Source: Polyangiaceae bacterium (GTDB taxonomy: Bacteria; Myxococcota_A; Polyangia; Polyangiales; Polyangiaceae). Taken from it: a stretch of DNA of 52,052 nt. The position numbers and the translations under genes were made by a program. The notes under the pieces are model-generated. The model was not told the origin of the DNA and did no database searches. It saw only the letters and a list, made by a program, of their open reading frames with translations. Shown one piece after another: positions 1-52,052 of the stretch; the stretch's first letter is position 1; each line of letters starts with the position of its first letter. Where the stretch lies: NCBI GenBank assembly GCA_023150915.1, contig JAKLKA010000039.1:1-52052 (forward strand), read 5' to 3'.

Positions 1-325
1 AGGCCGGTGCGGGTGCCGGCGCGGGCGCGGCCGGAGCCGGCGCGGGTCCGGGCGGCTGCGGCGCCGAGCCCATCGAAGGCGGCGCCACCCCGAGCATGGT
101 CCCCTTCAGCTGCGGCTTCGGCGTGACCGGCGGCGCCGCTGACGGAGGTGCCCCCGGAGCGGGTGCGCCTGGCCGCGGAGGTGCTGCGGCGCCCCCCGCT
201 TGCGGGTTCACCATCAGCATGGTGCCTTTGAACTTGGGGGCTGCCGCGCCCTTCAAGTTGAACCCGCACTTCGTGCAGGTCGTGGCCGTATCAGGATTCT
301 GCGTCCCACAGTTCGGGCAAAACAC
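1..325 (-). CDS. Zinc-ribbon protein with Ala/Pro-rich tail (5' part only)
   Basis: The gene runs off the left edge of the window. It starts at a GTG (325-323) preceded by GGAGGTGA at good spacing, and an in-frame stop lies just upstream of the GTG. The protein opens with a zinc ribbon, CPNC then CTKC at residues 3-6 and 16-19, in a typical small metal-binding knuckle. It then becomes an Ala/Pro/Gly-rich linker that carries two similar short motifs, FKGTMLMVNP and LKGTMLGVAP. Zinc ribbons followed by such linkers are common in myxobacterial signalling and scaffold proteins. The C-terminal domain, which would give the function, is outside the window. A plus-strand open frame across the same bases is low-complexity and is treated as a shadow. 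Confidence 0.72.
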   Translation of the reverse strand, partial: MFCPNCGTQNPDTATTCTKCGFNLKGAAAPKFKGTMLMVNPQAGGAAAPPRPGAPAPGAPPSAAPPVTPKPQLKGTMLGVAPPSMGSAPQPPGPAPAPAAPAPAPAPA

Positions 326-367
326 GCGTCACCTCCGCGCCTCGACGATTCCCCGCCGAGCGGCGCC

Positions 368-397
368 AGCCTACACGCCACCGTGGGCGGTTCTCAA
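368..397 (-). promoter_or_regulatory. Candidate promoter for the zinc-ribbon gene
   Basis: On the minus strand there is a TTGAGA box (397-392), an 18-base spacer and a TAGGCT box (373-368). Transcription would begin near 361, about 35 bases before the GTG start, leaving room for the GGAGGTGA ribosome binding site. The TANNNT form of the second box recurs at other promoters in this window. No transcript data support it. Confidence 0.4.
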
Positions 398-434
398 GTC
401 AGAAGGATTGAAATTTCGAGGACCCACGCCCGCC

Positions 435-464
435 TTGACACCGCGCTTTGGCGCTCACTAGGGT
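435..464 (+). promoter_or_regulatory. Candidate promoter for the nuoE-N operon
   Basis: A perfect TTGACA box (435-440) is followed by an 18-base spacer and a TAGGGT box (459-464). This predicts a start near 471 and an untranslated leader of about 125 bases before nuoE at 598. It is the only good match in the 272-base divergent region between the zinc-ribbon gene and nuoE. Confidence 0.42.
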
Positions 465-597
465 TCGCTCGCCCGGGCGCCCCGGGTCGGCACGGCCCAC
501 CCCCATCGCCCGGTGCCGTGCCCCCACGGGGCTCGAGGGTTCTCGGCCCATCGGCTCCGCCTGGGCCAGCCCCAACCGGCACCACGGAATCCCGAAC

Positions 598-1080
598 ATG
601 GCCTTTTCTCTCAGCGCGGAGCAGGAGCGCGAGCTCGGACGGATCCTCTCGCGCTACCCCAACAAGATGGCAGCGACCATTCCGGTCCTGCACCTCTGCC
701 AGGCAGCCAACGAGAACTGGGTCAGCGACGACGTCATCCAGTTCGTCGCCGACAAGCTCGAGGTGGGTACGGCCCACGTCAAGGGCGTGGTCACCTTCTA
801 CACGCTGTTCAACCAGTCCAAGCCCGGCAAGCACCAGGTCTGGGTCTGTCGGACCCTGTCGTGTGCGCTGCGGGGCGCCGAGGGCATCCTGCACCACTGC
901 GAGAAGCGGCTGAAGATCCACGCGGGCGAGACCACCGCCGACGGCAAGGTCACGCTCCGCACCGCCGAGTGCCTCGCGTCGTGCGGCAGCGCGCCGATGA
1001 TGCAGGTCGACAAGACCTACCACGAGAACCTCACCACGGAGCGGGTCGACGAGATCCTCGATCGCCTCATCGCAGACTGA
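598..1080 (+). CDS. nuoE: NADH-quinone oxidoreductase subunit E (24 kDa)
   Basis: This is the thioredoxin-fold [2Fe-2S] subunit of the NADH-oxidising arm of complex I; in the complex it holds cluster N1a next to NuoF. The product is 160 residues, normal for the family. The four expected ligands are present: C84 and C89 (CRTLSC), C125 and C129 (CLASC). The start at ATG 598 gives the usual N-terminus; the frame is open further upstream (from 448), but that extension is Arg/Pro-rich and unlike NuoE. nuoF follows after six bases, so the two are co-transcribed. Confidence 0.95.
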   Translation: MAFSLSAEQERELGRILSRYPNKMAATIPVLHLCQAANENWVSDDVIQFVADKLEVGTAHVKGVVTFYTLFNQSKPGKHQVWVCRTLSCALRGAEGILHHCEKRLKIHAGETTADGKVTLRTAECLASCGSAPMMQVDKTYHENLTTERVDEILDRLIAD

Positions 1081-1086
1081 GCTCCC

Positions 1087-2433
1087 ATGCTTCAGAAGAC
1101 CACCTTCCTTTCTCACTCGTACGCCAAGCCCGACGGCCACACGCTGGCGGCTTACGAATCCGCCGGCGGCTACAAGAACGCCCGCAAAGCCCTGGGCATG
1201 AGCCGCGACGCCGTCGTGGACGAGGTGAAGAAAGCCAAGATCCGCGGGCGCGGCGGGGCCGGTTTCGACTGCGGCACGAAGTGGACCTTCATGCCGAAAG
1301 AGAGCAAGAAGCCCTGCTACCTGGTGGTCAACGCCGACGAGGGCGAGCCCGGCACGTTCAAGGATCGGACGATCATGGAGCGGAACCCGCACTCCGTGGT
1401 CGAGGGCTGCATCATCGGCTGCTTCGGCATCGGCGCGCACGCCGCCTACATCTACGTGCGCGACGAGCTGCATCTCTCGAAAGAGCGGCTGTGGGCTGCC
1501 ATCGAAGAGGCGCGGGCCAAGGGCTACCTGGGGCAGAAGCCGTTCGGCCTGGACTACCCGGTCGAGGTCTACGTGCAGACCGGCGCCGGCGCGTACATCT
1601 GCGGCGAAGAGACGGCGCTGCTCAACTCGCTCGAGGGTCGGCGCGGCGAGCCGCGCTACAAGCCGCCGTTCCCGGCACAGGTCGGGGCCTTTGGTTGCCC
1701 GACCACGGTCAACAACCTCGAGACCATCGCCATCGTGCCGACGGTGATCGGCATGGGCGGCGAAGCGTTCTGCAAGCTCTCGACCTTGGCCGAGTTCAAC
1801 GACGGCGGCTCGCGCCTGTTCGGCGTGAGCGGCCACGTCAAGACGCCGGGGGTGTTCGAGTGCAGCGTGGGCCTCACCCTGCGCGAGCTGATCTACGACC
1901 TGGGCGGCGGCATCTTGGGCGACAAGCGCCTCTTGGCGGTCATTCCCGGGGGCTCGTCGTGCCCGGTGATGCTGCCCGAAGAGCTGGTGAACGTCCCCGG
2001 CGACCCCCGCTTCGAGCCCTACAACGGCAAGAGCGTGCTCGACCTGCCGCTCGGGGTCGAGACCTTCCGGTCCGTGGGCGGCATGCTGGGCACCTGCTGC
2101 GCCATCGTGCTCTCTGAAGACGCCGACCCGGTGCTGGCGCTGCACAACCTGATGCGCTTCTACCGGCACGAGTCGTGCGGCCAGTGCACGCCCTGCCGGG
2201 AAGGCTGCGGGTGGATCGAGCGCATCTTGGACAAGATCGTCGAGGGGCGCGCGACCCTGGACGAGCTGGATCAGCTCCACCGCATCGCTTCGGACATCAC
2301 CGGCAACACCATCTGTGCTTTCGGCGATGGCGCGGCCCAACCCGTGCTGTCGTTCGTCAAGAAATTCCGCAAACAGTTCGAGGACTACGTCCTGACCGGC
2401 GGCAAGTCCCAGACCAAGAAGCTCGTGGCATGA
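1087..2433 (+). CDS. nuoF: NADH-quinone oxidoreductase subunit F (51 kDa)
   Basis: This is the NADH- and FMN-binding subunit of complex I and carries the N3 [4Fe-4S] cluster. The 448-residue product is full length. It has the FMN/NADH glycine motif RGRGGAGF near residue 57, the GAGAYICGEETALLNSLEG block, and cluster ligands C364, C367 and C370 (SCGQCTPC) with the distal C410 in NTICAF. The TGA stop overlaps the ATG of nuoJ in ATGA, implying translational coupling. nuoG, which usually follows nuoF, is not here: the next gene encodes a membrane-arm subunit. Confidence 0.96.
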   Translation: MLQKTTFLSHSYAKPDGHTLAAYESAGGYKNARKALGMSRDAVVDEVKKAKIRGRGGAGFDCGTKWTFMPKESKKPCYLVVNADEGEPGTFKDRTIMERNPHSVVEGCIIGCFGIGAHAAYIYVRDELHLSKERLWAAIEEARAKGYLGQKPFGLDYPVEVYVQTGAGAYICGEETALLNSLEGRRGEPRYKPPFPAQVGAFGCPTTVNNLETIAIVPTVIGMGGEAFCKLSTLAEFNDGGSRLFGVSGHVKTPGVFECSVGLTLRELIYDLGGGILGDKRLLAVIPGGSSCPVMLPEELVNVPGDPRFEPYNGKSVLDLPLGVETFRSVGGMLGTCCAIVLSEDADPVLALHNLMRFYRHESCGQCTPCREGCGWIERILDKIVEGRATLDELDQLHRIASDITGNTICAFGDGAAQPVLSFVKKFRKQFEDYVLTGGKSQTKKLVA

Positions 2434-3044
2434 GCGTCGGATCACTCTTCTTCAGCGTGTGCGCGCTGGTCGCGCTGGTGGGCGCGGTGAGCACGGTCGC
2501 AGCCAAGAACCCGATCCGCAGTGCGGTGGGGCTCTTGGCCACGATCGTGGCCATTGCCGCCTTGTTCTTGAAGCTCGCGGCGCAGTTCCTCGCGGCGATT
2601 CAGCTGATCGTGTACGCCGGGGCGGTCGTCGTCCTGTTCGTGTTCGTGATCATGCTGCTCGGCCCCGACGCCACCACCGGCGAAAGGCCCGCTCGGCTGC
2701 GGCTGTCGCGCTGGGGCGGGGCGGTGCTGCTCGCGGCGATCACCGGGGCCGCGCTGTTCGTGATGCGCAAGGGCTTCGGGCCACTGGTGCCGCTGGGCCC
2801 GGTCCGCGCCGACTTCGGCTCGACCGAGGCGGTCGGCGGGCTGGTGTTTCGCGGCGGCCTGGTGCCCTTCGAGATCGCGACCGCGCTCTTGATCGTGGCC
2901 GTGGTGGGCGCCATCGCCGTGGCGCGCAGCAAGCCTCAACCGAAGAAGCCGCGGGCAGAGGGGCACGAGACGCGCCGTCTGTTCGCCGGGCCGCTCCACC
3001 CGCGGGACGCCGAGCGCCCCCTGCCGAAGGAGTCCGCGCGATGA
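2430..3044 (+). CDS. nuoJ: NADH-quinone oxidoreductase subunit J
   Basis: Membrane-arm subunit of complex I, 204 residues, with about five hydrophobic helices. The family's signature helix, with AIQLIVYAGAVVVLFVFVIM around residues 56-75, is intact. The ATG overlaps the nuoF stop (ATGA). After the last helix (ALLIVAVVGAIAVA) there is a polar Lys/Arg/Pro-rich cytoplasmic tail of about 35 residues, longer than in many NuoJ proteins. The stop again overlaps the start of nuoK. The direct step from nuoF to nuoJ means that G, H and I are encoded elsewhere or missing. Confidence 0.94.
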   Translation: MSVGSLFFSVCALVALVGAVSTVAAKNPIRSAVGLLATIVAIAALFLKLAAQFLAAIQLIVYAGAVVVLFVFVIMLLGPDATTGERPARLRLSRWGGAVLLAAITGAALFVMRKGFGPLVPLGPVRADFGSTEAVGGLVFRGGLVPFEIATALLIVAVVGAIAVARSKPQPKKPRAEGHETRRLFAGPLHPRDAERPLPKESAR

Positions 3045-3352
3045 TGGGTCAACTGGTCCAGCACTACGTGCTGCTCTCGACGGTCATCTTCTTGATCGGC
3101 GCCATCGGCTTCTTGGTGCGCCGGAACATCCTGGTTCAGCTGATGAGCATCGAGCTGATGCTCAACGCCGTGAACCTGGCTCTGGTGGCGTTCAACCGCC
3201 AGCACCAGGGCAACATGAATGGGCACATGTTCGCCTTCTTCGTCATCGCGGTGGCGGCCGCCGAAGCGGCGGTGGGTCTGGCGATCTTGCTTGCGTTCTA
3301 CCGACTGAAGGCCAGCGTCAATAGCGACGACGCCGACACTCTGAAGCACTGA
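3041..3352 (+). CDS. nuoK: NADH-quinone oxidoreductase subunit K
   Basis: Small three-helix antiporter-like subunit, 103 residues, typical for NuoK. The core MSIELMLNAVNLALVAF, with the conserved membrane Glu in helix 2, and the second Glu in the VAAAEAAVGLAI segment are both present; these are the proton-channel residues of the family. Two ATG codons lie side by side (3041 and 3044). The first overlaps the nuoJ stop and has GAAGGAG upstream at suitable spacing; the second is equally possible. Confidence 0.95.
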   Translation: MMGQLVQHYVLLSTVIFLIGAIGFLVRRNILVQLMSIELMLNAVNLALVAFNRQHQGNMNGHMFAFFVIAVAAAEAAVGLAILLAFYRLKASVNSDDADTLKH

Positions 3353-3362
3353 GGAAACGACC

Positions 3363-6128
3363 ATGCACGCGCTTCAGAAGCTCTTTCCTCCCACCGAGTT
3401 CGCTCTGCTCGCGGTGATCCTGGTTCTGCCGCTGATCGGCGCCATCGTGAATGGCGTCTTCGGCAAGCGCCTGGGCAAAGAGGGGGTCACCACCATGGCG
3501 CTCTTTGCCATCGGAGGCTCGTTCCTCGCCAGCCTGGTCTCGTTCTCGCTGCTGGCCAGCGCCCAGGCGGCAGCCCATGCCAAGGGCTCGGAAGAGGCCG
3601 TGCGCTTCCTCTGGAAGGGCTGGGAGTGGGTCCGCGTCTCGGGGCGGCACGACATGGCGCAGGTGCCGCTGTCGATCGATTTCTCGGTCGACGCGCTCAG
3701 CGGTGTGATGAGCCTGGTGGTCACCGGCGTCGGATTCCTGATCCACCTGTACTCGACCAAGTACATGGAGAAGGACGCGGGCTACCACCGCTTCTTCGCC
3801 TACCTGAACCTGTTCGTCTTCTCGATGCTGGTGCTCATCTTGGGCAACAGCCTGCCGGTGCTGTTCGTCGGCTGGGAAGGCGTGGGCCTGTGCAGCTATC
3901 TCTTGATCGGCTTCTGGTTCGACGACGAGAAGAACGCCGCCGCCGGCAAGAAGGCCTTCATCACCAACCGCATCGGCGACTTCGGTCTGATCGTGGCCAT
4001 GGCGCTGCTCATCTATTACGTCGGCTCGCTGGACTGGGCAGGCATCGAAGGCGGCCGCTCGAACCTGCTGACCCGGGTGCAGATGTGGCCCGTGGGTAAC
4101 CAGGTCCCGGGCACGAGCCTCTTGCAGAGCAGCATGCCTTCCCTGGTCGAGGCGCTGAACCGGCCGCGCTACGTGTCCGCGGCGTCGCTGGTGGGCATCG
4201 CGCTGTTCCTGGGCTGCGCCGGCAAGAGCGCGCAGTTCCCCCTGTATGTCTGGTTGCCCGACGCGATGGCCGGCCCGACCCCGGTCAGCGCGCTGATCCA
4301 CGCCGCCACCATGGTGACCGCCGGCGTGTACCTGGTCTGCCGCATGGCCGGCGTGTTCGTGCTGTCGCCGGCGGTGATGTTCACGATCGCCCTGGTGGGC
4401 GCGTTCACGGCGCTGCTCGCGGCCAGCATCGCGCTCGTCCAGAACGACATCAAGAAGGTGCTGGCGTATTCCACCGTCAGTCAGCTGGGCTACATGTTCC
4501 TGGGGGTGGGGGTGGGCGCGTTCAGCGCCGGCTTCTTCCACGTCTTGACCCACGCCTTCTTCAAGGCCTGCCTGTTCCTCGCGGCCGGCTCGGTGATCTA
4601 CGCAATGCACAAGCGCATCCACGACACGGATGCGTCGCAAGACATGCGGAACATGGGCGGCATGAAGAAGTACATGCCGCACACCTTCGCGGCCTTCGCC
4701 ATGGCCTGGGTTGCCATCATCGGTGTGCCCGGCACCAGCGGCTTCTTCTCGAAGGACGAGATCCTGTTCAAGGCGTACACCTCCAGCGTGGCGTTCCCGA
4801 TCCCGGACGGGAAGCTGATCGATCCGCGGTCGGGCAAGGTGGCGCTCGAGCTGTGGGGCTGGCCGAGCTGGGGTCCGACGCTGCTCTACGCCATGGGTGT
4901 GCTGGGCGCGATGATGACCGCCTTCTACATGTCGCGGCTGGTGTTCGGCATCTTCTGGGGCGACTTCAAGGGGTGGAAGATCGTGAAGGGCTGGAAAGAG
5001 CCCGAGCACGACGAGCACCACGGCCATCACGACGATCACCACGCCGGCCCCGTCGAGGGACCGAAGCCCCAAGAGAGCCCGTGGCAAATCACGGTGCCGA
5101 TCTTGATCTTGGGCGCGCTCAGCATCGTCGCGGGCTTCCTCAATGCTCACCCGCTGCACATTGCGCCGCTCGACCACTTCCTGGAGCCGGTGTTCAAGTT
5201 CGCGAACGGGGCGAAAGACGTGGTCGCCGCCGGCAGCAAGGGTGCCGGCGTGGTGGAGCACCCGAGCGCGCACGGCCTGATGTGGCCGCTGATGGCGCCG
5301 GGCCTCTTGGCGCTGGTGGCGGGAGCCGGCGGCGCCTTCTGGGTCTACCTGCAGCAGGCGGGCGGCCCGGCCAAGGCCCTGGCCGAGAAGCTGCCGGGCC
5401 TGCACGCGCTGGTCTACGACAAGTGGCGTGTCGACGAGTTCTACGAAGAGACCATCATCGGCGCGGTGGACTCGCTGGCCGAGTTCGCGGTGGTCTTCGA
5501 CCGCATCGTGGTCGACGGCATCGTGGCGCGCGTCACGGCGTTCATCGTCGCGGCCACGGGCACGGGCCTGCGCCGGCTGCAGACCGGACACGTTCAGGCG
5601 TATGCCGCGGTGATGGTCGTGGGCGTCGGCGGCCTGGGCTGGTTCTTCGTGGCGCCGCACGCCACGACCACGGTCAAGCCCGACGAGGCGACCGGCAGCT
5701 ATCAGATCACCGCAGCGCCCGGCCTGGGCTACCAGTACCGCTGGGACAGCGACGGCGACGGCAAGCCCGACTCCGACCAGTTCGGCGCCGAGGCCAGCCT
5801 GTCGGTGAGCCTCGAGCGCGGCCAGCAGAAGAAGGTGGGCCTGGAAGTGAAGAACGCCTTCGAGCGCGTCTCGAAGAGGCAGGTCACGCTCTTCCGACCC
5901 AAGGTGGACGCCAGCAAGGAAGGCCCCGGGGTGATCCAGATCGAGCAAGGCCCCGACGGTCAGCTGCGGGGCGTGATGCCCGGGCAGAACAAGCCGCTCG
6001 AGCTGCGGCGGCCCCCGGCGCCACCGCCCGGGCCCGGCGGGCCGCCGCCCGGCCTGCGCATGGCGCCGCCGCCCACCCGCCCGAACCCCGCTGAGCCCCA
6101 CCAGCACCAACCTGGAGACGTGCATTGA
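3363..6128 (+). CDS. nuoL: NADH-quinone oxidoreductase subunit L with extra C-terminal domain
   Basis: Distal proton-pumping subunit of complex I. The antiporter core is complete: the GWEGVGLCSYLLIGFW block, the PLYVWLPDAMAGPTPVSALIHAATMVTAGVY region (broken here only by its length), the channel lysines, and a long amphipathic C-terminal helix. At 921 residues it is about 250-300 longer than usual. A His/Asp-rich cytoplasmic loop sits near residues 545-565 (EHDEHHGHHDDHH). After the last membrane helix, residues about 767-921 form a soluble tail that contains WDSDGDGKPDSD near 793-804, resembling a PKD or calcium-binding repeat, and ends in a Pro-rich stretch. The stop overlaps the nuoM start. 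Confidence 0.94.
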   Translation: MHALQKLFPPTEFALLAVILVLPLIGAIVNGVFGKRLGKEGVTTMALFAIGGSFLASLVSFSLLASAQAAAHAKGSEEAVRFLWKGWEWVRVSGRHDMAQVPLSIDFSVDALSGVMSLVVTGVGFLIHLYSTKYMEKDAGYHRFFAYLNLFVFSMLVLILGNSLPVLFVGWEGVGLCSYLLIGFWFDDEKNAAAGKKAFITNRIGDFGLIVAMALLIYYVGSLDWAGIEGGRSNLLTRVQMWPVGNQVPGTSLLQSSMPSLVEALNRPRYVSAASLVGIALFLGCAGKSAQFPLYVWLPDAMAGPTPVSALIHAATMVTAGVYLVCRMAGVFVLSPAVMFTIALVGAFTALLAASIALVQNDIKKVLAYSTVSQLGYMFLGVGVGAFSAGFFHVLTHAFFKACLFLAAGSVIYAMHKRIHDTDASQDMRNMGGMKKYMPHTFAAFAMAWVAIIGVPGTSGFFSKDEILFKAYTSSVAFPIPDGKLIDPRSGKVALELWGWPSWGPTLLYAMGVLGAMMTAFYMSRLVFGIFWGDFKGWKIVKGWKEPEHDEHHGHHDDHHAGPVEGPKPQESPWQITVPILILGALSIVAGFLNAHPLHIAPLDHFLEPVFKFANGAKDVVAAGSKGAGVVEHPSAHGLMWPLMAPGLLALVAGAGGAFWVYLQQAGGPAKALAEKLPGLHALVYDKWRVDEFYEETIIGAVDSLAEFAVVFDRIVVDGIVARVTAFIVAATGTGLRRLQTGHVQAYAAVMVVGVGGLGWFFVAPHATTTVKPDEATGSYQITAAPGLGYQYRWDSDGDGKPDSDQFGAEASLSVSLERGQQKKVGLEVKNAFERVSKRQVTLFRPKVDASKEGPGVIQIEQGPDGQLRGVMPGQNKPLELRRPPAPPPGPGGPPPGLRMAPPPTRPNPAEPHQHQPGDVH

Positions 6129-7990
6129 GCCCCGGACTGCAACTGGTCTTCGAGGCCTGGCCGTACCTGCTGGCGTTCGTCGTCGGGGTGCTGATCCCGC
6201 GCCGTCAGGGCCTCTACGAGCGCATCGCCGTCGGCGTCGTCGCCGCGCTGTCGGTGCTGCTGGTGATGGGCCTCTGGCCCAGCAAAGAGGTGGTGGTCGA
6301 CGCCCCCAAGCCCAAAGAGTGGCCCAACCTGCTGAACGTGATCGTGTTCCTGCCGATCTTCGGCTCGGTCTCGATCCTGTTCTTGCCCCGCCAGTCGCCC
6401 AAGCTCTTGCGGCGCTTCACCCTGCTGGTGCTCGGCCTCGATTTCCTGGCGTCGCTCTGGCTGCTCGGGGTGCCCATGACCGCGGGCTGGCACTTCCAGT
6501 ACATCCGCGAGTGGCTGCCCAGCTTCGGCATCCGGTACCACGTGGCGGTCGACGGCGTGTCGACCTGGCTGATCTTGCTCAGCACCTTCACCACCCCGAT
6601 CGCAGCGTATGTCTCGTTCGGCAGCATCAAGGCCCGGACCAAAGACCTGTGCTTCTCGCTGCTCCTCTTGCACGGCGCCATGCTCGGCGCGTTCGTGTCG
6701 TTGGATCTGTTCCTGTTCTACGTGTTCTGGGAGCTGATGCTGGTGCCGATGATCATCCTGATCGGCATCTGGGGCGGGGTCGAGAAGATCAAGGCCGCGT
6801 ACAAGTTCTTCCTCTACACCATGGCCGGCAGCGTGCTGATGCTCGCGGCCATTCTCTACATGGTCTGGACGCACAAGGAGCTCGCGGGCTTCGTCACCTT
6901 CGACTACCTGGCGCTGAAGAACCTGGTCTTGCCCAAGACGGCGGCCATGCTGTGTTTCGGCGCGTTCCTTCTGGCGTTCATCATCAAGGTGCCGATGTTC
7001 CCGCTGCACACCTGGTTGCCCGATGCCCACGTGCAGGCACCCACCGGCGGTTCGATCATCCTGGCAGCGGTGCTGCTCAAGCTGGGAACGTACGGGTACA
7101 TCCGCTTCTGCATGGGGATGTTCGCGGGGCCGGCCTGGTCCGCCGCCGCGAACCTGGCGGGCTTGGCCGTGGGCGGCGGCGTGCTCTACGGCGCGCTGGT
7201 GGCCTGGAAGCAGGACGACGTGAAGCGCCTGGTGGCGTACTCGTCGGTGGCCCACATGGGGTTCGTGATGCTCGGGCTGTTCGCGGCCACGCGAGCCGGC
7301 GTCGAGGGTGCGCTGCTCCAGATGGTCAACCACGGCATCTCGACCGGTGCGTTGTTCCTCTTGGTCGGCGTGATCTACGACCGGCGCCACACCCGCGAGG
7401 TGCGCGAGTTTGGCGGGCTCGCCAAGGTGATGCCGATCTACGCGGCGGTGTTCGTGCTGGTGACCATGTCGAGCATCGGCGTGCCTGGCACCAACGGGTT
7501 CGTCGGCGAGTTCATGGTCATCATGGGCACGTTCGTCTCGCTGCCGCTCGGCTCTCACGGCCAGCTGCAGGCCGTCTTGGCCACCACCGGCGTGATCTTG
7601 GCCGCGGTCTACATGCTGTCGCTGGTGCAGAAGATGTTCTTCGGGCCGCTGTCGAACCCCAAGAACGCGAACCTGCCCGATCTGAACGTGCGCGAGACGC
7701 TGGCCTTGGCGCCGCTGATCGCGCTGATCTTCGTGCTCGGGTTCTTCCCCAACGTGTTCTTGGACCGCGCGCGCGACTCCGTGGCGACCGTGATCGAGGG
7801 CTATCAAGAGGGGCGCAAGGCCTACATGGGGATGGAGCCGGGGGCGGCCGCCAAGCTCCGACCCCGCAAGGGGGGCAACCTGGAGACGGGCTACCCCGAA
7901 CCGCCCAAACCCGGCGGTGATGCCGCGAAGAAGGACCCGGCGCCCACCGCGCAGCTGGATCCGGCTCGCCCGGCAGGAGGTGCGCCGTGA
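6125..7990 (+). CDS. nuoM: NADH-quinone oxidoreductase subunit M
   Basis: Second antiporter-type pump of complex I, 621 residues. The family blocks are clear: LFYVFWELMLVPMIILIG with its membrane Glu, FIIKVPMFPLHTWLPDAHV, and LVAYSSVAHMGFVMLG. The start is the TTG at 6125, which overlaps the nuoL stop (TTGA) and has GGAG about eight bases upstream. The last 65 or so residues are a hydrophilic Lys/Pro/Gly-rich tail, uncommon in NuoM, echoing the tail on NuoL next door. The stop overlaps the GTG of nuoN. Confidence 0.95.
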   Translation: MSPGLQLVFEAWPYLLAFVVGVLIPRRQGLYERIAVGVVAALSVLLVMGLWPSKEVVVDAPKPKEWPNLLNVIVFLPIFGSVSILFLPRQSPKLLRRFTLLVLGLDFLASLWLLGVPMTAGWHFQYIREWLPSFGIRYHVAVDGVSTWLILLSTFTTPIAAYVSFGSIKARTKDLCFSLLLLHGAMLGAFVSLDLFLFYVFWELMLVPMIILIGIWGGVEKIKAAYKFFLYTMAGSVLMLAAILYMVWTHKELAGFVTFDYLALKNLVLPKTAAMLCFGAFLLAFIIKVPMFPLHTWLPDAHVQAPTGGSIILAAVLLKLGTYGYIRFCMGMFAGPAWSAAANLAGLAVGGGVLYGALVAWKQDDVKRLVAYSSVAHMGFVMLGLFAATRAGVEGALLQMVNHGISTGALFLLVGVIYDRRHTREVREFGGLAKVMPIYAAVFVLVTMSSIGVPGTNGFVGEFMVIMGTFVSLPLGSHGQLQAVLATTGVILAAVYMLSLVQKMFFGPLSNPKNANLPDLNVRETLALAPLIALIFVLGFFPNVFLDRARDSVATVIEGYQEGRKAYMGMEPGAAAKLRPRKGGNLETGYPEPPKPGGDAAKKDPAPTAQLDPARPAGGAP

Positions 7991-9516
7991 CGTTCTGGTT
8001 CGGGCTCTCGCCCATCCTGGTCGTCGGCCTGGGCACCCTGCTCTTGATGCTGGCCGAGGCCTTCGGCAAGTCGCCGAACAGCGCGAACCCCTCCGACGCC
8101 GGCTCGGGCCGCTCGGGCGAGCTGGCGCTGGGCGCGGCCGTGGTGCTCTTGGTCGGTGCCGCCTTCAGCATTGGCGTGTGGATGGTCGGCCCCGAGAACC
8201 TGGAAGGGCTCGAGGCCACTCGTCCCTACCTGGTGATGGACCGCTTCACGGTCTTCTTCTGCTTCGTGCTCTCGCTGGGCGGCGCGTTCGCGGCGCTGCT
8301 CGCCGGTGGGTACCTGCCCGAGCACGACATCGACCGGTCAGAGTTCTTCCCGCTGCTCTTGCTCAGCACCGTGGGGGCCATGACCCTGGTCGCGGCCGGG
8401 GACATGCTCAGCCTGTTCGTCGCCCTCGAGACCATGTCGCTCGGCGTGTACTGCATGGTCGGCCTCCGGCGCAGCCCACGCGCCGCCGAGGCGGCGCTGA
8501 AGTACTTCTTGCTCGGCAGCTTCGCCGCAGCGCTGCTCTTGTTCGGCGCGGTGCTCTTGTACGGCGCCACCGCACACACCGATCTGGTCGGCATCGGTCA
8601 GGCCATCAAGACCATCGGCCAGCCCGGCTCCACCGTTCCGGTCGCTCCGGTGCTGCTGGGCCTCACGCTGACGCTGGTGGGGCTCACTTTCAAGATCAGC
8701 GCCGTGCCGTTCCACATGTGGACGCCGGACGCCTACGAGGGCGCCCCCACGCCCGCGACCAGCTTCATGGCCGTGGCGGTCAAGGCGGCGGCCTTCGCCA
8801 TCTTGTTGCGGGTGCTGGTCGTGGCCTTCGGTGACGATCGCTTGACCAGCTGGGGCACCGGCTGGCCGCCGGCGCTGGCCACTCTGGCCCTGCTGTCCAT
8901 GACCGTGGCCAACGTGGTCGCTGGTCGACAGAGCTCGGTCAAGCGCATGCTGGCGTATTCGTCGATTGCCCACGCGGGTTACGCATTGGTGGGTGTGGTC
9001 GCGACCATGCGCTCGGCGGACGGTCAGGCCAGCGTGCTCTTCTATCTGCTCACCTATACCGTCTCGACCGTCGGCGCGTTCGGCGCGCTGATCTATTGCG
9101 GCAGCCGTGGCGCCGAGGCGACCAGCTACGAAGATCTGGCCGGCATCGCCAAGCGTCACCCGGCCGCCGCGCTGGCCTTCAGCCTGTTCTTGCTCTCGCT
9201 GGCGGGCCTGCCGCCCACCGCCGGGTTCTTCGGCAAGCTCTACGTGTTCCGCGCCGCCTTCGACGCCGAGCTCTATGTGCTGGCGGTGGTGGGCCTGCTC
9301 AACAGCCTGGTCGGCGCCTATTACTACCTGCGCGTGATGGTCTTCATGTACATGCGCGAACCGGCCCCCGGCGCGCAGCCTGCGGTTCCCATGAAGTCTG
9401 CGTTCGTGTCCAGCGCGCTGGTGCTGGCGGCGGTGCTGGTGTTCGCCCTGGGCATCGCGCCCGGCTGGTCGCTGGACATGGCCGGCGCCGCCAAGATCGT
9501 GGTCAGCGCGAAGTAG
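7987..9516 (+). CDS. nuoN: NADH-quinone oxidoreductase subunit N
   Basis: Third antiporter-like pump, 509 residues, with about 14 helices. Visible family features are DMLSLFVALETMSLGVYCMVG, FKISAVPFHMWTPDAYEGAP and RMLAYSSIAHAGYALVG. The GTG start overlaps the nuoM stop. This is the last gene of the run; a hairpin with convergent use lies about 17 bases past the TAG stop. Together E-F-J-K-L-M-N give part of the input module and most of the membrane arm, but not the quinone-site subunits B, C, D, H and I. Confidence 0.95.
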   Translation: MTFWFGLSPILVVGLGTLLLMLAEAFGKSPNSANPSDAGSGRSGELALGAAVVLLVGAAFSIGVWMVGPENLEGLEATRPYLVMDRFTVFFCFVLSLGGAFAALLAGGYLPEHDIDRSEFFPLLLLSTVGAMTLVAAGDMLSLFVALETMSLGVYCMVGLRRSPRAAEAALKYFLLGSFAAALLLFGAVLLYGATAHTDLVGIGQAIKTIGQPGSTVPVAPVLLGLTLTLVGLTFKISAVPFHMWTPDAYEGAPTPATSFMAVAVKAAAFAILLRVLVVAFGDDRLTSWGTGWPPALATLALLSMTVANVVAGRQSSVKRMLAYSSIAHAGYALVGVVATMRSADGQASVLFYLLTYTVSTVGAFGALIYCGSRGAEATSYEDLAGIAKRHPAAALAFSLFLLSLAGLPPTAGFFGKLYVFRAAFDAELYVLAVVGLLNSLVGAYYYLRVMVFMYMREPAPGAQPAVPMKSAFVSSALVLAAVLVFALGIAPGWSLDMAGAAKIVVSAK

Positions 9517-9533
9517 CCGGTACAAACGAAAAC

Positions 9534-9554
9534 GGGGCGCCCGGTGGGCGCCCC
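9534..9554 (-). terminator. Intrinsic terminator between nuoN and the convergent lipoprotein gene
   Basis: A perfect nine-base stem (GGGGCGCCC and its complement) encloses a three-base loop. On the minus strand the stem is followed by GTTTTCGTTTG, so it serves best as the end of the leftward lipoprotein gene. It may also stop read-through from nuoN, although no T-run follows it on the plus strand. Confidence 0.75.
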
Positions 9555-9578
9555 GCGGGGACTCGAGCTCGAGCTCGA

Positions 9579-10145
9579 TCAGCGACCCAGGTCGAACTTC
9601 ACTTCCTGCTTCACCGTGCTCACGATGAACGGGTTGTAGGTCAGCTTGAGGTTGCTGGCCTTCTGGGGCACTTCGAAGGTGATCCACCCCTTGGCCTTCT
9701 CGCCCTTGTTCACTCGCACGCTCTTCAGCTCGGGGTCGCAGCCACCGAAGGTGCTGGTGTACGAGTACCCGTCGCCGTCGGTGACCTTGGCGTAGAACGG
9801 GTTCACCGGCACGTCCTTGTCGGCCGAGCCCTCGATCTGCACCTCGACGCCGAGCTTGATGTTCCCCTTCTTCGCCTTGAAGTAGTAGGGGACCTTGCAC
9901 TCTTTCACGTTCTCGATGGCCATCGTGAAGTCGGGGGCCTTGGCCGTCTCGCCGACCTTGTAGAGCTTCGACGAATCGAAGCTGGGGGTGGGCGGGGCCG
10001 TGGGCGCCACGGTCGGGGTCGGGCCCGCTCCGGTGCCGGTGCCGGGATCGGTCGTCGGCGGAGTCTTCTTCTTGCAAGCCAAGAGCGCCCCGGCAATGAG
10101 CGCGGTGGCAGCGAAGACGGTGAACGAGCGGGAACGAGTGTGCAT
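9579..10145 (-). CDS. DUF4352-like lipoprotein
   Basis: A 188-residue secreted lipoprotein. Residues 1-24 form a signal peptide ending in the lipobox LLAC24, followed by KKK and a Thr/Pro-rich linker (about 27-55). The folded part begins YKVGETAKAPDFTMAIENV and ends VPQKASNLKLTYNP. That pattern matches the immunoglobulin-like DUF4352 family of surface lipoproteins, whose function is unknown. AAGGA lies upstream of the ATG. It has its own promoter and leader hairpin and ends at a strong terminator, so it appears to be a single-gene unit. The family call comes from motif resemblance only. Confidence 0.82.
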   Translation of the reverse strand: MHTRSRSFTVFAATALIAGALLACKKKTPPTTDPGTGTGAGPTPTVAPTAPPTPSFDSSKLYKVGETAKAPDFTMAIENVKECKVPYYFKAKKGNIKLGVEVQIEGSADKDVPVNPFYAKVTDGDGYSYTSTFGGCDPELKSVRVNKGEKAKGWITFEVPQKASNLKLTYNPFIVSTVKQEVKFDLGR

Positions 10146-10166
10146 CGACGAGTCCTTGTGAAAAAT

Positions 10167-10183
10167 GCCCGGTTTCGCCGGGC
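10167..10183 (-). promoter_or_regulatory. Hairpin at the predicted 5' end of the DUF4352 lipoprotein mRNA
   Basis: On the minus strand GCCCGG-CGAAA-CCGGGC forms a perfect six-base stem with a five-base loop, followed by ATTTTTC and then the AAGGA ribosome binding site. It begins almost exactly at the predicted transcription start. It could protect the 5' end, or with the T-run act as a weak attenuator. Function is inferred from position. Confidence 0.4.
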
Positions 10184-10189
10184 GTCGGG

Positions 10190-10218
10190 ACGTTACACAG
10201 CTTGCGGCGGGTTCACAA
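10190..10218 (-). promoter_or_regulatory. Candidate promoter for the DUF4352 lipoprotein gene
   Basis: Minus-strand TTGTGA box (10218-10213), 17-base spacer, TAACGT box (10195-10190). The predicted start near 10183 gives a leader of about 38 bases that begins with the hairpin at 10167-10183. Confidence 0.42.
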
Positions 10219-10313
10219 ACATCCCGAAAGGTTGCGGCCCCGAGATTGCAGTCGGCCGTGGTACGCACCCCGAGCGGATTTCTTCCTCGCGGCGCCATTC
10301 CGGAGAAAAGTCT

Positions 10314-10342
10314 TTGAATTCCAATGTTTATCGGGGTACTAC
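10314..10342 (+). promoter_or_regulatory. Weak candidate promoter for the lipoprotein at 10362
   Basis: TTGAAT (10314-10319), a 17-base spacer and TACTAC (10337-10342) lie in the least GC-rich part of this gap. The second box lacks the final T seen at other promoters in the window, so the call is tentative. The start would fall near 10349, just before the GGAGAG ribosome binding site. Confidence 0.25.
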
Positions 10343-10361
10343 CGGTGCACCGGAGAGCCCC

Positions 10362-11264
10362 ATGCGCCTGCCTGCCGCTGCCACCTGGGTTGTCGCCGCT
10401 GCCATCTTGGTCGGCGGCTGCGATCGCCCTGCTGGTCCGTCTGCCGATGCAGCGCCGAGCAGCGCGCCGTCGCCCAGCGCGCCGCCCAGCGCTTCGGCCG
10501 GGCCGGTCCTGAACGCGACACCGTTCTCGGAGGCCGAGGTCCGCCGGCTGGTGAACCCGAAAGGCGAGCAGCCGTATCGGGGCCCGACTGGCACGCTGCG
10601 CGGCACCGTGACCGTCAAGGGCGACCCGGCACCGGCGCTGCCCGACGTGACCGCGAAGATCCCCGACAAGTGCAAGAACGCGCGGGCCGTCTACGGTCGC
10701 GCGTTCCGTGAAGGCATGGTGCGCAGCTTGGCCGACGTGCTCGTCACGGTGACCGAGTACCCCGGTTTCGTGCCAGCCAAGGGCGAAGCGGTGACGCTCG
10801 ACACCGAGGGGTGCGCGTTTCCCGGCCGAACGATCGCGCTGACCTATGGCCAGCGCCTGGACGTGAAGAGCAAGGACGGCGAGCCCTACGTGCCCAAGCT
10901 GATGGGCGGGCAGATGCGCGCCGACATGATCGCGGTGCCGGGTGGGTCGGCGGTGAAGCTGTATCCGCACGTTCCTGGGCGCTACACGTTGATCGACCAG
11001 ATGCACCTGTTCATGGTCGCCGACGTGTTCGTGCTGAAATACGCCACGTTCGACGTCACGGGCCTCGACGGCAAGTACGAGATCACGGGCATTCCGGTCG
11101 GAGAAGTGAGCGTGAACGCGCTTCTGCCGGTCACCATGGCCACGACGCAGAAGAAGGTGAAGATCGAAGAGGGCAAGAGCGTCGAGCTCGACCTCGAGCT
11201 CACCTTCGACAAGAAGAAAGACCTGCCAGAGGCGCCGAAGAAGCCCAAGGTCGTGATTCACTGA
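10362..11264 (+). CDS. Lipoprotein with carboxypeptidase-regulatory-like fold
   Basis: A 300-residue predicted lipoprotein: signal peptide with lipobox LVGGC20, then a Ser/Ala/Pro linker to about residue 50. The mature part begins GTLRGTVTVKGDPAP. Near its end it has FDVTGLDGKYEITGIPVGEVSVNALLP, a pattern typical of carboxypeptidase regulatory-like (CarboxypepD_reg) beta-sandwich domains, here likely a binding or structural module. Two mature Cys (in DKCKNAR and EGCAFPG) could form a disulphide. ATG 10362 has GGAGAG upstream. No enzymatic motif is visible. Role unknown; secreted or outer-membrane-anchored location is inferred. Confidence 0.82.
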   Translation: MRLPAAATWVVAAAILVGGCDRPAGPSADAAPSSAPSPSAPPSASAGPVLNATPFSEAEVRRLVNPKGEQPYRGPTGTLRGTVTVKGDPAPALPDVTAKIPDKCKNARAVYGRAFREGMVRSLADVLVTVTEYPGFVPAKGEAVTLDTEGCAFPGRTIALTYGQRLDVKSKDGEPYVPKLMGGQMRADMIAVPGGSAVKLYPHVPGRYTLIDQMHLFMVADVFVLKYATFDVTGLDGKYEITGIPVGEVSVNALLPVTMATTQKKVKIEEGKSVELDLELTFDKKKDLPEAPKKPKVVIH

Positions 11265-11288
11265 TCCCGAGCGTGGCGCGCCGGGGGC

Positions 11289-12332
11289 TCAGCGGCCGCG
11301 GGCATCGACCGCAGCGTCGAGGCGATCGGCCGCCGGGGGCAGGGCCCAGGCGTTGCGCCAGGCGTCTGCCGCCGCCGAGCCCGCGCGGCGCGCAAGCAGC
11401 TCGCGAAACAAGCGAACGCCCAGCGGGCTGGGGGTGAGCGGCGCCGTGCCCAGCGAGCGCAGCGTGTGATCGAAGGCGGCGTGATCCCCGCTCAGGTTGG
11501 CTGCGCACGCGGCGGCGATCAGCGCGTCTGCGTCGTTGGGATCGCCGTCGAGCGCGCGTGCGGCCTCGCGGGTGGCCAGCGCGCTCCACCCGAAGGCGAC
11601 CGCGCGCAAGGCGAACCCTCCGGAAGAGAGGCCCGCCCCCCGCGCGAGCTGCTTGGCGCGCTCGAGCTCACCGGCCGCCAGCGCCCGGTCCACGTCGGCA
11701 AGCGCCGGCCGGCGATCGCCCGGGCGTCGGGCCCCGAGCGCGTCCGGTGGAAGTGCCCGCTCGGGTGGGGAACCGGCGGCGCGGCGCGCGTCGGCGGTCG
11801 CCGTGGACGTGGGGTCTCGAACCCACAGCGCCCAGAGCCAGCGCCGTGCCTCGTCGCGGCGGCCCAGCTTCTCGAGGGCGCGCACCACCGAGAGCGACGC
11901 GGCCTCGTCGTCCGGATCGAGCGCCACCGCGCGCTCTGCCAGCGGCAGCGCGCCGCGTGCGTCGCCGCGCGACAGGGCGCAGGCCGCGCGCTCGCGCCAC
12001 AGCGGCGCGAACTCCGCATCCAGGGCCTCGGCCTGGGCGAAGGAAGCGCGGCTGTCCCGCCCCGCGCGGCACTCGACGGCGCCGATCCGCGTCCAGACGT
12101 CGGGGCTCGAGTCGTCTTCGGTCAGCACGGCGCGATACTCGCGGAGCGCGTCTGCGAGCTTGCCGCCCTGCTCGTGGGCCACGCCCTGGGCGTAGTGGGC
12201 GTACGCCTCGGGCGAGAGATAAGGGCCCTGGTGGGTGCGCCCAGAGTACACGCGAGTCACGGTGGTGCCCGTGAGCCCGCACCCGGTGACGCTGGCGACG
12301 AGCATCGTCGCGAGGACCCGGCGTGCGGTCAC
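11289..12332 (-). CDS. TPR-repeat lipoprotein
   Basis: 347 residues, starting at a GTG that overlaps the hisC stop in GTGA. A short signal peptide ends at lipobox SVTGC18. The body is helical and has tetratricopeptide-like units: AYAHYAQGVAHEQGGKLADA, then DVWTRIGAVECRAG and WRERAACALSRGD, then ARGALPLAERAVALDPDDE. The later half is more degenerate. TPR lipoproteins usually scaffold protein complexes at the envelope. It is the last gene of the mevalonate/hisC operon, but nothing in it points to isoprenoid or amino-acid metabolism. Confidence 0.8.
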   Translation of the reverse strand: MTARRVLATMLVASVTGCGLTGTTVTRVYSGRTHQGPYLSPEAYAHYAQGVAHEQGGKLADALREYRAVLTEDDSSPDVWTRIGAVECRAGRDSRASFAQAEALDAEFAPLWRERAACALSRGDARGALPLAERAVALDPDDEAASLSVVRALEKLGRRDEARRWLWALWVRDPTSTATADARRAAGSPPERALPPDALGARRPGDRRPALADVDRALAAGELERAKQLARGAGLSSGGFALRAVAFGWSALATREAARALDGDPNDADALIAAACAANLSGDHAAFDHTLRSLGTAPLTPSPLGVRLFRELLARRAGSAAADAWRNAWALPPAADRLDAAVDARGR

Positions 12333-13414
12333 GTCACCTCGCGCAAGGCCTGCAAGAAAGCGTCGTTCTCTTCTCGCGTTCCGACCGTGACACGCAGCTG
12401 CGAGCCAAGCCGCCCGCCGCGCGCGTGGAAGCTGCGGACCAAGATCTTCCTTTCGCACAGGGCATCGAAGACCTCGCCGGCAGGCCGTTCGGTCCCGAGC
12501 CAGACGAAGTTGGCCTGGCTGGGCGTCAGCGTCACCCGCGGCAGCGCGGCCAGGGCCTCGCACAGGCGGGCGCGCTCTGCCTTGACCGTGGCGGCCAGAG
12601 CGTCGATCTCGGCGGACAGCTCGCGCAGCACGGTGGCTGCCAGGGTCTGAGAGGTCGTGGGCAGGTTGTAGGGCAGGCGCACCTTGTCGAGCTCTGCGAC
12701 CAGCTCGGGGCGTGCCACCAGCCACCCCACGCGCAGCGCCGCGAACCCCACCTTCGAGAGCGTGCGCAAGAGCGCCACGTTGTCGTACTTGCGATAGAGG
12801 TCCAGGTGGTCGCCCGACGAGTAGTCGACGTAGGCCTCGTCGATGACCACCAGTGCCCCGGCGGCGGCCTGGATCACGTGCTCCAGCCGATTGGGGCTCA
12901 TCAGGTTGCCGGTCGGGTTGTTGGGCGTCGCGATGAACACCACGTTCGGCGGAGTCATCTCGATCGCCCTGGCCATCGAGCTCTCGGCCAGGTCCCACTC
13001 GGCGTCGAGCGGCACCTCCATCACGTTCCAGCCGCGCGCGCGCCCGCTCTGCCGGTACATCACGAAGCTGGGGGTGGTGGTGAGCAGCGTGGGGGCGGGG
13101 CTTTTGCCCCGGGGGCGGACCAGCACCGTGAGCAGGGTCGCGATCACCTCGTCGCTGCCCACGCCGGCGAATACCTCGCCGGGGCTCACCCCGGTGCGGG
13201 TGGCAATGGCCTCGCGCAGCGCGGCCGCGCGCGCGTCGGGGTAGCGCTCCCAGGCCGTGGCGGCGGCCACCGCTGCCAGGCGCGCACGGGCGCCGGCAGA
13301 CAAGAGGGCTGGCGCCTCGTTGGCGTCGAGCCGGATCGGAAAATCGCCTTCCAGCGGTGCATACACGCCCAGCTCGGCCAGCTCGGGACGGATCAAGTCG
13401 GCGACCTTGGACAT
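12329..13414 (-). CDS. hisC: Histidinol-phosphate aminotransferase-type PLP enzyme
   Basis: Class I/II PLP aminotransferase, 361 residues, best matching HisC, which transfers an amino group from glutamate to imidazole-acetol phosphate. Visible signatures are RLDANEAP near the N-terminus, the PNNPTGNLM block, VVIDEAYVDYS, and the Schiff-base Lys in TLSKVGFAALRVGW. ATG 13414 overlaps the HMG-CoA reductase stop by one base (TGATG). There are no other his genes nearby, so it could act on another keto substrate such as an aromatic one. The family is certain; the exact substrate is not. Confidence 0.88.
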   Translation of the reverse strand: MSKVADLIRPELAELGVYAPLEGDFPIRLDANEAPALLSAGARARLAAVAAATAWERYPDARAAALREAIATRTGVSPGEVFAGVGSDEVIATLLTVLVRPRGKSPAPTLLTTTPSFVMYRQSGRARGWNVMEVPLDAEWDLAESSMARAIEMTPPNVVFIATPNNPTGNLMSPNRLEHVIQAAAGALVVIDEAYVDYSSGDHLDLYRKYDNVALLRTLSKVGFAALRVGWLVARPELVAELDKVRLPYNLPTTSQTLAATVLRELSAEIDALAATVKAERARLCEALAALPRVTLTPSQANFVWLGTERPAGEVFDALCERKILVRSFHARGGRLGSQLRVTVGTREENDAFLQALREVT

Positions 13415-14751
13415 CAGCGCTCCTCTCTCAGCTTTGCGAGCTGTCGGCCCGCCTCTTCCAGCGTGATGCTGCCGAGCTCGGCGATGGCGGCGGCCACGCG
13501 TTCCACTTCGTCGTCGCCGGCGCCGGCGGCTGCCGCCACCGAGCGCGCGTGCAGCGACATGTGCCCGCGCTGGATGCCTTCGGTGGCCAGCGCGCGCAGG
13601 GCAGCCAGGTTCGACGCCAACCCGACCGAGGCCGCCACCTCTTGAAGCTCGCCGGCGGTGGTCACCTCGAGCAAACGCAGCGAGAGGCGCGCCGCGGGGT
13701 GCACGCGCAGGGTCCCGCCGACGATCCCCAGCGACAGGGGCAGCTCGAGGGTGCCGACCAGATCGGCGCCATCGCGCCGCCAGGTGGCCAGCGGACGATA
13801 GCGGCCGGACGAAGCGGCGTACGCGTGGGCGCCGGCTTCGACCGCGCGGAAGTCGTTGCCGGTGGCGAGCACCACCGCGTCCACGCCGTTCATGATCCCC
13901 TTGTTGTGGGTGGCGGCGCGGTACGGGTCGAGCTCGGCAAAACGCGACGCCTCGACGATCAGGTCGACGATCTCGGCGCCGGTGGGGGTGACCCGGGGCG
14001 GCTCGGACCCGGGCCCCGGTGCCAGCGTGAGGTCCTTGGCGTGAACCCGGCAAGTTGCGCGGACGCGGCGGCGATCGCACAGGTTGGTCAAGATGCGCAG
14101 GCCCAGGGTTCCGCCGCTCAGCTCGGCCACCCGCGGGCCGATGGCCTCGGCGATGGAGTTGACCAGGTTGGCGCCCATGGCATCGCGGCAGTCGACATGA
14201 ACGTGGACGACGACGCGATCCTGGCCGATGTCACGGACGTCGATCGAGCGGGGCCCGCCGCCGCGCTCGACCAGGTTCGGCACGGCGCGGGTCCCCAGCG
14301 CCAGCAGCTCGGCGGCGTGCGACTCGAGGCGCTCGACGGCGCGCGCGGGGTCGCGCACCTCGTACACCTCGACCTGAGTGGTCATCAGCGACTCGACCAT
14401 CTCGGCGCAGAAGCCCCCGGCCGCCCGCACCATCTTGGCGGCGTTCGAGGCCGCGGCGATCACGCTCGGCTCTTCAACCACCATCGGCACCAGACGATCC
14501 CGGCCGTTGATCCGGAAGTTGAGCGCCAGGCCGAACGGCAGAGAGTACGTGCCCAGCACGTTCTCGACCAGCTTGTCGGCCGTGCCGGCGTCGAGCCCCC
14601 CGCTGGCCACGGCGGCCAGAATCTCTTGCTCGTCGATGGCCGCGCGGGTCGCGATCTCTTTCCGGCGGCCGGCGATGTCGAGCTTGTAGAAACCGGGGAT
14701 GCGCGAGCCCGACGCATCGGCGTCGGGGGACGAGTCACGGCTCTGGGTCAT
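13414..14751 (-). CDS. Hydroxymethylglutaryl-CoA reductase (class II-like)
   Basis: Converts HMG-CoA to mevalonate, the committed step of this pathway. At 445 residues it fits the soluble bacterial enzymes without a membrane anchor. Family motifs seen: NFRINGRDRLVPM, EEPSVIAAASNAAKMVR with the catalytic Glu, DCRDAMGANLVNS, and ATHNKGIMNGVDAV with the catalytic Lys. A C-terminal HMSLHAR segment carries the expected His. The ATG at 14751 starts a sensible N-terminus; an in-frame GTG at 14772 is possible but would overlap the preceding gene. It lies about 14 bases after the GHMP kinase, within the operon. Confidence 0.93.
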   Translation of the reverse strand: MTQSRDSSPDADASGSRIPGFYKLDIAGRRKEIATRAAIDEQEILAAVASGGLDAGTADKLVENVLGTYSLPFGLALNFRINGRDRLVPMVVEEPSVIAAASNAAKMVRAAGGFCAEMVESLMTTQVEVYEVRDPARAVERLESHAAELLALGTRAVPNLVERGGGPRSIDVRDIGQDRVVVHVHVDCRDAMGANLVNSIAEAIGPRVAELSGGTLGLRILTNLCDRRRVRATCRVHAKDLTLAPGPGSEPPRVTPTGAEIVDLIVEASRFAELDPYRAATHNKGIMNGVDAVVLATGNDFRAVEAGAHAYAASSGRYRPLATWRRDGADLVGTLELPLSLGIVGGTLRVHPAARLSLRLLEVTTAGELQEVAASVGLASNLAALRALATEGIQRGHMSLHARSVAAAAGAGDDEVERVAAAIAELGSITLEEAGRQLAKLREER

Positions 14752-14765
14752 CGGGAAAACGCCTC

Positions 14766-15662
14766 TTACCACGCGTGGACGCCGCGAGCCCCGAGCGAAA
14801 GCTCGAGCACCGCGTGCCCCAGCGCCGAGCGGCGGGCGCAGAGCTCTGCCGACGGCGGACCCCGACCCACGAACAGGGCCACGTCACCGCCACCGGCGCC
14901 GGAGGGCAGCACCACCGCGCCCTCGCGAGCGGCGATCGCGCCGAGCTCGGCGACGTCGGCGGTGACGATCTCGACGCCGGCGGCCTGGCCCAACGCGCCC
15001 AGGCCGCGGCGCTGCGCGTCGAGGTGGGTCAGAAGGTCGCCGGCGCGGCCCGCCGAAGCCGCCGCTGCCGCTTCTGCCGCCGCCGTGCACAGGCTCGCCA
15101 TGTGGGTCTCGAAGCGCGAGGGCTCGCGCGCGGCGAGCTCTTCGACCTTGGCCACGAAGTGGGCCGTGGACGCGGGCGCACCGCCGGCCCACACCTCCCA
15201 AGAGAGCGCGCCGGGCAGCGCGATCCGATCGCTGACCAGCCCCCCGGCGGACCGGCGAGCCACCAGGCTGCCGCCCAGGGCCGAGCAGAGGACGTCCACG
15301 CCGCTGCCCCCGCCCTGGGCCACGCGGTGCGCGTCGAGCGCGCGTTCGAGCACGGCGCCGGCGAGCGAAGCGTCGTCCCCGGTGGCTCCGGCGTCGAGCG
15401 CCAGCGCGGCCAGGCTGGCGACCAAGATGGCGGCGCTCGAGCCCAGCCCGAGCTTGCCCTTCGGGCCCCGCAACTCCGAGGCGTCGAACCACGGCGCGGC
15501 CGCCGTGCCGAGGGCCGCGCGCACCTCGGGCGTGACCCGCTCGGCCGGGCGTGCCGTGTCGGCGATCGCGTAGCGGGTCACGGCGGTCACGATGGCCGGC
15601 GCGCCGCGGAGCACGGCGTACGCCCCCGAGATCACCAGCTTGCCGGGGGCCCGCGCCCTCAC
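14766..15662 (-). CDS. GHMP kinase, probable phosphomevalonate kinase
   Basis: 298 residues. It has the three GHMP-kinase motifs: APGKLVISGAYAVLRG at the N-terminus, the ATP loop KLGLGSSAAILVASLAAL (about residues 70-87), and the C-terminal SGAGGGDVALFVG. Mevalonate kinase and the decarboxylase are both accounted for in this operon, so the remaining kinase step, phosphomevalonate to diphosphomevalonate, is the natural assignment; this part is inference from context. The GTG start overlaps the stop of the decarboxylase gene (GTGA). The sequence diverges from the other GHMP proteins of the operon, so recent duplication is unlikely. Confidence 0.85.
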   Translation of the reverse strand: MRARAPGKLVISGAYAVLRGAPAIVTAVTRYAIADTARPAERVTPEVRAALGTAAAPWFDASELRGPKGKLGLGSSAAILVASLAALALDAGATGDDASLAGAVLERALDAHRVAQGGGSGVDVLCSALGGSLVARRSAGGLVSDRIALPGALSWEVWAGGAPASTAHFVAKVEELAAREPSRFETHMASLCTAAAEAAAAASAGRAGDLLTHLDAQRRGLGALGQAAGVEIVTADVAELGAIAAREGAVVLPSGAGGGDVALFVGRGPPSAELCARRSALGHAVLELSLGARGVHAW

Positions 15663-16642
15663 GGAAGGCTCCGGGGATCTTCGTCGGTCAGCGCCGCATC
15701 GGGACCGGCGCCGGTGACGATGGTCCGCTCGACCCCGGGCACGCCTTCGACGCAGGCTGCGACGCGAGCGGCATGCTCGGGCAGGGTCAGCACCTTGACG
15801 TGGGGTCCGGCGTCCATGGTGTAAAACGCCGGGGTGCCGCGGGCACGCAGCTCGCGCACCGCGGCCATCACCGCCAGCGTGGTGGGCGTGAGGTAGATCA
15901 CGGCCGGGCTCGCGGCGAGCATCGAGGCGTGCATCATCAGCGCGCTCTGTTCCATGGCCGTGCCCAGGCGCTCGAAATCACGCTCCAAGACGCCGCGCTT
16001 CACTGCGTCGAACAGGGCCGGCGAGTGGCTCACCCAGGGTGCGTAGTAGGGGCTGGTGGTCGCGGTGTGCTGCATGCCCTGCGTCGAGCCGATGGCCTTG
16101 GGGCCCTTGGCCGTCAGCGTCACCACCATCGACAGCGGGAAGTGATCGCCGGGGGCGACCCGCTCGGCGGTGCGACCGCCGGCGGGCAGCGCCGCGAACC
16201 CGCCGAACAGCGATCGCGCTGCCGAGGCGCTGGAGGCGCGCGCGACGTCGCTCAGCGCCTCTAGTGACAGATCCAGGCCCAGGGCGCGGGCGCCGGCGAG
16301 CGCCAGCGCCGCGAACCCCGAGGCGCTCGACGCCAGGCCCGCCGCGGTGGGGAAGTCGTTGCGGCTCACCACTCGGGCAAAGCGCGACGTGCCTGCCCGG
16401 GCGCGCAGCCGATCGAGCAGCTGAACCACGCGCTCGAGCGGCCGTTCGGTGAGCTCGACGCCGTCGAGCTGGACATGATCGCGGCCCAGGTCCGGATCGA
16501 TCTCGACCTCGGTGATGGTGCGGAGCCCGGCGAGGGTCAGCGACAGGCTGGGAGTCGCCGGGAGGTTCTCGGCGACGCTGGCCTTGCCCCAGTACTTGGC
16601 GAGCGCGATGTTGGAGCACGCGACGGCGCGGATTCGGGTCAT
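15659..16642 (-). CDS. mvaD: Diphosphomevalonate decarboxylase
   Basis: Makes isopentenyl diphosphate from diphosphomevalonate with ATP. The 327-residue product is the usual size. Family-specific features are SNIALAKYWGK at the N-terminus, NDFPTAAGLASSASGFAALALAG (read in two parts: the Asp/Pro segment and the Ser-rich ATP loop), and FYTMDAGPHVKVL near the C-terminus. ATG 16642 overlaps the mevalonate kinase stop (ATGA). This is the most diagnostic gene for a true mevalonate pathway, as it has no role in the MEP route. Confidence 0.95.
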   Translation of the reverse strand: MTRIRAVACSNIALAKYWGKASVAENLPATPSLSLTLAGLRTITEVEIDPDLGRDHVQLDGVELTERPLERVVQLLDRLRARAGTSRFARVVSRNDFPTAAGLASSASGFAALALAGARALGLDLSLEALSDVARASSASAARSLFGGFAALPAGGRTAERVAPGDHFPLSMVVTLTAKGPKAIGSTQGMQHTATTSPYYAPWVSHSPALFDAVKRGVLERDFERLGTAMEQSALMMHASMLAASPAVIYLTPTTLAVMAAVRELRARGTPAFYTMDAGPHVKVLTLPEHAARVAACVEGVPGVERTIVTGAGPDAALTDEDPRSLP

Positions 16643-17535
16643 GGCGCGTCTGCCTTTGCTCCGACGCGTGTGCTGAAGCACGCGAGCCCGCCCTGGCGCC
16701 AGGCCGCCAGCACGGGCTCAGGGTCGTCGTCGCACAGCGCGATCACCGCGCCCCCACCCCCGGCGCCGGTCAGCTTCGCTCCGAGCGCCCCGGCGGCGCG
16801 GGCCAGCCGGCAGGCGGTCTCGATCTCTTCGGTCGAGACCATCAGCCCTGACAAGAGCATCTGGTTCAGATCGAGCAGGCGCCCCAGGCCCGGCAGATCC
16901 CCGGCTTCGAGCGCCAAGCGCGCGTTCTTGACCAGCGACTCGATCCCGGCCAGCGACTTGGCGAACACCTCCGGACGACGCTGGCCCAGCTGGGCCACGG
17001 ACTCGACCATCTGCTTGGTGCTGGCGGCCGGACCTGCCACCGCGACCCCCAGGGTGAGCGGGCGCCCGAGGCTCAGCGGCACCGGCCCGCCCTGGCGCGT
17101 GTACCAGATGCACCCGCCGTGGATCGCGGCCGCCGTGTCGATGCCCGACGGGTTTCCGTGGAACACCTGCTCCCACGCCGTGGCGGCGGCCAGAGTGCGC
17201 TCTGGCGAAGGGCTCCCCTCGAGGTCTTGCACCGCGCGTGCGACGGCGACCGCCAGCGCCGCCGACGAGCCCAGCCCGCAGCCCACCGGCAGCGCCGAGC
17301 TGGCCCGAATGCGCACGCCCGTCACGCCGAGCTCGGCGAGCAGCGCCGACAGCGCGCGACCCAGATCACTGCCGTCGCCCGGGCTGGCCGTGACGGAGTC
17401 GATCGAGAGCTCGGTGCTTGCTGCACGCTCTGCCTGGGCCGTGGCGCCGCGCTCGATGCCCGCGGCAATCGCGGGAACGCCGTGCACCACCGCGTGCTCG
17501 CCGAGCAGAATCACTTTGCCGCAGGCGTGCGCCAT
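16639..17535 (-). CDS. Mevalonate kinase
   Basis: Phosphorylates mevalonate. 298 residues with the complete GHMP set: CGKVILLGEHAVVHGVPAIA at the N-terminus, the ATP loop PVGCGLGSSAALAVAVA, NPSGIDTAAAIHGG with the catalytic Asp, and KLTGAGGGGAVIAL at the C-terminus. The GEHAVVHG form is typical of mevalonate kinases. ATG 17535 overlaps the stop of the polyprenyl synthase gene by one base (TGATG); a TTG one codon earlier is less likely. It is the second gene of the operon. Confidence 0.93.
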   Translation of the reverse strand: MAHACGKVILLGEHAVVHGVPAIAAGIERGATAQAERAASTELSIDSVTASPGDGSDLGRALSALLAELGVTGVRIRASSALPVGCGLGSSAALAVAVARAVQDLEGSPSPERTLAAATAWEQVFHGNPSGIDTAAAIHGGCIWYTRQGGPVPLSLGRPLTLGVAVAGPAASTKQMVESVAQLGQRRPEVFAKSLAGIESLVKNARLALEAGDLPGLGRLLDLNQMLLSGLMVSTEEIETACRLARAAGALGAKLTGAGGGGAVIALCDDDPEPVLAAWRQGGLACFSTRVGAKADAP

Positions 17536-18638
17536 CAATTTCGCCTGAGCGTCAGCACCCGAGCTGCCCCCTCGAGCAGCTCGATGCCGTCAGGCGGCAG
17601 GCGGCCGGCGCGGAGGGCGGACAGCGCAGAGGCCACCAGCTCGTCGATGCGCTCTTCGACCGCCGCGCGGGCGCCACAGCGCTCGATCACCTCGACGGCC
17701 AGCCGCAGCTCGGCGTCGGTGGCACGGGCGTTCCCCACCGCGGCCTTGAGCACGCGATGGTCGCGGCCCCGGGCGCGCTTGAGCGCCGTCAGCAGCACCA
17801 CCGTGTTCTTCCCGGCGCGAAGATCGCTGCCGAACGGCTTGCCGGTGGTCTTTGGATCACCGAACACGCTGAGCAGGTCGTCGCGCAGCTGGTAGGCGAT
17901 GCCGACCGGCAGTGAGAAGCGATCGAGCGCGGTGAGCAGTCGGCTGTTGGCGCCGGCCATCAGCGCGCCCATGCGCAGCGGGCCCCGGATGGTGTAGCTC
18001 CCGGTCTTGAGCTCGTACACCTTCTCGATGTCGGCGGCGTTGGCCATCAGATCGAGCTGCTGACCGGTGACCGCCGCCAGCTGCATCTCGGCGAAGCACC
18101 CGAGGACACTGCTCGCACGCTTGGGCTCGATCTCGACGCGCGAGAGCGCCTCGGCCGCCAGGGCCACGGCGTAGTCGCCGGCCAGGATGGCGGAGGCCTC
18201 GCCCTTGTCGCGTGAGCGCAGCCGGCGCGCGAGGGCGGCGTGGACGCTGGGGCCCCCGCGCCGCGTGTCGTCGCGGTCCATCCAGTCGTCGTGCACCAAG
18301 AAGTAGGCGTGCAACAGCTCGAGCGAGACCCCGGCGTCGAGGGCTGGCTCGAGGCTGGCCCCGGTGCTGGCCGCCCGGTACCCGGCCACCAAGAGCGCCG
18401 CGCGCGCGCGCTTGCCGCCCCGCAACGTCAGGTCGCGCAACGCCGAGACCATCTCGGTCATGCCGGGCCCGAACGCCTTCGCGGCGGCCAGGTGCTCGTC
18501 GAGGTAGCCGGCGAGGCGCGCGTCCACGTCGCGGCGCACCGCGGTGAGCAGCGCAGCGAAGGGGTTCTTGGCGATGGCCTTCGCCTTGCCCTTCGGCGGG
18601 CGCCGGCCTGGACCGGAAGTCCTCGACCTCTTAGGCAT
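17535..18638 (-). CDS. Polyprenyl diphosphate synthase (FPP/GGPP synthase family)
   Basis: Chain-elongating trans-prenyltransferase, 367 residues, which condenses IPP with allylic diphosphates. The substrate-binding LRGGKRARAAL, the first Asp-rich motif HDDWMDRDDTRRG, GDYAVALAAEAL and the second Asp region YQLRDDLLSVFGD are all present. The second motif reads DDLLS rather than the common DDxxD. The first 25 residues are a basic Lys/Arg/Pro/Gly extension. ATG 18638 has no clear ribosome binding site but lies only a few bases after a predicted transcription start. As first gene it would let the operon make both C5 units and longer prenyl chains; product length cannot be read reliably. Confidence 0.92.
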   Translation of the reverse strand: MPKRSRTSGPGRRPPKGKAKAIAKNPFAALLTAVRRDVDARLAGYLDEHLAAAKAFGPGMTEMVSALRDLTLRGGKRARAALLVAGYRAASTGASLEPALDAGVSLELLHAYFLVHDDWMDRDDTRRGGPSVHAALARRLRSRDKGEASAILAGDYAVALAAEALSRVEIEPKRASSVLGCFAEMQLAAVTGQQLDLMANAADIEKVYELKTGSYTIRGPLRMGALMAGANSRLLTALDRFSLPVGIAYQLRDDLLSVFGDPKTTGKPFGSDLRAGKNTVVLLTALKRARGRDHRVLKAAVGNARATDAELRLAVEVIERCGARAAVEERIDELVASALSALRAGRLPPDGIELLEGAARVLTLRRN

Positions 18639-18648
18639 TTTCGGGCTG

Positions 18649-18677
18649 AGGTTAGGGAGCGCGGCGGGGCGTGTCAA
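18649..18677 (-). promoter_or_regulatory. Promoter of the mevalonate operon, near-leaderless
   Basis: Minus-strand consensus TTGACA (18677-18672), a 17-base spacer and TAACCT (18654-18649). The predicted start near 18642 is about four bases before the ATG at 18638, and no Shine-Dalgarno sequence is visible there. Both facts fit leaderless or near-leaderless translation of the first gene. Confidence 0.55.
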
Positions 18678-18737
18678 TGGTCGGCAGAGGGCCCTCGGGC
18701 CTTCTCTTTTGCGCCCACGTGTGGCCCGCTCGGCCCG

Positions 18738-19790
18738 ATGAGCGAGATCGGCAAGCGCAAGGACGACCACCTCGACCTCGCAGCCCGCGGCGACGTCGGG
18801 TTTCACCACACCACGACCCTCTTCGAGGCGGTCCGGTTCGTCCATGACGCGCTCCCCGAGCTGTCGCTGGACGAGATCGACACCTCTCAACGGGTTCTGG
18901 GCAAGACGCTGCGCGCGCCGATCCTGATCGCCGGCATGACCGGCGGCACCGAACGCGCGGCCGGCATCAACCGCCAGCTTGCGAAGCTGGCGCAGGCGCG
19001 CGGGTACGCCTTCGGGCTCGGCAGTCAGCGCGCCATGTACAAGGACCCTTCGGTGGCCGAGAGCTATCGGGTTCGCGACGTCGCCCCGGACGTGCTCTTG
19101 CTGGGGAACATCGGGCTGGTCCAGGCGGCTCAGATGCAGAGCGACGAGGTCGCGGCGCTGGCGCGCTCGGTGGCCGCCGACGCTCTGTGTCTGCACCTGA
19201 ACCCGGCACAAGAGGCCGTGCAGGCGGGCGGCGATCGCGACTTCCGCAACGGGCTGTCCACCATCGCGCGGCTGGTGAGCGAGCTGGCCCTGCCGCTGGT
19301 CGTCAAAGAGACGGGCTGCGGGATCTCGGGCAGCGTGGCCCGACGACTGCGCGCCGCCGGAGTGCGCCACCTGGACGTCTCGGGCGCCGGCGGCACGAGC
19401 TGGGTCGCGGTCGAGACCCAGCGGGCCCAGGCGTCGCGTCGCGGGCTGGGCGAGACCTTCTGGGAATGGGGGATCCCCACCGCCGCCAGCGTCGCGCTTG
19501 CCGCCGGGCACGGGTTCGACACCGTGTTCGCCACCGGCGGGGTGTCGTCGGGGCTCGACGTGGCCAAGGCGATCGCTCTGGGCGCCCACGCCGCCGGGCT
19601 CGCGCGGCCCGTGCTTCAGGCGCTCGAGGGCGGCGGCGAGACCGGCGTCGAAGACTTCTTCGACCGTGTCGAGGCCGAGCTCAGGACGGCCATGCTGCTG
19701 GTGGGCGCCCGAGACCTGGCGGCGCTCCGGCGAGCGGCGCGCGTGGTCGGCCCCGAGCTTTCGCTGTGGCTGGGGCAGGCCGGGGGCTGA
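18738..19790 (+). CDS. fni: Isopentenyl-diphosphate delta-isomerase, type 2
   Basis: FMN-dependent enzyme that interconverts IPP and DMAPP, needed because the mevalonate route yields only IPP. The 350-residue product carries the family blocks: KRKDDHLDLA at the N-terminus, PILIAGMTGGT, GLGSQRAMY, HLNPAQEAVQ with the substrate-binding Gln, VKETGCGIS, and the FMN-phosphate region VFATGGVSSGLDVAKAIALGA. It is divergent from the mevalonate operon across a 99-base gap. It ends six bases before the convergent thioredoxin-like gene. Confidence 0.95.
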   Translation: MSEIGKRKDDHLDLAARGDVGFHHTTTLFEAVRFVHDALPELSLDEIDTSQRVLGKTLRAPILIAGMTGGTERAAGINRQLAKLAQARGYAFGLGSQRAMYKDPSVAESYRVRDVAPDVLLLGNIGLVQAAQMQSDEVAALARSVAADALCLHLNPAQEAVQAGGDRDFRNGLSTIARLVSELALPLVVKETGCGISGSVARRLRAAGVRHLDVSGAGGTSWVAVETQRAQASRRGLGETFWEWGIPTAASVALAAGHGFDTVFATGGVSSGLDVAKAIALGAHAAGLARPVLQALEGGGETGVEDFFDRVEAELRTAMLLVGARDLAALRRAARVVGPELSLWLGQAGG

Positions 19791-19796
19791 GGCCAC

Positions 19797-20270
19797 TCAC
19801 TCGAGCAGGGCCCGCAGCCTTGGCGTGATCTCGGCCACGGCACCTTCGCCCTTGATCGACCCCTCCATGCGGCGCTCGGAGCAGCGGCCGTCCGCTGTCG
19901 GCAAGGCGAACAGCGGGATCATGCGCGACAAACAGCCGGCTTTGCGCAGCTCGGCCTCGTCTCGATCCCGATCGAGCTCGAGCAGCCTGAGGTTCGGGAA
20001 CGCGGCGTCGAGCAAGCCTTTGGCGGCGGCGTCGTGGAAGCGGGTGCAGGGCTCGCACCACGCGGCGCCCACGTAGACCACCAGCTTCTTCTTGTCGGCC
20101 TGAGCGCGGGCGGCTTCGCGCGCGATGGCGAGGACGCTGTCTTCGCCCGCCGCGAGCTTCACGATCTCCACCCTCCCCGTCGGTTTTGCCGGCTCGGGTC
20201 CGGGCGGCGGGCGGTCACTTTCGCAGGCGACGGCGCTGACGACCACGACCAGGGCGAGGGCTCGAATCAC
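19797..20270 (-). CDS. Thioredoxin-fold lipoprotein
   Basis: 157 residues with a GTG start. The N-terminal hydrophobic stretch ends at a plausible lipobox, AVAC16, followed by a Pro-rich linker. The domain has KKLVVYVGAAWCEPCTRFHDAA: a thioredoxin-type active site WCEPC, with C72 and C75. The cis-Pro is probably in RMIPLFALP. Such envelope thioredoxins reduce or isomerise disulphides or serve c-type cytochrome maturation. Two further Cys (KAGCLS, DGRCSE) are not part of the core fold. The substrate cannot be inferred. A 26-base imperfect palindrome lies in its short divergent promoter region. Confidence 0.85.
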   Translation of the reverse strand: MIRALALVVVVSAVACESDRPPPGPEPAKPTGRVEIVKLAAGEDSVLAIAREAARAQADKKKLVVYVGAAWCEPCTRFHDAAAKGLLDAAFPNLRLLELDRDRDEAELRKAGCLSRMIPLFALPTADGRCSERRMEGSIKGEGAVAEITPRLRALLE

Positions 20271-20282
20271 GGCCCCGCCAGC

Positions 20283-20308
20283 CTAACACCGGACCGGTCA
20301 CGTGTTAG
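20283..20308. promoter_or_regulatory. 26-base imperfect palindrome, candidate operator
   Basis: The two 13-base arms, CTAACACCGGACC and GGTCACGTGTTAG, match in 11 of 13 positions as inverted repeats, with outer arms CTAACAC/GTGTTAG perfect and an ACCGGT core. It fills the 49-base gap between the divergent thioredoxin and lipoprotein genes, where it could control both. A GTG at 20302 falls inside it, which argues for the later ATG start of the lipoprotein. Confidence 0.5.
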
Positions 20309-20319
20309 CTTGGCTCGCG

Positions 20320-21399
20320 ATGAGGCGCGGACACCGGCGGCCCTGGCTCGTGCTCGTGGCTTTGGCGCTGGTGGCGCCGGGCTGCGACTTCATGTGCGGC
20401 AAGGGGAAGCCCGGCGCCGGCGCCGACGCCTCGGCAGGCGACGCACCGGTGGGCATGGAAGTACTGAGCGCCGGCGGCGAGCCGCGCGCCAAGCTCGAGG
20501 TGGGGCGCTGGGCCGGGCTCGAGTACGTGGTCGAGCTCGAGAGCGATGGCTCGTTCGGTCGCACCGGCGATCCCCCCATCCAGGCCCCGACGCTGGTCAT
20601 GAAGACCCGGGTCGAGGTCCTGCGGGGCACGGCGGATCCGTTGATCCAAGAGCGCGACGGCAAGCCGCTGCGCCTGGTGGAAGAGCGCGCCACGCTCGAG
20701 CGCATCGGCGTACGAAGCGCCACGGCCCCCGCGGATTTCATCGGCAAGGTGAACGAAGCTCTCGGGCTCTTGAAGGGCCTGACCACCCGGGCGCTGATCG
20801 CCGAGAACGCCGAAATCCTGGAGGTGACCACCGAGCACCTGGGCGGGGTCGTCCCACCCCCCGAGATCAAGGGCTTCCTGGACGAGGCGCTGGGGGCTCA
20901 GCGCTCGTTTCCGCTCCGGCTGCCGCCGGTGCCGGTCGGGGTCGGTGCGCGCTGGCGGTTCAGCGTGCCGCTGGAGATCAAGGGGGTGAAGGCGACGCAT
21001 GTGGCCGACCTGACCCTGGTCGAGCTGACGGCCAGCACCGCGCGCATCGGCATTCGCGCGCGCCAGCAAGCTCCGAACCAAGAGGTTCCGCACCCGACCA
21101 TCCCCGGCTTGCGCGCGTCGCTGGCGGGGCTGCGTGGTGACTCCGACGGCGAGGTCACGCTCGATCGCCTGACGGCGTGCATCGTGGCTGCCCGCTTCAG
21201 CTCGACCACCTACCAGACCATGACGTGGCTCGAACCCGACGGCAACGACCGCACCGCGACCTTCATGCACGCCAGCGTGCAGCGAATTCGCGGGCGCTTG
21301 GGGGGCGCTGGCGACGCGGGCGACCTGCCCGAAGCCGCCGTGGTCGAGCGTCCGGATGGTGGCAGCACGGCCCCGCCCGAAGAGGACGAGGGCGAGTGA
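20320..21399 (+). CDS. Uncharacterised lipoprotein
   Basis: 359 residues, no family recognised. An Arg-rich N-terminus and hydrophobic segment end in the lipobox VAPGC22. The mature protein is predicted mostly beta (alternating hydrophobic residues in repeated short segments). It includes a conspicuous LPPVPVGVGARWRFSVPLEI segment around 208-227 that resembles a domain boundary in other myxobacterial lipoproteins. The tail is acidic and low-complexity (PPEEDEGE). The gene is divergent from the thioredoxin gene, and its stop directly abuts the stop of the convergent membrane protein gene. Periplasmic or outer-membrane location is inferred; function unknown. Confidence 0.78.
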   Translation: MRRGHRRPWLVLVALALVAPGCDFMCGKGKPGAGADASAGDAPVGMEVLSAGGEPRAKLEVGRWAGLEYVVELESDGSFGRTGDPPIQAPTLVMKTRVEVLRGTADPLIQERDGKPLRLVEERATLERIGVRSATAPADFIGKVNEALGLLKGLTTRALIAENAEILEVTTEHLGGVVPPPEIKGFLDEALGAQRSFPLRLPPVPVGVGARWRFSVPLEIKGVKATHVADLTLVELTASTARIGIRARQQAPNQEVPHPTIPGLRASLAGLRGDSDGEVTLDRLTACIVAARFSSTTYQTMTWLEPDGNDRTATFMHASVQRIRGRLGGAGDAGDLPEAAVVERPDGGSTAPPEEDEGE

Positions 21400-23151
21400 T
21401 CAGCCCGCGGGCATCACCACGAACTCTTCGCCCACCTTGGGCATGAATCCACGGCGCATACGCCCGAACTCCATCAGCAAGAAGACGCGGTTCGGGTCGT
21501 CCAAGCTCGAGTCGAATCGATAGCGGACGCGCTTGGGCGCCCAGCCGTCCACCTCGACCACGGTGATTTCCAGGCCTGGCAGCGCGACGCGATCTCCGGG
21601 GCGAAACGGCCGGCTCGGCGCCCGGAACAGCTGCGAGGTGGGGTCCTCGAACATGTGGCCGTGGACGACCGAGAGCTCGAGCGTGTCGTCGGCAGTGCGC
21701 GTCGCGCGCTGCGCCGAGCGGGCGATGCCCAGCACGCGCCAGCGCTTGGGCATGGGGGCGCCCTGGTGATTTCTGACCCAAGGCGGGTAGAGCAGCGCCG
21801 CGAGATCGCCGGTGGCGTTGATCAGCACCAGCTCTTGTCCGGCCACCTTGCGGTCATCGATCTCCGCGGCCAGGTGCTTGGCGCGGATCCCACCGACGAT
21901 CGTCTGCCAATAGTGGGTGTAGTCGCGGGTCAGCCGGGGCGCGTGGCCCAGGTGCCACAGGGCCAGCGGGGTGGTCACGAGCACGCGCAGCCAGGTCCCG
22001 AGGGTACGCTGCTCGAAGAGCCTCGCGCCCGAGTCCCAGATCACGGCCCCGAGCAACGCACTTCCGCCGAAGCTGGCGATCAGCAGCAGGCGCACCGAGG
22101 GCACCGTGCCCACCAGCGGCAGCATGGCCAGGAGCATGCCCAGAGCCGCGGCGCCCAGGCGGCGCCGACCTTCGGCGCTGCTGCGCCGCCAGGTGCCGAC
22201 CGCGAGCCCCAGCACCACCACCGCCGGCATCAGCGAAAGCGCGACCCGCGGCGAGCGCGCGAGCAGCTTGGCGTACACCTCTTCACCCGGCTCGAGCACG
22301 AACTCGGTCACGATCATCGACGGCACGCGGAGCAACGCCTCGAAGGCGAACTGAGCCGGGGCGTCGAACGGGCCGATGTACACCACCGAGCCCTTGGCGC
22401 CGTAGCCCAGCCCCACGTGCGCGCTCAGGTAGATGCCCGCCGGGATGGCCGCCAGCGCGAGCCCCCGCAGCCGCTCGGCGAGCGGGTCGCCCTTGCCGAG
22501 AAGCTCGAACGCGATCACGTAGCCCAGCGCGCAGATGGCGTATTCTCCCCCGGCGAGCGCCAGGGTGAACGCCGCCGGCGCCACCCACAGCCCCGGCTGC
22601 CAACGGTCTTGGCGGAAGCGCAGATAGGCCCACAGCCCGAGGGCGCCGAAGCTGGCGCTGATCAACGCGGTGCGGTTGCAGATCCAGGCGATGGGGGCGA
22701 CCAGGGACGAGTCGAAGGCCAGGATCGCGGTGGCGATCAGCGCGGCGCCCTCGCTGACCAGCCGGCGCGCCAGCAGGAAGTACGATCCGAGCAGCACCAG
22801 GGCCCAGAGCAGGGAATGCACGTGCTGCCCGCGGGGTGACAGGTCGAGCCCCCGCTGATCGAGCCAGAGCAGGGCGCTGGACAAGGGCCGCAGCAGGCTG
22901 AGCTTGAGCTCCGGGTGGCTCCACCAAGGCACCACGCCGCCGTCCATCATCGGGGCGAGCTCGCTCTGCCGATGCAGGAAGGCGTACAGGTCGAGGGGCG
23001 ACCGCGGCACGGGGTAGCGCCCCTCGAGCATCGCCCGGTTCAAGAAGTCGTCGGCGGCCAGACCGGCGTCCAGCGAGGGCAGGTGGAGCCAGACGGCCAC
23101 CGCCAGGATCAACGTGACGATGACGACGCTCTTCGCCGTCGGGCTCGACAT
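21400..23151 (-). CDS. Polytopic membrane protein, GT-C glycosyltransferase-like (paralogue A)
   Basis: 583 residues with about ten or more membrane helices and a soluble C-terminal region of roughly 150 residues. The first outside loop carries AADDFLNRA (Asp34-Asp35), in the place where GT-C glycosyltransferases hold a catalytic acidic pair. Next come HPELKLSLLRPLSSA (79-93), ICNRTALISASFG and YGAKGSVVYIGPF. The same blocks occur in the protein at 25409-27133. No named family is recognised; a lipid-linked sugar transferase is a hypothesis based on topology and motif position. ATG 23151 is chosen; a longer in-frame start at 23187 lacks support. Confidence 0.75.
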   Translation of the reverse strand: MSSPTAKSVVIVTLILAVAVWLHLPSLDAGLAADDFLNRAMLEGRYPVPRSPLDLYAFLHRQSELAPMMDGGVVPWWSHPELKLSLLRPLSSALLWLDQRGLDLSPRGQHVHSLLWALVLLGSYFLLARRLVSEGAALIATAILAFDSSLVAPIAWICNRTALISASFGALGLWAYLRFRQDRWQPGLWVAPAAFTLALAGGEYAICALGYVIAFELLGKGDPLAERLRGLALAAIPAGIYLSAHVGLGYGAKGSVVYIGPFDAPAQFAFEALLRVPSMIVTEFVLEPGEEVYAKLLARSPRVALSLMPAVVVLGLAVGTWRRSSAEGRRRLGAAALGMLLAMLPLVGTVPSVRLLLIASFGGSALLGAVIWDSGARLFEQRTLGTWLRVLVTTPLALWHLGHAPRLTRDYTHYWQTIVGGIRAKHLAAEIDDRKVAGQELVLINATGDLAALLYPPWVRNHQGAPMPKRWRVLGIARSAQRATRTADDTLELSVVHGHMFEDPTSQLFRAPSRPFRPGDRVALPGLEITVVEVDGWAPKRVRYRFDSSLDDPNRVFLLMEFGRMRRGFMPKVGEEFVVMPAG

Positions 23152-23164
23152 CGGGTGCGATAGT

Positions 23165-23207
23165 GGCGGGTTTCCAATGCTGCGCAAGGTCCATTAGGAT
23201 ACCCGCG
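23165..23207. promoter_or_regulatory. Divergent promoter region with imperfect inverted repeat
   Basis: Eleven-base arms GGCGGGTTTCC (23165-23175) and GGATACCCGCG (23197-23207) match 9 of 11 as inverted repeats around a 21-base spacer. TAGGAT (23195-23200) could be the -10 box for the UbiA gene. The layout fits an operator shared by paralogue A and the UbiA gene, but it is not proven. Confidence 0.3.
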
Positions 23208-23225
23208 AGGTTTTCTTCCCCCCCG

Positions 23226-24065
23226 ATGTCGAGCGCGCTGCGCATCCTGTTCGACGTGGCTGTCTTCCGCCTCCGTCGGCTCGAGATGGCGAACCTCGCG
23301 GGGGCGATCTCGGTGATGATTGCGCTGCGCTTGACCCTGGTCGAGATGCTGGTGCGCACGGGGTTTGCGCTCTTGCTCAACCTGCTCGCTTACCTGACCA
23401 ACGACTACTGCGATCTGGATCGCGACCTTCAGACCGGTCGCGCCCAGGAAAAGACGCGCTTCTTGGCCGAGCACCGGGGCGCGGCGCTGGGCGCGCAGTG
23501 GGCGCTGGTGGCGCTGCTTTCGGCCATCGCGCTGGTCTACAGCCCGGGCCTCTTGCTGGCGCTTTCGCTCGGGGCTGGCCTCTGCTGGCTGTATTCGGCC
23601 AAGGTCAAGCGCGTCCCCTTCGCCGACGTGCTGGCGATGGCCATCTGTGGTGGGGCCATGGCCCTGGTGGCGGTGCCCCTCGACCGCGGCCTTGGCTGGC
23701 TGTTGGTCGGCCAGCTCGGGCTGTTCTCGGGCGCCTTCGAGCTGATCCAGGTGCTGCGCGATCGGCAAGAGGACGCCGCGGCCGGCGTGGTCACCACCGC
23801 CGTGAAGCTGGGTGAGGCACGAACGCTGCTCTTGCTCCGCCTCTGGATGGCGCTGAGCGCCGCCTTCGCCACGCTGACCCTCCATCGTTTTGTCGGGCCG
23901 GCGCTAGCGCTCGCCATCTTGCTGCCTTATGGCCAGAGTGGTGCAAAAACCTACTGGAATCGGGTGCGGTTGGTGTTCGGCCTCGCCTGGCTGGCGATGA
24001 TCGTGGCCACCGTGCTGGGCGGCGGCAGTCATGGCCTGTGGCTCGCGACGGGGGCGGCTCGATGA
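23226..24065 (+). CDS. UbiA-superfamily prenyltransferase
   Basis: 279 residues with about eight or nine membrane helices. The first Mg-diphosphate motif is NDYCDLDRD near residues 60-68 (family pattern NDxxDxxxD); the second region is in LIQVLRDRQEDAAAG. These enzymes move a prenyl chain to an aromatic ring, sugar phosphate or glycerol phosphate. The acceptor cannot be read. The order, divergent from a GT-C-like gene and coupled to a Ser/Thr kinase (ATGA overlap at the stop), is not that of a ubiquinone, menaquinone or haem O operon. ATG 23226 is the likely start; no strong ribosome binding site is seen. Confidence 0.85.
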   Translation: MSSALRILFDVAVFRLRRLEMANLAGAISVMIALRLTLVEMLVRTGFALLLNLLAYLTNDYCDLDRDLQTGRAQEKTRFLAEHRGAALGAQWALVALLSAIALVYSPGLLLALSLGAGLCWLYSAKVKRVPFADVLAMAICGGAMALVAVPLDRGLGWLLVGQLGLFSGAFELIQVLRDRQEDAAAGVVTTAVKLGEARTLLLLRLWMALSAAFATLTLHRFVGPALALAILLPYGQSGAKTYWNRVRLVFGLAWLAMIVATVLGGGSHGLWLATGAAR

Positions 24066-25420
24066 CCGCGCTGCCGACCGCCGGGCAGCTGTTTGCCGGG
24101 CGCTATCGGATCGTCGACCGGCTGGGCCGTGGTGGGCACGGCGCGGTGTTCCGCGCCGTGGACGGCTTCCTCGACACCGAGGTCGCGCTCAAGATCCTCT
24201 TGCCCGAGCAGCTGGACGGCGTCGGGCGTGATCGGTTCCGGCGCGAGGCCGAGCTCGGCGAACGGCTGACCTGCCCACACAGCGTGCGCCTGCACGCTCA
24301 CGGCGAAGACGAGCTGGGCGTTCCCTACATCGCGTTCGAGCTCCTGGAAGGCCAGTCCCTCTCGTCGTGGCTGAGCGAGCGTGGCCCGCAGACCCCCGAG
24401 TCGACGGCGCGGATCGCGCGCGCCGTGCTCGACGCGCTGGCCGAGGCGCACGATCTGGGGATGGTCCACCGTGACATCAAGCCGGCGAACATCCACCTTT
24501 GCAGCTACGGCGGCCACGCAGATTTCGTCAAGGTGCTGGACTTCGGCATCGCCAAGCGTTCGGCCCGCGACGCCACGCAGCTCACCGCCGCCGACGTCGT
24601 GGTCGGCACCGCGCGGTACATGGCGCCAGAGCAGCTGCGAGGGGACGAGATCTCGCCCGCCACCGACCTCTACTCGCTGGGCTTGGTGATGGCCGAGCTG
24701 CTCGCGGGCGAGCCGGTGTTCCGCGGCACGACCATCGACGTGTGCATCGAGCAAGTCTCGCCGCGCAGCGTGCCGCTGACCGACTCGGTTCGAGGCTCGC
24801 CCCTCGGTGCGCTGATGGCGCGCGCCACCGACAAGGATCCGGGCCGGCGGTTCCAGTCGGCCCGCGAGTTCTTGGCTGCGCTGCCCGCGGCCGGGCATCG
24901 CGCCACGCTCCCCGACGACGAGCCGACCCAGGTCGTGCACGAATCGAGCTTGGAGCACCCGGACGACGCGTCCGGCGGGGCGCTGGAGGACCCGCCGAGG
25001 CGTGGCGCCACCGTGCTCTACGGGGAGCAACCCCCGATCGTCGGACCCAGCGTCGTTCCGCAGTCGTCGGTCGGCAAGACCCTGGCCTTCGGCGAGGTGC
25101 CGATCTCCGCCGCGCCCCTGGCCACGCCGCTCCCGGTCGCCGCCCCGGTCCCGAGCTCGAACCCGGTGTACGCCGCGGTGCCCACATCCCTCGCGCCGTC
25201 GTCGTCGGTGATGCTCTCGGTGCCGCGGTCGCACCCGGTGTACGTCTCGCGGACGTCGATCGCGCCCTCGTCGCCGCGCCCGGCGAGCTCGGCGTTGGCC
25301 TGGGCGATCGGCATCGGGGCGGCCGTGCTGTTGCTCGGCGCCCTGATCGTGGCGGGCGCCTATCTGGCGGCGACTGAGCCGGCGCCCGAGGCGCCACCGC
25401 CCCTGCCGTCAGCGCGGTGA
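24062..25420 (+). CDS. Membrane Ser/Thr protein kinase (PknB-type)
   Basis: 452 residues. The kinase domain is complete: glycine loop LGRGGHGAVF (21-30), Lys44 in VALKIL, HRDIKPAN with Asp138, DFG at 160-162, and the APEQL motif. A long Ser/Pro/Val-rich linker (about 290-405) holds two short echoes, NPVYAAVPTSLAPSS and HPVYVSRTSIAPSS, plus TVLYG and TLAFG. One membrane helix lies near residues 411-436, followed by only a short Pro-rich outer tail with no PASTA or sensor domain. The start overlaps the UbiA stop. The 3' end overlaps the convergent gene by 12 bases. Confidence 0.93.
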   Translation: MTALPTAGQLFAGRYRIVDRLGRGGHGAVFRAVDGFLDTEVALKILLPEQLDGVGRDRFRREAELGERLTCPHSVRLHAHGEDELGVPYIAFELLEGQSLSSWLSERGPQTPESTARIARAVLDALAEAHDLGMVHRDIKPANIHLCSYGGHADFVKVLDFGIAKRSARDATQLTAADVVVGTARYMAPEQLRGDEISPATDLYSLGLVMAELLAGEPVFRGTTIDVCIEQVSPRSVPLTDSVRGSPLGALMARATDKDPGRRFQSAREFLAALPAAGHRATLPDDEPTQVVHESSLEHPDDASGGALEDPPRRGATVLYGEQPPIVGPSVVPQSSVGKTLAFGEVPISAAPLATPLPVAAPVPSSNPVYAAVPTSLAPSSSVMLSVPRSHPVYVSRTSIAPSSPRPASSALAWAIGIGAAVLLLGALIVAGAYLAATEPAPEAPPPLPSAR

Positions 25421-27133
25421 GCCGGCGGAGGCGCTCAGCACGCGCCGCTCACCCGCGCGCGGCACGGTGGTGGGCTCGAAGCGCCGGCCATTCCAGCGAA
25501 CGAAGCGCAAGCGCTCACTCGCGAGCGGCCAGACGAAGCGAAAGGTCACGTTCAGCGCCTCGCCCGCCGGCGTGACCTCGGTGACCAGAGCTTCGATCGT
25601 GCCCAGGTAAACCCGGTCACCGGCGCGCATCGGCTGGGCGCGGCTACGGAAGATCCGATTGAAAGGCGCTTCGAGGTAGCCCCCAGCCACCCGGACCGCC
25701 AGCGCGCTGTCGTCGACCCGCTCGACCTCGACCGGTCCGCCGCTCGCGGAAAGGCACATCACTGCGGGCGACGGCCCGCGGCCCGCCCAATGGCGCAAGC
25801 TCCGGAGCTGCGAGCACAAGTAGTAATCCGGGGCGGTCAACGCGATGACCAGGTCGTCGCCGGTGGCGACCGTGGCGTAGGCGCTGGCGCTGGCCTCGAG
25901 GCTGAGCGCGTGCAGCCGCGCCATGGTGAGACTGCGCCAGGGCAAGAGCACCGGAGCCGCGACCACGTGGACCGCCAGCAGCGGAAGCGCCAGTGCCTTG
26001 GGCCACCCGCGGGCGCGATCGAGCGCGGCCGCGCCGCCCGCGGCGAGCGCGATGGCCGCGCCGATGCCCGAGAAGAACAAGGTGCGGTCGCTGGGCGAGG
26101 TCGCCGCTGCCGGCACCAGCGAGAGCACCATCCCGCCCGCGGCGAAGCGCACGACCCGGGTCAGAGCGGCGTCGGCGAAGTGCGTCGCGATCGCTACCAG
26201 GGCCAGGGCGCCCAGCCCGCCGAGGGCCAGCCACCCGTGGGCGCGGTCACCGAGGGCGACCCACGCATCCGCGGGCGGGTAGCCGAGTTGCCCGAGCAGC
26301 AGGGCGCCGAGCCGTGACGGCAGCTGGGCCGCGAACTCTGCCGGATGGTGGAGCGGGCTCAGGTAGATCCCCGAGCCGGCGGCGCCGTGCCCCAGGGCTC
26401 GGTAGGCCGCCGCCCAGCCCACGCCGACCGAGAGGGCGGGCCCGAGCGCGAGCAGGGCGCGCGGTCGGGTGTCGAGGACGAGGGCGTACATCGCCAGATA
26501 GGCAAGCGTGCCCAGGCCCAGCTCGCTGGATCCGAGCGACGCCGCGACGAACAGCGGGGCGAGCACCGCATGCCGCCGCGCGCCGTCGCGTCGCCAGCGG
26601 TCGTACGACAAGAGGGCTGCCACTCCGAACGTGGCGGCCAGCAGCGCGCTGCGGTTTGCCAGCCAGCCCACGGCATGGCCGTGGGCGTCGTCCACGGCGT
26701 AGATGAAACCGGCCAGGCCCGCGACCCACGGGACCGCCACCACGCGGCGCGCGAACGAGGTGACCAAGAATGCCAGGAGCGCCAGCAGCAGAATGCTCTC
26801 GAGGTGCATCAGCCAGACGGCGTCGCCGAGCACGCGATAGTCGAAGACCGTCCACGCGCTGGAGAGCGGTCGGAAGAACGACAGCCTGAGCTCAGGCGAG
26901 GTCAGCCAGGGCAAGAGCCCTGCAACCTGCCCGCCCCGGACCTGGGCGCCGCTTCGCAGGGTGGCGTACAGGTCGATGTTCGCGCCGCCGGAGCGCGTGG
27001 CGAGATCGCGCAACACGAAGTCCTCGGTGGCCATGCCGCTGCCCAGCGACGGGCTCACGAGCGCCAGCGCGACCAGAGCAATGACCAGGGGCGCGCGCGG
27101 ACTCGCGAGCCAGCCGCGCACACGCGGCAGCAC
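25409..27133 (-). CDS. Polytopic membrane protein, GT-C glycosyltransferase-like (paralogue B)
   Basis: 574 residues, same plan as the protein at 21400-23151: many N-terminal helices and a beta-rich soluble C-terminus. Shared blocks are MATEDFVLRD (Glu37-Asp38, aligned with the acidic pair of paralogue A), SPELRLSFFRPLSSA (79-93, at exactly the same residue numbers), LANRSALLAATFG, GSGIYLSPL, and IFRSRAQPMRAGDRV in the C-terminal domain. Overall identity is modest, so the duplication is old. GTG 27133 has GAGGAG upstream. It follows the small 27140-27460 gene by six bases and is surely co-transcribed with it. Enzymatic role is inferred, not shown. Confidence 0.75.
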   Translation of the reverse strand: MLPRVRGWLASPRAPLVIALVALALVSPSLGSGMATEDFVLRDLATRSGGANIDLYATLRSGAQVRGGQVAGLLPWLTSPELRLSFFRPLSSAWTVFDYRVLGDAVWLMHLESILLLALLAFLVTSFARRVVAVPWVAGLAGFIYAVDDAHGHAVGWLANRSALLAATFGVAALLSYDRWRRDGARRHAVLAPLFVAASLGSSELGLGTLAYLAMYALVLDTRPRALLALGPALSVGVGWAAAYRALGHGAAGSGIYLSPLHHPAEFAAQLPSRLGALLLGQLGYPPADAWVALGDRAHGWLALGGLGALALVAIATHFADAALTRVVRFAAGGMVLSLVPAAATSPSDRTLFFSGIGAAIALAAGGAAALDRARGWPKALALPLLAVHVVAAPVLLPWRSLTMARLHALSLEASASAYATVATGDDLVIALTAPDYYLCSQLRSLRHWAGRGPSPAVMCLSASGGPVEVERVDDSALAVRVAGGYLEAPFNRIFRSRAQPMRAGDRVYLGTIEALVTEVTPAGEALNVTFRFVWPLASERLRFVRWNGRRFEPTTVPRAGERRVLSASAGSPR

Positions 27134-27139
27134 CGGAGC

Positions 27140-27460
27140 TCACTCCTCGTCTTTCGGTCGAACCGGCGGCGGAGGGTGAGAGTGCGACACGCTGGACTGG
27201 CCGTGCTGGTAGGCGCGGCGCGATGCCTCTTGGTACAGCTCTTTGCCGCCCGGCGCGTCCGGGTGCTGCCGCATCAGCTGAATCAGCTTCTGCATCGCGA
27301 CCGGCGGTGGCACCGACTCGTCGAGTAGCAAGAGCTTGATCCGCAGCACCTCGATCGCCGGGGTCGACCCGGCCTCGTCGAGCTCGAGCCGAGCCGCGTC
27401 GTAGTCGCCCGCTTCCAACATCTCGTCGATCGCGCGCAGGTGCTCGGAGGGTTCTGACAT
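27140..27460 (-). CDS. Small TPR-like protein
   Basis: 106 residues, soluble, mostly helical. The segment EHLRAIDEMLEAGDYDAARLELDEAG resembles a single tetratricopeptide helix pair, and a second pair may span PAIEVLRIKLLLLDESV to AMQKLIQLMRQHP. The last 25 residues are Ser/His/Pro-rich and charged. It is the first gene of the unit with paralogue B, only six bases upstream, so it may be an accessory or adaptor of that membrane protein. No family recognised. Confidence 0.7.
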   Translation of the reverse strand: MSEPSEHLRAIDEMLEAGDYDAARLELDEAGSTPAIEVLRIKLLLLDESVPPPVAMQKLIQLMRQHPDAPGGKELYQEASRRAYQHGQSSVSHSHPPPPVRPKDEE

Positions 27461-27498
27461 GGGAGCGCTCGGGGTCGCCTCGGGGAGGGCCGGTCAGC

Positions 27499-27527
27499 AG
27501 TCTACGGAAGCTCGGCGACGCGAGCAA
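27499..27527 (-). promoter_or_regulatory. Candidate promoter for the small TPR-like gene and paralogue B
   Basis: Minus-strand TTGCTC (27527-27522), a 17-base spacer and TAGACT (27504-27499). The start would be near 27492, giving a leader of about 32 bases before the ATG at 27460. Confidence 0.4.
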
Positions 27528-27536
27528 AGCTCTTGA

Positions 27537-27565
27537 CCCCCGGCCCTTTTCGGCAGCGCCGGGGG
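27537..27565. promoter_or_regulatory. Inverted repeat upstream of the GAF-domain gene
   Basis: CCCCCGGC (27537-27544) and GCCGGGGG (27558-27565) form a perfect eight-base inverted repeat with a 13-base spacer, just ahead of a TACGGT box (27571-27576) that could be the -10 site of the GAF gene. An operator or a DNA hairpin is possible. Confidence 0.3.
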
Positions 27566-27627
27566 CGTGGTACGGTGGGCCGCGTTCGGGGGCGTCCCGG
27601 GCCGTATTCGAACGTGATGTCGAGGTG

Positions 27628-28479
27628 ATGGTGAGCGAGAAGTCAGGACGGCGCGGGTCGAGCGATGCACCGCCGCCCGATCTCAAGCGGGAGCGCGACG
27701 AGCTCTTGCACAGCATCTCGAAGGGTGCCCGCATCACCGAAGAGTTCACCCGCGAGCACGAGCGCATGGAGGCGAGGCTGCGCGAGCTCGAGACCGAGAA
27801 CGCCAGCCTGCGGGCCAAGGTCGAGACCGACTCGGCCGTGCGGGAGCTGCTGGAGAAGATCCAGCTGCTCGAGACCGAGAAGCGCGAGCTCTTGTCGCGC
27901 TTTCACGCCGCCGAAGCCGCATCGACCGAGGTGAGCGCGCGTGTGGAGGAGATCGAGGCCGAGTTCGCCAACCTGGCGAATCTGTTCGTGGCCTCGAACC
28001 AGCTCCACGCCAGCCTCTCGCCGCGCGGGGTCATGCGCCGCATCAAAGAGGTGCTGGCGCAGCTGGTGGGTGCCGAGCGTTACTGCCTGTACCTGTCCAG
28101 CGCCGACAAGAGCGAGCTGGTGCCGGTCGCCTTCGAAGGCGTGGCCGGCGAGCACATCGCCCCGGTGAGCATCGAGCGGAGCGCCTTCGGCGAGGTCTTT
28201 CGCAGCGGCGCCGCCGCCGTGAACGAAGACCGGGACCCGAGCCGGGGCGACTTCGACGCCCCCGCGGCGGTCATCCCGCTCAGCGTGGACGAACAGCGGG
28301 TCGGCGTCATCGCCATCTTCAGTACCTTGTCTCAGAAGCAGCGCTTCGACACCATCGACTTCGAGCTGTTCAAGCTCTTGGGCCAGCAGGCGGCATCGGC
28401 GCTGGTCAGCGCGAGCCTGTTCGCCGCCGCCGACCGAAAGCTGCCCGGTCTCGAGTCCTACATCGACCTCAGCGTGTGA
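27628..28479 (+). CDS. Coiled-coil and GAF-domain protein
   Basis: About 283 residues. Residues about 20-115 are a long coiled coil rich in Glu/Arg/Leu heptads. Residues about 118-275 form a GAF-type sensor domain: SNQLHASLSPRGVMRRIKEVLAQLV, then RYCLYLSSADKSELVP, AFGEVFRSG, and FELFKLLGQQAASAL as the closing helix. There is no kinase, cyclase or output domain, so it likely passes a signal by protein contact. The partner may be the CheY-like protein whose GTG overlaps its stop. Start is ambiguous among GTG 27625, ATG 27628 and GTG 27631; GAGG lies at 27622-27625. Confidence 0.85.
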   Translation: MVSEKSGRRGSSDAPPPDLKRERDELLHSISKGARITEEFTREHERMEARLRELETENASLRAKVETDSAVRELLEKIQLLETEKRELLSRFHAAEAASTEVSARVEEIEAEFANLANLFVASNQLHASLSPRGVMRRIKEVLAQLVGAERYCLYLSSADKSELVPVAFEGVAGEHIAPVSIERSAFGEVFRSGAAAVNEDRDPSRGDFDAPAAVIPLSVDEQRVGVIAIFSTLSQKQRFDTIDFELFKLLGQQAASALVSASLFAAADRKLPGLESYIDLSV

Positions 28480-28859
28480 AAATGGCCGAATACTCCTGCT
28501 TGATTGTCGAAGACTCGCCGATGATGCGGCAGCTTCTGGTGTTCGCTCTCGCCCGGGTGAAGAACCTACGGGTCACCGAGGCCGACGACGGCGTCGACGG
28601 GCTGCGCAAGCTCGCTTCGGCGCGCTACGACATCATCGTCACCGACATCAACATGCCCATCATGGACGGGCTGAAGCTGGTCAAGCGCGTGCGCAGCGAT
28701 CCGGTCCACAAAGACACGCCGATCGTCATCATCACCACCGAAGGCTCGCACGAGGACCGACAGCGCGCGCTTCAGCTCGGTGCCAACGCCTACATCACCA
28801 AGCCCATCCAGGCGCCGCAGGTGATTGCAACCGTCAAAGAGCTGCTGAAGATCGAGTAG
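28476..28859 (+). CDS. CheY-like single-domain response regulator
   Basis: 127 residues, only a receiver domain. The acidic pocket E12-D13 (VEDSP), phospho-acceptor D57 in VTDINMP, Thr88 in IITTEGS and Lys109 in ITKPI are all in place, so phosphorylation should be possible. There is no output domain. The GTG at 28476 overlaps the GAF gene stop in GTGA; an ATG two codons later could also be used. No histidine kinase is adjacent; the nearest is at 46132. trpF begins only five bases after the stop. Confidence 0.93.
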   Translation: MKMAEYSCLIVEDSPMMRQLLVFALARVKNLRVTEADDGVDGLRKLASARYDIIVTDINMPIMDGLKLVKRVRSDPVHKDTPIVIITTEGSHEDRQRALQLGANAYITKPIQAPQVIATVKELLKIE

Positions 28860-28864
28860 ACCGC

Positions 28865-29488
28865 GTGTGGGTCAAGATCTGCGGCGTCACCCGGCTCGAA
28901 GACGCAGAGCTGTGCGTGGCCGTCGGCGCCGACGCCCTGGGGCTCAACTTCGTGCCGGGCTCGCCCCGGCGCGTGCCCACGAGCATGGCTCGGGCCATCG
29001 CGCAGCGCGTGCGCGGGCGCATCGAGGTGGTGGGGGTGGTGGCCGATCTCGCGGTCGATCAGGCAGAACAGCTGCTGGAAGAGACCGGGGTCGACGTGCT
29101 GCAGCTCCACGGGGCCGAATCGCCCGCCGAGCTCGCGCGGCTCTTGCCCAGGGCGTTCAAGGCGATCCGGGTCGGCAGCGCGGCTGACGTCGCCCTCGCG
29201 GACGGGTACGCCGGCGATCGGCTGCTGGTGGACGCGCGCGTCGAAGGGGCGCTGGGCGGCACCGGGCAAAGCGTCGACCTCGAGCTGGTCCGCGAGCTGG
29301 TGCGCCGGCGCCGGGTCATCCTGGCCGGTGGCCTGCGCCCCGAGACGGTGGGCGAGGCAATTCGGGAGTCGACCCCCTGGGGTGTCGACGTGGCCAGCGG
29401 GGTGGAGGAGCCCGGCCGCCCCGGGGTGAAGCTCGAGCCGGCGGTGAGAGCGTTCGTGCATGCGGCGCGCCGGGCGCGGGCGATCTAG
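28865..29488 (+). CDS. trpF: Phosphoribosylanthranilate isomerase
   Basis: Tryptophan pathway enzyme of TIM-barrel fold that converts phosphoribosylanthranilate to the enol carboxyphenylamino form. 207 residues, normal length. Catalytic C6 in VKICGVTR and D123 in LLVDARVEG are present. Phosphate-binding loops appear as ILAGGLRPETV and GVDVASGVEE. GTG start. It sits five bases after the response regulator gene and near trpB/trpA; trpC, trpD, trpE and trpG are not in the window. Confidence 0.95.
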   Translation: MWVKICGVTRLEDAELCVAVGADALGLNFVPGSPRRVPTSMARAIAQRVRGRIEVVGVVADLAVDQAEQLLEETGVDVLQLHGAESPAELARLLPRAFKAIRVGSAADVALADGYAGDRLLVDARVEGALGGTGQSVDLELVRELVRRRRVILAGGLRPETVGEAIRESTPWGVDVASGVEEPGRPGVKLEPAVRAFVHAARRARAI

Positions 29489-29499
29489 GCTACCCACCG

Positions 29500-29976
29500 A
29501 TGAAGCGGCTCGGCGGCTGGCTCTGGCTCGCGCTCGTGGGGTGCTCGGCGGCCGAGCTCCGCGGCGCCGAGAGCGTTCCGGCGGGCCGCGAGCCGGCGGC
29601 CCGGCCTCTGGCGGCCTATCGCGCAGTGGGTTGCGTCGACGCTGCCGGTGGGGCGCTGCCCCACCCGACCCGAGTCGTTCTGGTCGAGGGTGAAGCCCAG
29701 CGTCGCATGCTGATCGTGAGCCGACCGAGCTACGACTCGCTGCGGGTGCAGCGCTCGACCGGCAGCGGGCGCGAGCAGGTCTTCCAGGCGATCATCAGCG
29801 CCGAGGGTGGCCCGGAAGTGCTTCACGACTACCGCTTGCCCGTCGGCGGCGGGGACGGGCGCATGGCCGTGGCCACCGAGTTCACCCAGGGCCCCGCGCC
29901 GCCGGGTACGGTGGTGGCCCAGGTGTCGCGGGTCGCGTTCGCCTGTCGGCTCGAGCCCGAGCCAGGTGCCCCGTGA
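29500..29976 (+). CDS. Uncharacterised lipoprotein within the trp cluster
   Basis: 158 residues, no family recognised. Signal peptide with lipobox LVGC15. The mature protein is short and probably beta-rich, with two Cys (VGCVDA and FACRLE) that may form a disulphide. It begins 11 bases after trpF, and its stop overlaps the GTG of trpB (GTGA), so it is translated as part of the trp transcript. A secreted lipoprotein has no known role in tryptophan synthesis. Confidence 0.75.
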
Positions 29977-31169
29977 GCGCTGCCGGCTACTATGGGGAGT
30001 TCGGCGGGCGGTTCGTCGCCGAGACGCTGGTCCCGGCCCTTGCCGCTCTCGAGCAAGCGGTGCATCGGATCGTGCTGTGCGAGCCGTTCCAGCGCGAGTG
30101 GCGGGCGCTGCTCGCGTCGTACGTCGGCCGTCCGACACCGCTCTGGCGCGCCGAGCGCCTGGCGCGGGCCGTGGATCCAACGGGCGCGCTGCTGGCTGAC
30201 CTCTGGCTGAAGCGCGAGGACCTCTGCCACACCGGCGCTCACAAGATAAACAACGCGCTCGGCCAGGTGCTGCTGGCCAAGAAGCTGGGCAAGACCCGGA
30301 TCATCGCCGAAACGGGCGCGGGGCAGCACGGCGTGGCCACCGCCACCGCCGCCGCGATGATGGGCTTGCCGTGCGAGGTGTACATGGGCGCGCTGGACGT
30401 GGCGCGCCAGGCACCGAACGTGGCGCGCATGCAGATCTTGGGGGCGCGCGTGATCCCCGTCGACAGTGGGTCCCGCACGCTCAAAGACGCGATGAACGAA
30501 GCGCTGCGCGACTGGGTCACCCATGTTGCCGAGACGCACTACTGCGTCGGCTCTGCCGCGGGGCCTCACCCTTACCCCATGCTGGTGGCCGAGCTGCAGC
30601 GCGTGATCGGCGACGAGGCGCGCGCCCAGTGGGCGGAAGGCCCCGGCGGGCTGCCGGACGCGGTGGTGGCCTGCGTGGGTGGCGGTTCGAACGCGATTGG
30701 CATGTTCCGGGCCTTCGTCCACGACGACGTGGCGCTGGTCGGCGTCGAGGCCGCCGGCGAGGGGCTGGACACCGAGCGCCACGCCGCGACCCTGACGCGC
30801 GGGCGGGTCGGCGTGCTTCACGGCGCGCGCACGCTGGTCCTGTCGGACGACGACGGGCAGATCCTCGAGGCGCACTCGGTGAGCGCCGGGCTGGACTACC
30901 CCGGTGTGGGGCCCGAGCACGCCGCGCTGATGCGTTCCGGCCGCGCGAGCTACCTCGCGGTGACCGACGCCGAGGCGCTGGCTGCCTTGCGCTTGGTCGC
31001 CCGCAGCGAAGGGATCTTGGTGGCGCTCGAGACGGCACACGCGTTCGCGGCGCTGCCCGAGATCGCGCGGCTCGAGAGCGCGCGCCAGGGGCGGCCGGTG
31101 CGCGTCGCGCTGTGCCTGTCGGGCCGCGGCGACAAGGACCTGGCAACCGTGCTGGGGCACCCGGCATGA
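29973..31169 (+). CDS. trpB: Tryptophan synthase beta chain
   Basis: PLP enzyme that joins indole and serine. 398 residues. The [15 protein letters not shown]-terminus, the PLP Lys91 in [13 protein letters not shown], the [14 protein letters not shown] block and the phosphate-binding [11 protein letters not shown] are all present. It is the classical TrpB1 type that works with TrpA. GTG 29973 overlaps the lipoprotein stop, and its own stop overlaps the trpA start. Confidence 0.97.
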
Positions 31170-31969
31170 CCGCCTCGCGGCTCGAGCAATGCTTCGCCGC
31201 TTGCCGCGCTCGAGGGCGACCGGCGCTGATCATCTACTTGACCGTGGGCGATCCGAGCGTCGACGACTCGCTCGCCTGCGCGCTCGCCGCGCTGGCGGCG
31301 GGCGCCGACATCTTGGAGCTGGGGGTTCCGTTCAGTGACCCCAGCGCCGATGGCCCGGTGATCGCCGCGGCGAGCCAGCGCGCCATCCGTTCCGGCGGGT
31401 CGCTGCGAAAGGCGCTGGAGGTCGCGGGCCGCATCCGTGAAGAGAGCGCAGCGCCCCTGGTGCTCTTCAGCTACGTGAACCCGCTGATCGCGTTCGGTGA
31501 AGAGCAGCTCCCGAAGGCGCTGGCAGCGGTCGGCGTCGACGCCGTGTTGGCCGTCGACCTGCCGCCGGAAGAAGGGGAGCAGCTTCGCGCAGGGCTCGCT
31601 CGCGAATCCATCGCGGTGATCCCGCTGATCGCACCGACCACCGACCCAGAGCGCGAGGCCCACGTGCTCGGCGGCGCGCAGGGGTTCGTCTACTATGTCT
31701 CGGCAACCGGCGTGACCGGGCTGGGGGATGCGCCGCTCGCGGCGGCCGCTGCGCGGGCACGCGCGATCGCCGGTCGCTCGTCGCTGCCGGTGGTCGTGGG
31801 CTTCGGTGTGGACGGCCCGGAAAAGGCGCAGATCTTGGCGCGCGCCGGGGTCGACGGGGTGGTGGTCGGCAGCGCGATCGTGAAGGCCATCGCCGCGGCA
31901 CAGGGCCGCCCCGCCCGCGTGAACGCAGTCACCGCGCTGGTCGCGAGCCTGCGGAACGCGCTGGTGTAG
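31166..31969 (+). CDS. trpA: Tryptophan synthase alpha chain
   Basis: Cleaves indole-glycerol phosphate to indole, which is channelled to TrpB. 267 residues, full length. Catalytic Glu in [22 protein letters not shown] and the second acidic residue in [10 protein letters not shown] are present, as are [10 protein letters not shown] and the phosphate loops [11 protein letters not shown] and [13 protein letters not shown] overlaps the trpB stop (ATGA). It ends the trp unit; no obvious terminator follows. Confidence 0.97.
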
Positions 31970-32020
31970 GTCCGAGTGCGCCGACCGTGTGCTTTGCTTC
32001 GGGCCGCGCTCTGCGCTGAA

Positions 32021-33583
32021 ATGGCCGACATGAGCCGAGGCGGGTTCTTGCTCGTTGTCGTGGCGGTCGCGGCTGCGGCGCTGGCGCAAGCGGCGTGCGC
32101 CGGCAGCACCGAGGACGACTCGACATTGTCGAGCGGCGGCACGGGCGGTTCCACGGGGGGAACCGGCGGGGCCGTGGGCGGCACCGGCGGAAGTCAGGTG
32201 TTCCCGAGCTGCACCGACGGTGCGAAGGGGGACAACGAGACCGACGTGGACTGCGGCGGCACCTGCCCGCCCTGTGCCGACAAGAAGAGCTGCAAGGCCA
32301 TCGAGGACTGCCTGTCGAAGATCTGCACCGACGGCGTGTGCGGTGGGTGCAGCGGAACGTCGCCGTGCCCGAACGCCATGGCGTGTGTCGCGGGGATCTG
32401 CCAGCCGTGCGCCAGCAACTCCGAGTGCGCCGCGGGTCAGGCGTGCAGCGCAGGCAAGTGTGGTTCGTGTGGTGGCAGCGGCGCCTGCGCGTCGGGCCAG
32501 GCATGCGTGGCGGGCAAGTGCGGGCCGTGCGGCAGCAGCGCCGACTGCGGCGGCGGTCAGGTGTGTGAGAGTGGGGCGTGCAAGCCGTGCGCCAGCGCCG
32601 GGCAATGTGCGCCCGGCCAGATCTGTCAGAACGGCGCGTGCGGGGCTTGTGCCAAGACAGGGGACTGCCCCAAGGGCCAGGCCTGCGTGGGCGGGGCGTG
32701 TGGCAACTGCACCGGCAACTCCGACTGCGATCCGGGCCAGGCCTGCGTCGGCGGGGTGTGCGGGCCGTGCAGCGGCAATGGTCAGTGCACTGCGGGGCAG
32801 GCCTGCATTGGAGGAAAGTGCGGCGCTTGCACCGCCACGGGGGATTGCCCGAAGGGGCAAGCCTGTGTGGCGGGCGTGTGCGGCGCGTGCACACTGGCGA
32901 GCCAGTGCGGCGGAACCGACGCCTGCGTGAACGGCGCCTGCACTGCGTGCTCGGTGACCTCGCAGTGCGGCGGCGGTGGGAAGGTGTGCGACGTCGGGCG
33001 CTGCCTGGCCGGCACCGAGGTGCAGATGTATCAGTGCCCGGCCTCGCCCAGCCTGGGCGGCGGCGCTTGGGGGTTCTACGGCTGCCAGAATCACGTGGCC
33101 AGCACGCCCACCTGCACGGTGATCGAATACCCGGCGACGCAATCGCTCAACTGCACACCGATCGGCAAGTTGGCGGTGGTCACCGCCAGCGCCGCCCCAG
33201 CCGCCGGAACCAGCCAGGTGCAGATGTATCAGTGTCCGCCCTCGCAAAGTCTGGGCGGCGGCGCGTGGGGCTTCTATGGGTGCCAGAATCACCTCTCGAG
33301 CACGCCCACCTGCACGGTGATCGAAGCGCCCCAGTCGCAGGCCTTCAACTGCACCGCGGTCGGCAAGATCTCGCTGTCGGCCTCGCCGCCCACGGCCCCC
33401 CCCGGCGGCAAGGTCATTCCCATGTTCCAGTGCCCCCCTTCACAGAGCTTGGGCGGTGGCGCGTGGGGCTTCTACGGTTGTCAAGGCCAGCTCGCCAGCA
33501 CCTCGAGCTGCACCATCATCGAGTACCCGACGACGCAGACCTTCAGTTGCACCGCCGCGGGCTCGATGGTGCTCGGCCCCTGA
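32021..33583 (+). CDS. Secreted Cys-repeat protein with three C-terminal WGFYGC repeats
   Basis: 520 residues, no whole-protein family recognised. A signal peptide, possibly with lipid attachment at C26, is followed by a Gly/Thr/Ser linker and a Cys-rich cap (about 65-106). Then come 11 repeats of 20 residues, C-x2-C-x5-C-x5-C, with GQAC and G near the end of each. The C-terminal part is three 66-residue repeats with the core SLGGGAWGFYGCQ and four Cys each (QCP, GCQ, SCT/TCT, NCT/SCT). It looks like a disulphide-rich extracellular rod with a three-unit head, perhaps an adhesin or matrix protein. ATG 32021 is chosen; ATG 32030 is also possible. Confidence 0.85.
   Translation: MADMSRGGFLLVVVAVAAAALAQAACAGSTEDDSTLSSGGTGGSTGGTGGAVGGTGGSQVFPSCTDGAKGDNETDVDCGGTCPPCADKKSCKAIEDCLSKICTDGVCGGCSGTSPCPNAMACVAGICQPCASNSECAAGQACSAGKCGSCGGSGACASGQACVAGKCGPCGSSADCGGGQVCESGACKPCASAGQCAPGQICQNGACGACAKTGDCPKGQACVGGACGNCTGNSDCDPGQACVGGVCGPCSGNGQCTAGQACIGGKCGACTATGDCPKGQACVAGVCGACTLASQCGGTDACVNGACTACSVTSQCGGGGKVCDVGRCLAGTEVQMYQCPASPSLGGGAWGFYGCQNHVASTPTCTVIEYPATQSLNCTPIGKLAVVTASAAPAAGTSQVQMYQCPPSQSLGGGAWGFYGCQNHLSSTPTCTVIEAPQSQAFNCTAVGKISLSASPPTAPPGGKVIPMFQCPPSQSLGGGAWGFYGCQGQLASTSSCTIIEYPTTQTFSCTAAGSMVLGP
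32339..33001 (+). repeat. Eleven tandem 60-base coding repeats (Cys-rich unit)
   Basis: Each unit encodes C-x2-C-x5-C-x5-C-x2-G-x; the last unit has one extra codon (63 bases). Phase is kept exactly at 60 bases, while the DNA between units has drifted, so the array is under protein-level selection. It is not a CRISPR array, as there are no unique spacers. Confidence 0.9.
33020..33583 (+). repeat. Three tandem 198-base coding repeats (WGFYGC unit)
   Basis: Units begin at 33020, 33218 and 33416, exactly 198 bases apart; the third is truncated by the stop. Each encodes QMYQCP (or PMFQCP), SLGGGAWGFYGCQ, a TCTVIE-like segment and a final NCT/SCT, then a variable Ala/Ser/Pro spacer. The first two units are the most alike. 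Confidence 0.88.
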
Positions 33584-33630
33584 CCCTCACTCGGGTTCCA
33601 TCGGCTCGACAAACGCCGTAGCGTTCCGCC

Positions 33631-34971
33631 ATGGACCCTCGGCAAGCGGATCTCGAAACCAAGCTCGACGCCCTGGAGAAGGCCCTCGCCACCTCCAAGT
33701 CGGCACAGGCGCTGTTCGACGCGGCAGAAGCGACGTCGCTGGCCCTCGAGTTCCGCGAGACCGACGCGATGATCGGTCTCGGCGCCCTCTCGCCAGAGCT
33801 GATCGAGCGCGCTCACGCGCTGGTCGAGCAGGCCCGTGCTCGGGCGGTGGAGGCCGGCGTGCCCGAAGCATGCTTGCAGGCGGCCGAAGCGATCTGGTTG
33901 GCCCGCGACGCGAAGCGCGCGAAGCGCGCCGTGGAGCTCACCGGTCGCGCCGGCGCCGAGCCCCGCGCCCAGCACTTGCTCGGGTTGTTCGCGTTCCACG
34001 GTTTCGGTCGGAAGAAGGATCTGGTCGAGAGCCTGGCGCGCCATCGGCAGGCTGCAGAGGGTGGCCACGCCGACGCGATGTTCGAGGTGTACGCGATGAT
34101 GTCCCAGGGGCTGGGTTGTTCCGCGGATCCGTTGGGTGCCGTGCCCTGGTGCGCGCGGGCGGCCAACGCCGGCAATGTCCGGGCAATGGCCAACCTGGGC
34201 GGGTTCTACGCCACGGGCGGCAGCGGCCTTGCCCACGACGAAACCAAGTCGCGCTTCTGGTACGACGCAGCGGCCCGCGGCGGGCACGGGCGCGCCGCGG
34301 CCACGTTGGGCGTGATGTATGCGCTCGGCACCGGCGCTCCGCGCTCGGTCGCCGACGCCACGCGCTACTTCGCGCTGGCCGACGAGATGGGCTTCGACTG
34401 GCGAAGCTTCGCGGAATCGGCGGGCGTGGATCTGGGCGACCTCTTGCGAGTCACGCTGGCGCCACCGCCCCGCGCTTCGGGGGCGGGCAAGCTGCCGCCG
34501 ATCCCCAAGTTGCCGGGCGCACCTCGGGTACCGAACCTGGGGAATGCGACCGCCATGCCGGCGCTGGCCCCGGCGAAGAAGCAGGCGCCGGCGAAGAAGA
34601 AGGCGCCCGCGAAGAAGCAGGCGCCGGCGAAGAAGAAGGCGCCGGCGAAGAAGCAGGCGCCCGCGAAGAAGCAGGCGCCGGTGAAGAAGAAGGCGCCGGC
34701 GAAGAAGCAGGCGCCGGCGAAGAAGAAGGCGCCGGCGAAGAAGAAGGCGCCCGCGAAGAAGCAGGCGCCCGCGAAGAAGCAGGCGCCGGTGAAGAAGCAG
34801 GCGCCGGCGAAGAAGAAGGCGCCGGTGAAGAAGAAGGCGCCGGCGAAGAAGAAGGCGCCGGCGAAGAAGAAGGCGCCGGTGAAGAAGAAGGCGCCGGCGA
34901 AGAAGCAGGCGCCGGCGAAGAAGCAGGCGCCGGCGAAGAAGCAGGCGCCGGCGAAGAAGCGCCGGAGCTAG
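33631..34971 (+). CDS. Sel1-repeat protein with (A/V)KK(Q/K)AP tail
   Basis: 446 residues. Residues 1-110 are helical. Residues about 111-270 contain about four Sel1-type repeats: RAQHLLGLFAFHGFGRKKDL, then DAMFEVYAMMSQGLGCS, VRAMANLGGFYATGGSG and RAAATLGVMYALGTGAP. These usually form protein-binding solenoids. After a Pro-rich hinge, the C-terminal 130 residues are 21 perfect-length hexapeptides of the type AKKQAP/AKKKAP ending in KKRRS. That tail is highly basic, like histone H1 and bacterial H1-like tails, so nucleic-acid or membrane binding is plausible but inferred. No signal peptide. Confidence 0.85.
   Translation: MDPRQADLETKLDALEKALATSKSAQALFDAAEATSLALEFRETDAMIGLGALSPELIERAHALVEQARARAVEAGVPEACLQAAEAIWLARDAKRAKRAVELTGRAGAEPRAQHLLGLFAFHGFGRKKDLVESLARHRQAAEGGHADAMFEVYAMMSQGLGCSADPLGAVPWCARAANAGNVRAMANLGGFYATGGSGLAHDETKSRFWYDAAARGGHGRAAATLGVMYALGTGAPRSVADATRYFALADEMGFDWRSFAESAGVDLGDLLRVTLAPPPRASGAGKLPPIPKLPGAPRVPNLGNATAMPALAPAKKQAPAKKKAPAKKQAPAKKKAPAKKQAPAKKQAPVKKKAPAKKQAPAKKKAPAKKKAPAKKQAPAKKQAPVKKQAPAKKKAPVKKKAPAKKKAPAKKKAPVKKKAPAKKQAPAKKQAPAKKQAPAKKRRS
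34573..34950 (+). repeat. Twenty-one tandem 18-base coding repeats
   Basis: The unit is GCGAAGAAGCAGGCGCCG with variants at three sites: GCG/GTG in codon 1, CAG/AAG in codon 4 and CCG/CCC in codon 6. The array stays in frame. Because units are nearly identical at the DNA level, copy number could change by slippage or recombination in steps of six residues. Confidence 0.93.
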
Positions 34972-34977
34972 GCCGCC

Positions 34978-35430
34978 GTGACGGACGAACACGACTTCGC
35001 CGAGACCATCAACCAGTCGCTGGGCGGTTGGAATCGCGCGATGGGGCTCTGCTTCACCCGCGCGACCGCGTCCAGCGTGACCGCCGAGCTCACCGTGGGC
35101 GCCGACCACCTTCAGCCCTACGGTATCGTCCACGGCGGCGTCTACGCCGGCATCATCGAGACGGTGTGCTCCACCGGCGCCGCGCTGGCCGCAGCGCGGA
35201 ACGGCCAGGTGGTCGTCGGCGTGGACAACCACTCGAGCTTTTTGCGGGCCACCCGGGCGGGCAAGCTCACCGTGAGCGCGACGCCGCTCACCCGGGGCCG
35301 GCGCACTCAGGTCTGGGATGGTCGGGTGGTGGACGCTGCCGGAACGCTGGTTGCCACCGGCCGCGTCCGGCTGATCTGCGTCGAGGGCGGCGCGGATCTG
35401 GCGGGCGAGCCCGTGGGCGTGAAAGCCTGA
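34978..35430 (+). CDS. PaaI-family hotdog thioesterase
   Basis: 150 residues, single hotdog domain, predicted to hydrolyse acyl- or aryl-CoA thioesters. The signature HLQPYGIVHGGVYAGIIETVCS carries the expected HGG turn and helix acid; VGVDNHSSFLRATRAGKLTVSA is the second conserved strand pair. The GTG start lies six bases after the Sel1 gene stop, so the two are likely co-transcribed, though no functional link is apparent. It could belong to phenylacetate-type or quinone-precursor metabolism, but no neighbouring genes decide this. Confidence 0.88.
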   Translation: MTDEHDFAETINQSLGGWNRAMGLCFTRATASSVTAELTVGADHLQPYGIVHGGVYAGIIETVCSTGAALAAARNGQVVVGVDNHSSFLRATRAGKLTVSATPLTRGRRTQVWDGRVVDAAGTLVATGRVRLICVEGGADLAGEPVGVKA

Positions 35431-35440
35431 AATGAAAAAC

Positions 35441-35462
35441 GGGGTCGACCGAAGTCGACCCC
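35441..35462 (-). terminator. Terminator with UUCG loop for the pyrophosphatase gene
   Basis: A perfect nine-base stem (GGGGTCGAC and complement) encloses four bases that read TTCG on the minus strand, an extra-stable tetraloop closed by C and G, followed by CGTTTTTCATT. It ends the leftward pyrophosphatase gene at 35488. On the plus strand it may also halt the thioesterase transcript. Confidence 0.85.
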
Positions 35463-35487
35463 GCTCTCAGCGCCGAGGCGCTCTCTC

Positions 35488-37980
<2,493 letters not shown>

Positions 37981-37989
37981 ATCGTTCAA

Positions 37990-38007
37990 CCTCCGCTTTC
38001 GCGGAGG
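37990..38007 (-). promoter_or_regulatory. Hairpin masking the ribosome binding site of the pyrophosphatase gene
   Basis: On the minus strand CCTCCGC-GAAA-GCGGAGG forms a perfect seven-base stem with a GNRA tetraloop. Its 3' arm contains the GGAGG Shine-Dalgarno sequence, nine bases before the ATG. Closing it would block translation; a protein, temperature or ligand could open it. Structure seen, control inferred. Confidence 0.6.
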
Positions 38008-38119
38008 CGAGCTTCCACGTCCGGCCGGAAAGCCGAGCACCAGGTGGGCAGCTCGGAGTTCCGTTCGAAGCGCTTGGCCTCGCCTCGCCCCCCCTACAGC
38101 AGGGGGAGAAACTGCGCGC

Positions 38120-38148
38120 GCTTTAGCAGAGTCCGCCTCGGTCGCCAA
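38120..38148 (-). promoter_or_regulatory. Weak candidate promoter for the pyrophosphatase gene
   Basis: Minus-strand TTGGCG (38148-38143), 17-base spacer, TAAAGC (38125-38120). The predicted leader of about 130 bases would include the masking hairpin at 37990-38007. The -10 box is poor. Confidence 0.28.
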
Positions 38149-38203
38149 TGGCTGTCCTGCGGCTGACCACTAAGTAGGCGGATGTAGGCAGGAAGTCGGG
38201 GGC

Positions 38204-39145
38204 TCAGCCCTTGACCGCCAGCGCGATCAGGAAAGCTGCGTAGCCAGCGACCAGCACCGCCCCCTCGACCCGCTGGATGCGACGCGCCGTCCGCATGCTG
38301 ACCACCGCGACCCCGGTCAGAGCTGCCATGGCGACGAGGTCGAATCGCACGGCGGCCAGCGACCCTTCGATTGGGTGTGCCAACGCGGTCACGCCGAGAA
38401 TGAGCAGCACGTTGAAGATGTTCGAGCCGAGCACGTTGCCGACGGCGATCTCGGACTCGCCGCGCAGAGCCGCGACCAGTGACGCGGCGAGCTCGGGCAG
38501 GCTGGTTCCGACCGCGACCACCGTCAGGCCCACCAGGCGCTCGCTCATGCCGAAGCGCAGCGCCAGCCCCACGGCTCCGTCGACGAACAGCTTGCCGCCG
38601 CCGAGCAACAGCGCCAGCCCCAGCACCACGAACGCGGCGAGCGCCGGACGGCTGTGGCGGGGCGGCGGCTCGGTGTCGGTGTGCTTGGGCGCCCCCGAAG
38701 GGGTCACCGCCTTCAGCGTGACGCGCGTGAAGGCGATTGCCCCGAGCAGCAGCGCGGCCCCTTCCACGCGGCCAATGACCCCGTTCCAGAGCACGAGCGG
38801 CAATACGCCCAACGTGAGCAAAACGGTGGGTAGCTCGCGCCGCATCAGGCCCGCCTGCACGTTGGGGGGCGAGATGATGGCGGTGAGACCCAAGATCACG
38901 CCCAGGTTGGCGATGTTCGAGCCCATCACGTTGCCCAGGGCAAGCGCGCTCTTGCCGTCGACGGCCGACACCAGGCTCACCACCAGCTCGGGCATGCTGG
39001 TGCCGTAGGCCACCACCGTGAGCCCGACTGCCAGACGTGAGACCCCCATCGCACGTGCCAGCCCCGAAGCGCCCCGCACCAGCCACTCGGCGCCGAAGTA
39101 CAGCCCCACGGAGCCAAGCGCGAGGAAGATCAGGTCCGTGGTCAT
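38204..39145 (-). CDS. Calcium/sodium antiporter family protein (CaCA, YrbG-like)
   Basis: 313 residues, ten helices in two inverted halves. The two alpha repeats carry the ion-binding motif: GTSMPELVVSLVSA (48-61) and GTSLPELAASLVAA (about 210-223), each followed by the GNVMGSNIANLGVILG or GNVLGSNIFNVLLILG helix. These are characteristic of K+-independent Na+/Ca2+ exchangers. The middle loop (around 150-165) is short, hydrophilic and rich in Pro/His. It points the same way as the pyrophosphatase, 223 bases upstream of it. Both are cation-handling proteins, but separate transcription is likely. Confidence 0.93.
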   Translation of the reverse strand: MTTDLIFLALGSVGLYFGAEWLVRGASGLARAMGVSRLAVGLTVVAYGTSMPELVVSLVSAVDGKSALALGNVMGSNIANLGVILGLTAIISPPNVQAGLMRRELPTVLLTLGVLPLVLWNGVIGRVEGAALLLGAIAFTRVTLKAVTPSGAPKHTDTEPPPRHSRPALAAFVVLGLALLLGGGKLFVDGAVGLALRFGMSERLVGLTVVAVGTSLPELAASLVAALRGESEIAVGNVLGSNIFNVLLILGVTALAHPIEGSLAAVRFDLVAMAALTGVAVVSMRTARRIQRVEGAVLVAGYAAFLIALAVKG

Positions 39146-39168
39146 TGCGGAAGCACAGCCTGCGAGCC

Positions 39169-39804
39169 TCAGTCGAGCGCCACGCTCAGCAGAGTGACCT
39201 GGTGGCCGATGCTGCTGGTCTCGACCAGCGCCGCGCTGGCGTAGCCGGTGGCGGGGTTCTCACCCACGCTGCCGACCCCGACGATGTGCGCGTCCGGCAG
39301 CCTGCGCTCGAAGGGCACGTGGCAGCCGCCGCACACGATGATGTCGGCCATGTCGTCGCCCACGAGTGCGTTCATCTCGTCGTCGGTCATCTCGGGCGAG
39401 AACGGCTCGGTGGGATCGGTGGGCGAGCCGTGGACCACCAGGAGCTCGTCGTCGTTTTCGAGGGGAATGCGTGCCAGCGGCGGCAACTTGGCGACGCGGG
39501 CAATGATCAGCTCGCCGACCTCGCGGTGGACCTCGCGCAGGCGCGCGATGCGCTGCCGCTCGGTGCTGGTGGTGGCCGACAGCTTGTCGGGGTCGACGCG
39601 GGTGAGGGCGCGATCTCCGATGCCCTGGACGCACACCGCTTTGTGCTCGGTGAGCAGCTTCCATACCGCCAGGGGGTCGGGGCCGGGGAAGAGGTGGTCC
39701 CCGCAGGCGACGAGCTGATCGAAACCCAAGCCGCCGGCGTACTCGAGCACGCTCTTCAAGGCCCTGGCGTGGCCGTGGATGTCCGAGACGCAGAGAAACC
39801 GCAT
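39169..39804 (-). CDS. Metallophosphoesterase-like protein with altered active site
   Basis: 211 residues of the calcineurin-like/YfcE fold. The first metal motif SDIHGH (D8, H10), CGDH (D36) and VVHGSP (H125) are present. However, the usual GNHD block reads GIGD (61-64), losing the metal-binding Asn and catalytic His, and the usual GHTH reads GGCH (159-162), losing the first His. It may bind metal weakly or have become a binding or regulatory protein. ATG 39804 is close to a candidate promoter. It is divergent from glnE. Confidence 0.85.
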   Translation of the reverse strand: MRFLCVSDIHGHARALKSVLEYAGGLGFDQLVACGDHLFPGPDPLAVWKLLTEHKAVCVQGIGDRALTRVDPDKLSATTSTERQRIARLREVHREVGELIIARVAKLPPLARIPLENDDELLVVHGSPTDPTEPFSPEMTDDEMNALVGDDMADIIVCGGCHVPFERRLPDAHIVGVGSVGENPATGYASAALVETSSIGHQVTLLSVALD

Positions 39805-39816
39805 GGGGCGCCTCGG

Positions 39817-39845
39817 ACTCTAGCGGAGACCGTCGCCGCTGGCGA
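39817..39845 (-). promoter_or_regulatory. Weak candidate promoter for the metallophosphoesterase-like gene
   Basis: Minus-strand TCGCCA (39845-39840), 17-base spacer, TAGAGT (39822-39817). It predicts a leader of only about six bases before the ATG at 39804. Confidence 0.3.
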
Positions 39846-39865
39846 TCCATGCTAACTCGACCCGA

Positions 39866-42751
39866 GTGTCGTCCGAGAGCTTGCTCGCCCGCGCTCGCGC
39901 CATCGACCCCGATCGCGCCAAGAGCCGTGAGCGCGAGCTCGGGACCGAACGTGGGCTGGCGGTGTTGCTCTCGACCGCCTTCCCACCGCTCAGGCCCGTC
40001 CTGGGCTGGCAGGTCGAGGCACTCGACGAGATCGCCCGTGCGGGGTGGCGGGGGCGCCGGCAACGTCAGGACTTGCTGGTGCGGCTTCTGGCGGCGGTGG
40101 GCGAGCTCTCCGACCCGAGCGCCGTCCAGGTCAGACTGCGGCGAGCGGTCTGGGCCGAGCGCGCGCGCATAGCGCTGCGCGAGCTTCTACCGGCGCGGCT
40201 CGGGGGCGCCAGCATCGACGTGACCGCCGCCGAGCTGTCCGATCTGGCCGAGACCGCCATCGAGGTCGCCCTGGCCGAGGCCAGGCAGCACGTTGCGCTG
40301 CGCTTCGCCGAGCCGCGGCTCGAGAGCGGCGAACCGTCGGCCATCGTCTGCTTGGGCATGGGCAAGCTGGGCGGGCACGAGCTCAACGCCGGGTCGGACG
40401 TCGACCTGATTTTCGTCTACGACAGCGACGAGGGCGCGGCAGGTGAGCTCACGCTCCACGACTTCTGGACTCGCGTGGTGCGCCGTGCGGTGGCAACCAT
40501 CGAGGCGCCGACGGCCGACGGTATGGTCTGGCGGGTCGATCTGCGCCTGCGCCCCGAGGGCTCGCAAGGCCCCATCGTGAACAGCGTGGCGGCGTCCGAG
40601 CGCTACTACGAGACCTGGGGTCGCCTGTGGGAGCGGGCCGCCATGTTGCGCGCGCGTCCGGTGGCCGGCAAGAGCGAGCTCGGGCGTGTGATCGAGCGCG
40701 AGCTGATCGGCCCCTTCGTGTTCCGCCGCGAGCCCGACCCGGCCATCTTCGGCGCGATGTCGTCGCTGGTCGAGCAGTCGCGCGCCGAGCTCTCGACCTG
40801 CCCCGAGCGCGACGTGAAGCTCGGGCCCGGCGGCATTCGTGAGGCCGAGTTCTTCGTGCAGAGCCTGCAGCTGTTCTGGGGCGGGCGTGAGCCCAGCCTT
40901 CGGGTCACCGGCACCTTGCCGGCGCTCAACCGGCTGCGCGCCCGAGGTTTCGTCACCGATCGCGAGATGCGCAGCGTCGCCGGGGCGTACCGGTTCTTGC
41001 GCCGGGTCGAGCATCACATTCAGTGGCTCACCGGCGTGCAGACCCACAACCTGCCCGAGGCCGAGCACGATCTCGACCTCTTGGCGCGGACGCTGGAGCA
41101 CGCCGACGGCGCGTCGCTGCGTGAAGAGCTGGACGCGGCGCGCGCGCGCGTGCACCGCCTGTTCCGCTCGCTCACGCCCGGCGGCCCCCCACCGCTGGCT
41201 CGACATCACGTGCTGATCCAGCGGCTCGACACCGGCGACCCGGCGCTGGTCGAGGTCGTGGAGCAGACCCTGGGCAGCGCCGACGTGGCCGAGCACCTGC
41301 GAGCGCTGGCGCGTCGCCCCGACGGCCTGTTCGGCTCGCACACCCGCGAGCACCACCCGAACCTCGCCGACCAGGTCCTCGATGCCATCGCCGAGTCACC
41401 CGATCCCGAGCAGGCGGCCCGCTCGTTGCGCTCGCTGCTCGGGCGATTCACCCACCCCGGCGCCTACGTCACGCTCTTGGCGGACGAGCCGCGGGCACTG
41501 GCGCGGCTGCTGTGGGTGGTGGGGGCCAGCGCGTTCGTCAGCGATGCCATCGTCAGCAGGCCCGAGCTGGCCGATGTGGTGCTGTTCGGTCGCGACGGGG
41601 TTCCCGATCCGCGCGGTTTGGTTCGGGCCGAGATCGATCGGGCCGAGTCGAGCGCCGGCGAGGACGACTACGAGCGACGCGATCGGTTCGTGCAGGCCAT
41701 CCGCCGGGCAAAGCGTCGGGTGATGGTCGAGGTGGCGGTGGCCGACCTGGCCGGGATCTTGTCCACCCGCGACGCGACGCGACTGCTCTCCGAGCTGGCG
41801 GATGAAACCGTGGAGAGCGCGGTGCGCTTCGAGATGGGCGGCGCGCCCCAGGGGCTCGCCGTGATTGCCGTGGGCAAGCTGGGCGGTCGCGAGATCGGCT
41901 ACGGCTCGGATCTGGACGTGCTGTTCGTCTACGACCCGGCGGCGGCGCCGGCCGACCGGGACCCCGGCGAGCACTTCGTCCGCGTCGCCCAGCGCATCAT
42001 CCGCCTGATCAGCGAGGCACACCCCGCCGGGCCCGGCTACGAGCTCGACACACGCCTGAGGCCCTCGGGCTCTCACGGCATGCTGGTGACCTCGCTGGCG
42101 TCGTTCGCGCGGTACCACGGCGTTGCGCTGACCCCCGACGCCGCCGGCCCCGCCGTGCAGTCGTCCGGAGCCCCCTGGGAGCGGCAGGCGCTGATCCGCG
42201 CCCGGGGCTGTGCTGGCGACCCCGGATTGGTCGCCCAGGTGATGCGGGTCGCGGCGCGGGCGGCCTACGAGGCCGGCGCGCCGCCGGTAGAGGAGATGCA
42301 TCGCCTGCGGTCGCGCATGGAGGTCGAGCTGGGGCGCGAGCGCGACGGGCGTTACGATCTGAAGACCGGCCGGGGCGGGCTGCTCGACATCGAGTTCCTG
42401 ACGCAGTGGCTCCAGATGCGCCACGGCAAAGATCCGCGCGTGCGCTCGCCGGACACCGGCGAGGCGCTGGAGGCCCTGGCCAGCTGCGGGTACCTGCCGC
42501 GCCCCGAGTTCGAGACGCTGCGCGAGGCCTATGCCTTCCTCCGGCGCCTCGAGCAACGCATCCACGTCTTGCACGCCACCAGCGCCACGGTGCTCGACGT
42601 GCGCGCGCCGGGGCTCACGCAGCTGGCACGCCGCATGGGCATGCACGACAGCGGCGGTCGCACCGGGGTCGACGAGCTGCTCGAGCGTTACCGCGACGTC
42701 ACCGATGCGGTGCGGGGCGCCTACGAGCGAGTGCTGGCGATTCCGGCTTGA
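39866..42751 (+). CDS. glnE: Bifunctional glutamine synthetase adenylyltransferase/deadenylase
   Basis: Adds and removes AMP on glutamine synthetase in response to nitrogen status through PII. 961 residues, full length for GlnE. The two nucleotidyltransferase domains are clear: N-terminal MGKLGGHELNAGSDVDLIF (D178, D180) for removal and C-terminal VGKLGGREIGYGSDLDVLF (D682, D684) for addition, each followed by its helical domain (GGIREAEFFVQSLQL and GGLLDIEFLTQWLQM). GTG start. glnA, glnB and glnD are not in this window. Confidence 0.96.
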   Translation: MSSESLLARARAIDPDRAKSRERELGTERGLAVLLSTAFPPLRPVLGWQVEALDEIARAGWRGRRQRQDLLVRLLAAVGELSDPSAVQVRLRRAVWAERARIALRELLPARLGGASIDVTAAELSDLAETAIEVALAEARQHVALRFAEPRLESGEPSAIVCLGMGKLGGHELNAGSDVDLIFVYDSDEGAAGELTLHDFWTRVVRRAVATIEAPTADGMVWRVDLRLRPEGSQGPIVNSVAASERYYETWGRLWERAAMLRARPVAGKSELGRVIERELIGPFVFRREPDPAIFGAMSSLVEQSRAELSTCPERDVKLGPGGIREAEFFVQSLQLFWGGREPSLRVTGTLPALNRLRARGFVTDREMRSVAGAYRFLRRVEHHIQWLTGVQTHNLPEAEHDLDLLARTLEHADGASLREELDAARARVHRLFRSLTPGGPPPLARHHVLIQRLDTGDPALVEVVEQTLGSADVAEHLRALARRPDGLFGSHTREHHPNLADQVLDAIAESPDPEQAARSLRSLLGRFTHPGAYVTLLADEPRALARLLWVVGASAFVSDAIVSRPELADVVLFGRDGVPDPRGLVRAEIDRAESSAGEDDYERRDRFVQAIRRAKRRVMVEVAVADLAGILSTRDATRLLSELADETVESAVRFEMGGAPQGLAVIAVGKLGGREIGYGSDLDVLFVYDPAAAPADRDPGEHFVRVAQRIIRLISEAHPAGPGYELDTRLRPSGSHGMLVTSLASFARYHGVALTPDAAGPAVQSSGAPWERQALIRARGCAGDPGLVAQVMRVAARAAYEAGAPPVEEMHRLRSRMEVELGRERDGRYDLKTGRGGLLDIEFLTQWLQMRHGKDPRVRSPDTGEALEALASCGYLPRPEFETLREAYAFLRRLEQRIHVLHATSATVLDVRAPGLTQLARRMGMHDSGGRTGVDELLERYRDVTDAVRGAYERVLAIPA

Positions 42752-42785
42752 TGTGCGCCCTGACCCGGCGCACCCTTCGAGGCGC

Positions 42786-44630
42786 GTGACGAGCCCCCGC
42801 CCCCAGCTTCGCCCGCACGCGCTGACCCTCGAGATGCTGTGCCGCGTGCTCGAGAACGCGCGCCTCATCACCCCCGAGCAGCATCGCGAAGCGATTGTCC
42901 GGCAAGACAAGGAGCACGCGCGGGTGCTTCGCGCCAAGACCGGCGCCGTGCGGGCGCGGCGCCCCGGCCGCGACGAGCCGGTGCACCCGGCCGAAGTGCT
43001 GGTCGCCATGGGGTTCGGTGTGGGGGGCGACGAGCGCTACTCGCTGACCGAGCGCTCGATCATGCAGGCGCTGGCCAGCGACGTGGGGCTGCCGTTCGTG
43101 GACCTCGATCCGCTCAAGCTGGACGCAAAGCTGGCCCCCCAGTATCTCTCGCGCCCGTTCGCCAAGAAGCACGGCGCCCTGGTGATCGCCGCCGATGCCA
43201 CCACCGTGACGGTGGCGGTCGGCGACCCGCTGGACGCTCAGCTGGTCGACGACATTCGCACCTATGTCAAGCGCGAGCCCCGCTTGGTGCTGGCCGCACC
43301 CGGCGAGATCAGCCGGCTGATCACCGAGTTCTACGGCTTCCGCGGTGCGGTGACGGCCGCCGCGAAAGAGATCGCCACCCCCGGCGTGGACATCGGCAAC
43401 CTCGAGCGCTACGTGCAGCTCAAGCGCGTCGACGAGATCGACGCCGCCGACAGCCACGTCGTCGCGGCCGTGGAATACTTGCTCAACTACGCGCTCGATC
43501 AGCGCGCCAGCGACGTTCACTTCGAACCGCATCGCGAGCAGTGCGTGGTGCGGATGCGCATCGACGGTGTGCTCCACAAGGTCCACACCCTTCCCAAGGT
43601 GGTGCACCCCGCCGTGGTCAGCCGCATCAAGACCCTGGCGCGGCTCGACATCGCCGAGAAGCGGCGCGCACAAGACGGGCGCATCAAGATGGCCCGCGGC
43701 GAGCGCGAGGTCGAGCTTCGCGTCTCGACGGTGAGCGTCGCGTTCGGCGAGAAGCTGGTGCTGCGGGTGTTCGACCCCGAGGTGATGGTGCGCGACCTGC
43801 CCGACATCGGGCTGTTTCCCGAGCAGCTGGTGCTGGTCGAGCGGGCCATTGCCCGGCAAAACGGCCTGATCTTGGTCACGGGCCCCACCGGCAGCGGCAA
43901 GACCTCGACCCTGTATGCCACGCTGCGTGCCGTCGCCAGCCCCGAGATCAACGTGGTCACGATCGAGGACCCGATCGAAATCGTGCTGGAAGAGTTCAAC
44001 CAGATCGCCGTGCAGCCCAAGATCGGGCTCACCTTCCCCGAGGGCCTGCGCACCGTGCTGCGGCAAGACCCCGACGTGATCATGGTGGGCGAGATCCGCG
44101 ACCCCGAGACAGCGACCATCGCCGCTCAGGCGGCGCTCACCGGCCACCTGGTCCTGGCCACGCTGCACACCAACGACGCGCCGACGGGCGTGACCCGGTT
44201 GCTGGAGCTGGGCGTGGACCCCTTTGTGCTGGCGTCGACCCTGGTGTGCATCGCGGCGCAGCGTCTGGTGCGGTTGGTGTGCGCCAACTGCCGGGTCGAG
44301 ACCTTCCTCTTGCGCGATCAGATGGCCATGCTCGGCGTCGACGTGGACGCGCTGGAGTCCGGCGGCGAGTTCCGCGAGTTGATGGTCCCCGAGGGCGAGG
44401 GCTGTGTGCGCTGTCGAAACACCGGGCTCTACGGCCGCACCGGGGTGTTCGAAGCGATGGAGGTCGACGACAAGATCCGGCGCATGATCGCCGCCGGCGC
44501 CAGCGCCAAGGAAATGATGCGCCAGGCCCGTGACGATGGGCTGATGACCCTGCGCGAGGCCGCCATCAAGAAGCTGGCGCGCGGCGTGACCACCTTTGCC
44601 GAGGTGCTGCGGGTGACCACGGAGGCATGA
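42786..44630 (+). CDS. GspE/PilB-type secretion or pilus assembly ATPase
   Basis: 614 residues. An N-terminal MshEN-like region (about 1-200, with a charged insertion around 45-60) precedes the N2 domain (ASDVHFEPHREQCVVRMRIDG) and the motor: Walker A GPTGSGKTS (366-374), Asp box, Walker B DPDVIMVGEIRD, and His box LATLHTND. A zinc site of two CxxC pairs (C499/C502, C540/C543) is present. It powers type II secretion or type IV pili, but no secretin, inner-membrane platform or pilin genes are nearby. Start is GTG 42786; GTG 42753 is possible. Its stop overlaps the next ATG. Confidence 0.92.
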   Translation: MTSPRPQLRPHALTLEMLCRVLENARLITPEQHREAIVRQDKEHARVLRAKTGAVRARRPGRDEPVHPAEVLVAMGFGVGGDERYSLTERSIMQALASDVGLPFVDLDPLKLDAKLAPQYLSRPFAKKHGALVIAADATTVTVAVGDPLDAQLVDDIRTYVKREPRLVLAAPGEISRLITEFYGFRGAVTAAAKEIATPGVDIGNLERYVQLKRVDEIDAADSHVVAAVEYLLNYALDQRASDVHFEPHREQCVVRMRIDGVLHKVHTLPKVVHPAVVSRIKTLARLDIAEKRRAQDGRIKMARGEREVELRVSTVSVAFGEKLVLRVFDPEVMVRDLPDIGLFPEQLVLVERAIARQNGLILVTGPTGSGKTSTLYATLRAVASPEINVVTIEDPIEIVLEEFNQIAVQPKIGLTFPEGLRTVLRQDPDVIMVGEIRDPETATIAAQAALTGHLVLATLHTNDAPTGVTRLLELGVDPFVLASTLVCIAAQRLVRLVCANCRVETFLLRDQMAMLGVDVDALESGGEFRELMVPEGEGCVRCRNTGLYGRTGVFEAMEVDDKIRRMIAAGASAKEMMRQARDDGLMTLREAAIKKLARGVTTFAEVLRVTTEA

Positions 44631-46075
44631 GGGTGCCCGACGAAATCGAGAGCGAGCTTCGGCGCAAGGTGGCGGCCGGGTTTCCGGTGGTGGCCCTCGA
44701 AACGCGTGAAGAAGCCCGCGCCTTGGCCCTGGTGGCGCGGCTGTTCCCCGGTCGCGAGCTGGTGCGCTGGGTGGCAACCCGCGCCGGGGCAGGGGCGGTG
44801 GACGATCTGGTGCGGGTGATCCTCGAGGCGCTGGAAGACCCCACCCGGGTGCGGGTGCTGCTCGACGTGCACCGCTGGCTCGACCAGGCCCACGTGGCGC
44901 GTGCCCTGCGGGACTTCGTCGCGGGTTTCGAGTCCCCGGCGCCTCCGCTGGTCTTGCTCGCCCCGGTGCTCGCCTTGCCCGTCGAGCTCGAGCGCGACGT
45001 CGCGGTGCTGGCCCTGCCGCTGCCCGCCGAGGCCGAGCTGTCCAGCGCGCTCGATGGCGTCATCCAAGAGCACCCCACGCCCGTGCTGGGCGAGCGCGAG
45101 CCGCTGGTGCGCGCGGCCCGTGGCATGACGCTGCTCGAGGCCGAGCGCGCCTTCCGCGACGCGAGCACCGCGGCGTCCCCGGCCGAGGCCGCTGCGCGCG
45201 TCGGGCGCGAGAAGCGTCGGGTGCTCCGCAGCCGCGCCACGGTCGAGCTGATCGACGCCGACGTGGAGCTCGGCCAGGTCGGCGGTCTGGGCGTCCTCAA
45301 GACCTGGCTGAATCAGCGGGTGCTGGCGTTCTCGGAGCGCGCGCGGGCCTTCGGGCTCGACGAACCGCGGGGCATGCTGGTGTGCGGCGTGCAGGGCTGC
45401 GGCAAGTCGCTGGTCAGCAAGGCCGCCGCGGGGGTGCTGGGGCTGCCGCTGGTGCGACTGGACTTTGCCGCGGTGTTCTCTTCGGGCTCTCCAGAGCTTT
45501 CTCTGCGCGATGGCCTGTCTGCGGTCGAAGCCGTGGCGCCGGTGGTCCTGTGGGTCGACGAGATCGAGAAAGGCCTGGGCGGCGACCTGGGGGACGCGCG
45601 GTTCGGGCGCACGTTCGGGTCGTTTCTGACCTGGCTGCAAGAGCGCCGCGCGCCCGTGTTCGTCGCGGCCACCGCCAACGAGGTCGACCGGCTGCCGCCC
45701 GAGCTGGCGCGGCGCGGCCGCTTCGACGAGATCTTCTTCGTGGACCTACCGTCTGCCAGAGACCGCGAAGAGGTGCTGGCGGTGCACCTGGCCCGTCACG
45801 GGCGCGACCCGGGCGAGTTCGCCGTCGCCGACCTGGCTCGGCGGCTGGACCGCTTCTCGGGGGCCGAGATCGAGCAGGTGGTCGCGAGCGCGTTGTTCCG
45901 GGCGTTCTCGGCGGGGCGCGAGCTGTCGCAGGCCGATCTCGACGCCGTGGCGAGCGAGATCATCCCGCTGGCGGTGCTCTACGAAGAGCGGGTGCAGACG
46001 CTTCGGCGCTGGGCCGAGACCCGCGCCCGCCGGGCCTCGGCCGATCGCCGTACCCTCGAGCTGTTCGAGCCCTGA
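44627..46075 (+). CDS. AAA+ ATPase of the Ycf46 type
   Basis: 482 residues. The N-terminal half (1-220) is a degenerate RecA/AAA-like domain without nucleotide motifs: [27 protein letters not shown]. The second half is a functional AAA+ core: Walker A GVQGCGKS (254-261, Lys260), Walker B VDEIEK (D311-E312), [28 protein letters not shown] with arginine finger, then the lid [18 protein letters not shown]. This layout matches Ycf46, a conserved AAA protein of cyanobacteria, plastids and some bacteria linked to stress or CO2 responses. ATG overlaps the GspE-like stop, so the two are translationally coupled. Confidence 0.9.
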
Positions 46076-46078
46076 GCC

Positions 46079-46107
46079 TTGGGGCCGGCGCGCTTCTGCC
46101 ATATACC
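46079..46107 (+). promoter_or_regulatory. Candidate promoter for the hybrid histidine kinase gene
   Basis: TTGGGG (46079-46084), 17-base spacer and TATACC (46102-46107). The predicted start near 46114 leaves an 18-base leader that includes GGAG (46120-46123) at eight bases from the ATG. Confidence 0.4.
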
Positions 46108-46131
46108 CTGGGGGGTGATGGAGCCGAGGCG

Positions 46132-47640
46132 ATGACCGACGGTGCAGAGCTGGCGGCGGCCCGGCGCGAGCTGGCCGAGCAGAAGCAACGCCTGGCGTTC
46201 GCGCTCGAGGCCACTGGCATCGGCCTGTGGAGCTGGGAGGCGGCCTCGGACCGGATCGACTGGGACGAAGCCACCTGCGCGATCTTCGGCCGCGCCGTCC
46301 CCAGCAGATTCGAGGCCTACCTGCTGAGCATTCACCCCGACGATCGCGAGCGCGCCGTCGAGCACGTCGCCCGCGCCCTGCGCACCGGCAAGTACGACGA
46401 CTTCGAGCTGCGGATCGTGCGCCCCGACGGCGCCGTGCGGTGCGTGGCGGGCAAGGGCCGGGTGGAATTGGGCGCGGATGGCGCCCCAAAGCGTCTGGTG
46501 GGCGGCATCTTGGACGTGACCGACACCCACCGACTCCGCGAAGAGCTGTCGCACACCCGCAAGCTGGAAGCGGTGGGGCAGCTTGCCGCCGGCGTGGCCC
46601 ACAACTTCAACAACCTGCTCACCGTGGTGCTCGCCAACATCGAGCTCTCGATCGCGCGCTCGCCGCCCGAGCTGCTGCGGTCTCTGCAAGACAGTCGGGA
46701 CGCGGTGTTGCACGCCGCGGATCTGGTCCGGCAACTGACGCTGTTCGCGGGCAAGGGCCGTCGGTCGCCGCACCGGGACGCCGACTGCGCGGCGCTGGTC
46801 GAGCGAACGGTGGAGATGTGTCGCGCCACGTTCCAGAACGACGTGCGGATCGAGCTCGAGCTCGCGCCCGACCTGGGGGTGGTGCTGGGCGACGCCGCCC
46901 AGATCGAGCAGGTCTTGCTCAACCTGCTGCTCAATGCTCGCGACGCCTTCGACGACACCATCGAAGACCGCCGCATCGTGGTGAGCGCGCGCAGCCGCAC
47001 GAACCCCGACGGCGGCCGCATGCTCGAGCTGTGCGTCGCCGACAACGGCATGGGCATGAGCGAGGCGGTGCGCGAGCGGGCCACCGAGCCGTTCTTCACC
47101 ACCAAGCAGCCGGGGCAAGGCACGGGTCTCGGGCTGTCCAGCGCGTACGCCATCGTGACCGAGCACGGGGGGCGGCTCACGTTCGACTCGCGGGTTGGGG
47201 CCGGCACCACGGCCCGCGTCGAGTTGCCTGGGACTCCACCCCGGGCGTCGGAGCCCGGGCGGGTGGTCGAGCGGGTGGCCGCCGGCGGTGACGGGGCGCT
47301 GGTGCTGGTCGTGGACGACGAGCCCGACGTGAGGCGGGTGATGGCGGTGGTGCTGTCCACCGCGGGGTACCGCGTGCTGCAAGCGGGCAGCGGCGCCGAG
47401 GCGCTGGATCTGGTCACCCGCCACGCCGACGATCTGCGCCTGGTGGTGCTCGATCAGGCGATGCCCGGGCAGTCGGGGAAGAGCGTGCTGCGCGAGCTGC
47501 GCGCCCGGGTGCCCACGCTGCCGGTCCTCGGGGTGACGGGCTCGATGACGCCCTTCGAGGGCACCGACCACGCGCTCCAGAAGCCGATGACTGCAGACGA
47601 ATTGCTACGCGCGGCCGAGGCGTTGCTCGCGTCACGTTGA
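46132..47640 (+). CDS. Hybrid sensor histidine kinase (PAS, HisKA, HATPase, REC)
   Basis: 502 residues, soluble. A short coiled coil (4-20) leads into a PAS domain (about 21-135, WSWEAASDRIDWDEATCAIFG and FELRIVRPDGAVR). The dimerisation/phospho-acceptor helix has H157 in GVAHNFNNLLTVVLANIEL; HNFNN replaces the more common HDFNN or HEFNN. ATP-binding boxes follow: N box NLLLNARDAF, G1 VADNGMGMS, F box EPFFTTK and G2 GTGLGLSSAY. A C-terminal receiver (about 383-500) holds DDEPD and the acceptor Asp in VVLDQAMPG, and closes with LQKPM. No membrane segment, so it senses a cytoplasmic cue or a partner. Confidence 0.93.
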   Translation: MTDGAELAAARRELAEQKQRLAFALEATGIGLWSWEAASDRIDWDEATCAIFGRAVPSRFEAYLLSIHPDDRERAVEHVARALRTGKYDDFELRIVRPDGAVRCVAGKGRVELGADGAPKRLVGGILDVTDTHRLREELSHTRKLEAVGQLAAGVAHNFNNLLTVVLANIELSIARSPPELLRSLQDSRDAVLHAADLVRQLTLFAGKGRRSPHRDADCAALVERTVEMCRATFQNDVRIELELAPDLGVVLGDAAQIEQVLLNLLLNARDAFDDTIEDRRIVVSARSRTNPDGGRMLELCVADNGMGMSEAVRERATEPFFTTKQPGQGTGLGLSSAYAIVTEHGGRLTFDSRVGAGTTARVELPGTPPRASEPGRVVERVAAGGDGALVLVVDDEPDVRRVMAVVLSTAGYRVLQAGSGAEALDLVTRHADDLRLVVLDQAMPGQSGKSVLRELRARVPTLPVLGVTGSMTPFEGTDHALQKPMTADELLRAAEALLASR

Positions 47641-47645
47641 TCGGG

Positions 47646-47674
47646 TTGGCGATCGCTGGCGCCAGCCCTACACT
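47646..47674 (+). promoter_or_regulatory. Candidate promoter for the zinc-knuckle Ser/Thr kinase gene
   Basis: TTGGCG (47646-47651), 17-base spacer, TACACT (47669-47674). The start would be near 47681, just before the strong AGGAGG ribosome binding site at 47685-47690, five bases from the GTG at 47696. Confidence 0.5.
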
Positions 47675-47695
47675 CCTGATGAACAGGAGGGGACG

Positions 47696-49171
47696 GTGTC
47701 CGAACCTCGAGCCCAAGCGGCTGCCGTGGGAGAGACGCTCGACGACCATGCGCTGCATGAGGCGTACGAGAGCACCCTGCTCACGCCCGGCTCGGGGCCC
47801 CGGTCGGGCCTGTCCGCGGCGGCCGAAGGAGTGACCCCCATGGCGCTTGCCGACTGGATGCTGGCGCTCTTGGCGCTGGGCAAGGCCAACCTGGTCAGCG
47901 TGTGCCCCGACCCGCGTGCCGGCGCGGTGCTCGAGGTCAAACGCGGCGGGGCGACCCCGTTCGCGTGTCGGCTCTCGCCCGACCACGCCGCCGCCACGGT
48001 CACCCGCCTGGCCCTCCTGGCGTCGCTCGACCCGCTGGAAGAGCACGGCTCGCTGGCGTCGCTGGCCAACGTGGCCCGGGTGCGTGTTCGCACAGGGGAG
48101 CACGTCGCCGAGGTCCTGGTCTCGGTCGGCGCCACTGCCGACGGCCTGGACGCGGAGGTGCGGGCGCTGGGCGCGTCGGACTCGGCGCCCCCGTCCCGCG
48201 GGGTCTCGCTGCGTCGCTGTCCCCGCTGCGGCGAGTGGTCGGCTCCGTCGCTGGCGGTGTGCGCCCGCGACGACACGCCCTTGGTCGACGTCCCCGACGA
48301 CCCGCGCCCCGGGGGCAACATCGGGGTATACCGCCTGCTGGGCCACATCGGCGCCGGGGGCATGGGCGTGGTGCTCTCGGGCGAGCACGTCTTTCTGGGG
48401 CGGCCGGTAGCGATCAAGGTGATGCGTCGCGCCGTGGCCGACAGCTCGATGATGGTCCGGCGCTTCCTGGCTGAAGCGCGGGCCGCCTCGCGCATCAACC
48501 ACCCGCACGTCGTCGAGGTCACGGACTATGGCGTTCTCGCCGACGGCCGACCCTATCTGGTGATGGACCACGTCTCGGGCCAGCCGCTCGACGAGATGCT
48601 CCGCGCCCGTGGTCCGCTCGACCCGGCCGAGGCCCTGCGCCTGGCGCGGGCAGTGGCCGAGGGGCTCTCGGCCGCCCACGAGCGCGGCGTCGTCCACAAT
48701 GATCTCAAGCCGGCGAACATCGTCCTCACCGAGGGCTCCACCGACGAGCATCCCGCGCTCAAGATCGTCGATTTCGGCGCGGCGTCGCTCCAGAGCGGCG
48801 CGGCCAGCCTCTCGATGGACGAGCGCATCGGTACGCCGGCATACATGTCGCCCGAGCAGGTGCGCGGCGAGCCCACCGATGCGCGCTCGGACGTGTACGC
48901 GCTCGGCGCCGTGCTCTACGAGATGCTGACCGGTGCGCCACCCTTCACCGGAGACGTGCCCGGCGTGCTGCGCGCACACCTGACCCTCGAGCCCGGTCCG
49001 GTCTCGGCGCCGGCTGGCCCGTTGCCGCGGGCGGTGAGCCGGGTGGTGCTGCGCGCGCTGTCGAAGAGCGTCGAGCAGCGCCCGCAATCGGCGGCCGAGC
49101 TCGTCCGCGACATCGATCGGGCCCTGGCGGTGCTGGGGCGCCCCAACTGGCGAAAGTGGCTGCCCGCATGA
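47696..49171 (+). CDS. Cytoplasmic Ser/Thr kinase with GspE-N2-like domain and zinc knuckle
   Basis: 491 residues. Residues about 48-158 look like the N2 domain of GspE/PilB-type ATPases without the motor: ALADWMLALLALGKANLVSV, LARLALLASLDPLEE-like helix, then RVRVRTGEHVAEVLVSV. A CPRCG...C knuckle (175-189) follows. The kinase domain has the Gly loop IGAGGMGVV (218-226), Lys241, the catalytic loop HNDLKPAN (D336) and DFG (359-361). HND replaces the usual HRD, making it a non-RD kinase. No membrane helix. Its stop overlaps the start of the receiver protein. Confidence 0.9.
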   Translation: MSEPRAQAAAVGETLDDHALHEAYESTLLTPGSGPRSGLSAAAEGVTPMALADWMLALLALGKANLVSVCPDPRAGAVLEVKRGGATPFACRLSPDHAAATVTRLALLASLDPLEEHGSLASLANVARVRVRTGEHVAEVLVSVGATADGLDAEVRALGASDSAPPSRGVSLRRCPRCGEWSAPSLAVCARDDTPLVDVPDDPRPGGNIGVYRLLGHIGAGGMGVVLSGEHVFLGRPVAIKVMRRAVADSSMMVRRFLAEARAASRINHPHVVEVTDYGVLADGRPYLVMDHVSGQPLDEMLRARGPLDPAEALRLARAVAEGLSAAHERGVVHNDLKPANIVLTEGSTDEHPALKIVDFGAASLQSGAASLSMDERIGTPAYMSPEQVRGEPTDARSDVYALGAVLYEMLTGAPPFTGDVPGVLRAHLTLEPGPVSAPAGPLPRAVSRVVLRALSKSVEQRPQSAAELVRDIDRALAVLGRPNWRKWLPA

Positions 49172-49758
49172 CCGCCGACGTCCGCCTCTCGGTGATGTTC
49201 GTGGACGACGAGCCCCTCGTCTTGCGCAGCATTGCTCGCCTGCTCGAGACCGCCCCGCTCGAGGTGCTGACTGCCGGCAGCGGCGCCGAGGCGCTGCGCG
49301 TGCTCGAGCAACGCCCCGTCGACGTCTTGGTGGCAGACTTCGACATGCCCCAGATGACGGGTCTCGAGCTGCTCGCCATCGTCCGCCAGCGATATCCGGG
49401 TGTGGTTCGGATGGTGCTGACTGGCAACGCCACGGTCGAGCGAGCCATGGTGGCGATCAACGAGGGTGAGGTCGCGCGGTTGTTCGAGAAGCCCTTCGAC
49501 GGCGTGACCTTCCGCCAGACGCTGGTGGCGTTCGCTGATCGGATCGCTCGCCAGCGGCGGGAAGGTGCCGACGCAACCCGCCAAGCCCGGCGGCGCGAGC
49601 TGCTCGAGTGGGCCGAGGCCCAGGCGCCTGGGCTGACCGCTCGCCTGCCCCCGCGCGGATCCGAGCTCACGATCGATCTAGACGCCCTCCGCGCCGAGAT
49701 CGGGCACGCGCCCGGGCTCTGGCGACTGCTCGAGCTGGCCGACCCTCAGGGCGCGTAG
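49168..49758 (+). CDS. Response regulator with short C-terminal extension
   Basis: 196 residues. The receiver (1-120) has D13/D14 in FVDDEP, acceptor D57 in VADFDMP, a Thr in MVLTGNAT and the Lys in FEKPF, so it should be phosphorylatable. The MPxMTGLELLAIVRQRYP style is typical of RpfG-type and NtrC-type receivers, but there is no HD-GYP, AAA or DNA-binding domain: the last 75 residues are a charged helix (IARQRREGADATRQARRRELLEWAEA) and an acidic end. ATG overlaps the kinase stop (ATGA). Kinase and receiver are a translational pair; the histidine kinase at 46132 may be the phosphate donor. The last 13 bases overlap the convergent gene. Confidence 0.92.
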   Translation: MTADVRLSVMFVDDEPLVLRSIARLLETAPLEVLTAGSGAEALRVLEQRPVDVLVADFDMPQMTGLELLAIVRQRYPGVVRMVLTGNATVERAMVAINEGEVARLFEKPFDGVTFRQTLVAFADRIARQRREGADATRQARRRELLEWAEAQAPGLTARLPPRGSELTIDLDALRAEIGHAPGLWRLLELADPQGA

Positions 49759-50933
49759 CGGTACTCGCCGACCTTGGGGAACTTCGCCTTCAGATCTCCG
49801 AACGGCTCGCCCGCGGCACAGTGCAGCGTCTCTTCCAGGGTGGCGGCGGTCGCGAAGTTCACGATCGCGCGGCTCTCGGCTGCGTTCGGCTGACCGGCGG
49901 GGCAGTCGAACAGAAGACCCGCCAGGTTCGCGTTCTTCACGCCATACTTCTCGGCGACCTCGAAGATGTTCGAGCCGCTCCCATTTTCGAGCCAGCACAG
50001 CGCAGACGGGAACAGGTGCCCAGCCCCGGCCAGGCCCACCAGGCGCTTCTTCTTCGGCGACGCTTCGTAGCCCTTCACGGTCTCGGCGTATTGCACCACC
50101 TTGTCGGCCTGCCCACCCATGACCAGCGTGGACCCGAGCGCGCTGCCCGGGGCGGTGCCGCCGGCCGCGAGCGGCATCAGCACCTGAGCCTTGCCGCCCC
50201 AACCCTTGATGGCACCGCCGCCCGCGCTGTGCCCGGCCATGCCGATGCGCGTCGCGTCGGCGTGGCCCTTCAAGAACCCGAGCTCGCCCGAGGTGGCCTC
50301 CGCCGCGGCGACGATCGCCTTCAGATCTCCCTCGAGGTCGCGCTCGGCGGTGTTGAACTCGAGCATGTCACCCAGATAAAGGCCCGGGTGATCCGCCGCC
50401 AGCACCACGAAGCCGCGACTGGCCCAGTGCTCCATCTGCTCCAGCGACTGCGTGCGGAAGCCGGCGGTGCCGTGCACGAACACCACCACGGGGTAAGGGC
50501 CGTGAGCCGTGTCGAGCGGCAGCTCGGCGAAGGTCTTCGACTTCTGCCACGGGTTGTCGGCGTCCGGGATCTTGTCTTTCTCGGTGGCCGGAAGCCACGT
50601 CCTGAGGTCGTAGGCCTTGCTGGGCTTGCCCGCATCGCTGCCGGGGGCCCCGGGATACCAGACCTCGACGGTGAGCTTGCCGATCGTCACCGTGCGCCCG
50701 CCCACGGGCCACGGGCCGGGCTGAGAGAAGTCCGAGCTCTTCTCGAGCAGCTTCACCTCGGCCGAGCACCCGCTCGAAGAGCCCCCACCGGCGCCGGCTG
50801 CGCCCCCTGCGCCGCCCGCCCCGGCGGCACCAGCAGCGCCACCGCTGGCGGCGGATTCGTCGTTCGTTTCGCTGCCACAGCCCGCCGTGACGAGCCCCAT
50901 CGCCCCGATCAGAATCGCGAAACGCCAGCGCAT
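49746..50933 (-). CDS. Secreted alpha/beta hydrolase lipoprotein
   Basis: 395 residues. Signal peptide with lipobox VTAGC19, then an Ala/Gly-rich linker (about 29-52) of the sort common in myxobacterial surface lipoproteins. The hydrolase core has PVVVFVHGTAGFRTQ (oxyanion region) and the nucleophile elbow GHSAGGG with Ser236; a His in AGAGHLFPSALCWL is a probable catalytic residue. The overall pattern, two Cys pairs included, resembles polyesterase/lipase and platelet-activating-factor acetylhydrolase-like proteins, so a lipid or ester substrate is likely. The 3' end overlaps the receiver gene. Confidence 0.88.
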   Translation of the reverse strand: MRWRFAILIGAMGLVTAGCGSETNDESAASGGAAGAAGAGGAGGAAGAGGGSSSGCSAEVKLLEKSSDFSQPGPWPVGGRTVTIGKLTVEVWYPGAPGSDAGKPSKAYDLRTWLPATEKDKIPDADNPWQKSKTFAELPLDTAHGPYPVVVFVHGTAGFRTQSLEQMEHWASRGFVVLAADHPGLYLGDMLEFNTAERDLEGDLKAIVAAAEATSGELGFLKGHADATRIGMAGHSAGGGAIKGWGGKAQVLMPLAAGGTAPGSALGSTLVMGGQADKVVQYAETVKGYEASPKKKRLVGLAGAGHLFPSALCWLENGSGSNIFEVAEKYGVKNANLAGLLFDCPAGQPNAAESRAIVNFATAATLEETLHCAAGEPFGDLKAKFPKVGEYRYAP

Positions 50934-50996
50934 CGTCAGAAAGCTTAGGGCGAAGGCCAAGCGTTGCCCAGCCTGTCCGGTTGCCGTCCGCGGGGC

Positions 50997-51788
50997 TTAG
51001 CCCGACTTGCGCCTCTGCGGCGGGCTGCCGGCCTTCTTGCGCGCGGGCCGCGAGCTGCCGCTCTTCGGTTTGCCCTCGCCACGGGCGTGGCGTGCCTCGT
51101 CGAGCAACTGCTGCAGCACCGGCAAGAGCATCTTGCGGCGCACCAGCACGATCAGCTGCTCGGACAACGTGGCCGAGTGGTCGGCCAGCTCGCTCAGGCG
51201 ATCGCCAGCCAGTGGGATCACGCCGGCGCGGAAGATCCCGAGCTCGGTCCGCACCAGCTCGCGGATCGCCCGGGCATAGTCCGCGAGGATCGAGGTCGGC
51301 AACATCTCGGCCTTGAGCCCCACGCGGCGCGCTGCGCCGAGCACGCGCAAGATCGCGAGATCATCCCCGCGGTAGGTCTCTCCGTCGCCGTGACCGTCCG
51401 GCGTGACCAGGCCCGTCGACTTGAGCCAGTCGAGCTCGCCGGGCGCCACGCCCGACGCGAGGAGCTCGGCGCGGGTGCGCGGGGTGTGAGGCGACGAGCG
51501 CTCGACATGGCTCGAGATGGCCGCGCCCAGCGTCAGGTCGTCGGCGTCGTCGCCGACCTTGTCGAGCACTTCTTTGATCAACTTGAGCGGCAAGAAGCGC
51601 TCTTGCTGCAGGCGCTTGATGACCCGAATGCGCTCGACGCACGCCGGGTCGTACCACGACATGTTCCGGCCGGTGCGCGACACGGGCTCGGGCAGCAGGC
51701 CTTCTCGCAAGTAGTGCTTCACCGTGGCCACGGGGACGCCGCTCTCGCGGGCGAGGGCCGAGATCTTGAGCGCGCGCGGCTGACGCAT
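50997..51788 (-). CDS. MerR-family transcriptional regulator
   Basis: 263 residues. N-terminal MerR DNA-binding domain: KISALARESGVPVATVKHYLREGLLPEPVSRTGRNMSWYD, a winged helix-turn-helix (about 7-46), then VERIRVIKRLQQERFLPLKLIKEVL. The effector part (100-235) is unusually long and helical, without the Cys of metal sensors, and the tail is Lys/Arg/Ser-rich. The ligand is unknown. ATG 51788 gives a normal MerR start. The gene's own promoter has a 19-base spacer and nearby inverted repeats, consistent with autoregulation. Confidence 0.9.
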   Translation of the reverse strand: MRQPRALKISALARESGVPVATVKHYLREGLLPEPVSRTGRNMSWYDPACVERIRVIKRLQQERFLPLKLIKEVLDKVGDDADDLTLGAAISSHVERSSPHTPRTRAELLASGVAPGELDWLKSTGLVTPDGHGDGETYRGDDLAILRVLGAARRVGLKAEMLPTSILADYARAIRELVRTELGIFRAGVIPLAGDRLSELADHSATLSEQLIVLVRRKMLLPVLQQLLDEARHARGEGKPKSGSSRPARKKAGSPPQRRKSG

Positions 51789-51799
51789 GGCGAACAGGC

Positions 51800-51842
51800 C
51801 GCATAACACGACGCCAACTCGGGGAGCCAACCTCGAGTTGGC
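51800..51842 (-). promoter_or_regulatory. MerR-type promoter and operator
   Basis: Minus-strand TTGGCT (51830-51825), a 19-base spacer and TATGCG (51805-51800): the long spacer typical of MerR-controlled promoters. An inverted repeat, GCCAACTCG (51813-51821) and CGAGTTGGC (51834-51842), surrounds the -35 box, and a third GCCAAC (51826-51831) makes a tighter dyad with the right arm. The predicted start is about five bases before the ATG. Confidence 0.5.
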
Positions 51843-51911
51843 ACCGCGCGCCCCCACGGCTGGATTTGGCGGGGGTTTTTCGAGGCATACGCATTGCTAC
51901 GTGCTCCCCCC

Positions 51912-52052
51912 ATGGCCGCCCAGAGCTTGCTCATCCCGGTCGACCCCACGCTGGTCAACCGCGTCGCGCGCTACCTGTGGGAACCCCGCCAGCGCGAGGC
52001 GATCGCGCTCGAGCTGGCGAGCCGCGCGCTCGAGGCGGCGCGCGCCCCCGCG
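51912..52052 (+). CDS. Start of an uncharacterised gene (5' part only)
   Basis: An ATG at 51912 opens a frame that stays open to the right edge (47 codons). The fragment begins MAAQSLLIPVDPTLVNRVARY and continues as a Leu/Ala/Arg/Glu-rich helix. The codon use is like its neighbours. It is divergent from the MerR gene, so it is a likely target of that regulator. No family can be named from this much. No clear ribosome binding site is seen; the run of C just upstream is not informative. Confidence 0.5.
   Translation, partial: MAAQSLLIPVDPTLVNRVARYLWEPRQREAIALELASRALEAARAPA

Follow-up and report, generated by a model that had tools for sequence, protein, structure and literature searches.

In the open-licence PMC literature that was found, the UbiA-family enzymes described as supplying GT-C enzymes produce pentofuranose donors. 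The extracytoplasmic pentofuranose three-component systems consist of a PPPRS UbiA protein, a MATE flippase and a GT136 GT-C enzyme (PMC11127046), and the mycobacterial arabinan pathway comprises Rv3806c, DprE1/E2 and the Emb/Aft GT-C enzymes (PMC11127046, PMC10994848). A DD motif in EL1 is given as a trait of the GT-C/PMT clan in PMC7801869.

The locus analyzed here lies in a contig of a Polyangiaceae bacterium (52,052 nucleotides, hereafter the window) and contains a UbiA-family gene, a kinase gene and two genes encoding large membrane proteins, P1 and P2. The coordinates and gene order given by the original prediction for 21400-27460 were correct on re-check, as was the ATGA overlap of UbiA and kinase, whose junction reads CTCGATGACC. 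The features are as follows:

13414-18548, minus strand: HMG-CoA reductase-, mevalonate kinase- and decarboxylase-like genes together with a DDxxD polyprenyl synthetase (assigned by inspecting the translations)
18750-19790, plus strand: gene resembling type 2 IPP isomerase (fni), assigned by inspecting its translation
21400-23151, minus strand: P1, predicted GT-C-fold membrane protein, 583 aa from the ATG at 23151
23226-24065, plus strand: UbiA-family prenyltransferase (PF01040, 64.7 bits, cut-off 34.2)
24062-25420, plus strand: Ser/Thr protein kinase (PF00069, 140.1 bits, cut-off 31.7)
25409-27133, minus strand: P2, predicted GT-C-fold membrane protein and P1 paralogue, 574 aa
27140-27460, minus strand: small TPR-like ORF (Pfam TPR_14 below cut-off)

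P1 and UbiA form a divergent pair, and the kinase gene and P2 are convergent with a 12-base overlap. In tblastn comparisons with related loci, the TPR-like ORF was detected at the equivalent position in L033, L035, L036 and L085 and the fni-like gene in L035, L036, L046 and L085, while the genes of 13414-18548 were present as a full set in L036 and as a subset in L035, whose stretch is cut.

The pentofuranose three-component systems are the closest known to this locus, yet they differ from it. Both bring UbiA-family and GT-C-fold genes together and share motif I, NDxxDxxxD, conserved here in 28/28 aligned UbiA members. Unlike those systems, loop IV of UbiA reads RDxxxD here instead of R..E (R366/E369), two predicted GT-C paralogues are present, the phosphoribosyl synthase gene lies elsewhere in the genome, and neither a phosphatase domain nor a flippase was detected among the eight scanned proteins of 19797-28479. 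The same differences separate the locus from the mycobacterial arabinan pathway, which also combines a UbiA-fold enzyme with GT-C enzymes, and no oxidoreductase or epimerase family was detected among those eight proteins. The original prediction, which knew of no described system of this layout, hence stands in part: pairing of UbiA with GT-C proteins is described in general (PMC11127046), but the UbiA of the window lacks some features that define that system, and no description of the layout in myxobacteria was present among the matches listed in the open-licence PMC literature.

The UbiA-family protein of the window

Besides scoring above the PF01040 cut-off, the UbiA protein carries the two Asp-rich motifs of its superfamily. 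Motif I corresponds to N59, D60, D63 and D67, and motif II (RDxxxD) to R178, D179 and D183; these catalytic motifs are kept, with all their residues invariant, in an alignment of members from 28 of 31 loci, those of L098, L103 and the truncated L104 being left out. The protein scores under every NCBIfam cut-off listed for it, its closest relatives being generic 'prenyltransferase' models; the MenA and 4-hydroxybenzoate (4-HB) models are likewise below cut-off, and CtaB is not listed. Identification as MenA or heme O synthase (CtaB) was rejected on these scores, both being encoded elsewhere in the genome by proteins over cut-off, as is a phosphoribosyl synthase. Searches of the PDB with the single sequence returned no match up to E 10. 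The UbiA profile matched 4tq3 best (5.7e-7), an A. fulgidus protein, in an alignment spanning both Asp motifs, followed by the phosphoribosyl synthase 8J8J, aligned over the first half alone; 6m31 was also among the matches.

The presence of both Asp motifs and the matches to 4tq3 and 6m31 are points of likeness to the archaeal system of digeranylgeranylglyceryl phosphate synthase and geranylgeranyl reductase (GGR). A further one is a GGR-family gene, detected by profile, adjoining UbiA in 8/31 loci and passing the NCBIfam cut-off in L046 and L035. In contrast with the archaeal system, the window's UbiA remains under the NCBIfam cut-offs and GGR is absent from its locus. No stretch of the window's genome passes the TIGR02032 cut-off, and the idea that a GGR-like gene belongs to the system of the window was accordingly rejected. 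Since sterols are the substrate of a Myxococcota GGR homologue (PMC12004948), the reductase adjoining UbiA may act on a different compound.

The resemblance to pentofuranose systems raises the question of whether this UbiA is a polyprenyl-phosphate phosphoribosyl synthase, in which case the locus would be a three-component variant supplying P1 and P2 with a lipid-linked pentose donor. The pairing logic is alike (PMC11127046), 8J8J is the second PDB match, and the three listed PRK12324 models are matched by 7, 9 and 11 of the 28 UbiA members (best 1.6e-8). Against this, the window protein is absent from the PRK12324 matches listed up to E 1, and a different protein of the same genome passes two of them. 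Furthermore, its loop IV keeps the Arg but no conserved Glu at +3, presenting RDxxxD in its place, whereas characterized enzymes keep R366/E369, and the absence of phosphatase and flippase families from the scanned proteins also argues against such a variant. We consider this explanation quite improbable, and the synthase assignment of UbiA was rejected on the lack of the synthase signature and the existence of another protein over cut-off. Since it retains both Asp motifs, lacks that signature and coexists with MenA, CtaB and the synthase encoded elsewhere, its sequence indicates that the protein probably represents a separate subfamily and a classical prenyl-diphosphate transferase.

Paralogy and predicted fold of P1 and P2

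As the original prediction had proposed, P1 and P2 are paralogues, aligning over approximately their full length with 28% identity (BLASTP of the single pair, E 5e-32). A search of the genome with P1 recovered P2 at E 7e-36, and a different contig (G000:C107) yielded a third copy at E 7.8e-47, both far beyond chance. The shared motif blocks also lie where they had been placed, with HPELKLSLLRPLSSA and SPELRLSFFRPLSSA each starting at residue 79. Numbering P1 from the ATG at 23151 (583-aa form), the first-loop acidic motif is DDF at 34 in P1 and EDF at 37 in P2, followed by NRTAL at 159 and NRSAL at 160, GSVVYIGP at 254 and GSGIYLSP at 253, and RPGDRV at 517 and RAGDRV at 503, respectively.

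We aligned 56 of 62 P ORFs, leaving out L008 and L013 (repeats of the L039 and L044 members), L060 and L061 (congeneric with L052 and L059) and L016 and L043 (872-878 aa, with additional C-terminal sequence). In the numbering of a 595-aa form of P1, D47 is present in 56/56 members and position 46 is D or E in all of them; W88, R100, P101, H122, W168, E215 and R366 are equally invariant. The acidic pair is shared with TMTC and PMT_2 of the GT-C/PMT clan (PMC7801869); unlike those families, P1 and P2 exceed no Pfam cut-off and lack a TPR domain. P1 reaches 12.9 and 11.0 bits against Pfam PMT and PMT_2 (cut-offs 22.7 and 26.1), P2 matches neither up to E 1, and 11/56 P members match PMT_2 (best 4.9e-7). 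No NCBIfam model matched P1 or P2 up to E 1, and the P profile returned nothing meaningful among PDB sequences (best E 0.9, photosystem II Z).

AlphaFold2 (AF2) models were obtained for P2 (pLDDT 67.9, pTM 0.68) and for the 595-aa form of P1 starting at an upstream TTG (pLDDT 68.4, pTM 0.67, with residues 40-96 below pLDDT 50). In VIA-align comparisons, the top 48 entries listed for P1 have a GT-C fold (Z 20.3 to 9.8, the next at Z 4.2), and so do the top 43 listed for P2 (Z 19.2 to 9.3). These are followed for P2 by CorC-domain entries on the C-terminal domain (Z 6), and a CorC-like reading of this domain was dropped, the match being too weak (Z about 6). Foldseek returned no match for the P2 model counted at E <= 0.001 (best 0.001). 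The two structure predictions, the fold comparisons and the conserved first-loop acidic pair hence support a GT-C fold for both proteins, in agreement with the original prediction.

PIG-U, a component of GPI transamidase, has a GT-C fold but is not known to have transferase activity. P1 and P2 might likewise lack such activity, and the occurrence of GPI transamidase chains among their fold matches, together with the lack of a curated family match, would be in keeping with this. The same matches include EmbB, AftA and AftD of the arabinan pathway. The invariance of the acidic pair and of the other polar residues in all 56 members speaks against inactivity, which we regard as very improbable.

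Neighbors of UbiA in the Myxococcota

A first search for related loci over genome contigs gave two loci, and a search of genomes was used instead. P was detected at 14/31 loci of the window's UbiA clade. Considering also two other families of large membrane proteins, M639 and M718, at least one partner was present in the fetched flank of 26/31 UbiA loci in the order of the source organism, and within about 100 bp of UbiA in 22/31, as measured between profile-match ends. Because a number of contigs break off near UbiA (many cases, L082, L084, L093, L098, L100, L103 and L104 among them), these neighbor counts are lower bounds. With 1.5 kb flanks, a partner was found at 6/8 further UbiA loci outside the order and, as a control, at 0/5 other UbiA-family loci of the window's genome. 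None of the three families was detected in L081, L082, L083, L084 and L088 (5/31; flanks of 3 to 10 kb per side in L081, L083 and L088), nor in L113 and L116 (2/8, outside the order).

Viewed from P, the association is rare. P is present in 81/144 genomes and UbiA in 31/144, P was found in 89/282 sampled Myxococcota genomes, and among 40 regions hand-picked from the P match list, mostly its best matches, UbiA was present in four. The proposed link of P with UbiA is therefore supported from the UbiA side but uncommon from the P side. On the P tree, UbiA-linked genes require at least seven label changes on supported branches and are also clustered (8 changes against 14.3 on shuffling; 0/500 as low), so the loci are not independent. 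This tree holds 62 rows, the 56 aligned members plus six P genes added for lying at UbiA loci, so that the linked share of 16/62 is not a rate.

M639 was detected in 22/31 genomes with UbiA and 2/113 others (Fisher p 1e-16), or 13/17 against 2/53 by genus (p 5e-9), neither value being corrected for phylogeny and the counts including incomplete genomes (e.g. G070 at 64% and G067 at 81%). Conversely, UbiA is present in 22/24 M639 genomes, and in the nine UbiA genomes without M639 the partner beside UbiA is P (5) or M718 (4). The M639 gene of the window's genome lies on a different contig, at G000:C149:15140-16996. PF10131, assigned to the GT-C clan in PMC7801869, is matched by 1/13 M639 members (3.6e-7), and hhalign gives a weak match of M639 to P (E 0.001, probability 21%); M639 may be a GT-C protein, a weakly supported assignment. 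M718 gave no indication of GT-C membership: 3/3 members had no Pfam match, and the alignment (3/6 matches, partial ones dropped) gave no hhalign signal against P or M639. M718-like matches occur in 77/144 genomes, and its presence alone is therefore uninformative.

The original prediction envisaged a kinase-regulated pathway, and a regulated unit of four genes would fit the ATGA overlap and the UbiA-kinase-P2 order, kept in three genomes of the genus, with a GNAT-like gene inserted between kinase and P2 in L036. However, only 3/31 loci, all of that one genus, have a kinase gene that immediately follows UbiA in the same orientation, and UbiA abuts P2 in L035 with no kinase between them; elsewhere a kinase is convergent and adjoins UbiA (L087) or lies at greater distance (L083, L102). 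Kinase regulation was not borne out: such a unit is highly improbable, and the kinase is probably a genus-specific neighbor outside the conserved unit.

A candidate prenyl-lipid pathway

That the locus serves a lipid or glycoconjugate pathway, as originally predicted, is a fair inference. In our preferred reading, held tentatively and at somewhat below even chance, P1 and P2 act on or with the UbiA product, the partner slot is exchangeable and the kinase is a local addition. UbiA would be supplied by the adjoining mevalonate and prenyl-diphosphate genes and would use a prenyl diphosphate as donor to prenylate a small acceptor on the cytoplasmic side. The GGR-like flavoprotein that adjoins UbiA in some relatives could saturate the chain. 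The prenyl lipid would then be glycosylated by the GT-C partner, as its acceptor, or serve that partner as a carrier, with P1 and P2 working as GT-C-fold enzymes on the periplasmic side. P, M639 or M718 would take the partner slot and perform the same task, depending on the lineage.

The UbiA product could instead be quinone-like or terpenoid and unrelated to sugars, the GT-C genes being only co-located in a membrane-lipid gene region. The closest NCBIfam relatives of UbiA are generic, the locus abuts mevalonate genes, and the majority of P genes are located elsewhere. In addition, spermidine-synthase-like membrane proteins recur at 12/31 UbiA loci, so the neighborhood is not GT-C only. Yet the pairing persists in L092, L095 and L099, where mevalonate, fni and idsA queries found no match and a gene resembling IMP dehydrogenase (assigned by inspection) lies close to the pairing; different P lineages are paired with UbiA, and M639 co-occurs with it. 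On balance, we judge a sugar-unrelated product unlikely, and retain action of P1 and P2 on or with the UbiA product as the preferred reading. Its fuller form, an undescribed Myxococcota pathway in which the prenylated lipid of a separate UbiA subfamily is glycosylated, or used as a carrier, in the periplasm by exchangeable GT-C-fold enzymes (P, M639, M718), with GGR-type saturation in some lineages, is possible but rather doubtful.

A predicted fold is now assigned to the Myxococcota-wide P family, for whose members P1 and P2 Pfam and NCBIfam hold no model above cut-off. The recurrent position of a classical-type UbiA next to large membrane proteins, whether of GT-C fold or not, and its near-exclusive co-occurrence with M639 are suggestive of a new prenyl lipid or glycolipid. 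Unusual lipids are a known trait of the Myxococcota, and this locus offers concrete candidate genes.

Gene layout and predicted fold of P1 and P2

Two paralogous large membrane proteins, P1 and P2, bracket the genes for a UbiA-family prenyltransferase (hereafter UbiA) and a Ser/Thr kinase.

21400-23151, minus strand: P1, large membrane protein
23226-24065, plus strand: UbiA, between P1 and P2
24062-25420, plus strand: Ser/Thr kinase, between P1 and P2, with an ATGA overlap with UbiA
25409-27133, minus strand: P2, large membrane protein

P1 and P2 share 28% identity across nearly their whole length (E 5e-32), the common motifs listed in the original prediction were recovered at their assigned positions, and a third copy of the family (P) lies on a different contig of the same genome. 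A response-regulator receiver protein encoded nearby (28476-28859) is unusually conserved, with 97-100% identity at loci from other genomes of the same taxonomic family (L033, L035, L036, L038, L046 and L085).

No curated family in Pfam or NCBIfam matched P1 or P2, and PMT_2 matched 11 of 56 P members at E <=0.1 (best 4.9e-7). AlphaFold2 models, for which the input was the two window proteins plus three from loci L033 and L034, reached a pLDDT of 68 and a pTM of 0.67-0.68, with part of the first loop predicted at low confidence. Foldseek returned 18 matches for the P1 model at E <=0.001, all of them oligosaccharyltransferases or complexes containing one, followed by lower-ranked matches to ArnT, Pmt4 and AftA; VIA-align returned 48 GT-C-fold entries (Z 20.3 to 9.8, the next value dropping to 4.2), led by 8age (Z 20.3, 4.6 A across 328 residues). 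Foldseek results were weaker for P2, with none counted at E <=0.001 and PglB as the best match (0.001), and VIA-align returned 43 GT-C-fold entries (Z 19.2 to 9.3, with unrelated entries following at 6), led by Pmt4 (Z 19.2, 4.2 A across 306 residues). The GT-C-like nature originally proposed for both proteins is hence borne out by comparison of the predicted structures with known folds, and their assignment to the GT-C fold is well supported by these models. At the C-terminal end of P2, the predicted beta domain (25409-25740, residues about 465-535) shows a weak likeness to CorC/HlyC-associated domains (Z about 6).

D47 and an acidic residue at position 46 are present in all rows of a 56-row P alignment, as are W88, R100, P101, H122, W168, E215 and R366. 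That P1 and P2 use the predicted GT-C fold in a non-catalytic role appears quite improbable.

Type of the UbiA-family prenyltransferase

Motif I (N59, D60, D63, D67), motif II (R178, D179, D183), Y123 and K128 are invariant in the 28 aligned UbiA members. Profile searches against the PDB matched the 4tq3 prenyltransferase across both motifs (5.7e-7), the 8J8J phosphoribosyltransferase over the first half only (2.5e-5), UBIAD1 (1.6e-4) and the digeranylgeranylglyceryl phosphate synthase 6m31 (4.1e-4). According to PMC11127046, characterised polyprenyl-phosphate phosphoribosyl synthases keep R366 and E369 in loop IV, and in vivo activity remained after alanine substitution of either residue; UbiA, in contrast, keeps the Arg but has an Asp pair in place of the Glu. 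The window's genome encodes a phosphoribosyl-synthase-type UbiA above curated cut-offs (L133:9409-10752, contig G000:C217; 243.4 bits against 234, and 240.4 against 207); the ORFs called in the 20 kb retrieved there include neither P nor either of the two other large membrane protein families considered here (M639, M718). That genome also has one MenA and one heme O synthase above cut-off. Given its motifs, the lack of the loop IV Glu and these separate enzymes, UbiA is most likely a prenyl-diphosphate transferase, judging from sequence, with an acceptor predicted by no curated model. Pentose-donor synthesis, to which the 8J8J match would point, is an unlikely function for the locus.

Association of UbiA with large membrane proteins

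The clade to which UbiA belongs is represented in 31 of the 144 Polyangiales genomes, at a single locus per genome. Three genomes of one genus share the arrangement P1, UbiA, kinase, P2 (the window, L033 in G082:C92, and L036, where a GNAT-like gene is inserted between kinase and P2); a locus from a different genus (L035, G076) retains P1, UbiA and P2 without the kinase, and there UbiA abuts P2. Of the 31 loci, 14 contain P; counting M639 and M718 as well, 26 have at least one of the three in the flank retrieved, 22 of them within about 100 bp. All three are missing at L081, L083 and L088, which have 3 to 10 kb on either side, and at L082 and L084, close to contig ends. Of eight UbiA loci outside the order, six carry a partner no more than 1.5 kb away, which is P in one of them; L113 and L116 have none in that range. 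As a control, the window's genome has five further UbiA-family loci, and no such neighbour lies within 1.5 kb of any of them.

Of 144 genomes, 24 have M639 (about 630 aa); UbiA is also present in 22 of these, the exceptions being G123 and G023. For this co-occurrence a Fisher test gives p 1e-16 by genome and 5e-9 by genus, a calculation uncorrected for phylogeny that includes some incomplete genomes. In the nine UbiA genomes without M639 (G005, G021, G048, G056, G058, G064, G067, G070 and G084), the gene adjoining UbiA is P (five) or M718 (four). M718-like matches occur in 77 of 144 genomes, so M718 carries information only where it adjoins UbiA. Among 13 M639 members, one matched PF10131 (3.6e-7), which PMC7801869 places in the GT-C clan, and hhalign gave a weak match between M639 and P; for M718, no family was found with Pfam (three members) or with hhalign against P and M639. 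In the window's genome, M639 lies on another contig than UbiA (L132:8000-11000, G000:C149), starting 4 bases behind a gene named by eye as radical-SAM-like.

P is widespread: at E 1e-5 it matches 81 of the 144 genomes from the order, and at E 1e-20, 89 of 282 in a phylum sample. One family of the order has 10-12 matches per genome (loci L039, L055, L056 and L057), including tandem genes at L039 (G035:C72) and L055 (G035:C152); P ORFs of 872-878 aa at L016 and L043 carry additional C-terminal sequence. P occurs in 27 of 31 genomes with UbiA vs 54 of 113 without (p 7e-5). The anticipated neighbourhood of UbiA and P holds when seen from UbiA but is rare when seen from P: 4 of 40 regions picked from P matches contain a UbiA of this clade. 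Mapped onto the tree of P, linkage to UbiA requires 8 changes of state, at least 7 of them forced by supported branches, vs 14.3 when shuffled (0 of 500 as low), indicating that linkage is clustered, yet was gained or lost several times. A loose neighbourhood of UbiA and GT-C genes without a joint pathway, with which the view from P is consistent, is a serious alternative, if a rather unlikely one.

Other neighbours and proposed function

A geranylgeranyl reductase family flavoprotein (212.9 and 198.9 bits vs a cut-off of 158.8) is encoded near UbiA at 8 of 31 loci; it is absent from the window's locus, and nothing in that genome exceeds its cut-off. A homologue from Myxococcota is described in PMC12004948 as reducing sterols, so the reductase may have another role here. 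A family of large membrane proteins of about 790-860 aa with a spermidine-synthase-like stretch (L035, L036, L038, L046, L085, L096, L102 and others) occurs at 12 of 31 UbiA loci; its members also accompany some P genes at loci that lack UbiA (L039, L040, L044, L048 and L069).

The kinase lies immediately behind UbiA, on the same strand, at 3 of 31 loci, all from a single genus; at L087 a kinase gene is convergent with UbiA, and at L083 and L102 one lies at greater distance. A conserved role for the kinase, and with it the regulation originally envisaged, is therefore unsupported, and a kinase-controlled unit, as the ATGA overlap might suggest, is very improbable.

Pairing of UbiA with GT-C proteins is already known in general (PMC11127046, PMC10994848). 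Our preferred reading, held tentatively, is that UbiA would make a prenyl lipid that its GT-C-fold partners may glycosylate or use.
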